From assembly GCF_913060805.1 (NCBI RefSeq), contig NZ_CAJXTC010000029.1:1-64000 (forward strand): a stretch of DNA of 64,000 nt. Direction: 5' to 3'. A program made the translations under genes and the position numbers. Each line of letters begins with the position of its first letter. Position 1 is the first letter of the stretch. Source of the DNA: an uncultured Draconibacterium sp. Its GTDB lineage: Bacteria > Bacteroidota > Bacteroidia > Bacteroidales > Prolixibacteraceae. Under the pieces are notes generated by a model. It ran no database searches, was not told where the DNA came from, and saw only the letters and a program-made list of their open reading frames with translations. Positions 1 through 64,000 of the stretch are shown piece after piece.

Positions 1-193
1 ACTGGCACGCCATTAAATTTTGGCGCATGCCATTTAGCCGGATGGATTCTAGTCAAGGGGCTATGTCAGTTTTTATGAAGTGAACGAAATAAAAACTGAA
101 CAGCTCCAAAGGACGGCTGGCAAATATGGGCAATTTCAGCCGCCATTGACTTTTCCGGACGGCGAAGTAACTTTGTCGGAATTTAAGGGATGA
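1..193 (+). pseudogene. Possible frameshifted 3' end of an unidentified gene
   Basis: Two overlapping plus-strand frames read like coding sequence. Frame 1 reads from base 1 and gives LNFGACHLAGWILVKG before stopping near base 112. A second frame picks up at about base 61 with YVSFYEVNEIKTEQLQ and runs to a TGA at 191-193, ending GEVTLSEFKG. The two join sensibly if one base is dropped near 58-62, so this may be the frameshifted tail of a gene that begins outside the window. I do not recognise the family. It may also be chance open frame. Confidence 0.3.
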
Positions 194-424
194 CTTCCTT
201 CCTTTAATTCCATCTGTCAACCAGATAAGATTTCAAACATAATGAATACAAATGTAGTCTTGAAAGATTTCGGGATTAATGAACGACATGAACCTAATGC
301 AGGCATATAAGTTTTACGTTAAACGCAAAATAATTAATCAAATAGGTAGCCCCCACCCAATTTGAAGTAGTCATTGGGAATTAAAACAGAACTATATATG
401 TCTGGCAAAATCTTTAAGTCTATT
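194..424. other. Intergenic region, nothing recognised
   Basis: AT-rich spacer between the possible remnant at 1-193 and the 3' end of the propeller gene. I see no ORF, RNA gene or clear hairpin here. Confidence 0.5.
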
Positions 425-1801
425 TTATTCAATTAACTTCAAACAAACCATCTGGCGCTGTCCCTTTATCAGCAGTTTTCCATCAGCAAGTGCAAGCGGT
501 GCCCAGTTTTGGTTGGTACCGACAATTCCAATTACGCGTTCATTTCCAGTCATACCACTTTCTTTTAAAATGGTTGCAGATGCCAAAGGTTTGAAACCGC
601 TTGGATCAGGCTCAATCAAATAAAGCATGGTTTCACCATCAGTTGCCAGAATAAGACCGTCTGCCACTATCATACTACCTTTATTAAAAGCAGGGTCTCT
701 TTTTGTTTTCCACATAATGTTCCCCTCACCATCCATACAAACCAGTCCGTCTCGTGTTTCGTTGTTCGAAAATTGAGCATAGTAGTAGCCATTAACCGAC
801 AACGGAGGTTTGGTGTGTTCGCCAAATTCTGCTGTTTTAAACAGTTCATTAACCTTGTATTCGTCCCCATTTTTTTCAATCTGGATCATAGATGCACCTG
901 CGCGGTATCCTCCGACAATCAGTATTTTGTTATCTCCTGCATCGTAAGCACTTGATGAAGGAATCCAGCAACTCCAGTTAGAATAGGTCCAAAGTGTATC
1001 GCCATTTTGCGGATTAATACCAACCACATTACTTGGCTTAGCTTCACCACCACCAAAACCACCACTGGATGCAGTAATCATCACTACCTGATCTTCGCCA
1101 TCTATTTTTGCAATAGCGGGGCTGACATAGCCTAAAGTACCCAGCGAAGGCGTTTTCCATACTACATTGCCGTTTTCTTTATTATATGCAACAACTCCAA
1201 CCTCTGGAGTTTGCGAAGCTACAATCAATAAATCACCAAAGATTAAGGGACATTGGGCAATTCCCCACATTGGGAAATGCGTGCCACCCGCTAAACCAGC
1301 AAAATGATCCTCCCCTACTTTTGCGGGTTCACCTCCAAAGTCGGTCCAAACATTCTTTTTCCAAACTGGCTGTTGTGTATTTACATCGATGCAATATAAT
1401 TCGCCGTTTTGACCACAGGAATATACATAATTACCGTCGAGAGCCGGAACACTTCTTGAACCCGGAAATTCAACCTCTCCCGGAGATTCGTAGCTAAATT
1501 TCCACAACTCTTCACCGGTTTCCAGATCGAAACATCTGAGATGATCGCCAAATTTATCTTCACGGTCGAGCAAATAGACTTTCCCGTCCTTTACCACCGG
1601 TCCTCCATATCCGACGTTAACATCAGTCGTCCATAACACTTCAGGACCATTTTCAGGCCACTCACGAAGAAGATTTTTCTGTGGTGAAGTACTGTTCCCT
1701 TCAGGACCAAGAAACTGTGGCCAGTCCTGGGCTTGAATACTTGTAGTTCCGGCAAGCACAAAACAAAACACTTTCAATAGGTTAATCGGATTGATTTTCA
1801 T
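425..1801 (-). CDS. Exported PQQ-like beta-propeller repeat protein
   Basis: 458 residues with a signal peptide at about 1-24 (cleavage after IQA). A DWPQFLGP segment follows, the usual opening of exported PQQ-like propellers in Bacteroidota and Planctomycetes. At least four blades carry the D-x-x-T/N-G-x-x-x-W signature (DLETGEELW, DVNTQQPVW, NKENGNVVW, NPQNGDTLW). Members of this fold act as scaffolds or sugar/alcohol dehydrogenases in the periplasm. No quinoprotein dehydrogenase active site can be identified here, so the activity is unknown. It lies 122 bp downstream of the nine-gene operon and on the same strand, so it may be read through from it or have its own promoter. Confidence 0.85.
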   Translation of the reverse strand: MKINPINLLKVFCFVLAGTTSIQAQDWPQFLGPEGNSTSPQKNLLREWPENGPEVLWTTDVNVGYGGPVVKDGKVYLLDREDKFGDHLRCFDLETGEELWKFSYESPGEVEFPGSRSVPALDGNYVYSCGQNGELYCIDVNTQQPVWKKNVWTDFGGEPAKVGEDHFAGLAGGTHFPMWGIAQCPLIFGDLLIVASQTPEVGVVAYNKENGNVVWKTPSLGTLGYVSPAIAKIDGEDQVVMITASSGGFGGGEAKPSNVVGINPQNGDTLWTYSNWSCWIPSSSAYDAGDNKILIVGGYRAGASMIQIEKNGDEYKVNELFKTAEFGEHTKPPLSVNGYYYAQFSNNETRDGLVCMDGEGNIMWKTKRDPAFNKGSMIVADGLILATDGETMLYLIEPDPSGFKPLASATILKESGMTGNERVIGIVGTNQNWAPLALADGKLLIKGQRQMVCLKLIE

Positions 1802-1923
1802 AATATTTTAATTTAAAGGATTGATTTTGGTTTAATAAATTTAGAACAGATGGTTAATCAGAACAATTACGTGCGACGAATAGTCAGCTGATGCGGATGT
1901 TAAGGCATATATTCGGGAATCAA

Positions 1924-2412
1924 TTAGTTGGTAGCCTGATCGTATTCCTCGTTTGTAACAGGTCTGATCCAAACCGCTCCCCCTTCATCAGAATTCAGAC
2001 TAATGGCAATATGCGCAAATTTGCTGTCGGCAGCAGCTCCATGCCAATGAACAACATTTCTGGGAATCTCAACTACGTCTCCTTTATTCAATAGACGTGC
2101 AGGCTGACCTAAAGACTGGTAATACCCCTTTCCTTCAGTTATAAAAAGCACCTGACCTCCAGGGTGCGAGTGCCAGTTGGTTCTTGCTTTTGGTTCAAAA
2201 GTTACATTACCAAATCGTGCATGCAATGTACTATCGTTGGCACCCATCATCTGCAACCACACTGTTCCGGCAAAATTCTGACTGTCGATTTTCTCTCCTT
2301 TTGGAAAAACGGAAGCACTTTGACTCATCATATCTTTAGCACTTTTCTCCATATTACAACTTGACATTACTATTACAAGAAAAAGCAAACTGATTTTTAC
2401 ACTGTATTTCAT
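1924..2412 (-). CDS. Cupin-domain lipoprotein
   Basis: 162 residues. The N-terminus has a lipobox (VMSSC, Cys19), so it is probably a periplasm-facing lipoprotein. A single cupin barrel covers about residues 65-145. Cupin motif 1 shows His81 and His83 with Gln87 where Glu is usual, and motif 2 gives His122, enough to bind a metal. It is the last gene of the run from 9774 and lies 27 bp after the carboxymuconolactone-decarboxylase-like gene. Cupin and CMD domains are known to occur as neighbours or fusions, so the pair may act on one substrate. The substrate is unknown. Confidence 0.85.
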   Translation of the reverse strand: MKYSVKISLLFLVIVMSSCNMEKSAKDMMSQSASVFPKGEKIDSQNFAGTVWLQMMGANDSTLHARFGNVTFEPKARTNWHSHPGGQVLFITEGKGYYQSLGQPARLLNKGDVVEIPRNVVHWHGAAADSKFAHIAISLNSDEGGAVWIRPVTNEEYDQATN

Positions 2413-2439
2413 AATTGAAGATTTAAATTTTCATTGTTA

Positions 2440-3171
2440 CTACCTATTTTCAAGCACTTCATTCAAAACTGCCTGTGCAGCTTTGGCTTCTTTTTTACCG
2501 GCTGTAGTTTTTACAATACCTACAAATTCATATAACTGCTCGGGTGTATAACCCACGTTCAGACAAATAGTTAAATGACTGCGTAGCATTGGTTCCGCTT
2601 TGCCAATTGCACTAATCACCGAAACCGTTACCAGTTCTCGTTCTGCATAGGTTAAAACATCGCGGTCGAAAATATCGGCAAACAGATGTTCCTTCAGAAA
2701 TATTTCGATAACCGGAGCAAAGGCAGCATAACCGGTTTGTGGTCCATCTAAAGACCTCCCGATAAGTGTTTCCAGATTTGCTTTTCCTCGGTCATATTTG
2801 CTACGATCATCGTTTAAGTCTGAAGCCTCAACTCCTTCGATATCACTTATTCCTTTAGCCTCCCTCTCCTCCATAACCTCAATAAAAGTTTGCAACCCAC
2901 GGATACTCCTTGGGAATCCGCAATAGGCGTAGGTGTGAACCATAATCTCTTTGATTTGATTAACGGTAAGACCAGCATCCAATCCTTCATATAATGCGGA
3001 TTTTAATTGTTCTAACTCGCCCTGGGCTGTTAGAGCAGCAATTGGAACTATGCTCTGCTGTTTTGCTGTCAATGTCATATTCGAACCTTCTTTGTTTTGT
3101 GCAAGCACACTTTCATAAAAGCACGTTACAACTATCAGAATCAGAAACATTCGTAAATTTATTTTCTTCAT
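2440..3171 (-). CDS. Exported carboxymuconolactone decarboxylase-like protein, two CMD domains
   Basis: The start at 3171 (MKKINLRMFL) gives 243 residues with a signal peptide of about 24 residues. The longer frame to 3264 is rejected because it overlaps the next gene by 65 bp and hides the signal. Domain 1 has the CMD signature with Glu75, His79, Cys84 and GFPR (about 74-88). Domain 2 (about 165-235) keeps ERELVTVS and a histidine but lacks the CxxC seen in AhpD-type peroxidases. Family members are decarboxylases, lactone-processing enzymes or alkylhydroperoxidase relatives, usually cytoplasmic. The export signal here is unusual. Confidence 0.85.
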   Translation of the reverse strand: MKKINLRMFLILIVVTCFYESVLAQNKEGSNMTLTAKQQSIVPIAALTAQGELEQLKSALYEGLDAGLTVNQIKEIMVHTYAYCGFPRSIRGLQTFIEVMEEREAKGISDIEGVEASDLNDDRSKYDRGKANLETLIGRSLDGPQTGYAAFAPVIEIFLKEHLFADIFDRDVLTYAERELVTVSVISAIGKAEPMLRSHLTICLNVGYTPEQLYEFVGIVKTTAGKKEAKAAQAVLNEVLENR

Positions 3172-3199
3172 GTCTTCGTATTTTTTTATGAAACACAAG

Positions 3200-3991
3200 C
3201 TAATGAGCTTTGTTGTATTTCTGATTAAAAGCATAGCTAACGCCAACATTCCACAGGAATTCATAGTCTGAAGGAATGTTCGAGTCTATTGGTTGAGTAA
3301 TTAATCCTGAAAGTGAAAACGGACTATTCTTATTACTAATTAAGAATCGGGTGCTAAAGAAAACTCCGTCTTCACCCATTTTCAGCAAGTAAATTTCCGG
3401 TCTTACCTTTGCGACAAAACTTTTAAAAAGTGGGATGTTTGAAATCGTAGGTTGGAACGAAGCCAGATAGGTATTTTTTATCATATATGGATCCATTCCA
3501 CGTGCATAAAAAAGGTATGCGCCTAAACCAATGTATTTATTTAGCTGATAATTGGGTGTCAAGGCTCCTACCAAATATCTATTTGTTCGGTTCACCTCAC
3601 GATCAGAACCGTCGGCATTGTATAAACCTATTGTTTTAAAAGAAAGCGAATAATTAGCATGGTAGGTAATCTTAAATCTTTCGCTAACAGATCCATAATA
3701 TCTCCACCAAAGAACCATTGCCCATGGTTTGCCATCTTCCAATGAAAAACGGAATTGTGGTTCAAAGCTCAATTTTCGCCCCAACTTCATATCAAATATA
3801 ACAGCAGGTTTTCCTAAAGTAAGGTTTGGAATAGTGGATATACCTTTGTTCTGAACAGTTACAACAGCAGTAAAATTATTTACTTTTGAGATGCTATCCT
3901 TCTCTGTTTGGGCAAATAGAAAACTTGAAAGAAAAAATACAAATGAGAAGATCATTAGTTTTTTCAATATGTAATCTTTGAAATATGCCAT
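3200..3991 (-). CDS. Outer-membrane beta-barrel-like protein
   Basis: 263 residues. A signal peptide ends near residue 27 (FLFAQ). The mature part alternates polar and hydrophobic residues in short strands with aromatic girdles (MVLWWRYYGSVSERF, FLWNVGVSYAFNQKY) and has no long hydrophobic helix. That pattern suggests an outer-membrane barrel of about 10-12 strands. The last strand ends a few residues before the C-terminus. It sits mid-operon with 28 bp and 34 bp gaps, so it could provide a channel or a surface contact for the exported enzymes. I do not recognise a named family. A second Met at residue 13 is an alternative start. Confidence 0.7.
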   Translation of the reverse strand: MAYFKDYILKKLMIFSFVFFLSSFLFAQTEKDSISKVNNFTAVVTVQNKGISTIPNLTLGKPAVIFDMKLGRKLSFEPQFRFSLEDGKPWAMVLWWRYYGSVSERFKITYHANYSLSFKTIGLYNADGSDREVNRTNRYLVGALTPNYQLNKYIGLGAYLFYARGMDPYMIKNTYLASFQPTISNIPLFKSFVAKVRPEIYLLKMGEDGVFFSTRFLISNKNSPFSLSGLITQPIDSNIPSDYEFLWNVGVSYAFNQKYNKAH

Positions 3992-4025
3992 CCTTAAATT
4001 TTGCGAATTCTCTTGTTACACAATT

Positions 4026-5663
4026 TTAGATACCTCCTCTGGTTTGAATAACAGCTCTCTTTTTCATTGCCTTTTCAACAACATCCAGTCGTGCTTTTGT
4101 AGGGTCAGTTTTACCAACTGGTAAACCATCACGCTGGAATTCGAGGATCTGGTTTGTTTTGGAATTATTTAAAGGCCAGTTTGGCAAATCCTTTCCATTC
4201 GGATTACCTGTTTTTGCAAAGTTAACCCAGTAGGCATTCATTACCCTTGCGACCTCTTTGTCCGCTGCTGTAGGAGTAGGTGGTGGCCCAAAACCGCCTC
4301 CTTCCCCAAGAATATCGAATGCAAAAGAAATATCTGTTCCATGTCCGGGACCGTAAGGTGCTCTTTGTGCCATGTAAGATGGCACATAATCAAACAGGAA
4401 AATGTAGGCCGATTCGCCAATTGCTGTAAATTCACGTGCTGTAAAACGAGCAGGTTCTCCCCATACCCAGTCAGTATTAAACCGTGCCTGTACTTCTGCG
4501 AATTCTTTGTTTCCATCCGGATCATAGGCTGCTTTTGCCTCAGCCTCGAAATCACCGAACAGAGAGAAAAGTTCTTCTTTTGTTGTGCTTGAATTAACGA
4601 AACCTCCGCCGATTTCGGCACTGTTATTCCCCATCATAACCGGAACTTTTGCCTGTCTGCCTGCATTGTATGCACTTTCTGCTGTTTCAACTACAAATTT
4701 ATAATCGAGAATCGGGCCTGGATAAATGCGTGGTCCACCCTGTCCGTCTGTTTCACCACCGCCTACAATATCAACAACAGGGAGGGCACGTAACTTAGCA
4801 AGCGCAGCTGCATCTGTGCCATCAATTCCACGCATTTTGGCAAAATTTATTCCGATCGTTTCAGCTGAAACCGGGTAAAGCGGATCAGCATTTTCTTTAT
4901 TGATAGGTCTTCCGGTGAGAACTCCATCACGTCCACCGCTTGAATGACCGATTGCTTTGTGGAAAAGACCTTTAGCATTTGGGATAGTAAGAAGTGAGTG
5001 TACGGATACACCACCGGCAGAAAAACCGAAAATGGTTACATTATCCGGATCGCCACCAAAAGCTTCAATATTTTTCTGAACCCACTTTAATGCGGCTATC
5101 TGATCCATGAAGGCATAACTACCTTTTCCTTCCTCCGGATGCTCGGCACTCAATGCAGGGAAGGCAAAATGTCCCAAACGCCCCAAACGATAATTCATTG
5201 AAACAAGGATCACGCCTTGTTTGGCAAATCCAGCTCCGTTTGTATTACCACTACCCCCTGTAAAACCACCTCCATGAATCCATACCATAACAGGTAATTT
5301 TGCTCCTTGTTTGAAACTGGAAGGTGTCCACACATTCAGGTACAGACAATCTTCCGATGATCCCTGCTGGATGGTTCCAGGAGCAGCACCCCAACCTACT
5401 GCTGCGCAAGTAGGGCCAAATTCAGTAGCATCACGAACTCCATCCCAGGATTTTACCGGCTGTGGAGGACGCCAGCGAAACTCATCAACAGGCGGGGCAG
5501 CAAAGGGTATCCCCTTAAAACTGGAAACATCACCTTCGGTAACACCTCTTACAATGCCTGATTTGGTTTTAACCTCAGGGCCTGAATTCTGTTGAGCGTT
5601 TATTGAAAGTGTTATACCAAAGATTAACAATCCCGTAAACAATGATTTCATTATATTTTTCAT
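4026..5663 (-). CDS. Exported type-B carboxylesterase
   Basis: 545 residues, signal peptide about 1-23. All hallmarks of carboxylesterase family B (para-nitrobenzyl esterase type) are present: EDCLYLNVWTP at 104-114, the oxyanion segment HGGGF at 130-134, nucleophile Ser215 in GFSAGG (more often GESAGG), a catalytic acid region after residue 330, and a His in GPGHGTD near 445. Cys86 and Cys106 can form the conserved disulphide, consistent with a periplasmic location. It hydrolyses carboxylic esters; the natural substrate is unknown. It is the largest enzyme of the operon. Confidence 0.92.
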   Translation of the reverse strand: MKNIMKSLFTGLLIFGITLSINAQQNSGPEVKTKSGIVRGVTEGDVSSFKGIPFAAPPVDEFRWRPPQPVKSWDGVRDATEFGPTCAAVGWGAAPGTIQQGSSEDCLYLNVWTPSSFKQGAKLPVMVWIHGGGFTGGSGNTNGAGFAKQGVILVSMNYRLGRLGHFAFPALSAEHPEEGKGSYAFMDQIAALKWVQKNIEAFGGDPDNVTIFGFSAGGVSVHSLLTIPNAKGLFHKAIGHSSGGRDGVLTGRPINKENADPLYPVSAETIGINFAKMRGIDGTDAAALAKLRALPVVDIVGGGETDGQGGPRIYPGPILDYKFVVETAESAYNAGRQAKVPVMMGNNSAEIGGGFVNSSTTKEELFSLFGDFEAEAKAAYDPDGNKEFAEVQARFNTDWVWGEPARFTAREFTAIGESAYIFLFDYVPSYMAQRAPYGPGHGTDISFAFDILGEGGGFGPPPTPTAADKEVARVMNAYWVNFAKTGNPNGKDLPNWPLNNSKTNQILEFQRDGLPVGKTDPTKARLDVVEKAMKKRAVIQTRGGI

Positions 5664-5707
5664 TTTAGTTGTAAATTTATGTTTGTAGCTGTTGGTTTAT
5701 GAAATAA

Positions 5708-6181
5708 CTAACGATCTCCAGGAGTCATCAGACGAGTAAAAGAGAGTACACCTAATTTCCAGATTCCATCTTGCTTTATATACACTTCGGTAACTTCAAA
5801 CGGATTGCTAACTTCATTCCCGCCAACCTCAGCCAGCAGATCAATTCGGTTTAAAAGGATAGCAGTATTATCAATGATATTCACCGACACTTCGTGTATG
5901 TCGGCCTTTTTGTACCAGATTCCACCACTTTTAATAATGCCAAGTCCCTGTTCGGTTCCCCAGTGCCCACCCATGTGAACAAATTCAGCTTTTTGGTGAA
6001 AGAGTTTACTTAACTCATCGACATTCTTATCCGACATCCACTGCCATTTCTCTTTCGATAGGTGAACTATTTCTTGTTCCTTATCCGTAAAGTTTTGAGG
6101 TGTACGGTTTGCACCCGGTTGGCTTTGAGAAAATTGTGTACTCATAATAATCAGAATTAAACCAATAATTATTGTTTTCAT
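5708..6181 (-). CDS. Exported NTF2-like (SnoaL/DUF4440-type) protein
   Basis: The start at 6181 gives 157 residues with signal peptide MKTIIIGLILIIMSTQFSQS. The frame stays open to 6256, but the added 25 residues mask the signal and overlap the neighbour. The body is an NTF2-like cone: HLSKEKWQWMSDKNVDELS helix, FVHMGG, GSGIWYKK-like segment and VTEVYIKQDGIWKL strands. It is a close paralogue of the next upstream gene, so this is a tandem duplication. Family members are small-molecule isomerases or binding proteins. The function here is unknown. Confidence 0.85.
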   Translation of the reverse strand: MKTIIIGLILIIMSTQFSQSQPGANRTPQNFTDKEQEIVHLSKEKWQWMSDKNVDELSKLFHQKAEFVHMGGHWGTEQGLGIIKSGGIWYKKADIHEVSVNIIDNTAILLNRIDLLAEVGGNEVSNPFEVTEVYIKQDGIWKLGVLSFTRLMTPGDR

Positions 6182-6224
6182 CTCTTTTATTTTTATTTGT
6201 TTACTACTCGTAATTTCCTTTTTA

Positions 6225-6677
6225 TTAATGTTCCAATGTATGTGTATCGCGCACACTGCTGAATGTCAGATCCAACAATTTCCAGTTGTTATCTCGTTTT
6301 TGATAGACTTCAGTAACTGTAAATTCATTCGATACATCATTACCGCGAACATGTGCGACAAGAGTAATGCGGTTCCAAACAATAGCAGTGTTGTCAAATG
6401 TCTTTACCACCACATCGTGTACATCAGCCTGTTTATACCAGATGCTTCCGCTTTTAATAATTTCAAGTTCCCGTGTCTTTCCCCATGTACCACTCATGTG
6501 GATAAACCTTGAATCGTTATGGAAAAGTTCAGCAAGCTTGTCCACGTTTTTGTCGGCCATCCATTGCCACTTGTCTTTAGACAGCTGAATGATTTCCTTC
6601 TCTGTTGCAGTATTTTGTGCGAAAGACCATTGCGCACAAAGAAGAATTACAAATAGTCCGATAATGTTTGTTTTCAT
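6225..6677 (-). CDS. Exported NTF2-like protein, tandem paralogue
   Basis: 150 residues, signal peptide about 1-20 (WSFAQ). It shares the segments LSKDKWQWMADKNVDKL, IIKSGSIWYKQADVHDV and VTEVYQKRDNNWKL with its downstream neighbour, which shows recent tandem duplication. The NTF2-like fold forms a hydrophobic pocket, and the Trp, His and Tyr residues lining it are conserved between the two copies. A 43-bp gap separates them. Having both suggests a heterodimer or two related substrates, but that is inference. Confidence 0.85.
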   Translation of the reverse strand: MKTNIIGLFVILLCAQWSFAQNTATEKEIIQLSKDKWQWMADKNVDKLAELFHNDSRFIHMSGTWGKTRELEIIKSGSIWYKQADVHDVVVKTFDNTAIVWNRITLVAHVRGNDVSNEFTVTEVYQKRDNNWKLLDLTFSSVRDTHTLEH

Positions 6678-6705
6678 AATGTTTGTTGTTACTGATTAAA
6701 TTTTT

Positions 6706-7758
6706 TTACAAATGTTTTCTATAAAACGCCTTGAGTTTACTTATTGCCTGTTCTACATATTCAGGAACATAGTAGGTTTGAATATGCGTTGCTCCCGGAA
6801 TAAGGTATAGTTCCTTTTCTGCAGTCCCGGTAGCTTTTTCAAAAGCATCCTCGGTCATATAATAGGTATCCGCTTTGCTTCCGGCCATCATCAACAATGG
6901 CTGATTTATTAAGTCCATATTTGATGTCGCATCAAATTCCATCAAATCGAGTAAACTGCTCATTGTGTATCGAAAAGTAGAGTTTGGATGAACATGTGTT
7001 CTGTGGTAGTAATAATGTCCTTCACGATAAAGATCAAAGGGCATTTTATCAGCCACTTCATCGGTTGCAACAGTGTTGGCAGCATAGAGTACTTCACCTC
7101 CTGCTGCTTCCTGTGCACGGGCATCAGAGGCTTGTTTTAACCGTTCCTGAATCGTTTCTAACTGAGAGTCCCTGAAACCATTTTTTCTTACAACACCTGA
7201 ATTAAACATGCTTAGTGTTGCCACTGCTTTAAACCGCTTATCAGTTTGTGCAGCAGCCAACGTATAACCACCGCCACCACATACTCCCAGAACACCCAGC
7301 TGCTCAGCATCTACTCCGTTGTATTGTGTAATATAATCTGCCATTCCGCGAATGTCATTAATCCGGTTAGCGGGTTTATCCACGTTACGCGGTTCACCAC
7401 CACTTGCTCCCTGGTACGATGCATCAGCAGCAATGGTAATGTAACCCGATTCTGCCAAACGCTGTGCATACAATCCGGCAACCTGCTCCTTTACACCTCC
7501 GTTAGGGTGCGCAACAACTATAGCAGGGTAACTTTTTGAAGGATCATAGTTCGCGGGTGTGTAAACATTGGCAGCGATTTCAAGACCGTTTAGGTCATAG
7601 CTAACAGGATGTATATTTACTTCTCCTGATTTATTCTCAGTTATTGCATCTTGATATACAAGATCGAAAGGATTTTCAATCTCGTTTTGTCCGAAGGAAA
7701 TGATGCTTGCAGTTACTAACATTATTGTCAGGATTTTATTTATGATTATTCGTTTCAT
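6706..7758 (-). CDS. Exported alpha/beta hydrolase, dienelactone-hydrolase-like
   Basis: 350 residues, signal peptide about 1-23 (ISFGQ). The nucleophile elbow reads G-V-C-G-G-G with Cys160 in place of Ser, as in dienelactone hydrolases. The triad is completed by Asp297 (MAGSKADTYY) and His325 (PGATHIQ). An oxyanion segment HPNGG lies at 84-88. A lid-like helical insertion covers about 190-255. It probably cleaves a lactone or an activated ester in the periplasm. Its place beside CMD-like and cupin proteins recalls aromatic-degradation modules, but no ring-cleavage gene is present. Confidence 0.88.
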   Translation of the reverse strand: MKRIIINKILTIMLVTASIISFGQNEIENPFDLVYQDAITENKSGEVNIHPVSYDLNGLEIAANVYTPANYDPSKSYPAIVVAHPNGGVKEQVAGLYAQRLAESGYITIAADASYQGASGGEPRNVDKPANRINDIRGMADYITQYNGVDAEQLGVLGVCGGGGYTLAAAQTDKRFKAVATLSMFNSGVVRKNGFRDSQLETIQERLKQASDARAQEAAGGEVLYAANTVATDEVADKMPFDLYREGHYYYHRTHVHPNSTFRYTMSSLLDLMEFDATSNMDLINQPLLMMAGSKADTYYMTEDAFEKATGTAEKELYLIPGATHIQTYYVPEYVEQAISKLKAFYRKHL

Positions 7759-7771
7759 CGTTTAAACTTAA

Positions 7772-9774
<2,003 letters not shown>

Positions 9775-9794
9775 TTTGTTAAAATTTCACATTA

Positions 9795-9802
9795 CAAATG
9801 TA
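9795..9802 (-). promoter_or_regulatory. Candidate -7 box for the leftward nine-gene operon
   Basis: The minus strand reads TACATTTG, an exact fit to the Bacteroidota -7 consensus TAnnTTTG, 21 bp before the start codon at 9774. I found no clean TTTG at the expected -33 spacing, which fits a promoter that needs the adjacent AraC activator. Confidence 0.4.
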
Positions 9803-9876
9803 AGGCGTTGTAGTATAGCAATTTGTATAGAAATTACGGTATTGTGTACCATTTTTACTGAATTAGCGTTAACGAG

Positions 9877-9907
9877 TTTCATTGCATGATGAGAATGCTT
9901 AAATTTG
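9877..9907 (+). promoter_or_regulatory. Candidate promoter of the AraC regulator gene
   Basis: TTTC at 9877-9880 is followed after exactly 19 bp by TAAATTTG at 9900-9907. This is one base from the Bacteroidota consensus TTTG-N19-TAnnTTTG. It lies 19 bp before the start codon at 9927 in the 152-bp divergent spacer. Confidence 0.5.
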
Positions 9908-9926
9908 ATTTATTAAATAAGATGAA

Positions 9927-10823
9927 ATGGAAAAGATGAACAGATTTGAGACGGTAACTGAATACAATATTTTTAATAATCATGAGACCTTACATCCACT
10001 GGTAAGTGTAATTGATTTCTCGAAAGCTGATCCACGGAGATTAATACGAACTTATTTTGGATTTTACTTAGTATTACTCAAAGACGTGCATTGCGGAGAT
10101 TTGAGGTATGGAAAAAATACTTACGACTACCAGGAAGGTACCTTAATATTTATTGCTCCGGGACAAATTCTGGATATGGAGCCAAGTGTAGAGTTATATC
10201 AACCCAAAGGACATGGTGTAATTTTTCACCCGGATTTAATAATGGGAACTGATTTAGGACGGCATATCGAGAAATATTCCTTCTTCGATTACAATACAAA
10301 TGAAGCTCTACATATTTCAGAACGTGAGCGTCAGATGATAATGGACAGTTTTGGAAAGATTAAATATGAACTGGAACATGCGGTGGATAAACACAGTAAA
10401 GAAATTATATCGGCAAATATTGAGCTACTATTGAAGTACTGTGAACGTTTCTATGATCGACAGTTTATCACCAGGGATAATGAAAACAAAGGTATTCTTG
10501 AAAAGTTTGAGCTGTTACTGAATGACTATTATTCATCGGACAAACCACAGACGCTGGGATTGCCTTCGGTAGCCTACTTTGCTGATGAACTTAATTTGTC
10601 ATCCAATTATTTTGGTGATTTAATGAAGAGAGAAACCGGGAAATCCGCAAAGGAATATGTACAGATCAAAATCATCGAAATTGCCAAGAAGAAGATTTTC
10701 GAATCAGACAAAACAGCACGTGAAGTTGCCTATGAATTAGGATTTAAATATTCACAGCATTTTAGCAGAATGTTTAAAAACGAAACTGGTTATACTCCTA
10801 ATGAGTATAGGAACTTGAATTGA
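9927..10823 (+). CDS. AraC-family transcriptional regulator
   Basis: 298 residues. The N-terminal half (about 20-130) is a cupin-like sensor domain with the GTLIFIAPGQ strand typical of AraC sensors. The C-terminal 100 residues hold the double helix-turn-helix: VAYFADELNLSSNYFGDLMK, then AREVAYELGFKYSQHFSRMF and a final TGYTPNEYR. It is transcribed divergently from the nine-gene enzyme operon with a 152-bp shared spacer, so it is the likely activator of that operon. The ligand is probably a substrate or product of those enzymes. The ATG at 9922 is out of frame. Confidence 0.93.
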   Translation: MEKMNRFETVTEYNIFNNHETLHPLVSVIDFSKADPRRLIRTYFGFYLVLLKDVHCGDLRYGKNTYDYQEGTLIFIAPGQILDMEPSVELYQPKGHGVIFHPDLIMGTDLGRHIEKYSFFDYNTNEALHISERERQMIMDSFGKIKYELEHAVDKHSKEIISANIELLLKYCERFYDRQFITRDNENKGILEKFELLLNDYYSSDKPQTLGLPSVAYFADELNLSSNYFGDLMKRETGKSAKEYVQIKIIEIAKKKIFESDKTAREVAYELGFKYSQHFSRMFKNETGYTPNEYRNLN

Positions 10824-10887
10824 TACAACAATGAATGAAATCCATTATTGCACCAATTCACTGTACTTAACTTAAATACAAATCTGC

Positions 10888-10907
10888 CCCAAGTTCATCA
10901 ATTTGGG
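10888..10907. terminator. Weak bidirectional terminator hairpin between convergent genes
   Basis: An 8-bp stem (CCCAAGTT with AATTTGGG, one G-U pair) has the loop CATC and is followed by TTAAAAAC. It lies between the AraC stop and the DsrE stop. Confidence 0.4.
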
Positions 10908-10926
10908 TTAAAAACAAGACTTGCAA

Positions 10927-11355
10927 TTAAAATGTTAACACACTGGTATCCGTCGCCTTTATAGCATTGGTAAGCGGTGCCCCCATAATATCTACATTTA
11001 TACCAAGCCCTTTTAGCTGGTCGGTTACCCCGTACATATTGGCACAGGTAACACAGGCATTCAACTCAACTCCTTTTTCCATCATGTCTTTCAGTTTAGC
11101 CTGAACATCTTTGTTTTCGGCAACCAGTTTTGCTGATGGCCCCCAGATTATCACAGAAACTTCTTCGAAAAGTCCGAATTGTTTGGCAACTCCGGTGTAC
11201 ATCAGAGCTACACGTTCAGCAACCATTGGGTCGTCGCTGGTCCAAAGCACCATTAGTTTGTTTACTTCGGTTGCGGGTTTTTCCTGTGCAATGCTTGCGT
11301 TGTTTGCAACAACCATAACTGTTATTGCGAGAAAGAATACTTTTACAAATTTCAT
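10927..11355 (-). CDS. Exported DsrE-family protein
   Basis: 142 residues, signal peptide about 1-23 (ASIAQ). The DsrE/DsrF-like Rossmann-type core is visible: MVLWTSDDP, VALMYTGVAK, VSVIIWGPSAKLVAEN and the cysteine segment C101-VT-C104. DsrE proteins carry persulphide sulphur or act as small redox partners. The two cysteines could do so here, in the periplasm. It is the last gene of the HxlR-facing cluster, 51 bp after the hydrolase. The exact role is unknown. Confidence 0.85.
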   Translation of the reverse strand: MKFVKVFFLAITVMVVANNASIAQEKPATEVNKLMVLWTSDDPMVAERVALMYTGVAKQFGLFEEVSVIIWGPSAKLVAENKDVQAKLKDMMEKGVELNACVTCANMYGVTDQLKGLGINVDIMGAPLTNAIKATDTSVLTF

Positions 11356-11406
11356 AGTTTAAAATTTTAATAATTAATGATTTTTTATTTGATCTTCAAT
11401 ATTTTA

Positions 11407-12228
11407 CTAGTCGTTTAAAAACGGAGCAATACTTTCCCATACCGCAGGGAAGTTTTGCATAAACACCACATGTCCGGTGTTCGGAATAATACTCAGTTGA
11501 CTGTTGGGAATCATGTTATAAGCATTAATAACGTTTGGCAACGGAGCATTCAGGTCGCGTTCGCCTGCCATTACCAGAACAGGACATTCTATGGACATAA
11601 ACAACTCTTTACTTGCCTCCATGGTATTGTAAAAGCTCTCCATGTCTTTCCAGAAATCTTCGATTCGGTCTGGTTCGGGCATCAATGCCAGTTTTTCCTT
11701 CCACATATCACCTTCCGGCTTCATATCAAAAACTACTTTTCGTAATCCGGGTATTTGTTCGCCTGCACCAATGGCAATTAGCTTTTTTACCCGGTCGGGG
11801 TACATGCTTGCAACCTTATAGCCAGTGTATGCACCATCACTAAAACCGAGCAGAGTAACACTGCCGCCGGTAACTGCATTAACCACTGCCATTACATCGT
11901 TGGCTTTTAACTCGTAGGTTATTTTAGCAGTACCTATTTCTGATTTGGTATGACCACGCGTAGCCATGGCAATTACCTGGTAATTCTGATTTAGTTTTTC
12001 AATAAAACCAGCCATTTCATCAATCGATCCCATTATTCCACCATGCAACAAAATAATAGGTTCGCCACTGCCATAAACTTCGTAATACAGTTTTGCATCG
12101 CCTGCCTGCACATAATGTCCGGCATCGGGATTGTTACCGTATGATGTTCTTTGGATTTGTTGTGCCTTACCAGATAAGGAAAGCATAACAACCAGATTTA
12201 TAAGAAAGATTAATTTTTTAATTCTCAT
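11407..12228 (-). CDS. Exported alpha/beta hydrolase
   Basis: 273 residues, signal peptide about 1-22 (GKAQQ). Triad residues are Ser130 in GFSDGA, Asp225 in AGERDLN and His253 in NTGHVVF, with the oxyanion HGG at 62-64. Length and pattern match proline-iminopeptidase/haloperoxidase-like hydrolases, but with an export signal. It is the second exported hydrolase type in the window placed next to an NTF2-like gene and a cupin. It probably shares a transcript with the DsrE gene (51-bp gap) and the NTF2-like gene (42-bp gap). Confidence 0.9.
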   Translation of the reverse strand: MRIKKLIFLINLVVMLSLSGKAQQIQRTSYGNNPDAGHYVQAGDAKLYYEVYGSGEPIILLHGGIMGSIDEMAGFIEKLNQNYQVIAMATRGHTKSEIGTAKITYELKANDVMAVVNAVTGGSVTLLGFSDGAYTGYKVASMYPDRVKKLIAIGAGEQIPGLRKVVFDMKPEGDMWKEKLALMPEPDRIEDFWKDMESFYNTMEASKELFMSIECPVLVMAGERDLNAPLPNVINAYNMIPNSQLSIIPNTGHVVFMQNFPAVWESIAPFLND

Positions 12229-12270
12229 AGCTATATATTTTTTACTGATTTGAGATTGCGTAATCGAATT

Positions 12271-12774
12271 TTAAAATCCTTCCCTTTCTCCGTTTTTTGG
12301 CATGCCGGAATAATGTACATGGACAATTCTCCATTCTTCTCCAATCTTTTTCAATACCTGTGTTTCCCGACCTTTGCTTTGCATTGATTCCGGATTCTCT
12401 CCACTAAAGACAGCATCATAAATCCAGTAAAACTCAACTACTGCCATGTCGCCGTAAAGCTGAATAGTTTCATTATAACTTTTTAAATCGCGTTTGGAAA
12501 AACGGCTTCCAAACATTCCATAGATACCGGATTTGATTTCTTCCCAGCCTTTTTCATGCCCTTTTGGGTGTATAAAACTAACTTCCGTAGTTGTTAACCA
12601 AAAAGTTGCTGCCAGTGTTGTATCGGCCAGGTTAATGGACTTTTTGTACGCTTCAATTATGCTTTTTATGGCCGCTGTATCTTTTTGTTGTTTATCAATG
12701 GCACTTGCTTTATGCACATTAAAAACAGTAGCCACTAATATTGATACTACGAAAACAAACAATCCTTTTTTCAT
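12271..12774 (-). CDS. Exported NTF2-like (SnoaL-type) protein
   Basis: 167 residues, signal peptide about 1-25 (KASA). The NTF2-like core has AAIKSIIEAYKKSINLADT, EVSFIHPKGHEKGWEEIKSG and VLKKIGEEWRIVHVHYS, the usual closing strand pair with a histidine. It is only distantly similar to the tandem pair at 5708-6677. It lies between the hydrolase and the cupin gene. No catalytic role can be assigned. Confidence 0.85.
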   Translation of the reverse strand: MKKGLFVFVVSILVATVFNVHKASAIDKQQKDTAAIKSIIEAYKKSINLADTTLAATFWLTTTEVSFIHPKGHEKGWEEIKSGIYGMFGSRFSKRDLKSYNETIQLYGDMAVVEFYWIYDAVFSGENPESMQSKGRETQVLKKIGEEWRIVHVHYSGMPKNGEREGF

Positions 12775-12820
12775 ATTTATAAGTTTATGAGATTTTAAAA
12801 CAGCTTTTACAGAAATCAGA

Positions 12821-12863
12821 AGAAGAACTTTTCCAAAGTTTGAAACTTTGGAAAAGTTCTTCT
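12821..12863. terminator. Perfect 21-bp inverted repeat, likely terminator
   Basis: Left arm 12821-12841 and right arm 12843-12863 are perfect complements around a single central G at 12842. The folded RNA would have a stem of about 19-20 bp. It lies in the 116-bp gap after the cupin stop at 12891 and before the NTF2-like gene, so it may end or weaken the leftward transcript. A short T run (GTTTTTA) follows on the plus strand. The stem is AT-rich and unusually long. Confidence 0.55.
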
Positions 12864-12890
12864 GTCGTTTTTAAAATGGTGTTCCTTCTA

Positions 12891-13325
12891 CTACTTATCG
12901 TAAACACCATTCACTTCCCCACTAATCACCATTATTTTATTGAAATCGGGAAGATGAACTACTTCCGGAAGACTGGTTGTTCCAAAATCGATATAAACGA
13001 GTTTCTCGTTTTCCGATTTATTCAACACTACATGCGCTCCTTTTTCACCGGTTGGGAATCCAATAACATCGCCAGCTTTTACAGTTATTTCTCCATCGAT
13101 TGTACGAACCACACCGGTTCCACTGATGAAGTAAAAAACTTCTTCGTTGCTTTCATGGTAATGATAACCGTAAGCGTAATTTCCGGGATCTACCTCCACA
13201 AAATTGGCTCTGCACTTTGAAGTCTCTTCGTCAGGAATAATGTTTTTCTGGGTAAACTGATTTCCGTCACGGTCGATAAGCTGACCTTCCAAAGTTTCTA
13301 CATTTTTAACTATCAAATTTTTCAT
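12891..13325 (-). CDS. Cytoplasmic cupin-domain protein
   Basis: 144 residues, no signal peptide. The cupin fold has motif 1 GYHYHESNEEVFYFISGTG (two His and a Glu) and motif 2 GDVIGFPTGEKGAHVV, so a full metal site is present. It is the first gene of the leftward cluster, divergent from the HxlR gene across 232 bp. It may isomerise or oxidise a small carbonyl substrate, or act as a binding protein. A strong hairpin just after its stop may make it more highly expressed than the genes behind it. Confidence 0.87.
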   Translation of the reverse strand: MKNLIVKNVETLEGQLIDRDGNQFTQKNIIPDEETSKCRANFVEVDPGNYAYGYHYHESNEEVFYFISGTGVVRTIDGEITVKAGDVIGFPTGEKGAHVVLNKSENEKLVYIDFGTTSLPEVVHLPDFNKIMVISGEVNGVYDK

Positions 13326-13400
13326 AACATCATTATTTTTTATTGTTTGAATACTTCAAAATTCGGCATCCGGCTACACATGTGCAAACAGGTTCGTTAC

Positions 13401-13416
13401 CTAACCTAGAGGTTAG
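13401..13416. promoter_or_regulatory. Candidate operator for the HxlR regulator
   Basis: CTAACCT and AGGTTAG form a perfect inverted repeat with 7-bp arms and a 2-bp spacer. It lies in the divergent spacer, 75 bp before the cupin start and 141 bp before the HxlR start. The symmetry and position fit a dimeric winged-helix regulator. Confidence 0.45.
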
Positions 13417-13527
13417 AATTGCAGATTATCAGACATTTACAACCTGAAAATATTTTTAAAAAAGTTAATCTTTTCACAAATGGTAACATTCATTTAGTCC
13501 TTTTACTCTCCAAAAGAGATTATTGGT

Positions 13528-13535
13528 TAGTTTTG
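13528..13535 (+). promoter_or_regulatory. Candidate -7 box of the HxlR gene
   Basis: TAGTTTTG fits TAnnTTTG and lies 22 bp before the start at 13558. No good -33 box is seen at the right distance. Confidence 0.35.
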
Positions 13536-13557
13536 TGATGAATTAAAAACAGTAATT

Positions 13558-13893
13558 ATGCGTAAATTAGATCCGCTTTACCCAACCTGCCCCATCCGAA
13601 ATGTTATAAACCGAATGAGTGATAAATGGTCGCTATTAATTTTAGGTACGCTTAATCAGAATGGTATTATGCGGTATAAGGAATTAAACAAATCCATTCC
13701 GGATATTTCTCAGAAAATGCTTTCGAGTACACTGAAACGTCTGGAGGAGGATAAATTAATCAACAGGAAAATGTATGCAGAAATTCCTCCACGTGTTGAA
13801 TATTCGCTTACTAAAACCGGCAAGGAATTTATGCCAGCTGTTGATATGATGGTGAGCTGGGCGTTGAAGAATTTTGACGTGATTGTTAGTTGA
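13558..13893 (+). CDS. HxlR-family winged-helix regulator
   Basis: 111 residues, the normal length. It shows the family pattern: CPIRNVINRMSDKWSLLIL with the conserved early cysteine (Cys11), then RYKELNKSIPDISQKMLSSTLKRLEEDKLINRK and the wing PRVEYSLTKTGKEF. HxlR proteins often sense aldehydes, quinones or disulphide stress through the N-terminal cysteine. It is divergent from the cupin, NTF2-like, hydrolase and DsrE genes and probably controls them through the palindrome at 13401-13416. Confidence 0.93.
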   Translation: MRKLDPLYPTCPIRNVINRMSDKWSLLILGTLNQNGIMRYKELNKSIPDISQKMLSSTLKRLEEDKLINRKMYAEIPPRVEYSLTKTGKEFMPAVDMMVSWALKNFDVIVS

Positions 13894-13992
13894 TAAGCTA
13901 ATTAAATAACAATTTTCAGGAATATAATTGCTGTTATCTCAGATATAAAAAAATTAGCTTACTTTAATCCCAGTATTACCAATTAAGAAATA

Positions 13993-14418
13993 ATGTTGTC
14001 TTCAAGTGAGAATCTTCATATCATTGAAAGTTTAGGATTAATAATTGTTTCCCACAATAATTTACTCGATCAGCAAAGTGTTGAAAGAGTAATTACTGAT
14101 TTAAAAAGCAATCCACTTTTCCGAAAGGAATATTCCATCTTAATTGATATCAGAAAAGCAAATACAGGGTTAAACTTTGCAGAAATTGAAGATCTTAGCC
14201 ACTTTGTATTTGATAAAATTGATGATACGGGATTAAATAAATTTGCCATCCTTACTTCCGAATCATTGCTCAATAAAGCGGTACAGTATGTTCGAAGCTA
14301 TAAACATTCTTCAAAATACCAGGTCTTTTCCGCACTGGAACCAGCACTGCACTGGCTAAAGGTTCCGCAGGACAGAAAGTCACAAATTGATTTGAAATTA
14401 AGCTATTTAAATCAATAA
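13993..14418 (+). CDS. STAS/SpoIIAA-like small protein
   Basis: 141 residues, cytoplasmic. Predicted alternating strands and helices (LGLIIVSHN, EYSILIDIRKAN, NKFAILTSES, YQVFSALEPALHWLKV) match a STAS/SEC14-like fold found in many Bacteroidota hypothetical proteins that end in a similar A-x-x-W-L segment. It follows the HxlR gene by 99 bp on the same strand. No partner kinase or anti-sigma factor is adjacent. The function is unknown. Confidence 0.65.
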   Translation: MLSSSENLHIIESLGLIIVSHNNLLDQQSVERVITDLKSNPLFRKEYSILIDIRKANTGLNFAEIEDLSHFVFDKIDDTGLNKFAILTSESLLNKAVQYVRSYKHSSKYQVFSALEPALHWLKVPQDRKSQIDLKLSYLNQ

Positions 14419-14493
14419 AATGAGCAGAATTATAAAGAGAAATATATAGGATCAATTCACAAATTCGGACTAACCTCGTATAGGTGGACAATA

Positions 14494-15978
14494 CTATTCC
14501 TGCCAGTCAGATACCAACCCTATAAACTCCTGTCGATATCCGAATGGATCGAAAGAAACCGAATTTTCGAGCAGGTCAAGAACCAATTTTTTCGAGGCGG
14601 TTCCTTTGTATTCTGATTGTTTCATTACAAGTCCCAATCCACCAACAGCAGCAGCAAATTTCATGTTCTCTGATGATGCAGCGATATCTTGTGCGGTGCC
14701 ATTTACTTCGTGCATTATCAATTGGCTTTCGCTTGCGTTTGGCTTTTTATACCTAAAATCGAATTGTGCAAATTTTTCATTCATTGTTCCATCAGTAAGC
14801 ACCAGTTCGTAAAGCGCTGTAATGGTTTGCGAAGAACCTATTTCTCCGGCATCGGTTGAATCGTTTTCAAAATCTTCATTTTCCAGACTTCGGTTCTCGT
14901 AACCAATAAGGCGGTAAGAGTCAACCCTGTTTTCATTAAATGTCAACTGTATTTTTGAATCTTTTGCGACCGTGAAGAATTTACCAAATTCGTGTGTAAA
15001 CACTTTTTGTATCTGATTGGCATTGTCGATGTATTCGTAATTACCATTTCCTTTATTGGCAATTTGCTCCATCATATGGTCGTTCAGGTTTCCACTTCCA
15101 ACACCCAGTACAGTTAAATAAATTCCCGATTCGCGTTTTTCTTCAATCAATTCAACCAACTCATCGGTTGACGACGGACCAACATTAAAATCTCCGTCAG
15201 AACCTAAAATCACCCGGTTGTTGCCATCCTGAATAAAGTTTTCTTCTGCAATATCGTAAGCCGTTAATATTCCGGCTGCACCTGCAGTAGAACCACCGGC
15301 ACCAAGTTTATTTATTGCTTCTTTAATTTTATCCTTCTCATCTCCATATGTCGAAGGGAGTAATACACCGGCCTCTCCGGCATAGGTAACAATTGCAATT
15401 TTATCCTGGTCCTTTAAGTTATCTGTCATGGTTTTAAATCCCGACTTAAGAATACCTAGTTTCTCCGGGGAATTCATCGAGCCGGAGACATCGATTAAAA
15501 AAACATAGTTCGAATTTGGCAGTTCATTCTCAGGAATGGTTTTTCCCTTCATTCCTAAACGCATAAGATAATGATCCGTATTCCAAGGGCAACTTGCTAT
15601 TTCAGAATTCAACGATACATTTTCACCACTTGTCGGTTCAGCGTAATCGAAAGTAAAATAATTGAGGTATTCTTCAATTCGTACCGAAGCTTTAGGTGGC
15701 GTTTGACCTAAATAGAAGAAGCGTCTCATATTCGCATACGATCCGCCATCGGCATCAACCGAGAATGTAGAAATCGGTTGATCACTAACTTTTATGAAAG
15801 GATTTTCTTCATAGTCATTGTAGTTTTCGCGATAGCTGTCCTCATAGTTGTCCTGACCTGAATCCATTAAAGCGGCAAGGTACATTTCATTGTATTTGAC
15901 ATCACTAGTTTCATCTTCAGTGCAAGCATTAAATAGGAACAAAAGTAAAACTGCGGCGGAGAATAGCTTTGTTTTCAT
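14494..15978 (-). CDS. VWA-domain lipoprotein with DUF3520 (YfbK-like)
   Basis: 494 residues with lipobox FNAC (Cys19). The order is a von Willebrand N-terminal domain (about 60-150, with STFSVDADGGSYANMRRF), then a VWA domain (about 157-330) with an intact MIDAS (Asp163, Ser165, Ser167), then a DUF3520 C-terminal domain (about 335-490). This architecture is common in Bacteroidota and proteobacterial YfbK-type proteins, whose role in cell-surface adhesion or ion binding is unproven. No operon partners are obvious: the next gene on this strand is 47 bp upstream and of another class. Confidence 0.9.
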   Translation of the reverse strand: MKTKLFSAAVLLLFLFNACTEDETSDVKYNEMYLAALMDSGQDNYEDSYRENYNDYEENPFIKVSDQPISTFSVDADGGSYANMRRFFYLGQTPPKASVRIEEYLNYFTFDYAEPTSGENVSLNSEIASCPWNTDHYLMRLGMKGKTIPENELPNSNYVFLIDVSGSMNSPEKLGILKSGFKTMTDNLKDQDKIAIVTYAGEAGVLLPSTYGDEKDKIKEAINKLGAGGSTAGAAGILTAYDIAEENFIQDGNNRVILGSDGDFNVGPSSTDELVELIEEKRESGIYLTVLGVGSGNLNDHMMEQIANKGNGNYEYIDNANQIQKVFTHEFGKFFTVAKDSKIQLTFNENRVDSYRLIGYENRSLENEDFENDSTDAGEIGSSQTITALYELVLTDGTMNEKFAQFDFRYKKPNASESQLIMHEVNGTAQDIAASSENMKFAAAVGGLGLVMKQSEYKGTASKKLVLDLLENSVSFDPFGYRQEFIGLVSDWQE

Positions 15979-16025
15979 AGTGTTTGTGTTTATTTATAAT
16001 TGTTAATATAAATTCGAACAATATC

Positions 16026-16775
16026 TTACCGAAACATAATGGCGACACCAAACGAAAGCCGGTTGAGATCCTCTTTGTGCTCCCACTCATCAAACTGATT
16101 ATTGCCGTAATCCTTTCGTGCTGTGGATTTTGTTTTCTGATGCCGGTATGCCGCCGTAAATAATAAATCGCTGTTTTCGTTTAACGGCACTTTTACTCCT
16201 ACTTCGGGATTAAACATTAAGCCTCCATAATTCCGAAGTTCGCAATCGGTAATACTATAAGGAGACCAATCCAAATAGAGTTCATCGTAGTGTTTGGCTT
16301 TAAAACTCCCAAATGAATGTCCTCCTTTGAGTACGATAAACGGAGAAATTTTATCATCCCAGAATGTGTAACGTAATTCTGCAAAAAGCGGATAGAGATT
16401 GTGATCAAAAATTTCAAATCCAACTCCAACTCCGGCCGCCCAATGTTCGTTGAACATATAGCCATTGGTAATGGTGAATGAAGGAATAGCCGTAAGTTCG
16501 CTGTGGGTATTTGCCTGAGTAGATATATTGGCATAATCGATCAGCGGATACGCATCATAATCATAGGGTTGGTAATAAATTACCTGATCGGTTACCTGCT
16601 TGTTACCAAATAAAAGGCTGAATTGCATTAAATTATAATATCCTTTTGCTTTTCTGTTAGTAAGAATGCTTTGACTTGCATCATTTTTTAGATTGGTATT
16701 CAGCTCATTTACAGGTTGAGCAAAACTACTGAGTGCGAACATAAACGATAAAGTGATCAGACAAATCTTTTTCAT
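16026..16775 (-). CDS. Outer-membrane beta-barrel protein
   Basis: 249 residues, signal peptide about 1-19 (LSSFAQ). Strand-turn repeats (WAAGVGVGFEIFDHNLYPLFAELRYTF, ISPFIVLKGGHSFGSF, RLSFGVAIMFR) and a C-terminal Phe-Arg ending fit an 8-12-stranded outer-membrane barrel. It follows the propeller lipoprotein by only 10 bp, so the two are co-transcribed and may form a surface complex. The substrate and named family are unknown. Confidence 0.75.
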   Translation of the reverse strand: MKKICLITLSFMFALSSFAQPVNELNTNLKNDASQSILTNRKAKGYYNLMQFSLLFGNKQVTDQVIYYQPYDYDAYPLIDYANISTQANTHSELTAIPSFTITNGYMFNEHWAAGVGVGFEIFDHNLYPLFAELRYTFWDDKISPFIVLKGGHSFGSFKAKHYDELYLDWSPYSITDCELRNYGGLMFNPEVGVKVPLNENSDLLFTAAYRHQKTKSTARKDYGNNQFDEWEHKEDLNRLSFGVAIMFR

Positions 16776-16785
16776 AAGCAGTATT

Positions 16786-18069
16786 TTATGGGATTAGTTT
16801 TATATTTTCAAGATTACTAATATCATACAGAAATAATCCTTGTGCATTTGCTACGGCCAGCACATTTCCGTCCTTCGACCAACAGGTTCCGGAAATATCA
16901 GAGTAGTTGGTAACAAGCTGAAGTTCGTCTTCTGCTGGAATGTATACCGCTAGTTCGTTGCCAAGAGTAATTAAATGGTTTTCAACTCTGAATATTGATG
17001 TGGCATTTGTTGGTATTTCATAATCTACATATCTTTCCATGTAGGCTGATTCATTGCTTTTATATCCACCCCATATTGATTGACCTGACAAAACGTAGAA
17101 AACCTGCATACCAGGTAAATAAGTAATATCTATTGGTCTGAACGTGGGAAAATACAGATGATAACTTACCGGGTATCTTTCATCATAAACCATACAATCC
17201 GAATAACCTCTGGCGCCATTAGTTTCAACACCCAAAATAAAAACCAGACTGTCCTGAAAGAACATTCGTACCGGGTAAGCATTTGAATAGTAGTAAGGAG
17301 GAGCATAATTTCCCCATGGCTCGGTCCATAAATCTTCTTCCCTTGAACTAAAAGCTCCCGACCGATATGCACAGATAGCCCAACTATTGTAACTGCCGTA
17401 ACTGCGTATTTCTTCCAAGCCCAGCTGTATCATTCCAATATATGGCTTGTCAAAAACAGGTTGTTCTGTAAACCAGAAATCAGGAATTTCTTTAGTTGTC
17501 AAACTATCGTAGAGCTTATCGTATTCTCCAAAATCAAGATTGGGATCCTTTTCTGTTACCACTCCAGTAAGTTCATGCCTCTCTGATCCAACAATAAGTC
17601 CTTTCCCCTCTTCATAGGGAATATTCCATCCAGTTTTATAGCTTGTGAAGTGGTTAAAATAATTCTCTTCCCGATGTAAAAGAGTTGCCTGAAGCGGTTC
17701 GCTTACATCAAGAATTACCAAGTCTACAAGATTGTTACAATAAAAAAGGTTCCCGGCAATTTCAAAGTCTTTTATATACTTGCACTCAATAAAACACTGA
17801 TAACTTAAACTCTCCCCATTCTTTTCATAAACGTGAACTCCTTTGAGTAACTCACCTACGAAATAGTAGTTATCATTTGAAACAATTTTAAAAGGAGATT
17901 CCTGAGGTGATTCAGCTTTTACCTGTATTTTTCCAACTTCACCCATATCCAGATAAACCGGATAATCTTTCGATTGAGTAATTATTTTCGAGTATCGATA
18001 AATATCTTCATACTCATCCTCACATCCAACTAAAAAAACAATTAAGAACAAATACAAGAGCTGTTTCAT
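16786..18069 (-). CDS. Propeller-type (LVIVD-repeat-like) lipoprotein
   Basis: 427 residues with lipobox FLVGC (Cys16). Repeated segments (LVDLVILDVSEPLQATLL, GLFLYDISNLENIKL) match the LVIVD beta-propeller pattern of Bacteroidota surface lipoproteins. The mature N-terminus is acidic (EDEYEDIYR). Such propellers are usually outer-membrane-attached binding proteins. It is translationally close to the barrel gene downstream. Confidence 0.75.
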   Translation of the reverse strand: MKQLLYLFLIVFLVGCEDEYEDIYRYSKIITQSKDYPVYLDMGEVGKIQVKAESPQESPFKIVSNDNYYFVGELLKGVHVYEKNGESLSYQCFIECKYIKDFEIAGNLFYCNNLVDLVILDVSEPLQATLLHREENYFNHFTSYKTGWNIPYEEGKGLIVGSERHELTGVVTEKDPNLDFGEYDKLYDSLTTKEIPDFWFTEQPVFDKPYIGMIQLGLEEIRSYGSYNSWAICAYRSGAFSSREEDLWTEPWGNYAPPYYYSNAYPVRMFFQDSLVFILGVETNGARGYSDCMVYDERYPVSYHLYFPTFRPIDITYLPGMQVFYVLSGQSIWGGYKSNESAYMERYVDYEIPTNATSIFRVENHLITLGNELAVYIPAEDELQLVTNYSDISGTCWSKDGNVLAVANAQGLFLYDISNLENIKLIP

Positions 18070-18192
18070 AAGGTTACGTTATTAGTTGAGTTCTGATATT
18101 TAAAGAGATAGATGAATTTTAGTTCGAAAAGGTTGCGTACATAATGTTATTTTTTGAAAACAGGCCGACGAGATGCGGTATTTATTGCTGAA

Positions 18193-18594
18193 TTAGTCGG
18201 GCAAACGTTCAAACCTTTTTATTTCCTCCAGCGCCTCATCCCAAGCCGCTTTACTGGAAATAAACAGATGGGCATCGGGTCGTTTATTCAATGCACTATC
18301 CAAACATCCGGCCGGAACCACCAAAAGTTTACCATTCATTTGTAGGTTGGGTAATGCCGAACCGCATGTTGCACAAAAAGCTTTGGCATGATTGGTTTCG
18401 GGCAGCTGAAAAACCCGGATTTTGGTTTCCGTTTTTATCCATTCCAACCTAGCACTTGTTGAAAATAAATTGGCGGCATGCGCCGATCCGGTATCTTTCC
18501 GGCAATAGCTGCAATGACACAAATAAAAACTTTCGAAATCGCCAACAACTTTAAATTGAACTGCTTTGCACAAACAAGATCCGTAGTATTCCAT
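18193..18594 (-). CDS. GFA/CENP-V family zinc protein
   Basis: 133 residues. Zinc ligands of the glutathione-dependent formaldehyde-activating family are all present: Cys7 and Cys9 (CLC), Cys26, Cys28 and Cys31 (CHCSYC), Cys74 and Cys77 (CATC). Length is typical. Family members bind zinc and small thiol adducts, and most are uncharacterised. No glutathione genes are nearby. It stands alone, followed downstream by 123 bp before the next stop. Confidence 0.88.
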   Translation of the reverse strand: MEYYGSCLCKAVQFKVVGDFESFYLCHCSYCRKDTGSAHAANLFSTSARLEWIKTETKIRVFQLPETNHAKAFCATCGSALPNLQMNGKLLVVPAGCLDSALNKRPDAHLFISSKAAWDEALEEIKRFERLPD

Positions 18595-18668
18595 ATTGTT
18601 ATTAATCTTTGTTCCGATTTAGTTGTTCTTCCAATCTTACTATTTTCTTCCTATTTGTTTTCAACAGG

Positions 18669-18696
18669 ACACGAAAGGATTCGCGCGACAGCGAGG
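18669..18696. repeat. Short dispersed intergenic repeat, copy 1
   Basis: The segment ends in TTCGCGCGACAGCGAGG and resembles the segment at 23990-24016 (ATCGCGCACCAGCGAGG). Both are GC-rich islands inside AT-rich spacers of the accessory region and contain GCGCGA-type palindromes. Confidence 0.4.
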
Positions 18697-18756
18697 ATGA
18701 TGGCGCCGCTGCTTTTTTAATCCGGGCTGGCACTATTCTTTTACTGATACCGCCCT

Positions 18757-19455
18757 CTATTTCTCAAATTTTCTGTAGCAATTATAACAAACTGGTTTTA
18801 GCATTGAGGTATTCTCAAATTCGCCGCAACTGTGGCAAACATTCTCTTCATACTCGGGATTCTCAAATTGAGCCCACGTTGAAAAACATTCCCAACAATA
18901 TGGTCTTTCAATGTCGTAAGGGATTCGTGTCTCACAACGGATGCAATAACCTCTTTTGTTCTTTTTGTTTTCAGATTTATTCTCTGTTGAGTTTTTCTCA
19001 TTAAAAAACTGGCGGTTTGTGCGAGCAAGTTGAATTACCTCTGATGACTGGATTATTGATTTGGTTTCGTTAACAGCCTTTTCATAAAGGTTTGAATCAT
19101 CTTCTTTTGTAATGCGAACTCCCATCTCACGGTTATTCTTCTCCGAAAATTCATACATATTCATGGAAGTTATTACCATATCACTTTCGTTGTAATAACA
19201 TTTTGCGTGCAAGTTCTCAAAGAAATATAACTCAACATTTAATTCGGCAAGCGAGTTGCGCTCATTTGGCTTTAAATCGTCTTTGCCATAAATTATTACA
19301 ATTTTTACTTTTCTATTCGAAGCGTCTTTTAATCTTTCAAAAAAGGTTTTAGATAGTTGAAGGTAAGGAGAAACCAATGTAAGCTCCCTTTTCGACTCTA
19401 TGATAATATTTTCTATCCAGTAAGAAATTCCGTTGGTTGTTAAAAATTCTGCCAT
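18757..19455 (-). CDS. PLD-like protein with two C-terminal zinc ribbons
   Basis: 232 residues. One phospholipase-D-like half (about 10-145) carries the HKD-type motif His83-x-Lys85 with Asp92 and Ser97. A single HKD motif implies dimerisation to build the active site. A charged linker (150-168) leads to two zinc ribbons: Cys171, 174, 187, 190 and Cys207, 210, 223, 226. PLD-fold proteins with nucleic-acid-binding ribbons are often nucleases. It lies 75 bp downstream of the restriction-modification gene on the same strand, so it may be a helper nuclease, though the link is inferred from position only. Confidence 0.8.
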   Translation of the reverse strand: MAEFLTTNGISYWIENIIIESKRELTLVSPYLQLSKTFFERLKDASNRKVKIVIIYGKDDLKPNERNSLAELNVELYFFENLHAKCYYNESDMVITSMNMYEFSEKNNREMGVRITKEDDSNLYEKAVNETKSIIQSSEVIQLARTNRQFFNEKNSTENKSENKKNKRGYCIRCETRIPYDIERPYCWECFSTWAQFENPEYEENVCHSCGEFENTSMLKPVCYNCYRKFEK

Positions 19456-19530
19456 GGTTAATTATTAGAAATTAGGTTTGAGTTTTAATCGTATGTATTT
19501 GTTTTCAGTTCTTAAATCTTTGGGAATTAT

Positions 19531-22500
19531 TTATTCCACTCCAACCAAATCAATCTCTTTCATCAACCGGCCGGTTTCGGTGAGGGCTACTATTATTTTT
19601 TGGTAGTGTTCAATATCGTGGAATGTTAGTGTGCGGCCTTTGCGGTCTTTTAGCCATTTTTGTGCAGGCTGGTAGCCGCCAATATAAAATTCCCAGGCAC
19701 TTTGCGGCACATTGGCAAAATATTGGGTGCTGTTAATGTATACATCGCCTAAATAATCGGGGTGTTCTTCGCCCGGAGGCGTGCAGTCATAATCATACAT
19801 TTTAAACACGGGTTTATCTACCTCGTTGGTACCGGCCTCGGGGTAAGTGGTTATGGCTTGCTCTACCGTTGGGCTTTCGAGCAAATGGATTTGCCTTAAT
19901 TCTCCACCCAGTTTTACCAATTGCCAAAAGGTTTCGGTGTTTTTGGGGTATGGTACGCGCGGAAAATCAATTTTTAAAAACTCTTTGTATTTGGCGCGGT
20001 AGGCAGGCGAATGCAGCACCGCATAAATATAATCGAGGATATCGATGGGCGCAAAAGTAAACTCGCCGTCTTCTACCTCGGGTGTAAACGTTAAGCCGGT
20101 GGCTTTGGCTATTTGCTGTACTATTTTGGCATTTAGGTTGGGGATGCGCTCTTGTTGCTGATCAAATATCTCTTGTTCACCATGTCTATTAAAATATCTA
20201 TACAAAGGAGCAGTATAACCATTAGCAAATGCAGTGCCTAGTAAGTGTAAGTCAATCATTTTGTTTGAAATGAAAATAGTATTAAAACTATTACCAGGAA
20301 AAGACCTCTCAAATACTATTGCATAATTATCTTTGTTCACTATGTGTTCTGAAACCTTTTCTCTAGGATATGCATGAAATCCCTTAGACTTACCAGTATA
20401 ATATGTGTATCTTTTGTCAAAGGGTCGATATGCAATCTCAATTAACTCAGGTGAATTATTTTTTAAATCATTTTGAGCATTAATAATTTTCCAATCCCTT
20501 CCATCTTTCTTTTCAGCGTACACCTTTCTAAAATTATCAGGCTCAAGATTTATTAAATCATCTTTAGTCCGTTGTATTATCTCTTTGTCAAAGCTTATTA
20601 CTAAAGAATCCCTTTCGGTTTTAATACCAGTAGCGTAAGTTTCAAAAAGTTCATTAATCTTTATCCCCTTTGAATATTTTTTTTCGAGAGAAAAATCTTT
20701 AGGAGAAAAGAAATAGTTAGGTTTAATTGGATTCAGTTTTGTAAAATCAACTTGCGCTAAACTATGTGAATTAAGGAAATCATACTTAATTGATCTATCT
20801 CCCCATACGTCGTAATGATATACTTCACAATTATTTTTATTATTTGTTTTTTTGATCAGAAGGATAATAGCCACCCCCTGCTGAATATCAAATACGTTTT
20901 TATCTGGGTTCCCTTCTGGTGTAAGTTCTTTCCTTAGAGCACTACCGTGTAGATCCAATATATATATTAAATCAAAAGATTCCATTATTTGCTTTCTGAA
21001 CTGACGATGAATTAAACCATCTATATATCCATTGTTAGAAATAAATGCCAAGACTCCTTCATTATTCTTTTGTAGCAAAAATTGGCTAAAACGGAAGAAT
21101 TTTAGATAATCATCAGACAACGGATTTATATTCTTTTCATTTAGGTCCCTTTTATAGTCTACCATTAACTTTTCAATCCATTCTGACTTATTAGAACTAC
21201 TGACACTGTATGGTGGATTACCAATAATGCACATTACTGGTGTATCGCGTTTAATGTGGTTGGCTTCGTTGGCTTCGTTGCTTAGCCAGTTGGCCCACAG
21301 GGTTCCGGTGTCGGGGTGGTGTTTTTCGAGGCTGTTGGTAAGGTAAATGTTAAAACGTTTGGTACCACCCCGCCCTGCCTGAGGGGAAATTTTGTAGCCG
21401 GTATCGTGCAACAACATATCGAGTTTTAGGTGTGCCATGGCGTAGGATGCCATTAGCAGCTCGAAACCATTAAGGCGCGGAATAAGGTGCTCGTCGACGT
21501 AAGCACTCCAGGCTCCCTGCATGCTTTTAAATTTGGTGTGGTAAATGTGTTTTACTACTTCGGCCAAAAAGGTTCCGGTTCCGGTGGCGGGGTCGAGCAC
21601 CTGTACTTTGTGCACCTCCAACTCCTGCATTTTTTTACTGCCCTGCACGGGCACTTTTATTTTTGTTTTTGCGGTGTCGGCCAAACCCTGTGGCAGGTCG
21701 AACTCGGTTTTTAGTATATCGTCTACGGCGCGTACAATAAAATTCACCACCGGCTCGGGGGTGTACCACACACCGCGCGCTTTACGCAGTTTGGCATCGT
21801 ACTCGGCCAAAAAGGTTTCGTAAAAATGAATAATGGGATCTTGTGTTTGTGTGCTTCGGCCAAAGTTATGCAGCAGGGCATCAAGGTTTACCGCCCTAAA
21901 AACCAGTGCCAGGTTATCAACCGTGCGTTTTATCCGTTCGTCGATATCGGGACCGGCAATGTAGGTAAACAGTTTTTTCAGAAAAGGATTGGTTTTGGGT
22001 ATCAACTCGGCAGCCTCGTAGCGGCTAAAGTCTTCGGGTGTTTGGTCGTGGTAACGCGCGGCAAACATTCCGTAGGCCAGCGTTTGTGCATAAATGTCGG
22101 CAAATCCTTTTGGTGTGAGGTCGTGTATCAGTATGTTTTTAAACGATTCGTACTGATCGTTTAGCGTTGAGTTTTCGTCGTTTTCGTTGTCGGCAGTAAG
22201 TGCGCGTTCAACAATATTTTGCAGCAGGCGTGCTTTGGCCGCCATCATACCGGCCAGTTTTTTCCCCGAGCGTATGGTCTGCCCTACGTAGGTACAAAAA
22301 TCGCGCACCAGGTTTTCGAAGTTCGTAAAGTTATCAGGTAGGGGCTTAATGCTGTCTCCGTCAATTTCGCCAATGCGTATTTCGTGTACAAGCTCGCCCT
22401 CTTTAAAAAACTGAAACCAGAGGTAATCGGTAATTATCAGGTTGTCGAGTGCGTTTTTATAGCGGGTAAACTGCTCCGTGTATTGTTTGCCGTTCAGGTC

Positions 22501-22758
22501 TTTGCCAATGTCTTTGGCCTCGATGTAGCCAACGGGTATTTTCCCCTTTGTAATTACATAATCGGGGTTTCCGCAATCGGTAACTTTCGATGGTTCGTTG
22601 GTAATTTCCACTTCGGTAACCAATGTGCGGATAAGGCTTTCCAAATCGCCACGATAGGTATGTTCGCTTGATATGCCCGATTGATAACGATTATTAAGAA
22701 CAGCTAAATATTCGGAGACAGTCATAATTATGGGTTCTGATTTTTTACGAATGCCCAA
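19531..22758 (-). CDS. Single-chain restriction-modification enzyme (type IIG/ISP-like, no helicase)
   Basis: 1075 residues. The N-terminus has a PD-(D/E)xK-type nuclease pattern: Pro65-Asp66 and Glu80-Ala-Lys82. A helical coupler follows (about 140-330). The N6-adenine methyltransferase core has motif I LDPATGTGTFL (388-398) and motif IV NPPY (514-517). A target-recognition region (about 640-1000) precedes a short C-terminal tail. This matches the nuclease-coupler-methylase-TRD order of LlaGI-like type ISP enzymes, but the SF2 helicase expected between nuclease and coupler is absent. It should methylate adenine and cut in one polypeptide. No separate methylase or specificity gene is present. 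Confidence 0.88.
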   Translation of the reverse strand: MGIRKKSEPIIMTVSEYLAVLNNRYQSGISSEHTYRGDLESLIRTLVTEVEITNEPSKVTDCGNPDYVITKGKIPVGYIEAKDIGKDLNGKQYTEQFTRYKNALDNLIITDYLWFQFFKEGELVHEIRIGEIDGDSIKPLPDNFTNFENLVRDFCTYVGQTIRSGKKLAGMMAAKARLLQNIVERALTADNENDENSTLNDQYESFKNILIHDLTPKGFADIYAQTLAYGMFAARYHDQTPEDFSRYEAAELIPKTNPFLKKLFTYIAGPDIDERIKRTVDNLALVFRAVNLDALLHNFGRSTQTQDPIIHFYETFLAEYDAKLRKARGVWYTPEPVVNFIVRAVDDILKTEFDLPQGLADTAKTKIKVPVQGSKKMQELEVHKVQVLDPATGTGTFLAEVVKHIYHTKFKSMQGAWSAYVDEHLIPRLNGFELLMASYAMAHLKLDMLLHDTGYKISPQAGRGGTKRFNIYLTNSLEKHHPDTGTLWANWLSNEANEANHIKRDTPVMCIIGNPPYSVSSSNKSEWIEKLMVDYKRDLNEKNINPLSDDYLKFFRFSQFLLQKNNEGVLAFISNNGYIDGLIHRQFRKQIMESFDLIYILDLHGSALRKELTPEGNPDKNVFDIQQGVAIILLIKKTNNKNNCEVYHYDVWGDRSIKYDFLNSHSLAQVDFTKLNPIKPNYFFSPKDFSLEKKYSKGIKINELFETYATGIKTERDSLVISFDKEIIQRTKDDLINLEPDNFRKVYAEKKDGRDWKIINAQNDLKNNSPELIEIAYRPFDKRYTYYTGKSKGFHAYPREKVSEHIVNKDNYAIVFERSFPGNSFNTIFISNKMIDLHLLGTAFANGYTAPLYRYFNRHGEQEIFDQQQERIPNLNAKIVQQIAKATGLTFTPEVEDGEFTFAPIDILDYIYAVLHSPAYRAKYKEFLKIDFPRVPYPKNTETFWQLVKLGGELRQIHLLESPTVEQAITTYPEAGTNEVDKPVFKMYDYDCTPPGEEHPDYLGDVYINSTQYFANVPQSAWEFYIGGYQPAQKWLKDRKGRTLTFHDIEHYQKIIVALTETGRLMKEIDLVGVE

Positions 22759-22938
22759 TTTAGCAATTATTTCGTGATTATGGATTTATGTAAAGTGGAA
22801 TATTAAGGGGTATTCTTTTTAACCTTTCTTATCAGATCCGGATATGCAACAAAAAGCTACCGGTCACAAATTGCCATCTATATGGAGAAAACAATTTTAT
22901 TCCTTTTTAAGGATGGGAATATGTTAACAGGACTGCTA

Positions 22939-23370
22939 TTATTGTTTTTTAAATTGATACCTATAAAATCCAATTCCCTTATGGGCAGAAATTATGATTT
23001 CGGAATTAGCTGCTTTGATATCATATTCTCCGTCTAAAACTAAGTTACTGTCAAAGTCAGCATACCATCCATTCTCATCAATAAAAATGATTTTATTTCC
23101 CTTTATCTCAAAATTTCCAGTACCTCCTGCAGGTAGGTGGTTATCGCCACTTGAACACGAATAATTTCCATTTTCAAATTCGATGGTTACTTCATTCGAA
23201 AGCTCCATTTCGTCATAGAAAATAGGATCTTCGGAATACTCAACAGTAAAGGTGCCTATATAAACACCTTGTAAGTTTGAAATGGAAAGTTCTTCGTCTT
23301 TGCTGCAGCTTACAAAACACATAATAATAAGTGCTAAGGTGATATTCTTTATTTTTAAACGGTATCTCAT
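22939..23370 (-). CDS. Small lipoprotein of unknown function
   Basis: The start at 23370 (MRYRLKIKN) gives 143 residues. The longer frame to 23430 overlaps the upstream gene's 3' end. Lipobox CFVSC is followed by SKDEE. The rest is predicted beta-rich (GVYIGTFTVEY, VTIEFENGNYSC, GNKIIFIDENGWYADF), which suggests a small barrel like a lipocalin. It pairs with the next lipoprotein gene 13 bp upstream, and both are AT-rich with low similarity to known families. Confidence 0.7.
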   Translation of the reverse strand: MRYRLKIKNITLALIIMCFVSCSKDEELSISNLQGVYIGTFTVEYSEDPIFYDEMELSNEVTIEFENGNYSCSSGDNHLPAGGTGNFEIKGNKIIFIDENGWYADFDSNLVLDGEYDIKAANSEIIISAHKGIGFYRYQFKKQ

Positions 23371-23383
23371 TCTTGTCTGGTTT

Positions 23384-23848
23384 TTATTCAACCAATATTT
23401 GATATACTCCACTGTGTTCATTCTGTTCAAAATCCAAACCGTCTATTCCTATTTCATTGTACCTTGTATAAGCACAGCAATTTTCATTGATTACTTCGGC
23501 ATCGACATACAATGTAAAGAGATGTTCCGTTGAACTTTCAATAGAATAATTAGCGATCTGGGTTTCCCAACCGATGGTATGAATTCGAATAATATTCGCA
23601 TCGTTTTCATCAATAAAATCAAAATCAACATTGCTTTGGTCATCAAGATTTATAACCTTAATGTCATCAGCGTTTAAAACCCCTGTAGTAAAAAGATTTT
23701 CTCCTGATGTTTTATCAACCAATTCAAAATAAAATGGCGACGGAGGAGTAAAACAATCGATACCATCACAATTGTTGTTATCATTGTTTTCGCACGACCA
23801 AGCTGTAATTGCAAAAATGAAAACTAGATAGATTAGTGGTATTCTCAT
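23384..23848 (-). CDS. Small acidic lipoprotein of unknown function
   Basis: 154 residues with lipobox TAWSC (Cys19) followed by an Asn/Asp-rich linker (ENNDNNNCDG). The mature chain is strongly acidic and beta-rich. Several cysteines (CDGIDC, ENCCAY) could form disulphides. It is co-transcribed with the lipoprotein gene 13 bp downstream. I do not recognise the family. Confidence 0.7.
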   Translation of the reverse strand: MRIPLIYLVFIFAITAWSCENNDNNNCDGIDCFTPPSPFYFELVDKTSGENLFTTGVLNADDIKVINLDDQSNVDFDFIDENDANIIRIHTIGWETQIANYSIESSTEHLFTLYVDAEVINENCCAYTRYNEIGIDGLDFEQNEHSGVYQILVE

Positions 23849-23989
23849 AATTATTTTTTTGGGTAAGGTTTTATATTATGATTGTTTTGTTGAGATTAAG
23901 GTTGCGTGGCTTTTACAATTAAATAAAGCTTTCTTAACTATTACACCGCTACCGTACGATTGTTTCGTATGGTTTTTGGATTAAAGCGG

Positions 23990-24016
23990 AACGCGATGGA
24001 ATCGCGCACCAGCGAG
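23990..24016. repeat. Short dispersed intergenic repeat, copy 2
   Basis: Partner of the element at 18669-18696. The shared core is (A/T)TCGCGC(A/G)(C/A)CAGCGAGG with looser matching on the left. It lies downstream of the GNAT gene, with ACGCGATGGAATCGCGC giving local dyad symmetry. Confidence 0.4.
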
Positions 24017-24085
24017 GGGAAGAAAGGAGCAGAGAAAATGCACACCACTGCACCCGCAATGCAATTTGCAAATTGTTATCACACC

Positions 24086-24619
24086 TTATTTTTCAATTTC
24101 ATATAGCACACACTTTTCCAATGCTTTAAATTCAGAAAGTAAAGGATGAATAAAACTTTTAGTTTTTTTCATTCCAATTTTTATCATCACTTTTTCTGAT
24201 TTATTATTTATCTCTGGACAGAATGATTTAATGTTTTTCAATCCAATTTCGTTAAATGCAAATTCTAGGCATTTTTTCGCTCCTTCTGTTGCAAATCCAT
24301 TTCCCCATTCAGCTTGAGCTAATCTCCATCCAATATCTACGCAGGGAGTAAAATCAGATTCAAAAGTTTGTTCGGCAATTCCTATAAAACCTATAAATTC
24401 ATTATTATCCAATTTGTCAACGGCAAAGTAGCAGAATCCATTTTTAGAAAATTGTTTTATCATTCTTTCAACGAATTCATCGGTTTGTTCCTGTGTTGGA
24501 ATAGTCGGGAAATGTTCCATCACTTTAACATCCGAGTTAATCAATCCCATTTTAGATTTGTCCTTCTCAGTCCAAGTTCTAAATCCTAGTCTATCAGATT
24601 TGAAAATATAATTATTCAT
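24086..24619 (-). CDS. GNAT-family N-acetyltransferase (RimJ/RimL type)
   Basis: 177 residues. It begins with the usual SDRLGFRTWTEKD strand. The acetyl-CoA binding region is WGNGFATEGAKKCLEFAFNEIGL (about 110-132), a good Q/R-x-x-G-x-G/A-type motif, followed by NNKSEKVMIKIGMKKTK. It acetylates an amine, which could be a protein N-terminus or a small molecule. It stands alone among accessory lipoprotein genes with repeat-rich spacers on both sides, so it may be cassette-like cargo. Confidence 0.88.
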   Translation of the reverse strand: MNNYIFKSDRLGFRTWTEKDKSKMGLINSDVKVMEHFPTIPTQEQTDEFVERMIKQFSKNGFCYFAVDKLDNNEFIGFIGIAEQTFESDFTPCVDIGWRLAQAEWGNGFATEGAKKCLEFAFNEIGLKNIKSFCPEINNKSEKVMIKIGMKKTKSFIHPLLSEFKALEKCVLYEIEK

Positions 24620-24941
24620 TCGGTCTCTTCTAACTGTATGGTAACGGTTGGTGTGTGTGTGTGGCGTTGGGCATTTCAGCGCACTTCACTGCCAAACTAC
24701 TAATGTGTTGATTAAGTGAACTCATGTTTTTATTTGCCACCTGCTGCCCAATGACATATGACACATTGTTTGTGCTGGGCTTTTTTATTCCGGATATTAA
24801 ATGTCATTTATTAATAATAAATTTATTGCTTTTTATTTCGATTCTAAGTATTTCTTTAGAGTAAGCAGGACTGATTAATAAACTCATTGATAAATTAAAA
24901 AAAGTTCTTCATATTTCGTTATTTTGTAAAAAAGAATAAAC
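24620..24941. other. Intergenic region with TG run and imperfect palindrome
   Basis: No ORF. It contains a (TG)6-type run at 24650-24661 and then GTTGGGCA at 24666-24673, matched by TGCCCAAT at 24745-24752 as an imperfect 80-bp-spaced inverted repeat. Smaller inner complements include TTCACT with AGTGAA. The right part is AT-rich and should hold the promoter for the DUF3124 gene. It resembles the repeat-rich spacers around mobile or cassette-like genes but does not match a known element that I can name. Confidence 0.4.
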
Positions 24942-25469
24942 ATGAAATATATTTCAATTCTGTTGATGTCTTTACTTTTTGTTTGTTGTAAGAACGAAAG
25001 CAAACAGGGTGAAATTGCAAAAAAAAGAATTTTCCCAAGTCATAACTACAACTATGTTAGTATCGACAATAACAAAGTGAAATATTCTGAAACCATTTAT
25101 CTTCCGGTTTATTCTGATATTTACCAACAAGATGGAACAAAACGATACCCGATAACAATAACCGTAAGTATAAGAAACACATCACTCACAGATTCAGCTT
25201 ATATACAGTCAACTTCTTACTATGATTCATATGGAAAGATACTCCAATCTTATGTAGATTCCACTATTTTAATTTCACCGCTGGAATCAATTGAATTTGT
25301 TGTAGAAGAAAAAGAAGACTTAGGAGGCGCTGGTGCAAATTTTATTATAGAATGGGCTGCTACTAAATATGCTGACCAAATATTAATTCAAGCTGTTATG
25401 GTTAATGCTTTTAATGGTTTTTCTTTTCAAACAAATTCTAAAATTATAAAGAAAGAAATTAGAGAGTAG
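24942..25469 (+). CDS. DUF3124 lipoprotein
   Basis: 175 residues with lipobox LFVCC followed by KNESK. The DUF3124 pattern is clear: YSETIYLPVYSDIY near the start, TITVSIRNTSLTDSAYIQS, YYDSYGKILQSYVDS and VVEEKEDLGGAGANFIIEW. The family is of unknown function and probably periplasmic. It lies 20 bp upstream of a KefB-type antiporter on the same strand, so it may be an accessory protein of that transporter. Confidence 0.87.
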   Translation: MKYISILLMSLLFVCCKNESKQGEIAKKRIFPSHNYNYVSIDNNKVKYSETIYLPVYSDIYQQDGTKRYPITITVSIRNTSLTDSAYIQSTSYYDSYGKILQSYVDSTILISPLESIEFVVEEKEDLGGAGANFIIEWAATKYADQILIQAVMVNAFNGFSFQTNSKIIKKEIRE

Positions 25470-25489
25470 TTATTACTTAATAACCCTTT

Positions 25490-27469
25490 ATGGAATTTTC
25501 AATACTAACTGATATTGTTATAATATTTGCATTATCAACTTTAGTAAATTTAATTTTTACAAGATTAAAAATACCAACAGTTGTAGGGTATTTACTCACC
25601 GGTATCCTTGCCGGTCCTCATTTGCTATCATTGGTACATGGAAAACATGAAATTGAGGTTTTAGCCGAAATTGGTGTTATTTTATTGCTTTTTACTATAG
25701 GCCTGGAATTTTCTTTAAAACATCTGCTAAAAATCAGAAAAATTGTATTTTTTGGTGGCTTGCTGCAAGTCTCAATAACCGCCGGAATATTTTATATCAC
25801 ATCGGGTTTTTATGGGCTAAGTTGGCAAACAAGTATATTTATTGGTTTTCTTGCAGCTCTAAGTAGTTCAGCACTTGTGCTGAAACTATTGCAAGAACGT
25901 TCTGAACTTTCTTCTAACTATGGTCGAACCGTTTTGGGTATTCTTATATTTCAAGATTTATTATTAGTTCCATTATTATTGTTGGTAAATCTACTTGGGA
26001 AAAATGATGTTGATATTGCCAATGAATTATTATTTCTTACCCTAAAAGCATTTTTCATTATAGGATTGGTTTATGCGGGGAATAAGTGGCTTTTACCAAA
26101 GCTTTTACAATTGATAGCCATGACAAAAAACCAGGAGCTATTTATGATGAGTATTTTTCTCATTTGCCTTGCAATAGCACTTTTAACATCTCAGTTGGGG
26201 ATGTCTCTGGCATTTGGTGCTTTTTTAGCGGGACTAATGATTTCTGAATCACAATACAGCCACAACGCATTTTCAAATCTAATTCCATTTAAAGATACAT
26301 TTACAAGCTTCTTTTTTGTATCCATTGGTATGCTATTGGACATGAATTTTGTGATAGATAATTATCAACTGGTTATTTTTAGCGTAGTTCTGGTCATTAT
26401 AATAAAAACAATAATTGCAGGTGGTACAGGATTTATTTTAGGTCATACCTTGCGCGGTACTATATTAGTTGGACTTGCACTAAGCCAAGTCGGAGAATTC
26501 TCATTTATCCTGGCCAAAATTGGACTAGACAACGCCATAATTAATTATTATTATTATCAGTTGTTTTTAGCTGTTGCAGTAATTACAATGGCTTTAACTC
26601 CCTTTTTAATGAGAATTTCAAAGCCACTGGCAAATGTTTTCTTGAAATTACCACTGCCAAAATTTTTGATAAATGGAATATTTCCGTTAAAAGAAATCGA
26701 AATACCGGATTTTAAAAATCATCTTGTAATTATTGGAACAGACACAAGCGCCCTAAAACTTTCTTTAATGGCCAAATTAAATAATATACACCATGTGTCA
26801 ATTATTTTTGACCCACTAATTGCAAAAGAAAAAATTCAAAAAGGAGATTTCGTTATATATGGTGATGCTGTTAATGAACCAATATTATTAAAAGCTCATG
26901 CAGATACCGCAGAGATTATTTTAATTTCTGTTGGAAGATTAATCCCTTCCATGGCAATAATAGAAAAAGTTAGAAATCTAAATAAACAAGCATATATTAT
27001 AGCTCGGGCAAAACATATTCAAAATGTGGAACAATTATACAGACTAGGGGCAGACCAGGTTTTACCTGAAAAACTTGAAATTGCAATAGATTTATTTAAT
27101 AGAATTCTGGTTAGGAAATTATATCCACAAAAGGAGGTTAATCGCATTTTAACTCATATAAGAAATTTGAATTTGGGGAAATTCTCAGAGAAAGATATTA
27201 TTAACCAACCAACAATATTTGATGACTTGTGGAATATGAATATTTCTGCAATTAATATAGAACCAAATTCTCTTGCTGATATGAAATCTCTTTCTGAGAT
27301 TCAGTTGAGAAGTAAAACGGGAGTTACTCTTTTGGCAGTAAAAAGGGGTGCATCAATAATTGAACATCCAAATCCGAGTATCATTTTTCAGCCTAATGAT
27401 ATTGTTTATCTACTTGGTAATCCGGAACAAATTAATTTGGCTATTGAATTGTTTAACAAAGAATTTTAA
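25490..27469 (+). CDS. Monovalent cation:proton antiporter, CPA2 (KefB type) with TrkA domains
   Basis: 659 residues. About 12-13 membrane helices (1-385) form a Na+/H+ exchanger domain with LLLFTIGLEFSL (an early conserved motif) and GAFLAGLMISES. A cytoplasmic TrkA-N (RCK) domain follows (about 405-520, HLVIIGTDTSALKLSL), then a TrkA-C domain (about 570-655, ending DIVYLLGNPEQINLAIELF). The strand-1 glycine pattern is G-T-D-T-S rather than classical GxGxxG. It probably exports K+ or Na+ in exchange for protons, with nucleotide or redox gating by RCK. It is the last chromosomal gene before the conjugative element. Confidence 0.92.
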   Translation: MEFSILTDIVIIFALSTLVNLIFTRLKIPTVVGYLLTGILAGPHLLSLVHGKHEIEVLAEIGVILLLFTIGLEFSLKHLLKIRKIVFFGGLLQVSITAGIFYITSGFYGLSWQTSIFIGFLAALSSSALVLKLLQERSELSSNYGRTVLGILIFQDLLLVPLLLLVNLLGKNDVDIANELLFLTLKAFFIIGLVYAGNKWLLPKLLQLIAMTKNQELFMMSIFLICLAIALLTSQLGMSLAFGAFLAGLMISESQYSHNAFSNLIPFKDTFTSFFFVSIGMLLDMNFVIDNYQLVIFSVVLVIIIKTIIAGGTGFILGHTLRGTILVGLALSQVGEFSFILAKIGLDNAIINYYYYQLFLAVAVITMALTPFLMRISKPLANVFLKLPLPKFLINGIFPLKEIEIPDFKNHLVIIGTDTSALKLSLMAKLNNIHHVSIIFDPLIAKEKIQKGDFVIYGDAVNEPILLKAHADTAEIILISVGRLIPSMAIIEKVRNLNKQAYIIARAKHIQNVEQLYRLGADQVLPEKLEIAIDLFNRILVRKLYPQKEVNRILTHIRNLNLGKFSEKDIINQPTIFDDLWNMNISAINIEPNSLADMKSLSEIQLRSKTGVTLLAVKRGASIIEHPNPSIIFQPNDIVYLLGNPEQINLAIELFNKEF

Positions 27470-27763
27470 ACAGACTATGATTATTTACTTTAGCCCCTGC
27501 CTTACCACACGCGGCTTCCCGAAAACAGCACAATATGCAGATCGCTGTAACTCACTGATTACAGGCTTCCTGCAGCCGCATAATCGGCCAGCAAAAATCT
27601 TAAAAAGCGTGATTCGAATCGAAAATTACATTCGATAGATTTCTTAGATTGTATTTACACCTAAAAATAATTATACTTATAATAGATGATCGTTCTGATC
27701 ATCTGTGTGTTTGGGGGTTAACATTGAAAGAGCCATTATTGAATGGCTCTTTTTAATTTATAC
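27470..27763. other. Left junction region of the conjugative element
   Basis: No convincing ORF. The first 160 bp are richer in GC than the flanks. Then come an AT-rich stretch, an inverted repeat AGATGATC-N5-GATCATCT (27684-27704) and a terminator (27727-27754). ATTCGAAT at 27612-27619 recurs at 47287-47294 beyond rteC. That is a possible but weak att core because it is short and palindromic. Confidence 0.35.
27727..27754 (+). terminator. Rho-independent terminator
   Basis: A perfect 11-bp stem AAAGAGCCATT / AATGGCTCTTT has a 4-nt loop ATTG and is followed by further T residues on the plus strand. It faces rightward, so it would stop transcripts entering the element from the antiporter side. 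It also lies just after the 3' end of the minus-strand gene at 27764. Confidence 0.75.
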
Positions 27764-27985
27764 TTAAACATCCATCCAGTCAATAATAGTACCATCGCAC
27801 GCGGGAGCATTCGGGCAATAAATATATTCATCACCCTTCTCGTCTGCATATACTTTATAGTTCCCCACTACGATTATTTCACCGCAATGAAGACACCTTT
27901 TTCTGTCCGACACCTCTGGGATATCCTCAAAAATGTAATTCTCGTTCAGGTATTTTTGTTTGTCTTTAATTTCTATTTTTTTCAT
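27764..27985 (-). CDS. Small zinc-ribbon-like protein
   Basis: 73 residues. The C-terminal two-thirds has four cysteines arranged CLHCGE ... YCPNAPAC, followed by DGTIIDW, a compact zinc-ribbon pattern seen in small mobile-element proteins. It is the last gene of the element on this side, 33 bp from the next gene. The function is unknown; nucleic-acid or protein binding is plausible. Confidence 0.6.
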   Translation of the reverse strand: MKKIEIKDKQKYLNENYIFEDIPEVSDRKRCLHCGEIIVVGNYKVYADEKGDEYIYCPNAPACDGTIIDWMDV

Positions 27986-28018
27986 TGGTTTAGCACTTAT
28001 TAATTTATCATCTATTCA

Positions 28019-28402
28019 TTACATATATTTCCAGATATTATTTCGTTTTAATTCCGAAAGCCGTTGCAGCTTATTAAAATACTTTTGCCACAAATCCTCT
28101 CTTCGTTCCGCATGGTTAACCGGATTTGTTCCATCGTCATACAGAAACAAGCGGATTATTTCACCGTTTTTATCACGCTGAACAGCATGGTCTTCGTCAG
28201 CTAATTCCAATAATAAATGATCCGGCACATTTTCATATCCGGTATAAACAGGAAGATCAAGATAGCTTAATCCCGGAAGACCTTTAATATCCTCACTATT
28301 ATAACCTAGTGGCAAATATTCCCGGTTAAAGGCCATCCACTCGTTGTTTTTGTTTTTTGCAATACCGTAAGGTAAGTTAATTCTAAAAAAATCTGATAAC
28401 AT
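28019..28402 (-). CDS. Conserved element-associated protein of unknown function
   Basis: 127 residues, soluble. The N-terminus FFRINLPYGIAKNKNNEWM and the core FLYDDGTNPVNHAERREDLW look like a hypothetical family I recall from other Bacteroidota genomes and mobile elements. It has no identifiable motif and a basic tail. It lies downstream of the relaxase in the same direction (82-bp gap). Confidence 0.6.
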   Translation of the reverse strand: MLSDFFRINLPYGIAKNKNNEWMAFNREYLPLGYNSEDIKGLPGLSYLDLPVYTGYENVPDHLLLELADEDHAVQRDKNGEIIRLFLYDDGTNPVNHAERREDLWQKYFNKLQRLSELKRNNIWKYM

Positions 28403-28484
28403 AATCTGTCGTTTTTAATATTAGATATTCAGTTGTTCGTATCGTAAAAATCGAGAATAGCCTTCGGGCATCCCGAAATTTCTG

Positions 28485-29423
28485 TCAGAAGCGTTTTCCT
28501 CTTTTCTTTTTTCGGGTCTTATATTTTGTCTTCGGATTTTCCTTCTGCCATTTACTGCGTTCCACCAAGCGGTTCAGATCTCTGGCCACTACTCCAACTG
28601 ATCTTAAATCAACTTCCGAGATGTCTGGCTTCTTCTGCTGTTGTGATTGTTGTTTTTCAACCGTTTCTTGTTCGGCCAACCTGTTTTCTTTGGAATAAAA
28701 CTTCGGTTTATTTTTAAACTTCGACAGGCGAATCGGATAGCGAGCCGGTTTGCCATCGTCGTCCAGAACCACAACAATATGGCCTCTTCCCGATTTTTGA
28801 ACCTCTACTTTAAAAGATAACAAAGCCTGATCATACAATTCTTTCGTAGTGAGTTCATCCTTTTCATTCAGGTGCTTAAACAAGTTCTCCAGGTTCTCTT
28901 TTATGTTTCTGCTGCGAGCTGAAAAACGAAAGTTGATCTCCTGTGGTTTTTCTTTCAATGGCAACTGGTATTTCTCTTCCAGTTGATGTAAAAAACGTTG
29001 CATCTTCAGCCGCTCAAAATTGTCTTTGATCTTTTGATGTGTTACACAATCAATCCGCGTTGATACCACATGAAAATGCACTCGCTCCAGATCTTCATGG
29101 CGGTACACAAAATAAGGCTGATGTCCATAGCCCATATGGTCCATCATATTTTCAATTTCCTGTTTAATCGTGGCATCGTCAAGAATCTTATAATCTTCGG
29201 TTGACGGATTAACCGAAACATGAAAACACTTATTCCACGCCCGGGGATTTTCATCTTCAATATCCAGCAAGATCTTCATGCGATGATGCTCATCGTAGTT
29301 AAACGGATTGGCCGACTTCGTATTTCTAAAATGAAAAAACGTGGCAACTCCTTCGTTTACCTTCTTTTCGTTATACACCATTACATTATCGGTATAAGCA
29401 CTCTTATGCATCACAATTACCAT
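28485..29423 (-). CDS. Relaxase (MOBP-type mobilization nuclease)
   Basis: 312 residues. The relaxase domain (about 1-180) has the histidine triad in HEDLERVHFHVV (His109, His116, His118) and a candidate nicking Tyr17 in NVMVYNEKK. The C-terminus is highly basic (KTKYKTRKKKRGKRF), suited to DNA binding. It nicks oriT and leads the strand into the recipient. It is shorter than CTnDOT MobB-type relaxases but similar to small Bacteroides Mob proteins. It is 22 bp downstream of mobC. Confidence 0.88.
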   Translation of the reverse strand: MVIVMHKSAYTDNVMVYNEKKVNEGVATFFHFRNTKSANPFNYDEHHRMKILLDIEDENPRAWNKCFHVSVNPSTEDYKILDDATIKQEIENMMDHMGYGHQPYFVYRHEDLERVHFHVVSTRIDCVTHQKIKDNFERLKMQRFLHQLEEKYQLPLKEKPQEINFRFSARSRNIKENLENLFKHLNEKDELTTKELYDQALLSFKVEVQKSGRGHIVVVLDDDGKPARYPIRLSKFKNKPKFYSKENRLAEQETVEKQQSQQQKKPDISEVDLRSVGVVARDLNRLVERSKWQKENPKTKYKTRKKKRGKRF

Positions 29424-29445
29424 AGGCTAAGATTTGAATAATAAA

Positions 29446-29823
29446 TTATCGGATCAGGTCCATGTATTTTTGGAGGGAGGAAAAACACTTTTTAAGTTCT
29501 AGTTGCACCCTGTCCAGTGTATGGCGATCGGTAGATGTGAGCTCATTGTTCTTTTTCGCATTTATCTGTTTTGCCACCTGGTTCAGATTCACCCCAATTT
29601 TGTTCAGGTTAAAATCCAGGCTTTTGATAAGAGTAGTAAATTCGGGGGAGACTTCTATCTTTTTAATTTCACGATGACGCATAACCTTTGCCCGAAAAAA
29701 ATTACTCAGGTTTTGATATCCTTCCTTTTCACAGCGGTCGCGGAGTAATTTCTTTTCCAGGGGAGTAAATCGAACACGAACAGCTTCTGTCTTTTTTACT
29801 CTGGGATTTCGGTATCGTGACAT
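29446..29823 (-). CDS. mobC: MobC-like relaxosome accessory protein
   Basis: 125 residues. The ribbon-helix-helix-type N-terminus (AVRVRFTPLEKKLLRDRCEKEGY, NLSNFFRAKVMRH) is followed by a helical region with NLNKIGVNLNQVAKQIN, the signature of Bacteroidota MobC proteins. It binds oriT and recruits the relaxase. Immediately upstream lies a dense cluster of inverted repeats, the likely oriT. Confidence 0.88.
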   Translation of the reverse strand: MSRYRNPRVKKTEAVRVRFTPLEKKLLRDRCEKEGYQNLSNFFRAKVMRHREIKKIEVSPEFTTLIKSLDFNLNKIGVNLNQVAKQINAKKNNELTSTDRHTLDRVQLELKKCFSSLQKYMDLIR

Positions 29824-29850
29824 GGCTTATAAATTTTAATTGTTAAGACC

Positions 29851-29935
29851 TTAATTCGAAGAATTAATCAAGCTTTTAATCGTCAGATTAAAAGTCCCTG
29901 CCGGACAGGCGCAAGCGATTTTGTGAAACAAAATC
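29851..29935. other. oriT: Candidate origin of transfer (oriT): four inverted repeats
   Basis: Within 85 bp there are TTAATTC-GAA-GAATTAA (29851-29867), CTTTTAATC-GTCA-GATTAAAAG (29873-29894), CCTG-N5-CAGG (29897-29909) and GATTTTGT-GAA-ACAAAATC (29917-29935). They lie 28 bp upstream of mobC and next to the relaxase, the usual position and structure of oriT. The nick site cannot be placed by eye. Confidence 0.6.
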
Positions 29936-30048
29936 ACATCTTGCCAACCCCTCCCCCACCAGCTACAGCAAGGGTTTCGGGCTTGAGAAAAGAAAGAGAA
30001 ACAGGCTTGGCTGTTTCCCTTTCAAAATTCAAATCAACCGGATTGAGG

Positions 30049-30729
30049 CTAACCAACTTTTTGTTTAGCCCCTTTTGTTTTTGTCTGTTTTTCGTTTTGT
30101 TCTTCGGTGAGTTTTTTCTCCTGTTTAAAACCGGAGAAATTGATACTTCGGTTGGCCGCATCGACCTGAAGAGTAGCACCAAATTTTTGTCCGTTTCGGC
30201 CGGTCATCTTATCCAAGAATACTTTTTTCCCGGCAGCCAGTTTTTGCTTTTGCTCTTCCGATAAAGTAGCTCCTTTTATTTTCCCGGGCACTTTAATATT
30301 GCTGGACCGAAGCGGAATCAGTTCATTGGTTTTAGGATCAACGGCCATATAGTACTTGTCTTTCTTTCCATCAATTCCTTTTAGTTCAATGGTTTTTCCC
30401 AGATTCTTATCCTTGAGCAAAGCATTGCGTTCTTCTTCGGTAAATTTGTGCCCCATAAACTTTTCAGGGATGTGCAGGCGCTGAATCGGATGTACTTTAA
30501 CATTTACCGATCCATCTTCGCCTTTCTGCAGTCTTAGTTTTGCCGGAATCCGAAACTCCTGATCGTTGATTTTTGCATTTACCGTGTACAGTTTTTCCGA
30601 GCGGTAACCATTTAAAAAGGAATTTAGTTCCTGCGGTTCCATACGGTTTACAAACTCTTTGTCTACGCCCACTTTTTCCAGTTTGTCAAATGGGATCTCT
30701 TCTTTTTTAATTCTTGTACTTTGTTCCAT
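30049..30729 (-). CDS. DUF4099/DUF3945 conjugation-associated protein
   Basis: 226 residues. The N-terminal DUF4099-like part has FDKLEKVGVDKEFVNRMEP. Two DUF3945-type repeats follow, built around FTEEERNALLKDKNLGKTIEL and LSEEQKQKLAAGKKVFLDKM, with FMGHKF-type hinges. The tail is Lys/Gln-rich. The family is almost confined to Bacteroidota conjugative elements, where it lies by the coupling protein or topoisomerase. Its role is unknown. It sits 36 bp after the coupling protein gene. Confidence 0.85.
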   Translation of the reverse strand: MEQSTRIKKEEIPFDKLEKVGVDKEFVNRMEPQELNSFLNGYRSEKLYTVNAKINDQEFRIPAKLRLQKGEDGSVNVKVHPIQRLHIPEKFMGHKFTEEERNALLKDKNLGKTIELKGIDGKKDKYYMAVDPKTNELIPLRSSNIKVPGKIKGATLSEEQKQKLAAGKKVFLDKMTGRNGQKFGATLQVDAANRSINFSGFKQEKKLTEEQNEKQTKTKGAKQKVG

Positions 30730-30765
30730 ACTTTTTAATTTTTATAAATGAATAAATGGTGATGA

Positions 30766-32697
30766 CTATTTTGAGTCCTTATTGATTTCCAGGAGGATTT
30801 TTGTGATATCGTTACATATCCGGGTGCGATTGTTTTCCAATAGTTCCTGTAGATTATCGATGTGGTACACAGCGGGGATTTGCTTATAATTCTTTTCCTC
30901 CTTTTCAATCCGGTCTGTATCCACATCAATCAGGCAGTTAAAATTGCGCTGACCAACCTGCTGACCAAAATTATCAGCCACCTGCCCCACCATATAACCT
31001 TGTGGCAGTGTTGCTATCTTTCCTTCCGGTACCAGAAAATCCATTTGAGTTGAGAAGGTAGATGATTGGGTATTTCGGTTAATATTAATGGATTGGCGCT
31101 CCTGCAGGATCTTCCCCATACGGCTCTGAATAAACCGGGCTGTTTCTCCCACCGATTGTCCGGCAAAAGCATTTCCAATGTTGGTCAAAATAGCATTGGC
31201 CTGTTCCTTCCCATAATCACGGATCAACTGATCAATGGTTTGTATTCCCAGCAGCGTTGAAATTTTATTGCTTCGTGCTGTGGCAATCAGGGTATCCAGT
31301 CCCCGAAAATAAATGGTTGGCAGCTCATCAAAAATCAATGAAGTTTTTTGCTGGTCTTTTCGGTTGATCACTTTCAGCATCCGGGTAATAAACAGCGATA
31401 ACACTGCCCCGTACATTTCTATGCGCAATGGATTATTGGCCAGACAGACCACCTTCGGATGTTCGGGATTATTAATATCCAGTGAAAAATCATTACCCGA
31501 ACATATCCAGTAGATTTCTTTGCTAATGATTTTGGAGATGGCGATTTTTAAACTCCCAAGCTGTCCTTCCAGTTGTTCATTGGCTCCTCGCTTATGTGCA
31601 TTGATAAAAGGATTGATAATATTCACCACATCCTTTTCCTGAGATAGCACTTCAAATAAATCATCGTATTCCAGCTGCAGTAATTCTATTGCATGAGGAA
31701 GTGTACAATACTCCCCGTCTTTATACTTTTTCAAAAACCAGATCACTGCAGCAAAAAAGGTAACTGCCGATTCCGAAAAGAATTCTCCTTGCTTGCGTAT
31801 CCACTCCCGGTTCAGGTTATAAAGCACCGTTCGGGAAGATTCAAAAGCATCGATGGGACTTTCCATCAGTTCCGGTGCCAGCGGATTACATCGGTACGAT
31901 CTTCTGATATCATCAAAATTGATGACATAAAAGCGGGATTGTTTTGGTAGCTTGTTTTGCTTTCTGGCCTTCAGAAAATGATTGTAAGCGACTCCGGACA
32001 GATCTGGAAACTTAAAATCATACACACACATACAGAATCCCTTTTCCAGGTGCTGTTTGATAAAAGGAAGGACTACGGAATAAGATTTCCCCGATCCCGG
32101 TGTTCCTATTACAATGGTTCCCCGAAAAGGATTGATCACATTGATCCAGCCTTCATGTTGTTTGTTCCGGTATTGATAAATGGTTTCCAGGTTGATGGAA
32201 TACTCATTTTCTTCATAGGCCTGTTCCTGCGGAAAACTTTCATTTTCGAGGTTAAAACGATCTTTCATCAGGTTCACATTAATCAGCTTGGAGATATTGT
32301 CAAATCCGATATTCAGTAACACAAATCCAAAGAAGGACAACAGCAGATAGGCTAAGGGAACAGTAACGATAATCAGCAGACTTCCCCAATACATCAGCAG
32401 TCCGGTAAGTACCTGCAATACGATGGCTGAAACTTTCAGGTCCCGGTCTTTTTTGGCTTTGGTACCAATACATGTAATGGCCAGAAAAGCAATGCAGACT
32501 GTCTTTGCCCAAAGCGTGTTGGCCAGAAACTCAATCTGTAGTATCTTTTCCAAAACCATTGAAAATTCGGGGATATATAGTCCCTGTTCCATGAACCAGA
32601 CCAATTGGTCGATGTACAAGGTCAGGAAAAGGATCAGGTAAGAAAAGAACCTGAACCCCTCGTGCAGGCGTTGTAATTCCCTGGATTCGTTTAACAT
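30766..32697 (-). CDS. Type IV coupling protein (VirD4/TraG-family ATPase)
   Basis: 643 residues. Three to four membrane helices (about 18-38, 65-80, 92-135) precede the ATPase. Walker A is GTPGSGKS (198-205) and Walker B lies in SLIFDELPTIYF, with the conserved arginine finger region ATARSNKISTLLGIQ after it. The C-terminus has the TraM-recognition-type fold (VADNFGQQVGQRNF). It couples the relaxosome to the T4SS channel in the inner membrane. Confidence 0.92.
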   Translation of the reverse strand: MLNESRELQRLHEGFRFFSYLILFLTLYIDQLVWFMEQGLYIPEFSMVLEKILQIEFLANTLWAKTVCIAFLAITCIGTKAKKDRDLKVSAIVLQVLTGLLMYWGSLLIIVTVPLAYLLLSFFGFVLLNIGFDNISKLINVNLMKDRFNLENESFPQEQAYEENEYSINLETIYQYRNKQHEGWINVINPFRGTIVIGTPGSGKSYSVVLPFIKQHLEKGFCMCVYDFKFPDLSGVAYNHFLKARKQNKLPKQSRFYVINFDDIRRSYRCNPLAPELMESPIDAFESSRTVLYNLNREWIRKQGEFFSESAVTFFAAVIWFLKKYKDGEYCTLPHAIELLQLEYDDLFEVLSQEKDVVNIINPFINAHKRGANEQLEGQLGSLKIAISKIISKEIYWICSGNDFSLDINNPEHPKVVCLANNPLRIEMYGAVLSLFITRMLKVINRKDQQKTSLIFDELPTIYFRGLDTLIATARSNKISTLLGIQTIDQLIRDYGKEQANAILTNIGNAFAGQSVGETARFIQSRMGKILQERQSININRNTQSSTFSTQMDFLVPEGKIATLPQGYMVGQVADNFGQQVGQRNFNCLIDVDTDRIEKEEKNYKQIPAVYHIDNLQELLENNRTRICNDITKILLEINKDSK

Positions 32698-32741
32698 TCT
32701 TCTGGAAGATTAGAGTATTAGAATTTTGGAATACCTGAATA

Positions 32742-33542
32742 TTAGAATGATTGGGCTTTTAGGATGGCTTTGTTTTTCACTTCAAGCGTTAGTTTGCGTC
32801 CGGTGTTTCCCAATGCTTTTTCCAGCAGTTCGATTTTTAGGATGCGTTTATCGGGAACGATAAACTTGGGTAATACTACAACCTCCCGGAGCGTAGTTTT
32901 TGCGGGGATGCGCTCCCAATTGTAATGCCTGTAGAGTTCTTCCACCTGGTATTCCTGAACATTGATGGCTTTTACCCGCTTTTTGTCATCTATCCACCAG
33001 TGAATGGCTTCCATATCCAATACAATATTTGTGGAGTTAGTAATTTCGAGTTCAAAGAACAGCAGGTCCTGTTTCAGGTAAAGATTCTTCAGACGAAAAA
33101 TAATACCGTCCTTTTTAGTTCTTAAGCGAACCGGTTTTTGGGTGCCGTCATTCAGAATCTGGATGCAAAATTCTTTTAACAGGTATTCCGGGACCGGACC
33201 AATATTTAGATCCCCGGCCTTCTCTCCATGAAATTCTTCCAGCTTATAAGAGATCTTATTGCCATCAGAATACCTTACAAACAGGGAATAGGAACGGTTG
33301 GCACTGACCACTGTCAGGGACGATTCGCCTTCAAAATCATCCACAGCTTTTACCCGCACCATATTGGGTTGCTCAGGTACCACTTCAGCAATCAACTTGT
33401 CCGGATCCCCCACCTGCAGATAGGTAATTTTTTCTTCGGCGATCAGGTGAGTGGTTTTGTTTTGGCAGATCTCTATTTGATTTTGAGCATTTAATGCCAG
33501 TGAAAAAAGAAAGAATGCGATAATAAATATTGTTTGTTTCAT
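32742..33542 (-). CDS. traN: Conjugative transfer protein TraN (DUF4138)
   Basis: 266 residues, signal peptide about 1-19 (LALNAQ). DUF4138 features are present: KTTHLIAEEKITYLQVGDPD, VSANRSYSLFVRY and the C-terminal TLREVVVLPKFIVPDKRILKIEL. TraN is a VirB9-like periplasmic/outer-membrane component of Bacteroidota T4SSs. It is the last tra gene of the operon, 5 bp after traM. Confidence 0.88.
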   Translation of the reverse strand: MKQTIFIIAFFLFSLALNAQNQIEICQNKTTHLIAEEKITYLQVGDPDKLIAEVVPEQPNMVRVKAVDDFEGESSLTVVSANRSYSLFVRYSDGNKISYKLEEFHGEKAGDLNIGPVPEYLLKEFCIQILNDGTQKPVRLRTKKDGIIFRLKNLYLKQDLLFFELEITNSTNIVLDMEAIHWWIDDKKRVKAINVQEYQVEELYRHYNWERIPAKTTLREVVVLPKFIVPDKRILKIELLEKALGNTGRKLTLEVKNKAILKAQSF

Positions 33543-33547
33543 GACGT

Positions 33548-34705
33548 TTATTTTTGATTAATGATATAAACCAGTGTGTTCTTTTTGACGGTTACTTTTT
33601 TGAGACGTACCCGTTTAAGCATGGTCTGAGCAGCTCTGTCGGCAGCGCGAATACCGGTATAGGTCAGCGGATTGTTGGTGACACCCATCAGAGAAGAAGT
33701 ATTGGTAGAAGCCCCCACCTCCTGGTAGACTTTGCGTGCGGCATTATCCGGCACATACAAACCTTCCAGTCCATCCAGATCACAGATCGTGAGTTTTACC
33801 GGGACAAAAGAATTTTCAACGGGTAATTGGGTGATCTCAATCAGCATCCGTTCATTTTTGATCTGGCAAACTCCGTAGATAAAGCTGTTTTTAGGTATCG
33901 ACTGTCCATTGATCCGGGTGTCTTCCAGCAAGCGTAGTTTTACCCGGTTGCCGTTGAGCACCGTTGTTGTTTCGTAGATCTCAGCTTTTATATGCGGAGT
34001 ATTTATTGGCTCTTCCCTTTTGAATCCTGATGATTGTTTTTTCTCCAGGGTAAAGGACAGGTTTTGAATGGCCTCAATCTGTTGCAATCTCTCCTGTGCC
34101 TGTTGCAGATAAAAATTTAGAGAATCGTTTTTACGACTGAGCAGGACGTTTTTATCGATGATTTCATCCAGTTCTTCAATACCCGTTGTTGGCGAGGTCG
34201 TCGTTACTGCTTTCTTTGTTTCCGCCTGCTTTTTCACTACCGTTTCCTTTGGATTACTTTGGGATTGCGGAGATGCAGTTTTTCCACTGTTTCGAACTAT
34301 TGGCTCCCCTTTTAATTCCTGCTGCACCTGCTTTTCTTTATTTCGGATATGGGCAAGAATTTGTCCCTGATCAGCATTTGGATCAAGTAGCGTATTCTCA
34401 CGAGCTATTGTATCCTGAACGCTCAGCTCATCTAACTGAGTTGTATCATTTACATCAACCTCAGCGATTTCCGCCACCTGCTGATCATCTTTCTGATAGG
34501 CTTCCATCTTGTCATAGATCTTAATGGACTTTTCCGCTTCCGGGAGATCATAGTTAGCACCAATACCAGATGTATTTGGTTGCGTTTCTTTTACCGTTTC
34601 GGCCTCCGTGCCGCCACCCAACACCCAAAAGATCAGAATTACAAAAGGAATCAGAACCAGCGGAAGTAAAAACAGGGCCTTATTTTTTATCAGAAGTTCC
34701 TTCAT
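33548..34705 (-). CDS. traM: Conjugative transfer protein TraM
   Basis: 385 residues. One N-terminal membrane helix (about 9-30) is followed by a long, disordered and coiled-coil periplasmic stretch (about 40-215) and a conserved C-terminal domain (about 225-385) with RLLEDTRINGQSIPKNSFIYG, the Bacteroides TraM signature. It is a VirB10-like protein that spans from inner membrane to outer-membrane complex. Its start overlaps the end of traL by 26 bp, which suggests translational coupling. Confidence 0.9.
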   Translation of the reverse strand: MKELLIKNKALFLLPLVLIPFVILIFWVLGGGTEAETVKETQPNTSGIGANYDLPEAEKSIKIYDKMEAYQKDDQQVAEIAEVDVNDTTQLDELSVQDTIARENTLLDPNADQGQILAHIRNKEKQVQQELKGEPIVRNSGKTASPQSQSNPKETVVKKQAETKKAVTTTSPTTGIEELDEIIDKNVLLSRKNDSLNFYLQQAQERLQQIEAIQNLSFTLEKKQSSGFKREEPINTPHIKAEIYETTTVLNGNRVKLRLLEDTRINGQSIPKNSFIYGVCQIKNERMLIEITQLPVENSFVPVKLTICDLDGLEGLYVPDNAARKVYQEVGASTNTSSLMGVTNNPLTYTGIRAADRAAQTMLKRVRLKKVTVKKNTLVYIINQK

Positions 34706-35000
34706 TGATATATGTTTTTAATTGGTTTTCAAATGAATCCACAGGCAATTCAAAAGCTGAACGGCCTGTGCTTGTTGGAGCACTGGTCAGCGGTCCGGCC
34801 AGTGGTGCATCTACCTTCCTGGATTTTACTTTTCCGGATGGGATCCAGATAAAGGAGATAGCAAACAGGGCAAACAAAAAAGCGGTGATCAATATCCATT
34901 TGCTTTTTCGTTTTAAGGGATCCAGTGATTTGTCTTTATCGTCCAGTTCGTTTACCCAGCGGGTAAAACGACTGACATCTTTCAAATTATTTGCTGTCAT
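34680..35000 (-). CDS. traL: Small membrane conjugation protein in the TraL position
   Basis: 106 residues, one membrane helix (about 34-52: WILITAFLFALFAISFIWI) with a charged cytoplasmic N-terminus and a short periplasmic C-terminus. Sequence alone is weak evidence. The position between traK and traM and the size match TraL of Bacteroides elements. Its 3' end overlaps traM by 26 bp. Confidence 0.7.
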   Translation of the reverse strand: MTANNLKDVSRFTRWVNELDDKDKSLDPLKRKSKWILITAFLFALFAISFIWIPSGKVKSRKVDAPLAGPLTSAPTSTGRSAFELPVDSFENQLKTYINEGTSDKK

Positions 35001-35045
35001 ATTTTTAATGTATTGTCGTTAATGTGTATCTCAGCCATTGGGCTG

Positions 35046-35672
35046 TTAGAATGATTTTCTTCGGATGCTTTCCAGGTCTTTGTTCTCATCGATCCGCCAG
35101 CTTTCCATCAGAAAACCATGCGGATTATTATCTGTCCGGGAGATATTTCTCAGGTAGCCGGAAGTTTTCAGGCTGCGAATGGTAATGTTGGATTTACGCA
35201 CGATCTTCTGCTTGCCGGTATAGGTAAAGTAATAGGGATAGGCCGAAAAATCCAGTTTTATGGAATCGGTCTGCAGGGTCATACTGATATCTGAAGCGAT
35301 CACCTGGTTATACAGGTTATTCTCCTTAAAGGCCTGGTATTGCTCCATTGCACTCCGGTCGGCCAGATACAGGGCTTCCCTTACATTGTTTTCAATGTAG
35401 GTTTTGTCCGGTTCCAGCGTAAAAAAGAGCTCATGAAAACGTTTAACATGATCCCGGGCTTCTGCATCGCGGTTCTCACTGATATCTTCCCGAAGGGCTA
35501 CTAATAGCGATTTACCGTTATCCAGTACATAGATTTTCTCTTTGGAAAGTTCCACCAGTTGTACCGACTCATAGTAGATATAACTGCTTACTCCCATAAG
35601 CGAGACGCTGATCAGCACCAGCACATAAACGATAAAGCGAAACTTGCGTTGTATATCAAATTGTTTTTGCAT
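35046..35672 (-). CDS. traK: Conjugative transfer protein TraK (VirB8-like)
   Basis: 208 residues. A cytoplasmic start is followed by one membrane helix (about 12-32, FIVYVLVLISVSLMGVSSYIYY) and a periplasmic NTF2-like domain, as in VirB8. The motif EARDHVKRFHELFFTLEPDKTYIE is typical of TraK. It nucleates the inner-membrane T4SS complex. It follows traJ by 37 bp. Confidence 0.9.
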   Translation of the reverse strand: MQKQFDIQRKFRFIVYVLVLISVSLMGVSSYIYYESVQLVELSKEKIYVLDNGKSLLVALREDISENRDAEARDHVKRFHELFFTLEPDKTYIENNVREALYLADRSAMEQYQAFKENNLYNQVIASDISMTLQTDSIKLDFSAYPYYFTYTGKQKIVRKSNITIRSLKTSGYLRNISRTDNNPHGFLMESWRIDENKDLESIRRKSF

Positions 35673-35709
35673 TTCTTACTTGTATAATTTTAGATGAAAT
35701 ATTGGCCTG

Positions 35710-36660
35710 CTATTTCATGGCACCTTTGGTAATGGCCATTACAGCCGCTGTTCGCACCAGTCTTCCTCCTCCGGAGTTGGTTCCTGAGGCATGTATAATC
35801 CAGGATGAGATTTTGGGTACCATTGCCATTCCGATAATTCCGCAAACGGGAACGATCAGGTTGGAAACAAAAAACAGTTTGGGCTCATAGATCAGCATAG
35901 CATTGATCTGCGCAATTTCCATTTCCAGCACATAAATCAGGATCTCCTGCACGATGGACAGGATCAATAAGGCAATGGGTAGGTACAAATTGACATTGAT
36001 AAAACGGGCAATCCACTGCAGGTAGTTATCCTGAAAACCATCAAAGATGGACAGCGCAAACACCAGCGGACCAAAGATTACCAGCAGCACACAGAATACC
36101 GTTCGCAGAAAAGCAATCAGGTAGACCAGCACTTCAAAAAAGGACTCCAGCAATTGCCGCGTGGCATCCATCATATAAAAGTTAATCTGGTTATGAATTG
36201 CCCGACCACTAATGATATTGTAAGAAGTCAGGATCAGATTTACCCCTTTATCCCATAGATCAGCTTCCTTTTCTTCGTTCTCATAGAATAGGGGCAGATC
36301 CGTGGATAGAATAGCCTGTTGTTTGTCCTCCAGCCGCTCTTTTACAATGTGCTTTTTATCGGCATAAACGGCCTCCGATAAATGGGTCAGTCCTTTTGTG
36401 GGTGCCAATAGCAGATTCACAAACGGTCCCCAGAAGGTGATCACGAGTACCAGTGCAAAAGGTCGCAACAAGGGCAGTATCGATACCGGGTTGTCTGCAA
36501 TCAGCTGCTCATAAATCCGTTTGGAGATGTAAAAAAAAGCAGCGATCCCGCCAATAGCTCTTGCCATATCCACCAGGATACGCGCATGGTTTACACCGGA
36601 ATCCACCAGTGTATCGGTAAAAGCAAAAAAATCATTGGTTGTCAGTACTTGTAATAGCAT
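35710..36660 (-). CDS. traJ: Conjugative transfer protein TraJ (VirB6-like)
   Basis: 316 residues, polytopic. Hydrophobic segments lie near 33-47, 65-90, 178-205, 220-245 and 265-290, with the DGFQDNYLQWIARFINVNLYLP stretch typical of TraJ/VirB6 channel proteins. It forms part of the inner-membrane pore. The C-terminal tail GTNSGGGRLVRTAAVMAITKGAMK is conserved in this family. Confidence 0.9.
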   Translation of the reverse strand: MLLQVLTTNDFFAFTDTLVDSGVNHARILVDMARAIGGIAAFFYISKRIYEQLIADNPVSILPLLRPFALVLVITFWGPFVNLLLAPTKGLTHLSEAVYADKKHIVKERLEDKQQAILSTDLPLFYENEEKEADLWDKGVNLILTSYNIISGRAIHNQINFYMMDATRQLLESFFEVLVYLIAFLRTVFCVLLVIFGPLVFALSIFDGFQDNYLQWIARFINVNLYLPIALLILSIVQEILIYVLEMEIAQINAMLIYEPKLFFVSNLIVPVCGIIGMAMVPKISSWIIHASGTNSGGGRLVRTAAVMAITKGAMK

Positions 36661-36687
36661 ACTTTTTTCTGTTAATCGGTTAAATGC

Positions 36688-37398
36688 TTATTTGCTTAAA
36701 AAGGAATAGCTCAGCGGCTGACTTTCGAAGCTGTTAAAAAAGAGCAGTTTGCCATGGGTATAATCCAGTTCTCCCAGTAGTTTCCAAAGCTCCTTACTGA
36801 GCACAGTGAAGGCATCCAGCTTGCGGCCGTGATCGGTCTGAAACAGGTTCACCATTAGAAACTGCATCAAAAGCTGATCTGCTTCTTTCTCATAAATCGA
36901 ATGAATTTTCCCGGAGTTACTCAGCCCTCCCAATTTGTTTACCTTCTGATAGAGTTTGATAAACTGTGCTGCCAGGTTGTAGATGTCACCCAGTTCATCC
37001 GAACGGGCACTAAACAATTGATCACTGATCTGGTGAGTAAAGTCGGTATTGACTTTTATTCCATCCGTTTCTTCCTGCCTGCCTTTCATCTGGCTGCGCT
37101 CTATGGCTTTGGCGACTATGCGCAAAAGGCCGGTTTTTAGCTCTCCGGCAATCTCTCCTCCATCGGTAACAGGCAGTGCTCCCACTTCAACATAATAGTG
37201 TGTTGGCCAGGTACGCACAAAAACATGAGGAATAGGAATCAACCAGCCGGTAAAAGCGATAAACGTAAGCGGATAAGTTCCTTCCATTTCCGGGTAGTAA
37301 CCATGCCAGGGTTTGATCTCAATAAGCTGTGCTTTTGACTGTTCTGTTGCAGTAAAAAGCAGCAAAACCATTATAAGGATTTGAAATAATCGTTTCAT
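36688..37398 (-). CDS. Exported T4SS-operon protein, family not recognised
   Basis: 236 residues, signal peptide about 1-23 (QSKAQ). The mature start IEIKPWHGYYPEMEGTYPLTFIAFTGWLIPIPHVFVRTWPTHYY is rich in aromatic residues and prolines. The rest is helical with IAKAIERSQMKGRQEE and YQKVNKLGGLSNSGKI. It sits between the TraI-like gene and traJ, where CTnDOT has no clear counterpart. It is probably a periplasmic conjugation factor specific to this subgroup. Confidence 0.65.
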   Translation of the reverse strand: MKRLFQILIMVLLLFTATEQSKAQLIEIKPWHGYYPEMEGTYPLTFIAFTGWLIPIPHVFVRTWPTHYYVEVGALPVTDGGEIAGELKTGLLRIVAKAIERSQMKGRQEETDGIKVNTDFTHQISDQLFSARSDELGDIYNLAAQFIKLYQKVNKLGGLSNSGKIHSIYEKEADQLLMQFLMVNLFQTDHGRKLDAFTVLSKELWKLLGELDYTHGKLLFFNSFESQPLSYSFLSK

Positions 37399-37412
37399 CG
37401 TTTTTCGTTGAG

Positions 37413-38057
37413 TTAGTTGTACAGGCTGTAATACATGGCAAATCCTTCCAGCGTACCACTGTCATGGCTTTTCAGGTAGGAAGCATAGAGGAGTTTATTG
37501 TGTAGGTAGCAGATTGTTCCGTAATGTTGTTTGACACTCAGGTAAATTCCATTGATGGCATCATAACGCTGTTTATCATCCATCATAAACAGGTTGTCCT
37601 TAACGATGATATTTAGTATTGAACTAACCAGCGCTTTGCTGTCATCCAGTATCAGGTCAAAACTTTGCACAATGGCGGCTGCCTGTTGGGTGGTAAAGTT
37701 TCCATCCTGCACCAGCAAGGGAACTTTTTCGGTATAGATGGCAATGATCTGCTGCAGGATATCTTTGGTTTCCTGTATACGTTTGTAGTCTTTAATCAAC
37801 AGGGAAACTTTCTCCAGGCTTTCCAGCATCTTTTGGTCGATGCCCAGGATCTCTCCCGTCAGTCCTTTGATGTCACCGTTCAGTGCTTTTATCAGAATAT
37901 TGTACAGGTTGATTTTCGAAAGAATTCCTTCCTCCTGTGTCCAGAGTGCTTCACGTTGTATTCCGGCTCCAACATCTGTTACCGGGGTTTGGGCAGTAGA
38001 TCTACCTGCATTTGCTGCAAGTAGAATTGTAAGGATGAGTACGATTAAATTTTTCAT
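37413..38057 (-). CDS. TraI-like (VirB5-like) exported conjugation protein
   Basis: 214 residues, signal peptide about 1-22 (GRSTAQ). The mature chain is almost wholly helical (NILIKALNGDIKGLTGEILG, VSLLIKDYKRIQETKDILQQI, NGIYLSVKQHYG), like DUF4141/TraI proteins of Bacteroides elements and VirB5 minor pilins. The position after the VirB4 ATPase supports TraI. The sequence match is only by pattern, so the symbol is withheld. Confidence 0.6.
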   Translation of the reverse strand: MKNLIVLILTILLAANAGRSTAQTPVTDVGAGIQREALWTQEEGILSKINLYNILIKALNGDIKGLTGEILGIDQKMLESLEKVSLLIKDYKRIQETKDILQQIIAIYTEKVPLLVQDGNFTTQQAAAIVQSFDLILDDSKALVSSILNIIVKDNLFMMDDKQRYDAINGIYLSVKQHYGTICYLHNKLLYASYLKSHDSGTLEGFAMYYSLYN

Positions 38058-38077
38058 GATTGTACTTTTTTAGGATT

Positions 38078-40489
38078 TTACATTTGTTTTAAGATCTCAA
38101 GGATAGACCGGTCCGCGATCAGCTGTTCCAGTATCTTTTCCTTTTCCTTTTGTTCGGTGGTATAGCAGTAGTATTCTACCCGGCTGACTTCCAGGGCAAA
38201 CACCCGGGAATACTCCCCCAGTGCGATAAATACTTCCTTAAAACTGCGATCTGAAGGCAGGTTTTTATTAATCGAAAGGATCTGTTGTTGCTGAAAAGCG
38301 GTTAGTCCCAAAAAGCTGCTGATCTGTTCAAATTTGTTTTTGAATTTGCCCATGTCCAGCAGGATGCGGGTATCGGCGTTATTGATTATCGCATCACGGA
38401 TGATAGGGGATGAAATCACATCATCCACTTCCTGTGTTACCACCATGGCCTCACCAAAAAACTTACGAATGGTTTTAAAAAAGTATTTCATATACCCGGC
38501 CATCTGGGGTGTGGCTATGGCTTTCCATGCCTCTTCAATACAGATCACCTTTCGTGTGTTTTTCAACCGTCGCATCTTTTTTAGGAAAATGTCCATGATA
38601 ATCAGCGTGGCCACCGGAAAAATCACCGGATGATCTTTGATGTTATCCAGCTCGAAAACAAGGAAAGGGCAGCTGAAAAATTCATCGGTCTTCATGGGTT
38701 TGTTTAGCAGGTAATCATATTCTCCTCCCCGGTAGTATTTTCCAAGGATGAAGAAAAATTCATGGGTATTAAATTCCAGTGACTGCTCCTCCACCAGCTG
38801 CGGGATATAGTCCCGGCAGAACTCATAAAAACCATTAAAGGACCGTTCAACATCTTCGGTTTTGAAAAACTGTTTTAATGCATGGGCAATCACATCCTTT
38901 TCCATTTCGGAGAGATCCGGTTTATATACCGTGTAGATTACTGAAAGAATAGTTTGCCGGTGTTCCAGATCCGCGTCACCCTCCACCACAAAGGGATTAA
39001 AGGAAATGGGATTGTCTTCGGTAAATTCAATCATCCGGGCACCTCCCATTTCCTGCAGCCGTTCATCCAGGTAACGTGTCAGAATCTCGTAACTTCTTCC
39101 CACATCCAGCAACACCACATGGCAGTTGTCATTTTCCACGTACTGTCGCAGCAGGTGGTTGGTAAAAAAGGATTTTCCGGATCCTGATCCACCGATAATG
39201 ATTTTGTTGCGGTTATGAATCAGGTGCTGGTGCATGGGTTCATCCGACAAATCGATCTTTACCGGGCAACCTTCCATCCGATCCGAAAGGTGAAGTGTAA
39301 AATCGGATTCAGAGTTTCTGACTTCCCCTTCAAAATTGGTCAGGCAGCAGGCCTGTGGCACCTGTGTCAGAAACAGTTCTGTTTCGGGCAGCTGGGTGCT
39401 GAATGGCAATCCGGCAAAAAACAAAAAAGGCAGGTCAAAAGTATGCTGATAAGGAAAACAGTTCATCAGCGAAAAGGCAGTGGCTGCTTCACTTTTGATC
39501 TTTTTAAGTTTCGGGATTGAGGTATCCAGCAGGGTTACATTAAAGTGAGTTTTTACGATTTTCTCTCCTGATGCTTGTACGGTGTCCAGAAAGTTCTCGA
39601 TCAACCCCGCATTGATTTTGTTCTCTGAGGAAAATTTTGACAGGCTGTAGATCTTTTTGTAATCCCCTTCCAGTCCTGCTTTTACCTCCTGTTGTCCGGG
39701 CACATAAATAAACTGGTTGGTGATATGTGAATACGGAAGGTGCCAGCTCAGCGGATAAACCATCGAAACAGGTAGCCCTGTCCGGGGATGGCCGCTTGTG
39801 GGACGAATTTCCGAAGGCAGATGTGAATAATCACTCAGACTCAGTATTTCCACAAAACGATCCATCACCCGTAAGCGGTCCCTAAAATCAATTCCTCCCA
39901 GCACGGGCTGTCCTTCTCTGAAATTAAGTGTCAGATAACGTTCAATCAGCCCGATTTCGGAGGCTGTTCCCATGGCTTGTTCTCTGGTTACCGGTATACT
40001 TTCTATTCCACTTTGCCGGAATATCGAAGAAAGGTTGGTCTGCAGTTCCCGGATCTTTTCCTGCAACCGGGCTTCTTCCAGCCTTGCTTTGCGTGAAAAG
40101 ATCAGCGAAGATCCCAGGTAGTTTTTCAATAAACCGGTATTCAACAGGCTTACATAGAGGTAGCATTCATGTTTCAAATAGTTTCTTCCCTGAAAATGAT
40201 CCAGATAGTTTCCACTTAAACTGCGTACCTGTTTCAATGTAGTATTGCGGTCGGTGCAAAATCCTTCGGTAAAGAAGAAGTCCTGTTTGTGTAGCAGGGA
40301 ATTTTCCGGAAGGATGTTTATAGCCCGTTGAAAGGTATCGTGCAGCAGGTATAATTTTTCTGTACTGCAGGACAGCAGCTCCGGCAGAAAAAGTCGCATT
40401 CCAAATCCCATATCCAGATTGTTGGAGATCAGGATATCTCCGTCAAAACCCAGAACAGGCAGACTGATTTGTATTGGTTTTACTCTCAT
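38078..40489 (-). CDS. traG: VirB4-family T4SS ATPase TraG
   Basis: The start at 40489 (MRVKPIQISL) gives 803 residues. The frame to 40576 would overlap traF by 83 bp, whereas the chosen start leaves a 4-bp gap. Walker A is GGSGSGKS (433-440), Walker B is KVICIEEAWK, and the motor signature VTQEVDDVISSPIIRDAIINNADTRI follows. The N-terminal half is a typical VirB4 domain. It powers pilus and channel assembly. Confidence 0.93.
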   Translation of the reverse strand: MRVKPIQISLPVLGFDGDILISNNLDMGFGMRLFLPELLSCSTEKLYLLHDTFQRAINILPENSLLHKQDFFFTEGFCTDRNTTLKQVRSLSGNYLDHFQGRNYLKHECYLYVSLLNTGLLKNYLGSSLIFSRKARLEEARLQEKIRELQTNLSSIFRQSGIESIPVTREQAMGTASEIGLIERYLTLNFREGQPVLGGIDFRDRLRVMDRFVEILSLSDYSHLPSEIRPTSGHPRTGLPVSMVYPLSWHLPYSHITNQFIYVPGQQEVKAGLEGDYKKIYSLSKFSSENKINAGLIENFLDTVQASGEKIVKTHFNVTLLDTSIPKLKKIKSEAATAFSLMNCFPYQHTFDLPFLFFAGLPFSTQLPETELFLTQVPQACCLTNFEGEVRNSESDFTLHLSDRMEGCPVKIDLSDEPMHQHLIHNRNKIIIGGSGSGKSFFTNHLLRQYVENDNCHVVLLDVGRSYEILTRYLDERLQEMGGARMIEFTEDNPISFNPFVVEGDADLEHRQTILSVIYTVYKPDLSEMEKDVIAHALKQFFKTEDVERSFNGFYEFCRDYIPQLVEEQSLEFNTHEFFFILGKYYRGGEYDYLLNKPMKTDEFFSCPFLVFELDNIKDHPVIFPVATLIIMDIFLKKMRRLKNTRKVICIEEAWKAIATPQMAGYMKYFFKTIRKFFGEAMVVTQEVDDVISSPIIRDAIINNADTRILLDMGKFKNKFEQISSFLGLTAFQQQQILSINKNLPSDRSFKEVFIALGEYSRVFALEVSRVEYYCYTTEQKEKEKILEQLIADRSILEILKQM

Positions 40490-40493
40490 GTTA

Positions 40494-40787
40494 CTACTGA
40501 TAAATGCGTTGTTTGATGGTAATAAATTCCGGGAGTTGACGGGCAATTCGTTTTTTATGCCAGCCCCGGTGTCCATAGTTTTTCTGGATCCGGTTTAAGC
40601 GATACAGCCAGGCAAAAAAGGCCGGTACACAAACAGCAACCGAGATAAAAGTTCCGGCTGCGATGTAGAGCACTACAAATACAATCAACGTAATCAGTAT
40701 ACCGTAAAGCGCCAGGTAAACCAGCTGACCAGAGAATCCTTTGATGTAAAGGTTGGTATCGATCTTTTGAATGGTGTAAGTTTTCAT
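40494..40787 (-). CDS. traF: Conjugative transfer protein TraF (DUF4133, VirB3-like)
   Basis: 97 residues. Two adjacent membrane helices (about 22-45 and 48-62) lie between short charged ends. The segments YTIQKIDTNLYIKGFSGQLVYLA and QKNYGHRGWHKKRIARQLPE match DUF4133. It is a VirB3-like inner-membrane protein that pairs with VirB4/TraG, encoded 4 bp downstream. Confidence 0.9.
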   Translation of the reverse strand: MKTYTIQKIDTNLYIKGFSGQLVYLALYGILITLIVFVVLYIAAGTFISVAVCVPAFFAWLYRLNRIQKNYGHRGWHKKRIARQLPEFITIKQRIYQ

Positions 40788-40891
40788 TGTTATCCGTTGA
40801 TTTAAAAGGTTAGGGAAGATTGAGGAACGATACAGGATCGTCCCTCAATACCTACTTAGTCACACTGTCCGGTCTCCCCACCGATAATTTT

Positions 40892-41206
40892 TTATGCAAA
40901 GAATGAGCGGATTACTACGCCAACCAGAATCAGGAAGAGACAGGCGCCAAACCATCCCATTATGGCCTTTTGGGTATCCTGGTCCCCACTCTGCCATTTG
41001 ATGTACACACGCACTCCACCGATTAGTCCCACTACTGCCCCGATAGCAATTATAAGGTTAGCAACCGGATCCACGTATGAATTTACTTCTGTGGTTGCCT
41101 GATCAATCCCGGCCGAGCTTTGCGCCATTACGTTATACACTCCCAAAACCAGCATAGCCATAACTGCCATGCCCCTGCGATAAATCGCCTGCAATTGTTT
41201 TCTCAT
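40892..41206 (-). CDS. traE: Conjugative transfer protein TraE (DUF4134, VirB2-like)
   Basis: 104 residues with signal-like helix about 10-28 (ending VMAQSS), then two membrane helices (about 48-68 and 84-103). The pattern DQATTEVNSYVDPVANLIIAIG and YIKWQSGDQDTQKAIMGWFGA is the DUF4134 signature. It is the likely pilin or pore subunit. A 104-bp gap separates it from traF. Confidence 0.92.
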   Translation of the reverse strand: MRKQLQAIYRRGMAVMAMLVLGVYNVMAQSSAGIDQATTEVNSYVDPVANLIIAIGAVVGLIGGVRVYIKWQSGDQDTQKAIMGWFGACLFLILVGVVIRSFFA

Positions 41207-41228
41207 AATTTTTTTTGATTAAATGTTA

Positions 41229-41588
41229 TTATTGATATTGAATCTCTGGAAGCAATTTTTCAAGTCTTCCTGTTAACTCGTTAAGCAGGTAATCAATATG
41301 AATTCCGTCATCCGAGCCGGTCTCTTCGTAGACACTTACTTCCAGCGGAATGGAATTTTCGGAGATTGTGGAAATCAGCTTTGAGGGAAAGTTCGAGGAA
41401 GCAACATGAATAGGTTCAATCCCTTCCGAAACGGACATTTTTGTTGGATGTCCTTCTTCGAACAGGCTATTTTGTTTTTCCCGGCTTTTAATCCAGGCTA
41501 CCAAGAGTACCAGAGTATACCAGGCAATTAATAGAAAAACTAAAAACTGAATAAATTCTTTCCAGGTGATTTCATCTAAGCCAAACAT
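41229..41588 (-). CDS. First gene of the tra operon, small membrane protein
   Basis: The start at 41588 (MFGLDEITWK) gives 119 residues. The frame is open to 41621 but that start lies inside the proposed promoter -7 box. One membrane helix (about 12-33: FIQFLVFLLIAWYTLVLLVAWI) is followed by an acidic cytoplasmic or periplasmic tail. It occupies the place of TraC/TraD-type small proteins before traE. Sequence similarity to these cannot be claimed. It lies 22 bp before traE. Confidence 0.65.
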   Translation of the reverse strand: MFGLDEITWKEFIQFLVFLLIAWYTLVLLVAWIKSREKQNSLFEEGHPTKMSVSEGIEPIHVASSNFPSKLISTISENSIPLEVSVYEETGSDDGIHIDYLLNELTGRLEKLLPEIQYQ

Positions 41589-41618
41589 GATTTGTATTTT
41601 TTCTGTTGAAACTGTTGG

Positions 41619-41689
41619 CAAAATTCAACAGAGCGGCTGGAGAAAAAAAACACCTAAATACACGTGTATTTTTTATATGGTTAAATAAA
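41619..41689 (-). promoter_or_regulatory. tra operon promoter with 42-bp conserved element, copy A
   Basis: The conserved element (41648-41689) contains the perfect 14-bp palindrome AATACACGTGTATT. On the minus strand, 21 bp after the element comes GAATTTTG (41619-41626), one mismatch from TAnnTTTG, and then the start codon at 41588. No good TTTG -33 box is present, which suggests activator dependence. A copy with 3 differences in 42 and the same 21-bp spacing lies at 45713-45783. Confidence 0.65.
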
Positions 41690-42583
41690 CTTCCTCGATA
41701 TCATTAAATTTAGGCGTAGGTGTATGGTTTAGATTAGTAACGATCCTGAATAAGCTAGATTTCGATATAAAACAGGCTGTTTTAATTTTATTTGGTAAAA
41801 TAAAATAATCCCCAAAAGAAGAGAAAAAAAGAAAAAAAAGAGAAGAAAGCCCGGGGACTGCCAGCCGTGGATAAACGGCAAGGCTGTCCCGTAACTGTTA
41901 AAATTATAGATTTAGCTTTTCAATAAATAAAACGGGACATTTATTTAGCCTTGCGGTTTACCGGGAGTGGGCTTTGGCGGAGGCTGGCGATCTTTGGGCG
42001 TCTTTTTTTTGTTTTCAACCTTTTAAAAACGAATAATCATTAAATTACATATGTGGGTAGGCTACAGGAAAGTGCAGGACTGTAGTGAAACAAAAGGATG
42101 GCTCTTTCCGTGCGGTGCCTGTAGGCTCTTTTCACTGTAAGGGCAAAACCAGCGACCGTTTCCCGTGAGTGAGCGAACGGGTTTAGGGAGCGTTGAAGCC
42201 CGTCAGGGGAATGGGCCGGGGCACAGGAGAAATACCTTTGATATACCTTTAAAATAATAAACAAGCGCTGGCCAAAGGTAAGTGCAGGAATGTAGGGATG
42301 CTTTGCGAAAAGAGAAGGACTGACTGGAACCTGACTCCGGGTTTTCGCATAGGGACGGATAATGGGCGGACGAAAATACGGGGCGGGTAAAAGGAAGATT
42401 TGGGAGGAATTGAGTAAAGCTGACCGGAATTTCCTGCTCTTGCCGTGGGGTGCATAAGGCTCTTCTTTCCGGTATATCGCATGGAAAACGACTACCTGAG
42501 AATCATAAACAGAGCTGTTTCAGCATGCCGGAATGATGGGCCAATGCATTGGAGAACTACTTAATAAGATAATAACCGGCAAA
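41690..42583. other. Long non-coding region with a GC-rich, imperfectly duplicated block
   Basis: About 900 bp between the tra promoter and hipA have no convincing gene. From 42064 to 42575 the base composition rises in GC. Segments recur in the same order: AGTGCAGGACTGTAG (42071) with AGTGCAGGAATGTAG (42281), and GCTCTTTCCGTGCGGTGC (42101) with GCTCTTGCCGTGGGGTGC (42436). This suggests two diverged units of about 190 and 300 bp. Two minus-strand frames that span the block are Pro/Ser-rich and lack coding character. Confidence 0.5.
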
Positions 42584-43834
42584 TTATACACGAAATGCTT
42601 TGGCCATTAATTCCTGATCGTTATTGGAAATTCCTATTTTCTTCGCCAGTTTACGCCATTCTTTTACCGGGGTTGTAACTTCTTCGATAATCCGATCCAT
42701 TTGTTTGTTTTCCAGGCGGAAAAACTGACCTACACTTTTTGCCAGATCAAAATCCAAAGCGTTGTTGTCCATGTCGATATTCAAGGCCAGACCATCTTTA
42801 TCTATCGAGGGATTTATATCATAAGCAGGTGACAAAACCCACCCTTTATCCGTTAAAATAAAACCATGGTTTCGCAAGTGATCATCCGTGTTCGAAATAG
42901 CAATATTGAATACAATCCTTCGCCATAATTGCTCCAGATTCTCATTGATACAAGTACCATAGTTTTGAATAAATTCAGCCAATTCCAGATAACTGGCAGG
43001 ATTATCCCTGATTGTATCTTCATTATTTCCAGTCATGGTCATTGCAGATGCAAAGTGAATACGTTGATCTTGATCCCGGTCAAAACGTTTGGTGAAAAAG
43101 GTGTTGTATTTTCCAGCAACTTTATTAATCCTGCATTGAGACATAACAATCCCGGCCTTTAAGGCCAATTGCCAGGCCAGGTATTCCCATGCAGCTTTAT
43201 CTGTTGTATCATTTTTGGCCGGGAACTTGGCAATCCAGAGATTATTCTCTTTATCAAGAATGTTGGCTTTTGGTCTGGCCCCACCCAGTGAAGATCCCGG
43301 AGCAATCAAGATGGCCAGCCATTTCTTCACGGCACCATTATCCGTTTCGTTTTCAATATTACTCGCAGCCTCCTGAAGCTCACCAACTGAAGACCAGGGA
43401 GGCGTAGGAGACTCTCTATTGTCATCCAGAAAAGCTCCATTCGGGTCTGTTTTAAAACGCAAAGCCCCCATCCGGCTTCCATCCAATACACCAAGCAAAT
43501 AATCTACTTCGTACAACGTTTTTGCCCTCTCCCCTCGTTCTGCAGCGTCTTGAGCTGCCCGCCGCTTCATAAGGGTTCTTCCCCAGGTATCCGGCATACT
43601 GTCCAGGAACAAACCAAAGTTTTCCTTGTTATTTGGAAATTGAGGGCCACTATAAAACTGGATATCCGGATCCAGCAAATGGTGAGTGCCGGATTTTAGC
43701 CAGGCAGCGTCATATTCAAAGCTGAATGCCTTTCTTCCTTTTGCAGCGTGAGCTGAAAGAATACCAATCAACTGAGGATCAGAAAGTCCTTTCCAGTGTG
43801 CATAAACATATATGTCAGTTTTCCCTGTTGCCAT
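42584..43834 (-). CDS. hipA: HipA-type Ser/Thr kinase toxin
   Basis: 416 residues, full length. The N-terminal subdomain (about 5-130) is followed by the HipA kinase core with Gly-rich loop GSSLGGARPKAN (180-191), catalytic segment NTDDHLRNHG (315-324) and metal-binding Asp339 in PAYDIN. HipA toxins phosphorylate a tRNA synthetase such as GltX and stop growth. It is encoded 45 bp after hipB, so it is a complete type II toxin-antitoxin pair, probably stabilising the element. Confidence 0.93.
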   Translation of the reverse strand: MATGKTDIYVYAHWKGLSDPQLIGILSAHAAKGRKAFSFEYDAAWLKSGTHHLLDPDIQFYSGPQFPNNKENFGLFLDSMPDTWGRTLMKRRAAQDAAERGERAKTLYEVDYLLGVLDGSRMGALRFKTDPNGAFLDDNRESPTPPWSSVGELQEAASNIENETDNGAVKKWLAILIAPGSSLGGARPKANILDKENNLWIAKFPAKNDTTDKAAWEYLAWQLALKAGIVMSQCRINKVAGKYNTFFTKRFDRDQDQRIHFASAMTMTGNNEDTIRDNPASYLELAEFIQNYGTCINENLEQLWRRIVFNIAISNTDDHLRNHGFILTDKGWVLSPAYDINPSIDKDGLALNIDMDNNALDFDLAKSVGQFFRLENKQMDRIIEEVTTPVKEWRKLAKKIGISNNDQELMAKAFRV

Positions 43835-43879
43835 ATTTTTTATATCGATGGTTACCTCTTTATATATGTAACCGTGATT

Positions 43880-44167
43880 CTACAACAAATCCAAATCTTG
43901 TAACTTTCTGCCCAGCGTATCATCGGCAGCCAGTTTTAGGAAATCATCCTGCAGGCCTAAAACTCTCAGGACGTTAAAATAAGCACCCATCGATACTTTA
44001 GGATTCCCTTTCTCTATCTGATACAACGTTGTCCTGTCGATATCTGCACGCTCAGCTACCTGAACCGTTGTTAGCTTTCTTCTTTTTCGTGCCAGTTTAA
44101 TATTTTCTCCCAAACGTTCCAATATCTGCAGGTGTTTGGGAAATATAATATTTTTCTTCGTCTTCAT
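43880..44167 (-). CDS. hipB: HipB-type antitoxin (XRE-family HTH)
   Basis: 95 residues. The Cro/C1 helix-turn-helix covers about 22-78 (LGENIKLARKRRKLTTVQVAERADIDRTTLYQIEKGNPKVSMGAY is its core region, given here in part only: key turn ERADIDRTTL). The C-terminal tail DLDLL ends in leucine, as HipB tails often do. It precedes hipA and should bind HipA and repress the operon through the palindrome upstream. Confidence 0.9.
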   Translation of the reverse strand: MKTKKNIIFPKHLQILERLGENIKLARKRRKLTTVQVAERADIDRTTLYQIEKGNPKVSMGAYFNVLRVLGLQDDFLKLAADDTLGRKLQDLDLL

Positions 44168-44200
44168 AATGTCGAATATTTTCTACAAATATACTTATTT

Positions 44201-44218
44201 TGTTGATAATACTCAACA
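44201..44218. promoter_or_regulatory. Candidate HipB operator
   Basis: TGTTGA-N6-TCAACA is a perfect inverted repeat 34 bp upstream of the hipB start. It also overlaps the region just before the 3' end of the ATPase gene, so hipBA probably has its own autoregulated promoter here. Confidence 0.5.
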
Positions 44219-44220
44219 TT

Positions 44221-44937
44221 TTATATTCTCTTGTCTACACTTGTCTTTTTAAAAGCAAAGAGGTTAAACATGGCACGCATCCGGCTACGGACACGATTTC
44301 CATAGCGCTGTTCGATTTCAGATGCTGATAGATTGGTGGTAATGTGTGTCATTACCCGATCCGTGATAAACAAATCATAACGGCTGAGCAGGATCTCTCC
44401 CATCACATCGCATTCATTGCCAAAATGTTTTTGCACCTGTTCAATTCCCAGATCATCAAAACAGTAATCAGGTGATCGCAGGTTGGAATTTTTGACTTCA
44501 CTATCAGCCGCATAACGTTTGATCACTTTAAATCCGTCATTCTCAAACTCAAAGCTGATTTTTCGTGTGGATCGTATACGATATCTTTTTCCCGGAGGAA
44601 AGAAATACCGAATCAGCATCATTATGGATGTCTTTCCACATCCAACGGGTCCGGAAAGCATAATTCCTTTATTCAGATCCAGGTTCCTTCTTCTTGCTGT
44701 CTCTTTATCGCCGATGGCATAGATCAGCAAATCATGGATCAACGGATGATCCAGCGGATCAATAAAAAAGTGTTTACCGAAAATCTGTTTCCCCTGGTCT
44801 TCCAGCCAATTTCGACTCTCGGTAAAATTAAAACGAAACATCCCGTCTTTAAACTGAGCAATTTCTTTATAAGGGTTCCGAATAGTCTTTGTCGTTGTTG
44901 ACATGGAATCGCCCACCGGATATTTTTTCCTTTCCAT
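44221..44937 (-). CDS. DnaC/IstB-like AAA+ ATPase, probable helicase loader
   Basis: 238 residues. Walker A is GPVGCGKT (96-103) and Walker B has DYCFDDLG (Asp161, Asp162), as in DnaC-type loaders. The C-terminal TNLSASEIEQRYGNRVRSRMRAMF is a sensor-2-like region with the arginine cluster typical of DnaC/DnaI. The start overlaps the 3' end of the repeat-bearing gene by 71 bp, or 38 bp if Met12 is used. Next to an initiator-like gene it most likely loads the host helicase on the element. A transposition-helper role is less likely because no transposase is near. Confidence 0.82.
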   Translation of the reverse strand: MERKKYPVGDSMSTTTKTIRNPYKEIAQFKDGMFRFNFTESRNWLEDQGKQIFGKHFFIDPLDHPLIHDLLIYAIGDKETARRRNLDLNKGIMLSGPVGCGKTSIMMLIRYFFPPGKRYRIRSTRKISFEFENDGFKVIKRYAADSEVKNSNLRSPDYCFDDLGIEQVQKHFGNECDVMGEILLSRYDLFITDRVMTHITTNLSASEIEQRYGNRVRSRMRAMFNLFAFKKTSVDKRI

Positions 44938-45382
44938 TTTTAAAATTTTTCTGGTGATCCTGTTTATTATTGTTTGTTCTGTTTGTATTGTTTACTTCCT
45001 TATATACCGTCGCACTTCCGGTCGCACTTCCTGTCGTACTTCCTGTATCGGTTCTTGTCGCAGTTCCTGTATCACTTCCGGTCGCACTTCCGGTATCAAA
45101 TCTGATACAGGAAACTTTCCAGCCGGTATGTCTGTTTCCTGAAGCGATATAATCAATATAGTGCCAGTCGCGCAGCTCTCGCATACTTCTTGCATAGGTA
45201 TTGGTAGATCCAATATGCGCCAGGTACATTACCTCTTCCCTGTAGATAGGAAAAGGATTTCTGAAACGGTTTTTATTCCATAGCTGAAACAAGGCAAAAT
45301 ATAAACTGATATGATAAGGTGTAATTCTGGTGTCATCAGCAAACCGTTCAAACAAAGCGGTTTGATGTTTGATGTAGTTCAT
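44867..45382 (-). CDS. Initiator-like protein with in-gene 12-bp repeats
   Basis: 171 residues. The N-terminal ~95 residues look like a winged-helix DNA-binding domain (TPYHISLYFALFQLWNKNRF, REEVMYLAHIGSTNTYARSM, RDWHYIDYIASGNR), resembling DnaD/phage replisome-organiser N-termini. Residues 97-125 are a TGSA-type repeat made by tandem 12-bp units. The tail (126-171) is Asn/Lys-rich. The start overlaps the upstream HTH gene stop (ATGA). A DnaC-like gene overlaps its end. The layout parallels lambda O-P, where ori lies inside O. This assignment is inferred; no named family was recognised. Confidence 0.65.
   Translation of the reverse strand: MNYIKHQTALFERFADDTRITPYHISLYFALFQLWNKNRFRNPFPIYREEVMYLAHIGSTNTYARSMRELRDWHYIDYIASGNRHTGWKVSCIRFDTGSATGSDTGTATRTDTGSTTGSATGSATVYKEVNNTNRTNNNKQDHQKNFKNGKEKISGGRFHVNNDKDYSEPL
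45011..45094. repeat. Seven tandem 12-bp repeats (iteron-like) inside the initiator-like gene
   Basis: Seven consecutive 12-bp units from 45011 show the plus-strand consensus CGCACTTCCGGT, with variants such as CGTACTTCCTGT and ATCGGTTCTTGT. The minus strand codes for Thr-Gly-Ser-Ala units with GGA used for glycine in six of seven units and Arg AGA in the other. To the left, 44930-45009 is strongly AT-rich and also lies inside the gene. Iterons beside an AT-rich strip are the parts of a theta-type replication origin. Confidence 0.75.
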
Positions 45383-45675
45383 TTCCTCCGGCCAAGTGAA
45401 ATTCCATTTTGGACGCTATTGTTCTGCAAAGCTTTCTGTATTTTTTCGCTTTCATAGAAAATTACTCCTCCAAGTTTAGTATATGGAAGCGTTCCTCTTA
45501 CACGAAGGTTTTGTAATGTGCTTGAAGAAATTCCAAGAAGCCTTTTTACTTCATCGGATTTTAACCATTTTTTTGTTGGTAGGCCGTGGTATTCATCAAG
45601 TATTTTCTTAATTTCATCCACCAGATCGAGTTTGAATTCCCGAAGATCATCGGTGGTTACAATTTCTGTTGGCAT
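45379..45675 (-). CDS. Helix-turn-helix (excisionase/MerR-like HTH_17) protein
   Basis: 98 residues. The C-terminal half has KKWLKSDEVKRLLGISSSTLQNLRVRGTLPYTKLGGVIFYES, here recognised by its turn GISSSTLQNLR and wing GGVIFY, a HTH_17 domain found in Bacteroidota elements as excisionase or regulator. It is the first gene of the replication-like operon, fused by an ATGA overlap to the next gene. It may bind its own promoter, the oriT, or the end of the element. Confidence 0.82.
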   Translation of the reverse strand: MPTEIVTTDDLREFKLDLVDEIKKILDEYHGLPTKKWLKSDEVKRLLGISSSTLQNLRVRGTLPYTKLGGVIFYESEKIQKALQNNSVQNGISLGRRK

Positions 45676-45712
45676 AACTAATTGTTTTTAAATGATACAA
45701 TTTGAGTTTTGC

Positions 45713-45783
45713 CAAATATTGAAATTCCTATGCGGAAAATTAAACACCTAAATACAGGTGTATTTATTATATGGTTAAGTAAA
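45713..45783 (-). promoter_or_regulatory. Replication-operon promoter with 42-bp conserved element, copy B
   Basis: The element at 45742-45783 matches 41648-41689 in 39 of 42 positions. It contains AATACAGGTGTATT and the overlapping inverted repeat CACCT-N6-AGGTG. On the minus strand, 21 bp after it, lies AATATTTG (45713-45720), one mismatch from TAnnTTTG. The gene start is at 45675. Element, spacing and degenerate -7 box are the same as at the tra operon. Confidence 0.65.
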
Positions 45784-45785
45784 TG

Positions 45786-46022
45786 TTAGCTATTTACAAT
45801 TGCTTCCCCTTTTTCGATCTTCCATTCCTGACAGGTTTTATGGTGCTCTCGCAAGGATATAAGTTTTTCATCTGGAAGTTGATCAATGAGTTTTAGGATT
45901 TCCTCCAAACCTTTGAGATTCCCAAAATCGGTGAAAGGACAATCGACTTCTACCTTTTCGAAAGGACAAGCCGTAAACGGTACAATCAGATCTGCAAATT
46001 CTTTGTTTTTTTCAGTTGCCAT
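45786..46022 (-). CDS. Small cysteine-containing protein of unknown function
   Basis: 78 residues. It has PFTACPFEKVEVDCPFTDFG and HHKTCQEW, with two CPF motifs plus one more cysteine, so metal binding is possible. An AGGAG-like site (AAAAGGAGATAAC) precedes the ATG at the right distance, which is strong for a Bacteroidota gene and supports this start. It lies just downstream of copy B's element and upstream of the structured spacer, transcribed leftward. The family is not recognised. Confidence 0.6.
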   Translation of the reverse strand: MATEKNKEFADLIVPFTACPFEKVEVDCPFTDFGNLKGLEEILKLIDQLPDEKLISLREHHKTCQEWKIEKGEAIVNS

Positions 46023-46085
46023 GTTATCTCCTTTTTAATACAGCTGTAATTGGGAGATAAGAAGAGCGCGGGCTACGAACTGCAT

Positions 46086-46201
46086 TTGCAAAAGAGGTAT
46101 CGCCAAACACCCACACAACAAATAAGTTGAGCCCACGCTGAATCGTGGGCGTCATACCTATATTCTCGTCGTGTAAAAAAATTGGCGATTTTCTTTTGCA
46201 A
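46086..46201. other. Nested inverted repeats, possible structured RNA or regulator site
   Basis: An outer interrupted stem pairs TTGCAAAAGA-ATCGCCAA (46086-46106, 3-nt bulge) with TTGGCGAT-TCTTTTGCAA (46182-46201). Inside is a GC-rich hairpin GCCCACG-N6-CGTGGGC (46131-46150). Just right are CTAACG (46211-46216) with CGTTAG (46245-46250) and TCTCTC-N6-GAGAGA (46238-46255). The region lies in the 294-bp spacer between rteC and the 78-residue gene. Confidence 0.5.
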
Positions 46202-46316
46202 GAATAAAAGCTAACGCTCTAATATCTTTATAGTAGTTCTCTCACGTTAGAGAGATTTATTTGCATTGTTCGATGCAAAGATAACCCAATCTATAATTAC
46301 AAAAAATATATTATTC

Positions 46317-47153
46317 CTATTTATATTTTTCATTGATTTTAATTAGCATTGCTTCACGCATTTTCTCAATATATATCAGTGGTTCCTTTTTACGCGAATA
46401 TACCGATCGATAAGCATTGTAAATATCATCAGATGGAAGGTTAAAGATCTTGCTAAATAATTTGATCAATTTGTTTACAGAAATATTACCATTATTAACT
46501 ACACCTGTCGCCACTATACCGTAGATCAATTCTGCCAGCCATGTTAGTTTTCCTGTCCACACAAATTCATTATTACTTAGTTTCAGATCATCTTCTTCGC
46601 CTTGCAGTTTATGGATTTCATTTGCAAGATATTTTTCTAAACTTTCATAAGCCAGAATATCAGCAAGTGTGCCATCATAGACAGTTGAAAACTGAGGATC
46701 CAGTAAATAATTATGATTATAGCTCCCCATTAATGGAGCTGTAATATTACGTGTAAAGTATTTATCATCCAGAATTGTTTCTCCTCCTCTGTAATACTTA
46801 ATAAAATCACTGTGATCATCGAGGAAAATTTGAAGTTTAGTGATTTCTTTTATTAAATGTTCAATTATTAATGTGGGTGTAGATTTAGGACGTTGTGATT
46901 CAATAATATGCTGCTTTCGATAAAAACTGATTTTGCTGCATACACGCGGTTTAATGTACTTGAAGAAATAAATTTCTTCTTCTTCTGATTCAAATCCGTT
47001 TTTCAAAACACTCGTTTGTAATTCGGAATAGGCTATTAAACACAAGCCAACTGCTCTTTTGGCCAGGAACACAACATTGTGGCCTTCTTCTTTTAACCGA
47101 CCCAAATCGCTTTCGAGTGTCTCTACAATGTTTAAGTAGGCAGTTTTATCCAT
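46317..47153 (-). CDS. rteC: RteC-family regulator
   Basis: 278 residues. Strong RteC pattern: an N-terminal LETLESDLGRLKE-type helix, EEEIYFFKYIKPRVCSKISFYRKQHIIES, FIKYYRGG, then a helical C-terminus with FVWTGKLTWLAELIYGI and SVNKLIKLFSKIFN. In CTnDOT, RteC binds inverted repeats and activates the excision operon, which in turn triggers transfer genes. Here a terminator hairpin lies 21 bp ahead of the start codon. Confidence 0.92.
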   Translation of the reverse strand: MDKTAYLNIVETLESDLGRLKEEGHNVVFLAKRAVGLCLIAYSELQTSVLKNGFESEEEEIYFFKYIKPRVCSKISFYRKQHIIESQRPKSTPTLIIEHLIKEITKLQIFLDDHSDFIKYYRGGETILDDKYFTRNITAPLMGSYNHNYLLDPQFSTVYDGTLADILAYESLEKYLANEIHKLQGEEDDLKLSNNEFVWTGKLTWLAELIYGIVATGVVNNGNISVNKLIKLFSKIFNLPSDDIYNAYRSVYSRKKEPLIYIEKMREAMLIKINEKYK

Positions 47154-47172
47154 TTTTATGCTGTTTTAGTTC

Positions 47173-47204
47173 ATAAAAAAAATTACGCTACTGCCAGTAG
47201 CGTA
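47173..47204 (-). terminator. Terminator hairpin in the rteC leader (possible attenuator)
   Basis: On the minus strand a perfect 10-bp stem TACGCTACTG/CAGTAGCGTA (47184-47204) with a single central base is followed at once by eight T residues (47175-47182). The rteC start is 21 bp downstream, leaving no room for a promoter between them. Transcripts entering rteC must pass this terminator. Confidence 0.75.
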
Positions 47205-47260
47205 CAACTTAAAATAAAACTGTCCCTTAAACCCGATTTACAACACTAAAATAAATATAA

Positions 47261-47290
47261 GAATAATCGAGAAAAAACACTCAATTATTC
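47261..47290. repeat. Inverted repeat in the rteC upstream region
   Basis: GAATAATCGAG (47261-47271) and CTCAATTATTC (47280-47290) pair with one mismatch across an 8-bp A-rich spacer. It lies about 110 bp upstream of rteC and beside ATTCGAAT (47287-47294). It may be a regulator site or part of the element's right end. Confidence 0.4.
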
Positions 47291-47355
47291 GAATGATATT
47301 TTCTAATGTTCAAATAAAAACGACAACCAGTTATTTATGTTACGTAATATCTGGT

Positions 47356-47770
47356 TTAATTAGGTTCCTCGCCCACAATAGGAGGAACATTATATTTAGC
47401 TGTTCTTTTATCATTAATCACACCCGACCAATTCAGACCTAATTCAAAGTCGTAGGCATTCCCTTCGTTATCAACATGGCAATCCATGTCTCTGGGCACA
47501 TCTTCGAACTACACCTCCATGGTTTCCATGTTTGCAGGCATTTGAAGTGGTAGTAGGCCTGATAGTTCAACCTGACCGCTAATAATTTCAAGAAGGGCTT
47601 TATCGAGTACATTGGCTGCTCTGTTACCACCGTATCCTATTAAAATTTCATCCACTTCGCTTTCAAATTCATTATATACCATTGAATTTGATATGTCTAT
47701 CACGACAATTGCCTTCTTCGATGCAGATGCAGTTTTCAGCAACAGATAAAGATGGCTTTCATTAGTAATC
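47356..47770 (-). pseudogene. Decayed glycoside hydrolase family 3 C-terminal fragment
   Basis: The minus strand encodes a run with SHLYLLLKTASASKKAIVVI, SGQVELSGLLPLQMPANMET and, after an in-frame TAG at about 47509-47511, FEDVPRDMDCHVDNEGNAYD and DFELGLNWSGVINDKRTAKY before a TAA at 47356-47358. This is the C-terminal part of GH3 beta-glucosidase-like proteins. The TAG stands where family members have Gln (CAG), a single-base nonsense change. The 5' end is missing and meets a stop near 47765. It is a remnant. Confidence 0.75.
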
Positions 47771-48305
47771 TATGCAAAACAGAAATGCTTAAAGCAGATG
47801 ATAAGGTTTTGCTACTGGTACCTGAAAGTATACGTTTTTCATATGGAACGGTTTTGTTCACAGTACAATAGACCAACTAATTTTTTGCAAATCATCAATT
47901 CAGCTACATTTATTGCTGAATTTGGTCTCCATGTTTTATTTCTGGATATATATAGAAGTAAGCTATTTGTAATATCAATATTTGTAAAGTTTTCGAGCTA
48001 CACTTTTGGCTGAAATAAAAGAGAATACTCATCCAATTGTCTAAATTGATTGAACAGAATACTTATATCCGTTTTGTTAAGAAATTATTTAGCCATTACT
48101 CTACAAAGAACCATTAAAAAAATTACCATTTTTCAAAATGCGAAATTAAAAGAATAATGTATTCACAAATCCACATTTTTTGATAACTCTACTAATGTAT
48201 ACAAATAACATAGCGTAGGGATGATATATACATATTCGTTATAATGCTAAAAGCAATACCTGCAATTTACCACATAGAATAATTAGCTATTTTAGTAGCA
48301 TATTT
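47771..48305. other. Intergenic region with a possible small remnant
   Basis: AT-rich, no full gene. A 28-codon plus-strand frame (47785-47871) gives LKADDKVLLLVPESI then SYGTVLFTVQ. This vaguely recalls the P-x-x-x-x-Y-G turn of FKBP-type isomerases but is too short to assign. The rest is A/T-rich and should contain the promoter for the AraC gene at 48306. No hairpin of note is seen. Confidence 0.35.
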
Positions 48306-49439
48306 ATGGGATACATTTTCTACATCGCGATTTTTAATGCTTTCTTTTTCTCCCTATTGCTCTTTCAAAAGAAATCGAGGGCGACACATGACAATATTCT
48401 TATTGTTTGGTTAGTTTTCCTCGGTTGTTTTATTGGTAGCTATACCCTATACGCAGAGGAACTATTTACTCAATTAAATTTACTTTCGGCTAATCTTATT
48501 TCATTATTTCTGTTACATGGGATTTTTCTCTATTTGTACGCGTCTCGCATTATTTCAAAACAAATTAAGTTTAATAAGAAAAAGTTATTACATCTACTTC
48601 CTTTTGTAGCCTTTAATTTGTATATAGTTGGAGCTTCGTTCTTTCCTTACACTGCTAATAAAATCAGAATACATAATGTACATGCAAATGTGCAACCGCC
48701 ATATCTATTTTTGTTTTTTTTAATTCTCACATTGCTATCTGGTCCCTTTTATTTTATTCTTACACTAAATCGATTAAAAAGACACAACATAAATATCTTT
48801 AACAATTTTTCTTCAACTGAAGATATTAATCTCGAGTGGTTGCGAAAGTTGGTAATAGTGTTTGGAATAATTTGGACTTCATTAATTATTATCACGGTAA
48901 TTCATCATGTATTCAACCTTTTTTCAATGGGTTTCTGCACCGATGGCTTATTCTTGGCTTTATCAGTATTTGTTATTTTAATTGGTTATTTTGGATTAAA
49001 ACAAAAGATAATTTTTGGAAGTGAATATGAACAACAAGCAATCTCCATTGAAGGAAAAATTAAATATTCAGGTTCTACATTAAAAGAAGATGAAGCCGTT
49101 AAATACATTAAACAATTAAACCAATATATTCAGTTGGAGAAGCCTTATTTAAATCCAGGTCTGACGTTGACTCAACTGGCATCCGATTTAAACATTTCTC
49201 CTCATCATTTATCGCAAATAATAAATGAGCATTTTAATATGAACTTCTTTGAATACACCAACCAGTTTAGGGTGGAAGAAGTTAAGTCACGAATTAACAA
49301 CCCCAAGTTTGAAAGTTTTTCATTACTCGGTATCGCGCTTGATTCAGGTTTTAATTCCAAATCAGCATTTAACCGGATATTTAAAAAGTATACAAACCAA
49401 ACGCCTTCCCAATACAGATCAGGAAGCACAAAAAAATAA
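48306..49439 (+). CDS. Membrane-linked AraC-family regulator
   Basis: 377 residues. Residues 1-240 contain about seven hydrophobic helices (starting MGYIFYIAIFNAFFFSLLLF). The cytoplasmic C-terminus has two AraC helix-turn-helix units: LTLTQLASDLNISPHHLSQI and LLGIALDSGFNSKSAFNRIF, ending YTNQTPSQYRSGS. Membrane-AraC proteins of this type are common in Bacteroidota, and the sensed signal is usually unknown. The next gene on this strand is 476 bp away, so its target is unclear. Confidence 0.9.
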   Translation: MGYIFYIAIFNAFFFSLLLFQKKSRATHDNILIVWLVFLGCFIGSYTLYAEELFTQLNLLSANLISLFLLHGIFLYLYASRIISKQIKFNKKKLLHLLPFVAFNLYIVGASFFPYTANKIRIHNVHANVQPPYLFLFFLILTLLSGPFYFILTLNRLKRHNINIFNNFSSTEDINLEWLRKLVIVFGIIWTSLIIITVIHHVFNLFSMGFCTDGLFLALSVFVILIGYFGLKQKIIFGSEYEQQAISIEGKIKYSGSTLKEDEAVKYIKQLNQYIQLEKPYLNPGLTLTQLASDLNISPHHLSQIINEHFNMNFFEYTNQFRVEEVKSRINNPKFESFSLLGIALDSGFNSKSAFNRIFKKYTNQTPSQYRSGSTKK

Positions 49440-49915
49440 ATTCATTTCTTTTTTAAGTCTCCTTTTCAATCTGTCACGAACAGACATCCATTAATGCGTC
49501 CCACTTTATAAGGTGAAGCGATCTGTCCTTGACAGTAAGCTATATTGGCTCCTGATAATTATTTAGAACAAATTATTTATGGAAGAATATGAAGAAAATT
49601 ATGAACTAAGAACTTCATCAAGATAAACACAATAAATTATAAAATAATTGGAAAGGCTTTCTAAATGAAAAGTGCCTTTTCTAAATCGACATATTTGGGT
49701 GGTATAAATTGAATTTTCTTAAAATAAAAATTCTGAATCCAGTGCATTTCATCGAATACCTGTAATGAGCAATGCGTAACCAATTTCATGAAAGACGTTT
49801 TAATTAGTGGCAGGTCATATAAATATTTATGGAGTTAAAAACATATGAGCCATTAAAAGACGTAACGAAATAAAACAAAATGAACTGAAATAAATAATCT
49901 TTAAAATTAATTATT
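49440..49915. other. Intergenic region, likely promoter DNA only
   Basis: 476 bp, AT-rich, no convincing ORF. A weak hairpin AAAGGC-N15-GCCTTT (49652-49678) could end the AraC transcript. The final 100 bp before 49916 are strongly A/T-rich, as in Bacteroidota leaders. Confidence 0.4.
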
Positions 49916-50557
49916 ATGCAAAAAAAAAGTAGATCACTAACAATTAACTTAGCAAGAGGTAGAAAACAAACAAGAACAATTAACGTAAAGTTTGTTTCAC
50001 TTGTCCTCTTTGCAATTTTCTTATTTGGCGCTCAGAACACAAATGCCCATTGTGATTCTTATGATGGACCTGTAATTCAAGAAGCAAAGGAAGCTCTTGC
50101 TTCAAACAACGTGAGTCTGGTACTAAAATGGGTAGGAAAAGCAGATGAACCTATGATTACCACTTTGTTTAATAAAACCTATAAGTTAAAAAGTGGAGAT
50201 AATGAGGTTTATGAAATTGTAGAAAGATATTTTTTCGAGACACTTGTTAGATTGCACCGAGCCACAGAGGGTGTGGGATATACCGGATTAAAACCCGCGG
50301 GAAGTGCCTCGCCGATTGTAATAATGGCTGATAAGTCAATTGAAAGCCATAATGTAGATGAACTGCTAACAAAATTTACTGATCACATTGACAATATAGT
50401 GCGGGAAAAATTTGAGAAAGTGCAGAAATTAAGTCTTATCAAAAATCAATCTATCGAAAAAGGACGGGATTACGTAGCCGCTTATGTTGGTTATACGCAT
50501 ACATTGGAAGGGATTCATCGAATTATTGAACAAGATTCAGAAGTCCATCAACATTAA
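49916..50557 (+). CDS. DUF6448 family exported protein
   Basis: 213 residues. A basic N-terminus (MQKKSRSLTINLARGRKQTR) leads to a signal helix ending NTNAHC. The mature part matches DUF6448: AHCDSYDGPVIQEAKEALAS, FFETLVRLHRATEGVGYTGLK and ending YVGYTHTLEGIHRII. Conserved histidines and Glu/Asp suggest metal or ligand binding, but the family has no known role. The n-region is longer than usual and could be cleaved later. Confidence 0.85.
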   Translation: MQKKSRSLTINLARGRKQTRTINVKFVSLVLFAIFLFGAQNTNAHCDSYDGPVIQEAKEALASNNVSLVLKWVGKADEPMITTLFNKTYKLKSGDNEVYEIVERYFFETLVRLHRATEGVGYTGLKPAGSASPIVIMADKSIESHNVDELLTKFTDHIDNIVREKFEKVQKLSLIKNQSIEKGRDYVAAYVGYTHTLEGIHRIIEQDSEVHQH

Positions 50558-50685
50558 TAGACAAATAATTCATATAAATGAAGAACTGCAGTTTATGTAT
50601 CTATTTTTAAAATCAGAAGAAAATCTTAGATTGAAGCAAATGCAGTAAGCAGTAATAAACATGAATATTGAGAATTAAATTCCAA

Positions 50686-51075
50686 TTAAGTTTTTGTCCC
50701 AAGATATGTTATAATCTTACTCAATTTTGCTTCCCATTTATTCAGATATAATTCCTGTAAAGATTTACATAAAAGATCCTGGTTATTGTACAGTTCTGTT
50801 TGGAGAAACCATTTTTGTCTAGTGTACTCCCCCCTATTTCCAATTCCCTCCTGCTCGTTGTCAAATATGTCGTTAATAACTTGATAAATGATTTTTACAT
50901 ATAGTTTCTCTTTTGATCGAAAATAATAATGCACTGCAGCAGGCAACACTTTTGCCTCTTTTGCGATATACCTTATTCTTGTTCCGTGATACCCGAACAA
51001 TAGAAATTGATTATAGGCTGCATTAAAAATCTTTATCTCAGTTTCAAACCGTATATCATTTCCTTGATTAGCCAT
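50686..51075 (-). CDS. Short TetR-like regulator, possibly truncated
   Basis: 129 residues. The N-terminal TetR helix-turn-helix is complete (KIFNAAYNQFLLFGYHGTRIRYIAKEAKV is its region; key turn VHYYFRSKEKLYVKII). The ligand-binding part is only ~75 residues where about 130-150 is normal, so it may be truncated or a minimal form. It follows the DUF2141 gene by 36 bp on the same strand and may be co-transcribed with the RND efflux operon. Confidence 0.7.
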   Translation of the reverse strand: MANQGNDIRFETEIKIFNAAYNQFLLFGYHGTRIRYIAKEAKVLPAAVHYYFRSKEKLYVKIIYQVINDIFDNEQEGIGNRGEYTRQKWFLQTELYNNQDLLCKSLQELYLNKWEAKLSKIITYLGTKT

Positions 51076-51111
51076 TTTTAGTAGATTTCTAATTTTATCT
51101 TTTGTTTCGGG

Positions 51112-51558
51112 TTAAAAATAAATGATCTCAATTTCAATATCTTTCTGACCTTCAACAACAAAAGACGCTTTTTCATAATTAGGCTTGTTTAAGGGTCCAA
51201 TCTTTTCAAAGTTGGAAAAGCCAATCCCCTCTTTAGGCAAAATCACACCTTTTTTAATTTTTTGATTTTCGTCTTCGTCGTGTAAGACATTAACAGCATA
51301 CTTCCCGGCCGACAGGTTTTTGAATGTAAATTTTGAAGAATGGTTTGCAATTTCAGCAGACTGCAGTCGATAAAAATTTTTATAATGCTCGTCGGGCAAA
51401 GATCCATCAGTATTGTACAAAGCAAACATTACAAAACCTTTGTTATTTCGTAACCCTGTAACATTTACTGTCAGCGAACACGTATCGCCTTTTATTTGAA
51501 AAGTATCAACTACATGCCATCCTATGTGCAAGAATAAAATCAATAAAAAAGTTTTCAT
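51112..51558 (-). CDS. DUF2141 exported protein
   Basis: 148 residues, short signal-like N-terminus (LLILFLHIGWHVV). DUF2141 features are clear: LTVNVTGLRNNKGFVMFALYN and YAVNVLHDEDENQKIKKGVILPKEGIGFSN. The family is a predicted secreted beta-sandwich of unknown function. Its start overlaps the RND permease stop (ATGA), so it is translated with the pump. Its place in an efflux operon is unusual. Confidence 0.88.
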   Translation of the reverse strand: MKTFLLILFLHIGWHVVDTFQIKGDTCSLTVNVTGLRNNKGFVMFALYNTDGSLPDEHYKNFYRLQSAEIANHSSKFTFKNLSAGKYAVNVLHDEDENQKIKKGVILPKEGIGFSNFEKIGPLNKPNYEKASFVVEGQKDIEIEIIYF

Positions 51559-54500
51559 TTTAGTTTTCGTTTAACAATTTTTTCTTTCATTGCATCAACA
51601 ACATAATACACCATTGGAACCAAAAACACGGTAAGAATTAGCGACGACATCAGTCCGCCGATAATCACCCAGGCCAGGCCGTTTTTCCATTCGCTCGCCG
51701 TACCCTGTGCCATAGCAATGGGTAACATACCAATTGCCATAGAAAGAGTTGTCATTAAAATCGGGCGCAACCGTTCTTTTCCGGCAATTACCAGCGCCTC
51801 CTTAAAATATTTCCCCTGGGCTTTAAGTTGGTTGGTAAAATCAACAATCAGGATGGCATTTTTTGTTACCAATCCCATCAGCATAATTAGTCCGAGTAAA
51901 GCAAATAAAGTAATATCTTTTGCCGATAAATTAAGTGCCAGAAAGGCTCCAATTGCAGCTACGGGAATTCCAAACAAAGCCACAAACGGATAGATGTAGC
52001 TGTCGTACAAAGCCACCATAATCAAATATATAAGAACGAAGGAAATAAGTAATACTCCGCTAAGAGCTCCAAAACTTTCGTTCTGTCGTTTAATGTCAGA
52101 GCCCCAGGTTAACTGAATATTTTCAGGCAACGGATTTTTATCGAGATGAGCCAGCACATCGTCGGCAAGTGTTCCCGAAGGACGGCCAAAGGATTCGGCG
52201 GTTAATGTAACTGACGGCTGGCGATCGAGTCGCTCAAGCATCGAAGGTGACTTATCCTGATAAACCGTCGCAAATTGCGAAACTTCAACCGGCTGATTCA
52301 TCAGATTAATAAGCATTATATTTTGTACATCTTCATAATTCTGCCGGTTAAAATCATCTAGCCAAATACGTACCGGATACTCGGTGCCGTCTTCGGTAAG
52401 CGTGGCATCTTCATTTCCTGTAAAAGCTGTTCGTAAATTTTGCCCTACATATGCAGTATTTAAGCCCAAACGCTGCATTTTATCTTTATCGGGCCGTACT
52501 TGGTACTCCGGATTTCCATCAACAACCGAAAGCTGTACATTGTCGGCTCCCGGAATTTGTTTGATAACAGCCTGCAATTCTTCCGAGTTTTTTCGCACAT
52601 CGGCCAGTTTTGCACCGCTAAGAGTAATTTGTATGGGTGCTGATTTTGGAATCAAACCTAGCACCGCCATTGAAAAATTAATACCTGCATATTCGGCTTC
52701 CAACTCGCGGCGTAGCTGTTTCATAAAAGCCTCGGTCTTTATGCCTCGCTCATCTTCTGGTTTTAACTGAATAGTAAACTCCGATTTATTAGCCTCTCCA
52801 ATTCCCAAACTGCCAATTCCGGAGCTGGGGCCGGCAATGTTACTAAACAGCATATCAACCTCGTTGTGTTGAAGGATAAAATTCTCGACCTGCTGAGAAA
52901 CAATATTATTTTGCTGAACGGTAGTCGTTTTATCGAATTCGAGGTTTAAACGAAATTTCCCTTGATCGCCGGTAGCCATCATTTCTTTACCGATGATCCC
53001 CTGTTTCATTATTCCGGCGGTAAAAACCATTAGTAGCACAACCAATACTGTAAAAATAAGTTTATGGTCAAGTACCCAAACCAACTGCGTTTCGTACCAA
53101 TTGCTAAAGTTTTCGAGCTGTTTTTCGAACCACAGCAAAAAGCGGTTAAAAATGTTTGTAGGCTGCAAATCATCTTTTTTACCAATGCGTGAAGCCAACC
53201 ATGGTGTTAAAGTAAATCCCACCAGTAAACTGGTAAGTGTTGATGTTACCACTACCACCGAAAACTGTTTCAGCATATCTGAAATAAAAACCTGCAAAAA
53301 TAAAATTGGTAGGAAAACCACCACATCAACTAGGGTTATCGAAACGGCCGAGAATCCAATTTCCATGCGTCCATCCATTGATGCCGAACGTTTTTCTTTT
53401 CCCATATCGAGGTGGCGCTGAATATTTTCAAGAACCACGGTAGCATCATCAACCAGAATCCCAATAATCAGCGACATGGCCAGCAACGTCATCAGATTGA
53501 GCGTATAGTTAAGTAGCCACATAATGGCAAATGCCGTTACCAGCGATGTAGGAATAGCCACCAGTACAATTAACGAATTGCGATAGCTGCGCAAGAAAAG
53601 TAGCATCACCACCGAGACCAGAATTACCGCCAAAATTAAATCGTGTACCACCGAGTTGACAGCTGCAATGGTATTGTCGGTTGAATCGTCGGCAATAATA
53701 AATTCTACACCGGAACTGATATTTTTCGTTTCAATTTCATGCAGCTTTTCGCGAACTAATTTCGAAACTTCAACGGCGTTGGCATCGCCTTGTTTTTTTA
53801 GCAGCAAGCCGATTCCGTTTTTTCCGTTGTAGCGGCTCACCGAAGTTATTTCTTTAACGCCATCGATTACTGTGGCTAAATCTTTCACGTAAACCGGACT
53901 TCCGGGAACCGGCATGGCAACCTGCACATTCATTACTTCGCTTACCGTTGAAAATTTTCCCATCAACCGTACCGCGTTATTTTCTTTGGCTGACTGAACT
54001 TTCCCGGCTGGCAAATTAAGTCCTGAACGATTTATAGCTTCGACTACTTGGGTAAGCGAAAGCTTGTAAAGTTTTAGTTTATTCTGATCTACTTTTACCT
54101 GAATCTCGCGCTCTTCGCCACCCAACAAAGTTATTTCGGCCACCCCCTGAAGTTGCTGAATCTGTGGAAGAAAGTCATCCTGCATTTTCTGATAAAACTG
54201 CGTAGCAGGCAAATTACTTGTGGCACTAATCGACATCATCGGTAAATCGTTGGGCGATACCTTACTCATCGATGGGCTTTCAATATCATCCGGAAGATCT
54301 TGAATAATATTGTCGATATAACGCTGTGCATCCTGCATGGCATTGTCGATATCAGTGCCGTATTTTAGGTTGGCAATAATAACCGACGCATTTGACATTG
54401 ATTTTGTTTCGAGGTAATCCACACCTTCTAAATTCGAAAGAGCATCCTCTATTTCGCGTGAAACAGAAGTCTCAACTTCCTGTGGTTCAGCACCAGGATA

Positions 54501-54650
54501 CATCGTTTTTATTACTACCACGGGTTGATTAAAATCGGGGAGCAATTCGTAGCTCAGATTTTTATATCCAATTATTCCGAGTAGTGTAAACACGCTAAAA
54601 AGAACAATAATGAGTGACGGTCGTTTCATCGATATTTCAGTAATATTCAT
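51555..54650 (-). CDS. RND efflux transporter permease (HAE1/AcrB family)
   Basis: 1031 residues, normal length. It begins MNITEISMKRPSLIIVLFS with the first membrane helix, then the first porter domain (VVVIKTMYPGAEPQEVETSV). Twelve membrane helices occur in two sets (1, 2-6 near 330-490, 7 near 525, 8-12 near 860-1015). TM4 carries the proton-relay pair in GILVDDATVVLENI. It exports drugs or lipophilic compounds using proton force, with the HlyD-type adaptor and TolC-type channel encoded in the same operon. Confidence 0.95.
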   Translation of the reverse strand: MNITEISMKRPSLIIVLFSVFTLLGIIGYKNLSYELLPDFNQPVVVIKTMYPGAEPQEVETSVSREIEDALSNLEGVDYLETKSMSNASVIIANLKYGTDIDNAMQDAQRYIDNIIQDLPDDIESPSMSKVSPNDLPMMSISATSNLPATQFYQKMQDDFLPQIQQLQGVAEITLLGGEEREIQVKVDQNKLKLYKLSLTQVVEAINRSGLNLPAGKVQSAKENNAVRLMGKFSTVSEVMNVQVAMPVPGSPVYVKDLATVIDGVKEITSVSRYNGKNGIGLLLKKQGDANAVEVSKLVREKLHEIETKNISSGVEFIIADDSTDNTIAAVNSVVHDLILAVILVSVVMLLFLRSYRNSLIVLVAIPTSLVTAFAIMWLLNYTLNLMTLLAMSLIIGILVDDATVVLENIQRHLDMGKEKRSASMDGRMEIGFSAVSITLVDVVVFLPILFLQVFISDMLKQFSVVVVTSTLTSLLVGFTLTPWLASRIGKKDDLQPTNIFNRFLLWFEKQLENFSNWYETQLVWVLDHKLIFTVLVVLLMVFTAGIMKQGIIGKEMMATGDQGKFRLNLEFDKTTTVQQNNIVSQQVENFILQHNEVDMLFSNIAGPSSGIGSLGIGEANKSEFTIQLKPEDERGIKTEAFMKQLRRELEAEYAGINFSMAVLGLIPKSAPIQITLSGAKLADVRKNSEELQAVIKQIPGADNVQLSVVDGNPEYQVRPDKDKMQRLGLNTAYVGQNLRTAFTGNEDATLTEDGTEYPVRIWLDDFNRQNYEDVQNIMLINLMNQPVEVSQFATVYQDKSPSMLERLDRQPSVTLTAESFGRPSGTLADDVLAHLDKNPLPENIQLTWGSDIKRQNESFGALSGVLLISFVLIYLIMVALYDSYIYPFVALFGIPVAAIGAFLALNLSAKDITLFALLGLIMLMGLVTKNAILIVDFTNQLKAQGKYFKEALVIAGKERLRPILMTTLSMAIGMLPIAMAQGTASEWKNGLAWVIIGGLMSSLILTVFLVPMVYYVVDAMKEKIVKRKLK

Positions 54651-54657
54651 AGTGTGA

Positions 54658-55710
54658 CTATTTTGGGTTTACATTGGCATTGTTAAACAAGTTGATAAAA
54701 CCATTACTTACAATTTCGTCTCCTGGTTTAAGACCGGCGGCAATAACAATTCTATTTTCAATTCGTTCAGCAACAATAATGTCGCGTAGTTGCGCCCTAC
54801 CGTTTTCTATCAGATAAACCTGTGGTTTTATAGTAGTTCCAACAAGTGCCGAAGCCGGAATTGTAATTTGTGATGTGTCGATATCATCTTGCAATATTAC
54901 TTTCCCAAACATACCCGACTTAATTTCGTGGCTATCAGTATTCTTAACCAATAATTGAACCGGAAAACTGTTGCCTATATTGGCCTTACTACCAAGCATT
55001 GTTGTTTGGCCTGAAAGTTGAATATCTGGAAAAGCATCAGCAGAAACTGTATAATTTTTATTCAGCTCAAACTTCGACAAGCTGTTCTCTGGTACATTTA
55101 CAGTAAATTTCAGTATTGAAATATCAGTGATTTGTAACAACGGAATACCAGGTGCAGCAAAAGCTCCTTCTTCGGTCATTTTTCCTGTAACTACAGCGTT
55201 AAAAGGTGCCCTAATAGTGGTTTTATTGATCTGCTCCAGTAAGGTAGCTTTTTGAATTAAGGTTGATTTTAAAGCCAATTCTGTTTTTTCAAGCTGGATT
55301 CCCTGGATAGCATCGGCCTCAGTCAATACTTTATAACGTTTTACATCCTTCGTTAGCTCTTCAATTTTTACCTCAACTGATTGCAGCTGAAGATTTAGTA
55401 GCGAATTATCGAGCTGAATTAGAGCCTGGTTTTCTTCAACCATACTTCCTTGATCAACATATATCTCAAGAACTTTTCCCTGCACATCGGTACTCAATTT
55501 ACTCTCACGTAAGGCTTGAAAATTCCCTGCAAAAACAGTACTGGTTGCTGCGTTTTCAGGTTTTAATATTATGGATTTTACGGTAATTGGTTTATCAATA
55601 TCGTATTTGTAAACCCTTTTTTCCGCCACTTCTTTATTCGTTTTGAGTTTGAAAGCAGTAACGGCAAGTATGGCTATGGCTACTGCAATTAAAATAATTT
55701 TTTTTATCAT
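54658..55710 (-). CDS. RND periplasmic adaptor (HlyD/MFP family)
   Basis: 350 residues. An N-terminal membrane anchor (about 4-20) is followed by a barrel-sandwich half (GKVLEIYVDQGSMVEENQALIQL), a short alpha-hairpin (about 100-155), the second half (TIRAPFNAVVTGKMTEEGAF) and beta-barrel and membrane-proximal domains ending PGDEIVSNGFINLFN. It links the permease (7-bp gap) to the TolC-type channel (6-bp gap). Confidence 0.93.
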   Translation of the reverse strand: MIKKIILIAVAIAILAVTAFKLKTNKEVAEKRVYKYDIDKPITVKSIILKPENAATSTVFAGNFQALRESKLSTDVQGKVLEIYVDQGSMVEENQALIQLDNSLLNLQLQSVEVKIEELTKDVKRYKVLTEADAIQGIQLEKTELALKSTLIQKATLLEQINKTTIRAPFNAVVTGKMTEEGAFAAPGIPLLQITDISILKFTVNVPENSLSKFELNKNYTVSADAFPDIQLSGQTTMLGSKANIGNSFPVQLLVKNTDSHEIKSGMFGKVILQDDIDTSQITIPASALVGTTIKPQVYLIENGRAQLRDIIVAERIENRIVIAAGLKPGDEIVSNGFINLFNNANVNPK

Positions 55711-55716
55711 GGTGGT

Positions 55717-57075
55717 CTAGTTTTTTTGTTGTGAGATGTTGCCTGTTAATTTTTTGAGTTCTAAATCAACTTTCAGGTAATCAACAATTGCAGATAAATT
55801 GCTTTGTTGGGCTTCTCTTAAAGCATTGTCTGCCATTAGTACTTCGGTTAAACTTGATGTTCCTTCTTTTTGCTGAAGCAACATATCGTGATAAACTGTT
55901 TCGGCCAAATCAATTTGGTTCAATGTATTATCAATAGTTTGTTTGGTAACCAGTCTTTTTCGCCGAGCATTTTCAACCAACATATTATTCTGTTCTGCTA
56001 TATTCTGGAGTTGCAATCTGCTATTCTCAATTTCAATCTTCTTCTGTTTTATTTTACGTTGAGTAACAGTTCTGCTAAATATGGGCACCGTAAGTTGTAG
56101 TCCGGCAAAACTACTGGGGAAGAATTCTAAAAATTCGTTCGGTTCCTCGTTGTAGCCGAATCCATTCTGACCGTAACTACCGAACAAGGAAACTGTTGGC
56201 AGTCGTGAGTTTTTCAAGGTCTGTAATTCGCTTTTCAGTAATTCTTTTTGCGTTAAGGCCAACTCTAAATCAACAATTGACAGATGCGTATAAGCGGCTG
56301 GTACATCAAATTTAATTTCTCTTTCAATTAGCATGTCGTCCTGAAACGAAATTCCCACTAAAAACTTTAGGGCATTAAGTACTTGCTTGTAATTGCTGTT
56401 AACCAGCTCAAGCTGAGTTTCAAGCTGCTCTTCCTGTAATACTACTTTTGTTACATCGCTTCTTTTTATCATTTGCTGAGTATAAAGTAGATCCAGATTT
56501 TTCCGTAGCTTCTGCGTATTGGCTAAATTTCCCTCAATTAAATGCTGCTGATGCAATAAAATCTGGGCGTTGTAATAAATGTTTGAAATCTCAAAAAGTA
56601 TTTCTTCTTCTGATTTTTCGTACTGCAGTTCGTTTAATTCAACAGCAATTTGTGTGCTTTTAATTCCCCCATAAATTTGCGGATTATAAAGCGGTAGCGT
56701 AAGTTGAATGCTGGTACTAATATTGTGCGGAACCCCCATTTGCATTTCTTTAAACTGCCCTTCGTTGCCACCAAAAGCCGACTGCGGCATAAGCTGGTAA
56801 GGCAAATCGAAGAAATATTTGTAATCGGCACTTAAATTAATTTTCGGCAACAAATTTGCTTTTGCTTCTCCCTGCCTTTCTGTGCTAAGTTCTATGTTGT
56901 TACGACTTATTTGTAGATTTTTGTTATTCACCAATGCCGTATCAATACATTGTTGTAACGACCAGGTTTGGCCTTTTGCAGAAAACGATAAAATTATTAG
57001 CCCAAATAACACGAAACACAAACACTGTCTGTGAATACTCACTAACTTCGTATTGAAAAATTTTTTAAACTTCAT
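55717..57075 (-). CDS. TolC-family outer-membrane efflux protein
   Basis: 452 residues, N-terminal signal about 12-36 (SFSAKGQ). Two OEP repeats follow, with WSLQQCIDTALVNNKNLQISRNNIE and the second LTQKELLKSELQTLKN, long helical barrels and the short beta strands of the outer-membrane pore. The final helix carries SLTEVLMADNALREAQ, a TolC-family hallmark. Its start overlaps the tetR stop by 11 bp, so the whole pump is one operon under the TetR promoter. Confidence 0.93.
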   Translation of the reverse strand: MKFKKFFNTKLVSIHRQCLCFVLFGLIILSFSAKGQTWSLQQCIDTALVNNKNLQISRNNIELSTERQGEAKANLLPKINLSADYKYFFDLPYQLMPQSAFGGNEGQFKEMQMGVPHNISTSIQLTLPLYNPQIYGGIKSTQIAVELNELQYEKSEEEILFEISNIYYNAQILLHQQHLIEGNLANTQKLRKNLDLLYTQQMIKRSDVTKVVLQEEQLETQLELVNSNYKQVLNALKFLVGISFQDDMLIEREIKFDVPAAYTHLSIVDLELALTQKELLKSELQTLKNSRLPTVSLFGSYGQNGFGYNEEPNEFLEFFPSSFAGLQLTVPIFSRTVTQRKIKQKKIEIENSRLQLQNIAEQNNMLVENARRKRLVTKQTIDNTLNQIDLAETVYHDMLLQQKEGTSSLTEVLMADNALREAQQSNLSAIVDYLKVDLELKKLTGNISQQKN

Positions 57076-57631
57076 TCTTTATATTCTGATTTTCTATGTT
57101 TTTTAATTCTATAATCATTTCTTTCATTCGTTGTTCATCGTTCATTATACTTCGGAAACTAGCTAGAATACTGTGTGCTAAAAACCTGGAAGACAATGGT
57201 GTTTTAAATGTATTTGTATCTTTTCCTTCCTCAATTAAATCAGTAAGGTATTTTACTGATAGACTTTTAATTCTTCGTATAGCCTTTTTAATTTCATTAT
57301 CACGTTGACGCAAATTTTTATCGAATAGAATTGATAAATAATGTGTTTTTTGGAGGAAGAGAGAATAGAGACCTTTAAAGAATAATTTTAATTCTGCTTC
57401 AGGTGTAGTGTGCCTATTCTTAATTTTTCGTATCAAAAGAATCAAATCATTTTCAAGTGCTAACAGAATAATAAGAATTATATCATTATCTTCTTCTAAA
57501 AAGAGAGAATCAAGTTCCTTCCTATTTACACCTAACTTCTCGGCCAGTTTTTGAATGGAAAGGGCAGCTAAGCCGGAATCTTTTATTATTCCGGCCGCTA
57601 TACCTAAAATTTGTGTATTATTTGTTTTCAT
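57065..57631 (-). CDS. TetR-family regulator of the RND operon
   Basis: The start at 57631 (MKTNNTQILG) gives 188 residues. The open frame to 57655 adds 8 residues that would cover part of the operator. The HTH is at about 10-52 (IKDSGLAALSIQKLAEKLGV). The C-terminal ligand-binding domain has the usual helices and LIRKIKNRHTTPEAELKLF. It is the first gene of the efflux operon, with a palindrome 17 bp upstream, so autorepression is likely. Confidence 0.9.
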   Translation of the reverse strand: MKTNNTQILGIAAGIIKDSGLAALSIQKLAEKLGVNRKELDSLFLEEDNDIILIILLALENDLILLIRKIKNRHTTPEAELKLFFKGLYSLFLQKTHYLSILFDKNLRQRDNEIKKAIRRIKSLSVKYLTDLIEEGKDTNTFKTPLSSRFLAHSILASFRSIMNDEQRMKEMIIELKNIENQNIKNEV

Positions 57632-57645
57632 GATATCATAAATAA

Positions 57646-57661
57646 AAGTGAACATTCACTT
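57646..57661. promoter_or_regulatory. TetR operator candidate 1
   Basis: AAGTGAA-CA-TTCACTT has perfect 7-bp arms. It lies 15 bp upstream of the tetR start and of the whole RND operon. A near-identical palindrome lies ahead of the second tetR (58652-58663). Confidence 0.6.
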
Positions 57662-57690
57662 ACTTAGTATTCAAAAAAAAATGAATCCGT

Positions 57691-58029
57691 TCAAAGTAAT
57701 TTGCTTTTGCTTGTAGGTCCTGGAGCTTTAACTACGAGAATACGTGTAGTCGAAGAAGAAAGATTGTATATACAATGAACGATGTTCTTTGGGCTTTCGA
57801 CCAAACAATCTTTGTAAACTTCCGCCTTATGATCTCCAATCTGAATTGTTGGTGTTCCTTCCAAAACATAGAAAAATACATCCACTGAGGTAATGTGAGG
57901 TTTTAATGCCTCACCTGCCTGAAGTGTAATGTGTACTGCCTGCGCAGATTTTTTATCGTACATTTTACGAACATCTACATTGTGAGGAGTTTCTTCTTTG
58001 TTTTGGTCTGATAATTTGATAATCTTCAT
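57691..58029 (-). CDS. Small cupin-domain protein
   Basis: 112 residues, cytoplasmic. One cupin core: VHITLQAGEALKPHITSVDVFFYVLEGTPTIQIGD has one His where two are usual, and NIVHCIYNLSS gives the later His. So only part of the metal site is present and it may bind ligand without catalysis. It is between two tetR genes, 15 bp downstream of the second, and is probably co-transcribed with that regulator. Confidence 0.85.
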   Translation of the reverse strand: MKIIKLSDQNKEETPHNVDVRKMYDKKSAQAVHITLQAGEALKPHITSVDVFFYVLEGTPTIQIGDHKAEVYKDCLVESPKNIVHCIYNLSSSTTRILVVKAPGPTSKSKLL

Positions 58030-58044
58030 CTTTATATGTTCAAA

Positions 58045-58632
58045 TTAGTTTTTAATAATAACTGATATACTTTGTGTAATTTTTAAACCTTCTTTTCTCA
58101 GATCAAATGAATGATTCGAGATTTGCCATTTTTTTACAAATAACCGCAATGCCCCCATCACTACAAGGGCCAAATGCGAAGCTTCAATGTCGTTTCTCAA
58201 CTCGCCTTTATTTTGTCCGATTCTTATGATTTGTGTAAGTGTGTCTAAATTATTATTCATTATTTCGGCTACCCGTTCACTCAGAATTGTCTCGTTACGA
58301 AATAACTCTTCGGAAAAAATAACGGCCAAAAAGGATGGCGATTTTGTAAAAATCCTGAATTGATTAATAAAAAGATTCTGGATTTTTGTTATCGTATCTT
58401 CATCCGATTTCAGTTCGGTAACAAAAATATGTTCTGTATTCTCTTTAAAATAGTTCAGAATTGCCACTAAAATTTCAATTTTATTTTCATAGTGCCTGTA
58501 TATAGCTGATTCGGAAAAACCTATTTTTTTTGCAAGATTTTTTATTGTAAGCCCCTGAATTCCATTTTCAGAAATTAACTCAAGTGACACATCTATAATC
58601 TGTTGTTGACGATCGGATAATTGTTGCGACAT
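58045..58632 (-). CDS. TetR-family regulator
   Basis: 195 residues, standard length. HTH at about 10-55: ELISENGIQGLTIKNLAKKIGFSES region with IYRHYENKIEILVAIL. The C-terminus has a TetR_C-type helical domain with SEELFRNETILSERVAEIM. It is followed by the cupin gene. The palindrome 58652-58663, 20 bp before its start, is a likely operator. It and the other full-length TetR may recognise the same site. Confidence 0.9.
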   Translation of the reverse strand: MSQQLSDRQQQIIDVSLELISENGIQGLTIKNLAKKIGFSESAIYRHYENKIEILVAILNYFKENTEHIFVTELKSDEDTITKIQNLFINQFRIFTKSPSFLAVIFSEELFRNETILSERVAEIMNNNLDTLTQIIRIGQNKGELRNDIEASHLALVVMGALRLFVKKWQISNHSFDLRKEGLKITQSISVIIKN

Positions 58633-58651
58633 AATCTACATTTAAAAGTAT

Positions 58652-58663
58652 GTGAATATTCAC
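58652..58663. promoter_or_regulatory. TetR operator candidate 2
   Basis: GTGAATATTCAC is a perfect 12-bp palindrome followed by TCAC. It lies 20 bp upstream of the second tetR and differs by one base from GTGAACATTCAC upstream of the efflux operon. Confidence 0.6.
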
Positions 58664-59324
58664 TCACAAAGTAAAGCTATTTTTCCCCCTTATCCAAATA
58701 TTTCTATATTTATTTTTTTCTTAAACAAGTGAACTAGTTATAAAAAAGTCCCGAAGGGTATGTTTCGCGGAAATACTAGCCGTTTTTAATTTATATAATT
58801 TTAATAGAACCATTATAAACCACATCTCAGATTTAGCGTACTTATGGTTTAACGAGTCGAGAATTTTGTCTTGAAATTCAAATTTATTGCGCTCCTATTC
58901 TAGTTCATCTTCTTAATACTTGTATATAATTTAAACCGAACATGATGTACTTTCGAAAGTTACTTCACAATTTAATTTCGTAGATTAAGTAGCAATGCAA
59001 GGTATAAGTACTGCAAAATTAAAATTAGAAAATTGATGAATGCCTCGAAATGACAGCCCCAATCTTCCTCATTTTAGTAAAACCGTAATACTTGATTTTA
59101 GCAGAGATAGATTTTAATTATTGTTTCATTATGGTTTGCTCTAAATTTTGACTCATTTTGGAAGCATAACAATGAATATCTCTAAATCAGATAAAGTAAT
59201 AATCTTGACTTTGTCCGAAATTTAAAAATACAATTGATCAATTTGTACCATTTGTTACATTTTTCTGATAAAATGTTACTTAAAATTGTTTAGATCATAC
59301 AACCAAAAACTAACATTACTAACC
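58664..59324. other. Divergent spacer before the nitrate cluster
   Basis: About 660 bp, AT-rich, no convincing ORF. AATTGATCAATT at 59232-59243 is a perfect 12-bp palindrome about 80 bp upstream of narK. It resembles the half sites of CRP/FNR-type boxes but lacks the normal four-base spacer. No clear -33/-7 pair was found for narK. Confidence 0.4.
59232..59243. promoter_or_regulatory. Candidate CRP/FNR-family site for the nitrate cluster
   Basis: AATTGATCAATT is fully palindromic, and the flanks extend it partially (ACAATTGATCAATTTGT). Its position fits an activator of the narK operon, but the usual FNR spacing is absent, so this is tentative. Confidence 0.3.
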
Positions 59325-60815
59325 ATGGAACAAGTCGCTACGGTCAAGTCCCATCGAATGCTTTTCTTTAATACGCTTGCTTTTACTATCTGCTTTGCGG
59401 TTTGGATGCTAAATGGTGTTTTAGTGACCTTCTTGGTTAACAATCAGGTATTTGACTGGGGACCGGTGAAAATAGGATGGTTAATGGGTATTCCGGTACT
59501 AACAGGAGCTATTTTTCGATTACCCGCCGGTATTCTCACGGATAAATTTGGAGGGAAATGGGTTTATGGTATTTTACTATTAGTTTGTTCCATTCCACTG
59601 TTTCTACTATCTACTGCTAATACGTTTTTCTTTTTTGCCCTATATAGTTTTGGATTTGGTTTAACTGGTGTGAGTTTTGCCATTGGCATTGCCTACACTT
59701 CCGTTTGGTATCCCAAACACCGCCAAGGAACTGCCTTGGGTATTTTTGGAGCAGGTAATGCGGGAGCAGCTATAACTACATTTTTTGCCCCCACTGTTCT
59801 TAACTGGCTTACTAATGATGGTGCACATATTGAAGGCTGGCGTAAGCTACCGCTTATTTATGGAACAGCTTTAATTATAATGGGTATAATATTTTTGCTG
59901 TTTACTGAAAATAAAAAACCAGCTTCATCAACCAAAAATATGAAGCAAATTTTAAGCCCACTTAAGAATGTTCGGGTTTGGCGTTTTGGGTTATACTATT
60001 TTTTGGTATTTGGCTGTTTTGTAGCATTTTCACAATGGTTAGTACCTTATTTTGTAAATGTTTATTACCTGCCTTTGGTAACTGCCGGGATTTTTACCGC
60101 CTTATTTAGTTTACCCTCAGGTGTAATTCGTGCTGTTGGAGGTTGGATGTCGGATCAATACGGTGCACGTAAAGTAATGTATTGGGTATTGGGCTCATCA
60201 TTGGTTATTAGTGCTTTGCTTTTTATCCCCAAAATGGAAATTGTTTCACCGGGCCAAGGAATTATGGCCAAACAAGATGGTGTTGTAACTTTTGTTTCCG
60301 AAAACATGGTAAAAGTGGGTGAGAAAGAATATCCGGTAAAGGTTAAAAGCGGCGATTCGGAAAGTCTTGATGACAAATTATTGGTGCTGCCATCAAAAGA
60401 AGCCTGGCAGGAACCTGTTGTTAAGGTGGGCGATAAAGTAGTTCGTAAGCAATTACTGGTAAAAGGAGTTACAAAAATTTATTTCCAAGCCAATGTATGG
60501 ATTTTTGCGGTGCTTGTTATTCTTATTGGCAGCATTTGGGGAATTGGGAAGGCTGCGGTTTATAAACATATTCCTGATTATTTCCCCGATGAAGTGGGTG
60601 TAGTTGGTGGAATGGTAGGCGTTCTTGGTGGCCTTGGCGGATTTTTTTGTCCCATCATTTTTGGCTACTTATTAAAAGGAACCGGTTTATGGACCTCTTG
60701 CTGGCTGTTTATGATGTTCCTGTCGGCAATCTGTTTAATATGGATGCATCGAACAATAACTAAGATGAACAGACAGAATGCTCCTGAAATAGCATTAAAC
60801 ATTGAAGCAAAATAA
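59325..60815 (+). CDS. narK: Nitrate/nitrite MFS transporter (NarK type) with soluble insert
   Basis: The start at 59325 (MEQVATVKSH) gives 496 residues. The open frame to 59286 adds 13 residues without support. NarK motifs are present: GVLVTFLVNN, RLPAGILTDKFGGKW and the nitrate-signature-like GIFGAGNAGAAITTF. An extra segment (about 302-388: KMEIVSPGQGIMAKQDG to VTKIYFQ) interrupts the membrane domain. Its short-strand pattern, including VVKVGDKVVRKQLLVKG, looks like a lipoyl-type barrel. It imports nitrate or exchanges it for nitrite. Confidence 0.9.
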   Translation: MEQVATVKSHRMLFFNTLAFTICFAVWMLNGVLVTFLVNNQVFDWGPVKIGWLMGIPVLTGAIFRLPAGILTDKFGGKWVYGILLLVCSIPLFLLSTANTFFFFALYSFGFGLTGVSFAIGIAYTSVWYPKHRQGTALGIFGAGNAGAAITTFFAPTVLNWLTNDGAHIEGWRKLPLIYGTALIIMGIIFLLFTENKKPASSTKNMKQILSPLKNVRVWRFGLYYFLVFGCFVAFSQWLVPYFVNVYYLPLVTAGIFTALFSLPSGVIRAVGGWMSDQYGARKVMYWVLGSSLVISALLFIPKMEIVSPGQGIMAKQDGVVTFVSENMVKVGEKEYPVKVKSGDSESLDDKLLVLPSKEAWQEPVVKVGDKVVRKQLLVKGVTKIYFQANVWIFAVLVILIGSIWGIGKAAVYKHIPDYFPDEVGVVGGMVGVLGGLGGFFCPIIFGYLLKGTGLWTSCWLFMMFLSAICLIWMHRTITKMNRQNAPEIALNIEAK

Positions 60816-60831
60816 AACCAAAACCGTTAAA

Positions 60832-62430
60832 ATGATGATTAATATTAAAAATTGGAACGTTGAAGATTCTTCCTTTTGGAATGAAAAAGGGAATAAAATA
60901 GCGAACCGAAACCTGTGGATTTCCATACCTGCACTTTTGCTGGCATTTGCAGTATGGATGATGTGGAGTATAATCGCCACAAAAATGAAAGCTTTTGGTT
61001 TTAACTTCGGAATGATTACGCCGGAAATGAATGCGGTGCAAATTACGGAAAGATTGAAGGAAATAAATAACTTGCACTATACTTTACCGGCAATTGCAGG
61101 ACTTGCAGGTGCAACATTACGTATTCCCAACTCTTTTTTGATTTCGATGAGCGGTGGCCGAAATGTAATTTTCCTTACCACGGCATTGCTGCTTATTCCT
61201 GTTATCGGGGTTGGATTTGCCTTGCAAGATGTAAATACACCGTATATTACTTTTGCGGTGTTGGCTGCACTTTCGGGCTTTGGTGGAGGGAACTTTTCCT
61301 CTTCCATGAGTAACATCAGCTTCTTTTTTCCAAAACGTATTCAAGGTACTTCTCTGGGTTTAAATGCAGGAATCGGAAACCTTGGCGTAGGCGTAATGCA
61401 AAAAACGATTCCGTGGATTATCGGACTCACTTTTTTTGGCGTTGTAGGTAAAGATGTAAACAACGCCTTCGGAGAGCCGCTATCAGGTTTTCAAAATGCA
61501 GGTTGGGTTTGGGTTCCTGTATTGGTACTGGTATCTATAGCTGCATTCTTTGGGATGAACAATGTTATCACCGGAACTCCTAAATTACCTTCCACTTTAC
61601 AGGGACTAGGAAAAGCCTCTTACATGATTGTTTTAGGACTGGTAGCCGCGTTCATTGGCACTTATCTGTTAATCGATCTGAAACTAAATATGTGGATAGT
61701 ATTGCCAGTTGTAGTTATCCTTACTTTGCTGCTCATGAAATATGCCACACCGGGCGCCATAAAAACCAATCTAAACAAGCAATTTGCAATATTCAGTAAT
61801 AAGCATACCTGGATAATGACCATTATATACACCATGACTTTTGGCTCTTTTATAGGTTTTTCTGCAGCTTTTCCTAAGTTGTGTCAGGATATTTTTGTGT
61901 TTAGTAATCCAAACGACCCGTCCTACCTTAATCCCAACGCTCCTAATTTCTTAATGTGGGTCTTTTTAGGGCCGGTAATTGGTGCTTTAATTCGTCCGTT
62001 CGGTGGGTGGTTATCCGATAAAGTAAACAGTGGATCAAAAGTTACTGCCATGAGTACCACTGTACAAATCCTGGCAACTATTGCTGTTGCATATTTCGTT
62101 ATTCAGGCAAGAAATAGTGCGACACCAGAAACCTATTGGTGGCCATTTTTTGCCAGCTTCATGGTGTTGTTTTTAACTACAGGAATTGGAAATGGATCAA
62201 CCTTCAGAAGCATCCCGTATATTTTTAATAAAGAGCAAGCAGGCCCCGTATTAGGTTGGACTGCCGCAATAGCTGCGTATGGAGCTTTTATTATTCCTAA
62301 GATTTTTGGACAACAAATTGAATTTGGACATCCTGAATATGCTTTGTATGGATTTGCTGTATACTATGCTATATGTCTTGTTTTAAACTGGTGGCATTAC
62401 GAACGCAAAAATTCAGGAATTGATTGTTAA
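60832..62430 (+). CDS. narK: Nitrate/nitrite MFS transporter (NarK family), second copy
   Basis: The start at 60832 gives 532 residues (another ATG follows immediately). It is 16 bp after the first narK. The frame from 60802 would overlap that gene and adds charged residues. MFS fold with NarK motifs: FGGGNFSSSMSNISFFFPKR, GLNAGIGNLGVGVMQ, RPFGGWLSDKVNSGSKV. Extra periplasmic segment KLCQDIFVFSNPNDPSYL is seen. Paired NarK1/NarK2 copies usually split into nitrate uptake and nitrate/nitrite exchange. Confidence 0.9.
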   Translation: MMINIKNWNVEDSSFWNEKGNKIANRNLWISIPALLLAFAVWMMWSIIATKMKAFGFNFGMITPEMNAVQITERLKEINNLHYTLPAIAGLAGATLRIPNSFLISMSGGRNVIFLTTALLLIPVIGVGFALQDVNTPYITFAVLAALSGFGGGNFSSSMSNISFFFPKRIQGTSLGLNAGIGNLGVGVMQKTIPWIIGLTFFGVVGKDVNNAFGEPLSGFQNAGWVWVPVLVLVSIAAFFGMNNVITGTPKLPSTLQGLGKASYMIVLGLVAAFIGTYLLIDLKLNMWIVLPVVVILTLLLMKYATPGAIKTNLNKQFAIFSNKHTWIMTIIYTMTFGSFIGFSAAFPKLCQDIFVFSNPNDPSYLNPNAPNFLMWVFLGPVIGALIRPFGGWLSDKVNSGSKVTAMSTTVQILATIAVAYFVIQARNSATPETYWWPFFASFMVLFLTTGIGNGSTFRSIPYIFNKEQAGPVLGWTAAIAAYGAFIIPKIFGQQIEFGHPEYALYGFAVYYAICLVLNWWHYERKNSGIDC

Positions 62431-62477
62431 ACAGAACAGATATTAAGAATCAATTCGGAACTAAATACTATTATTCA

Positions 62478-62954
62478 ATGACCGACAAAGAATTTGAAAT
62501 ATTTATAAATGAACAGGATTTTATCGGGCACGATTTTATCGATGAATCCTTTAAATTCTGGTTTAATAATAATGATCATATCAGAACACCATTTCCTGAA
62601 AATATTCAGAGAAAATTAAAGGAGAGAACGATTAGGATTTTTATGGAGTGGGTGTATGAACTTGGTGATGAAGAAAAAAACAGATTGACAAACGATATCA
62701 TTGTTGAAACCTTTGAAATGATACTTTTTAATCAGGCAATGAATATGGTGACAGATGAAGACCATAAAATAAGTATCTGCTATCCCTTTTTGCCACGACT
62801 GGGAGACGTAGTGAATGATAAAAACAAAGGAACAAGTACTATAATTTCGAGGGAATTAGATGTAAAAGACGACGAAAAGAAGTATTTGAAAGTAAGACTA
62901 ATAAACACCGATGCAGAACTTGAATGGGAAACCGAATTTGAATTGCCTGCATAA
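62478..62954 (+). CDS. Unknown cytoplasmic protein of the nitrate cluster
   Basis: The start at 62478 (MTDKEFEIFI) gives 158 residues. A TTG at 62424 inside the upstream stop region is less likely. The protein is acidic and mixed alpha/beta: NDHIRTPFPENIQRKLKERT, FLPRLGDVVNDKNKGTSTII and the ending LINTDAELEWETEFELPA. Its C-terminal strand set resembles a small barrel (GDVV ... STIISREL). It lies between narK and the cytochrome gene in the same direction. A role in nitrate reductase assembly or regulation is only inferred from position. Confidence 0.65.
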   Translation: MTDKEFEIFINEQDFIGHDFIDESFKFWFNNNDHIRTPFPENIQRKLKERTIRIFMEWVYELGDEEKNRLTNDIIVETFEMILFNQAMNMVTDEDHKISICYPFLPRLGDVVNDKNKGTSTIISRELDVKDDEKKYLKVRLINTDAELEWETEFELPA

Positions 62955-63016
62955 ATAACCAGATACAGATACTATCAGTAGAAATAATAAAACTCAATAA
63001 TACCAAGGCTAAAAAA

Positions 63017-63910
63017 ATGAAGTTAATAACAAGTCTAAATCACAAAAAAGTCTCAGTAACAATTTATTTAGTTGTGTTGCTTTTTGTTTTTTCGAATGCA
63101 GTTGCACAAGATGGCGAAAAATTGTTTCAGCAGTGCAGAGCCTGCCACACTATTGGAGGAGGTAAGCTACTGGGTCCTGATTTACTGGATGTAAGCAAGC
63201 GCCGGGACGTTAGCTGGATAAAAAACTTTATTAAATCGTCCCAAAGAATGATAAAAGCCGGAGACCCTGATGCAGTTGCCCTTTTCGAAGAATTCAACAA
63301 ACTGCCGATGATGGATTACAATTTTTCCGATCCCGAACTGGATGCGCTAGTTAAATATATTGACAGTTTCAGTACCAATGAATCAGAAAAAGAAAACGAA
63401 GAGCATGCACTTTCGGACTCTACTGCTGCGGCACAAGCAACCGAATATCTGGCAAGCATCTACACCGAAGAAAACCTGATAAAAGGTCAGGAACTTTTTG
63501 AGGGAAAAAGAGCGTTTAAAAATGGAGGTCCCTCCTGTATTTCATGCCATCATGTAAATAGCGATAATGCAGTACAAGGCGGTCTACTGGCAGCTGATCT
63601 AACCAAAAGCTTCTCGAGAAACGGCGGACTGGCAGGCATTAAAGGAATTATTGATCATCCCCCTTTTCCGGCAATGAAGAATGCATACGAAGAAGCTGTG
63701 TTAACAAAAGATGAAAGCGTAAAAATACAAGTATACCTAATGCATGCAGACAAAGCAGATGTAATGGTTGAAGCTGCCCCTACAGACTTTATTAAAAACG
63801 GCGTAAAAGGCATGTTCATTTTGCTTGTACTTATTGCATTGGTTTGGTTTAAACGTAAAAAACGGAGTGTGAATTATCAGATTATGAAAAGGCAGAGCAA
63901 ATTTCATTGA
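63017..63910 (+). CDS. Membrane-anchored dihaem cytochrome c
   Basis: 297 residues, signal helix about 12-30 (NAVAQ). Haem site 1 is Cys40-Cys43-His44 (CRACH), with a likely axial Met around M98-M99. Haem site 2 is Cys174-Cys177-His178 (CISCH), with Met220 or Met242 as candidate ligands. One membrane helix near 264-278 anchors it. In some bacteria such a cytochrome lies before narG and passes electrons from the quinol pool or bc complex to the nitrate reductase. Here it precedes the putative narG by 76 bp. Confidence 0.92.
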   Translation: MKLITSLNHKKVSVTIYLVVLLFVFSNAVAQDGEKLFQQCRACHTIGGGKLLGPDLLDVSKRRDVSWIKNFIKSSQRMIKAGDPDAVALFEEFNKLPMMDYNFSDPELDALVKYIDSFSTNESEKENEEHALSDSTAAAQATEYLASIYTEENLIKGQELFEGKRAFKNGGPSCISCHHVNSDNAVQGGLLAADLTKSFSRNGGLAGIKGIIDHPPFPAMKNAYEEAVLTKDESVKIQVYLMHADKADVMVEAAPTDFIKNGVKGMFILLVLIALVWFKRKKRSVNYQIMKRQSKFH

Positions 63911-63986
63911 GACGAATATCTGGTAATTGAAGTATAATAATGCTTATTCTTTAATTGTAATAAGTAGAACCGAATAAAACGATTAT

Positions 63987-64000
63987 ATGAGCTGGATTAA
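63987..64000 (+). CDS. Start of the putative nitrate reductase alpha subunit (partial)
   Basis: The last 14 bases read ATG AGC TGG ATT AA, giving Met-Ser-Trp-Ile. NarG-type proteins of this group often begin similarly, and the position after narK, narK and cytochrome c supports narG. Four codons are not enough to prove it. Confidence 0.45.

Follow-up and report, generated by a model that had tools for sequence, protein, structure and literature searches.

In bacteriophage lambda, iterons and AT-rich DNA lie inside the initiator gene, and the helicase loader gene is located directly downstream. The iterons of lambda are four in number and 19 bp long, according to the available part of one account (PMC3985674). 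Replication genes are also already known from integrated mobile elements, as far as the accessible portions of the sources go: Firmicutes IMEs (Tn6104 and streptococcal IMEs) carry a replisome organizer and DnaC (PMC5704250), and streptococcal ICEs carry theta initiators of the RepA_N type (PMC4701971). In SGI1, rep shares an operon with an HTH_17 gene within S004-rep-oriV, which is switched on by a conjugation activator, as outlined in part of its description (PMC7433901). CTn elements are described, in the excerpt available, as extrachromosomal only during rolling-circle replication (PMC10865816). The locus analysed here belongs to a Bacteroidota conjugative element of the RteC family and is probably a theta-type replication module that would work like lambda O-P, with its origin in the initiator gene.

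The window, which is the whole stretch of DNA analysed (64,000 nt), is carried in full by a 73-kb contig. Domain profiles and the list of open reading frames place a conjugative element in the window, with RteC, a MobB-like relaxase, a MobC-like coupling protein and tra-type genes. The NCBIfam MobB and MobC scores fall below their curated cut-offs and the Pfam domains exceed theirs; the tra gene names, including TraE and TraG, are presumptive. Having RteC, a Mob relaxase and a coupling protein, the element was classed as an RteC-type Bacteroidota conjugative element. No PF00589 integrase is listed on the 73-kb contig; in the relatives G013 and G005, integrases are located 4.3 and 10 kb from their modules. 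The features are as follows.

28485 to 41621, minus strand: conjugation genes (MobB-like relaxase, MobC coupling protein, tra genes), from profile matches and open reading frames
41643 to 41689, minus strand: second copy of the 47-nt repeat, 89% identical, just before the tra operon (130-aa ORF, 104-aa TraE-like ORF, TraG)
44221 to 44937, minus strand: predicted DnaC-like AAA+ helicase loader, 238 aa, with Walker A GPVGCGKT and CFDDLG; phrog_50, 1.9e-13
44867 to 45382, minus strand: initiator-like protein, 171 aa, with an N-terminal domain of DNA-binding type, a repetitive linker and a conserved C-terminal tail ending KDYSEPL
44930 to 45009, no strand: AT-rich strip adjoining the iterons, 27.5% GC versus 40.5% for the gene
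45014 to 45097, minus strand: seven direct 12-bp iterons, GATACMGGAAGT / GCGACMGGAAGT, from TRF, matrix scan and self-repeat score
45104 to 45115, plus strand: inverted eighth half-site, GATACAGGAAAC, immediately before the array
45379 to 45675, minus strand: HTH_17 protein, 98 aa, first gene of the operon; Pfam HTH_17, 1.3e-8
45737 to 45783, minus strand: promoter-proximal 47-nt repeat with the near-palindrome AAATACAGGTGTATTT inside, upstream of the replication operon and 62-108 nt before the HTH start codon
46317 to 47153, minus strand: RteC-family regulator upstream of the replication module, a candidate activator; Pfam RteC, 1.6e-55

A HipA-like gene and a HipB-like HTH gene (42584-44167), identified by domain profiles, separate the tra operon from the replication module and are a probable toxin-antitoxin pair. 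A stretch of approximately 148 nt that is apparently non-coding (46084-46231) separates RteC from a 78-aa ORF (45786-46022, minus strand). This stretch has no Rfam match and is 86% identical to its counterpart in L002, a second element of the same genome, the initiator of which is just 52% identical.

The three genes of the operon are all on the minus strand and overlap, by 4 nt between the HTH_17 and initiator-like genes and by 71 nt between the initiator-like and loader genes, in agreement with an earlier note on this DNA that described overlapping genes for an HTH protein, an initiator-like protein and a DnaC-like ATPase. The DnaC-like identity of the 238-aa ATPase is likewise upheld by the phrog_50 match; a second match is to phrog_3277 (1.1e-8), and those to NCBIfam DnaI (0.0023) and Pfam AAA are both below cut-off. 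The protein was assigned by its loader profiles as AAA+ DnaC-like and is a predicted helicase loader, and a profile search against solved structures matched it to general P-loop proteins only. The 171-aa protein has no Pfam family over the cut-off, with no Rep domain (Rep_3, RepA_N or RepA_C), no NCBIfam match and no PHROG below 0.01; it matches no replication family, and its two matches in a profile search against solved structures are at chance level. When 58 members of its family were scanned against PHROGs, 19 matched phrog_15768 (unknown function), five the commonest 'replication initiation protein' family and four a DnaD-like family; some relatives match replication initiation, DnaD-like or O-like families. 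The winged-helix reading given to the protein in the earlier note would have at most these matches of some relatives as its basis.

Within the linker-coding DNA, TRF reported either a 12-bp period with 6.9 copies (score 89) or a 24-bp period with 3.8 copies (score 110), and the units of the array are on average 75% identical in pairwise comparison. The linker has a self-repeat score of 29, which among 852 tiles of 150 nt across the window is reached by one, over the array; the tile overlapping it scores 21 and the top tile elsewhere 13, so the repeats exceed what chance would give. With a matrix built from the same seven units that it scores, these units reach 14.4-20.4 bits and the rest of the 64 kb no more than 13.9. 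The earlier note had placed seven tandem 12-bp repeats at 45011-45094; the number and length of the repeats stand, but the coordinates are one codon off the register found here. It had not listed the inverted half-site, which together with unit 1 forms a dyad, GTATC-N6-GATAC (45093-45108; in full GTATC-AGATTT-GATAC). The in-gene AT-rich strip was found as described, and is a candidate unwinding element on the basis of its composition. In 59 of 79 relatives measured, the lowest-GC 60-nt window of the gene falls 30-180 nt past the start of the linker. The lambda-like layout proposed earlier also holds, with iterons in the initiator-like gene, AT-rich DNA adjoining and the DnaC-like loader gene directly downstream. 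Elsewhere in the same genome, an isolated array remnant (L003, C7:109967-110041) contains the perfect inverted repeat TTCCTGTATCAAATTTGATACAGGAA and lies about 0.8 kb from a tyrosine integrase, and genomes of the same genus contain further short isolated matches.

In the reading that we prefer, the N-terminal domain of the 171-aa protein would bind the dyad and the tandem iterons located where its gene encodes the linker. Copies bound at a spacing of about one turn (11-12 bp) would assemble into a nucleoprotein complex and open the AT-rich DNA alongside, at which the DnaC-like product of the overlapping next gene would load the host DnaB helicase. The likeness to lambda O-P is most likely one of working, which the layout supports, short of demonstrated homology to lambda O or P and of membership in the lambda O family.

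A search of genome contigs gave at least 561 relatives among 593 stretches, of which the best 80 were kept. Within these best 80 of at least 561, an HTH gene is located no more than 400 nt upstream of the initiator gene at 78 loci and an RteC-like match is present at 70; the loader lies within 400 nt of the initiator at 74 of the 75 loci with room for it, the remaining one being at 626 nt. One of the module loci, L031, is on NZ_CP007451. Among 349 genomes sampled from one family, presumably Flavobacteriaceae, that of G117, the initiator was matched in 109 (E <= 1e-30); it was further matched in 14 of 393 genomes of the window's order, its own included (1e-15), in 15 of 61 near relatives, again with its own and with some fragments (0.001), and in 42 of 395 genomes across the phylum, many with the N-terminal domain only (1e-8). 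Of 72,556 plasmid records searched with three queries, one matched; its loader is interrupted as deposited, and no Rep domain was found among the ten ORFs scanned. Paralogs of about 100 aa that consist of the N-terminal domain alone were also seen (L138, L141-L144 and L162), with neither linker nor loader match, and some stand-alone paralogs occur in neighbouring pairs, for example in G376 and G266. Several genomes (G000, with L002 on contig C24, and G005, G008, G031 and G034) contain two or three modules with differing units, which are possibly iteron incompatibility groups. Incompatibility between co-resident modules was set aside, as G1030 and G930 list two copies with equal or near-equal scores.

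Relatives were also found in viruses. Polaribacter phage Freya gp55 has a homologous N-terminal domain and a linker of the GATAATAGTAGT type, and matches DnaD-like (6e-13), replisome organizer (8e-12) and O-like (1e-9) families, mostly via its C-terminal part, within which the O-like matches fall. The next gene, gp56, is annotated as a DnaC-like loader, and the gp55 relative as a 'transcriptional regulator'. Two relatives with the N-terminal domain and iterons were obtained from 16 IMG/VR stretches: L114, whose GATACAGGTAGT iterons differ by one base from the GATACAGGAAGT of the window and whose next gene encodes a DnaC-like ATPase, and L115, with iterons and no loader match. In the viral relatives the domain and the iterons thus stay together and the C-terminal parts differ, with a DnaC-like loader next in two of the three.

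The annotation of the Freya relative would suit a different role, in which the 171-aa protein is an autoregulator that binds the dyad and repeats of its own gene, the ATPase serves a transfer or excision step, and there is no origin. The dyad, generalized as GTNYC-N6-GRNAC, resembles the operator of a dimer, and the stand-alone domain paralogs do exist without a loader. The array, however, is located approximately 285 nt into the second gene, and no position in the DNA preceding the operon (45676-46320) exceeds 6.9 bits with the iteron matrix. The loader is also an almost invariable partner, some relatives match initiator and DnaD-like families, and a tandem array adjoining AT-rich DNA exceeds what an operator needs. 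We regard autoregulation without an origin as unlikely, and prefer initiation at the array.

Selection on the repeats as DNA was assessed in linkers of relatives. From 150 homologs, 131 had at least 60 residues past the N-terminal domain, and 88 of these remained at less than 90% N-terminal identity, this filter alone accounting for kinship in the nulls. A linker was counted as repetitive if no more than 5 of 100 nulls reached the observed score. By this measure 71 of the 88 linkers are more repetitive than versions with their codons shuffled, and 68 are more repetitive than random synonymous versions that encode an identical peptide (17 and 20 failing, respectively), and in several the best repeat lag is not a multiple of three. 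The loader is kept in 13 of the 17 that fail the codon shuffle, and nine of these 13 have at least two motif matches by one of two matrices, which were learnt on a set that included those rows; the other four, L069, L153, L135 and L156, keep the loader with no more than one match.

Motifs were learnt separately on the linkers of the window's group (n=16), a group of mostly Flavobacteria (n=34) and a mixed group (n=38), and matches were compared with recoded sequences. The Flavobacterial motif, GGACAAGYANTGG, has 181 matches in its own group versus 61 (frames 82/74/25) and 58 versus 19 (max 26) in the mixed group, with no enrichment in the window's group (6 versus 6.5). The mixed-group motif has 143 matches versus 48 (max 59) in the Flavobacterial group, with frames 72/71, and 60 versus 35.6 (max 49) in the window's group. 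The motif of the window's group has 74 versus 50.5 (max 61) in its own group, in a single frame, and its 31 matches in the Flavobacterial group are within the null (20.9, max 33). As a control, the first 150 nt of the same genes gave 1-9 motif matches per group. For the hold-out set, 49 homologs were filtered to 26 linkers that share less than 90% identity with one another and with all earlier rows; here the Flavobacterial motif has 109 matches versus 42.3 (max 51), with at least two in 25 of the 26, frames 54/46/9 and main spacings of 11 and 12 bp.

The dyad GTNYC-N6-GRNAC, a pattern chosen after sight of examples and hence not blind, occurs in 45 of 115 non-redundant linkers, as compared with 9.1 (max 15) after recoding and 1.5 (max 4) after codon shuffling. 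By group it is found in 15/20 linkers of the window's group and in 25/60 and 5/35 in the others. Other spacers from 0 to 18 occur in no more than 13 linkers; spacers of 15, 17 and 18 are also above their nulls, which would follow from pairing of the inverted arm with later units of the array. The peptides encoded by the dyad are mostly C-I-R-F-D-T and close variants in the window's group, and the Flavobacterial ones (R-T-K-I-G-T, C-P-K-N-G-T, V-P-N-Q-G-Q and others) are unrelated to these. The inverted arm was compared with the first unit of the same sequence within the window's group, in which removal of identical entries had reduced 39 sequences to 35; kinship was left uncorrected, and L153, probably a chance match to the pattern, was retained. 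On average 6.63 of 9 positions pair, versus 4.87 (max 5.54) with the arm recoded synonymously and 5.68 with the units permuted among sequences; 6.63 was reached in 0/5000 permutations. As the Ser codon before the conserved Cys, the window, L004-L006 and L009 have TCC next to a GGA unit, and most GGGAC-type relatives have AGC next to GCT; the rule is broken by L020 (AGC beside GGA) and by L037, L039, L040, L042 and L043 (TCC beside GCA or GCT). Helix residue 60 and iteron base 2 are concordant in 70 of 76 raw comparisons, 14 ties being left out, a suggestive covariation that comes down to three independent pairs on supported branches and is not significant after correction for kinship.

Taken as DNA, the repeats look selected. 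The check proposed in the earlier note, whether the DNA unit is conserved more than the protein, came out favourably on the two linker counts and on the recurrence of the unit out of frame. Relatives that keep the protein without the repeats, which it had named as counter-evidence, do occur as a minority: 17 linkers fail the codon shuffle, 13 of these with the loader kept, and at least four relatives with the loader lack clear repeats, having no more than one motif match. Those four relatives would suit the proposal that the repeats are a mere low-complexity Thr-Gly-Ser-Ala linker, changing in length by slippage, with no role for the DNA. In the window's group each of the three motifs falls in one frame, and the length of the repeat stretch varies between close relatives, as slippage would also allow. 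However, 68 of the 88 linkers beat a recoding that preserves the protein, the Flavobacterial unit recurs in different frames, and the dyad is coded by unrelated peptides. The inverted arm moreover tracks its own unit, and slippage makes no inverted copies, so that a linker without a role as DNA seems very unlikely.

The 47-nt repeat, which the earlier note had not listed either, is present before both the replication operon and the tra operon. In a comparison of upstream and downstream DNA at 71 loci, 13, including the window, had a match scoring at least 16 and the other 58 had none, versus 0/71 for a control stretch. Close kin are included among the 13 (the window and L031; L038 and L040). 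The second copy precedes the first tra-type gene in 10 of the 13, nine of them at 27-96 nt and L034 at 476 nt; L036 has a weaker match (15.0) located 67 nt before its first tra-type gene, and the matches of L047 and L076, which have no TraE-like match, look like AT-rich chance. The two copies match within an element, and their sequence differs between elements. The repeat is a candidate binding site for RteC or the HTH_17 protein. Since it is common to both operons, replication and transfer may be switched on together, as reported for SGI1, and the same promoter-proximal repeat suggests that the origin probably fires upon excision and conjugation, so that the circle would not be lost. Both origin firing and its co-regulation with the tra operon are read here from sequence.

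A shared repeat in a conjugative element could also accompany a transfer or excision function for the array, as an oriT or a recombination-accessory site, in place of vegetative replication. The relaxase genes (28485-29823), however, are 15 kb from the array, and Freya and two viral contigs have the same domain plus iterons; a transfer or excision site appears slightly less probable even than slippage. The least credible proposal, that the inverted arm and repeats form an mRNA hairpin or attenuator controlling the loader gene, draws on an array RNA fold with z = -1.95 (9/200 shuffles as stable), but this z-score is weak, the tandem direct units are left unexplained by a hairpin, and 41-48 kb gave no Rfam match at E up to 1.

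Returning to a replication origin within the initiator gene, we lean slightly towards a broader proposal. A large class of Bacteroidota conjugative elements may carry an unnamed initiator family with a dyad and iteron origin inside its DNA-binding half as one cassette, which would be exchanged between phages and elements with the C-terminal half swapped. Firing would be coupled to conjugation through an operator specific to the element, of which one copy precedes the replication operon and another the tra operon. During transfer the elements would replicate as theta-type plasmids, and each would have an iteron specificity of its own. If true, a dedicated theta origin would explain the survival of the excised circle, blur the boundary between conjugative element, plasmid and phage, and supply Bacteroidota genetics with a new minimal replicon. 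With frames and peptides differing by clade, an origin encoded within the linker of the initiator that uses it would be a clear case of DNA function dictating protein sequence. With the initiator present in nearly a third of the genomes sampled from one family, the question is a broad one and can be tested directly. No earlier description of this module was found in the open-licence literature by titles and abstract openings; as far as that literature was searched, the novelty lies in the self-encoded cassette of iterons and dyad and in the way it is paired with the control element of the tra operon.

Among the systems compared, lambda O-P is alike in its in-gene iterons and AT-rich DNA with the loader gene directly downstream, but here there are 12-bp direct units plus a dyad in place of the four 19-bp iterons given in the part of the lambda account cited (PMC3985674). 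The loader here is also AAA+ DnaC-like, and the 171-aa protein has no O-like match. Freya gp55-gp56 shares the homologous N-terminal domain, the repetitive GATAATAGTAGT linker and the DnaC-like loader next to it, whereas most of the initiator matches of gp55 fall in a part that is absent from the 171-aa protein. Tn6104 and the streptococcal IMEs likewise have phage-type theta-initiation genes in an integrated mobile element, but are Firmicutes elements compared by description, and in-gene iterons are unmentioned in the available part of that description (PMC5704250). The streptococcal RepA_N ICEs, as partly described, are integrated conjugative elements with their own theta-type initiator, whereas the 171-aa protein has no RepA_N domain (PMC4701971). 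SGI1 resembles the module in that its iteron-type rep gene is preceded by an HTH_17 gene of the same operon, but differs in its RepA_C initiator and in iterons downstream of rep, and its source, in the part available, mentions no loader (PMC7433901). The CTnDOT-type elements of Bacteroidota have RteC, MobB-like and MobC-like proteins in common with this element; CTn are described as rolling-circle when extrachromosomal, at least in the excerpt available (PMC10865816), whereas a theta module is proposed here.
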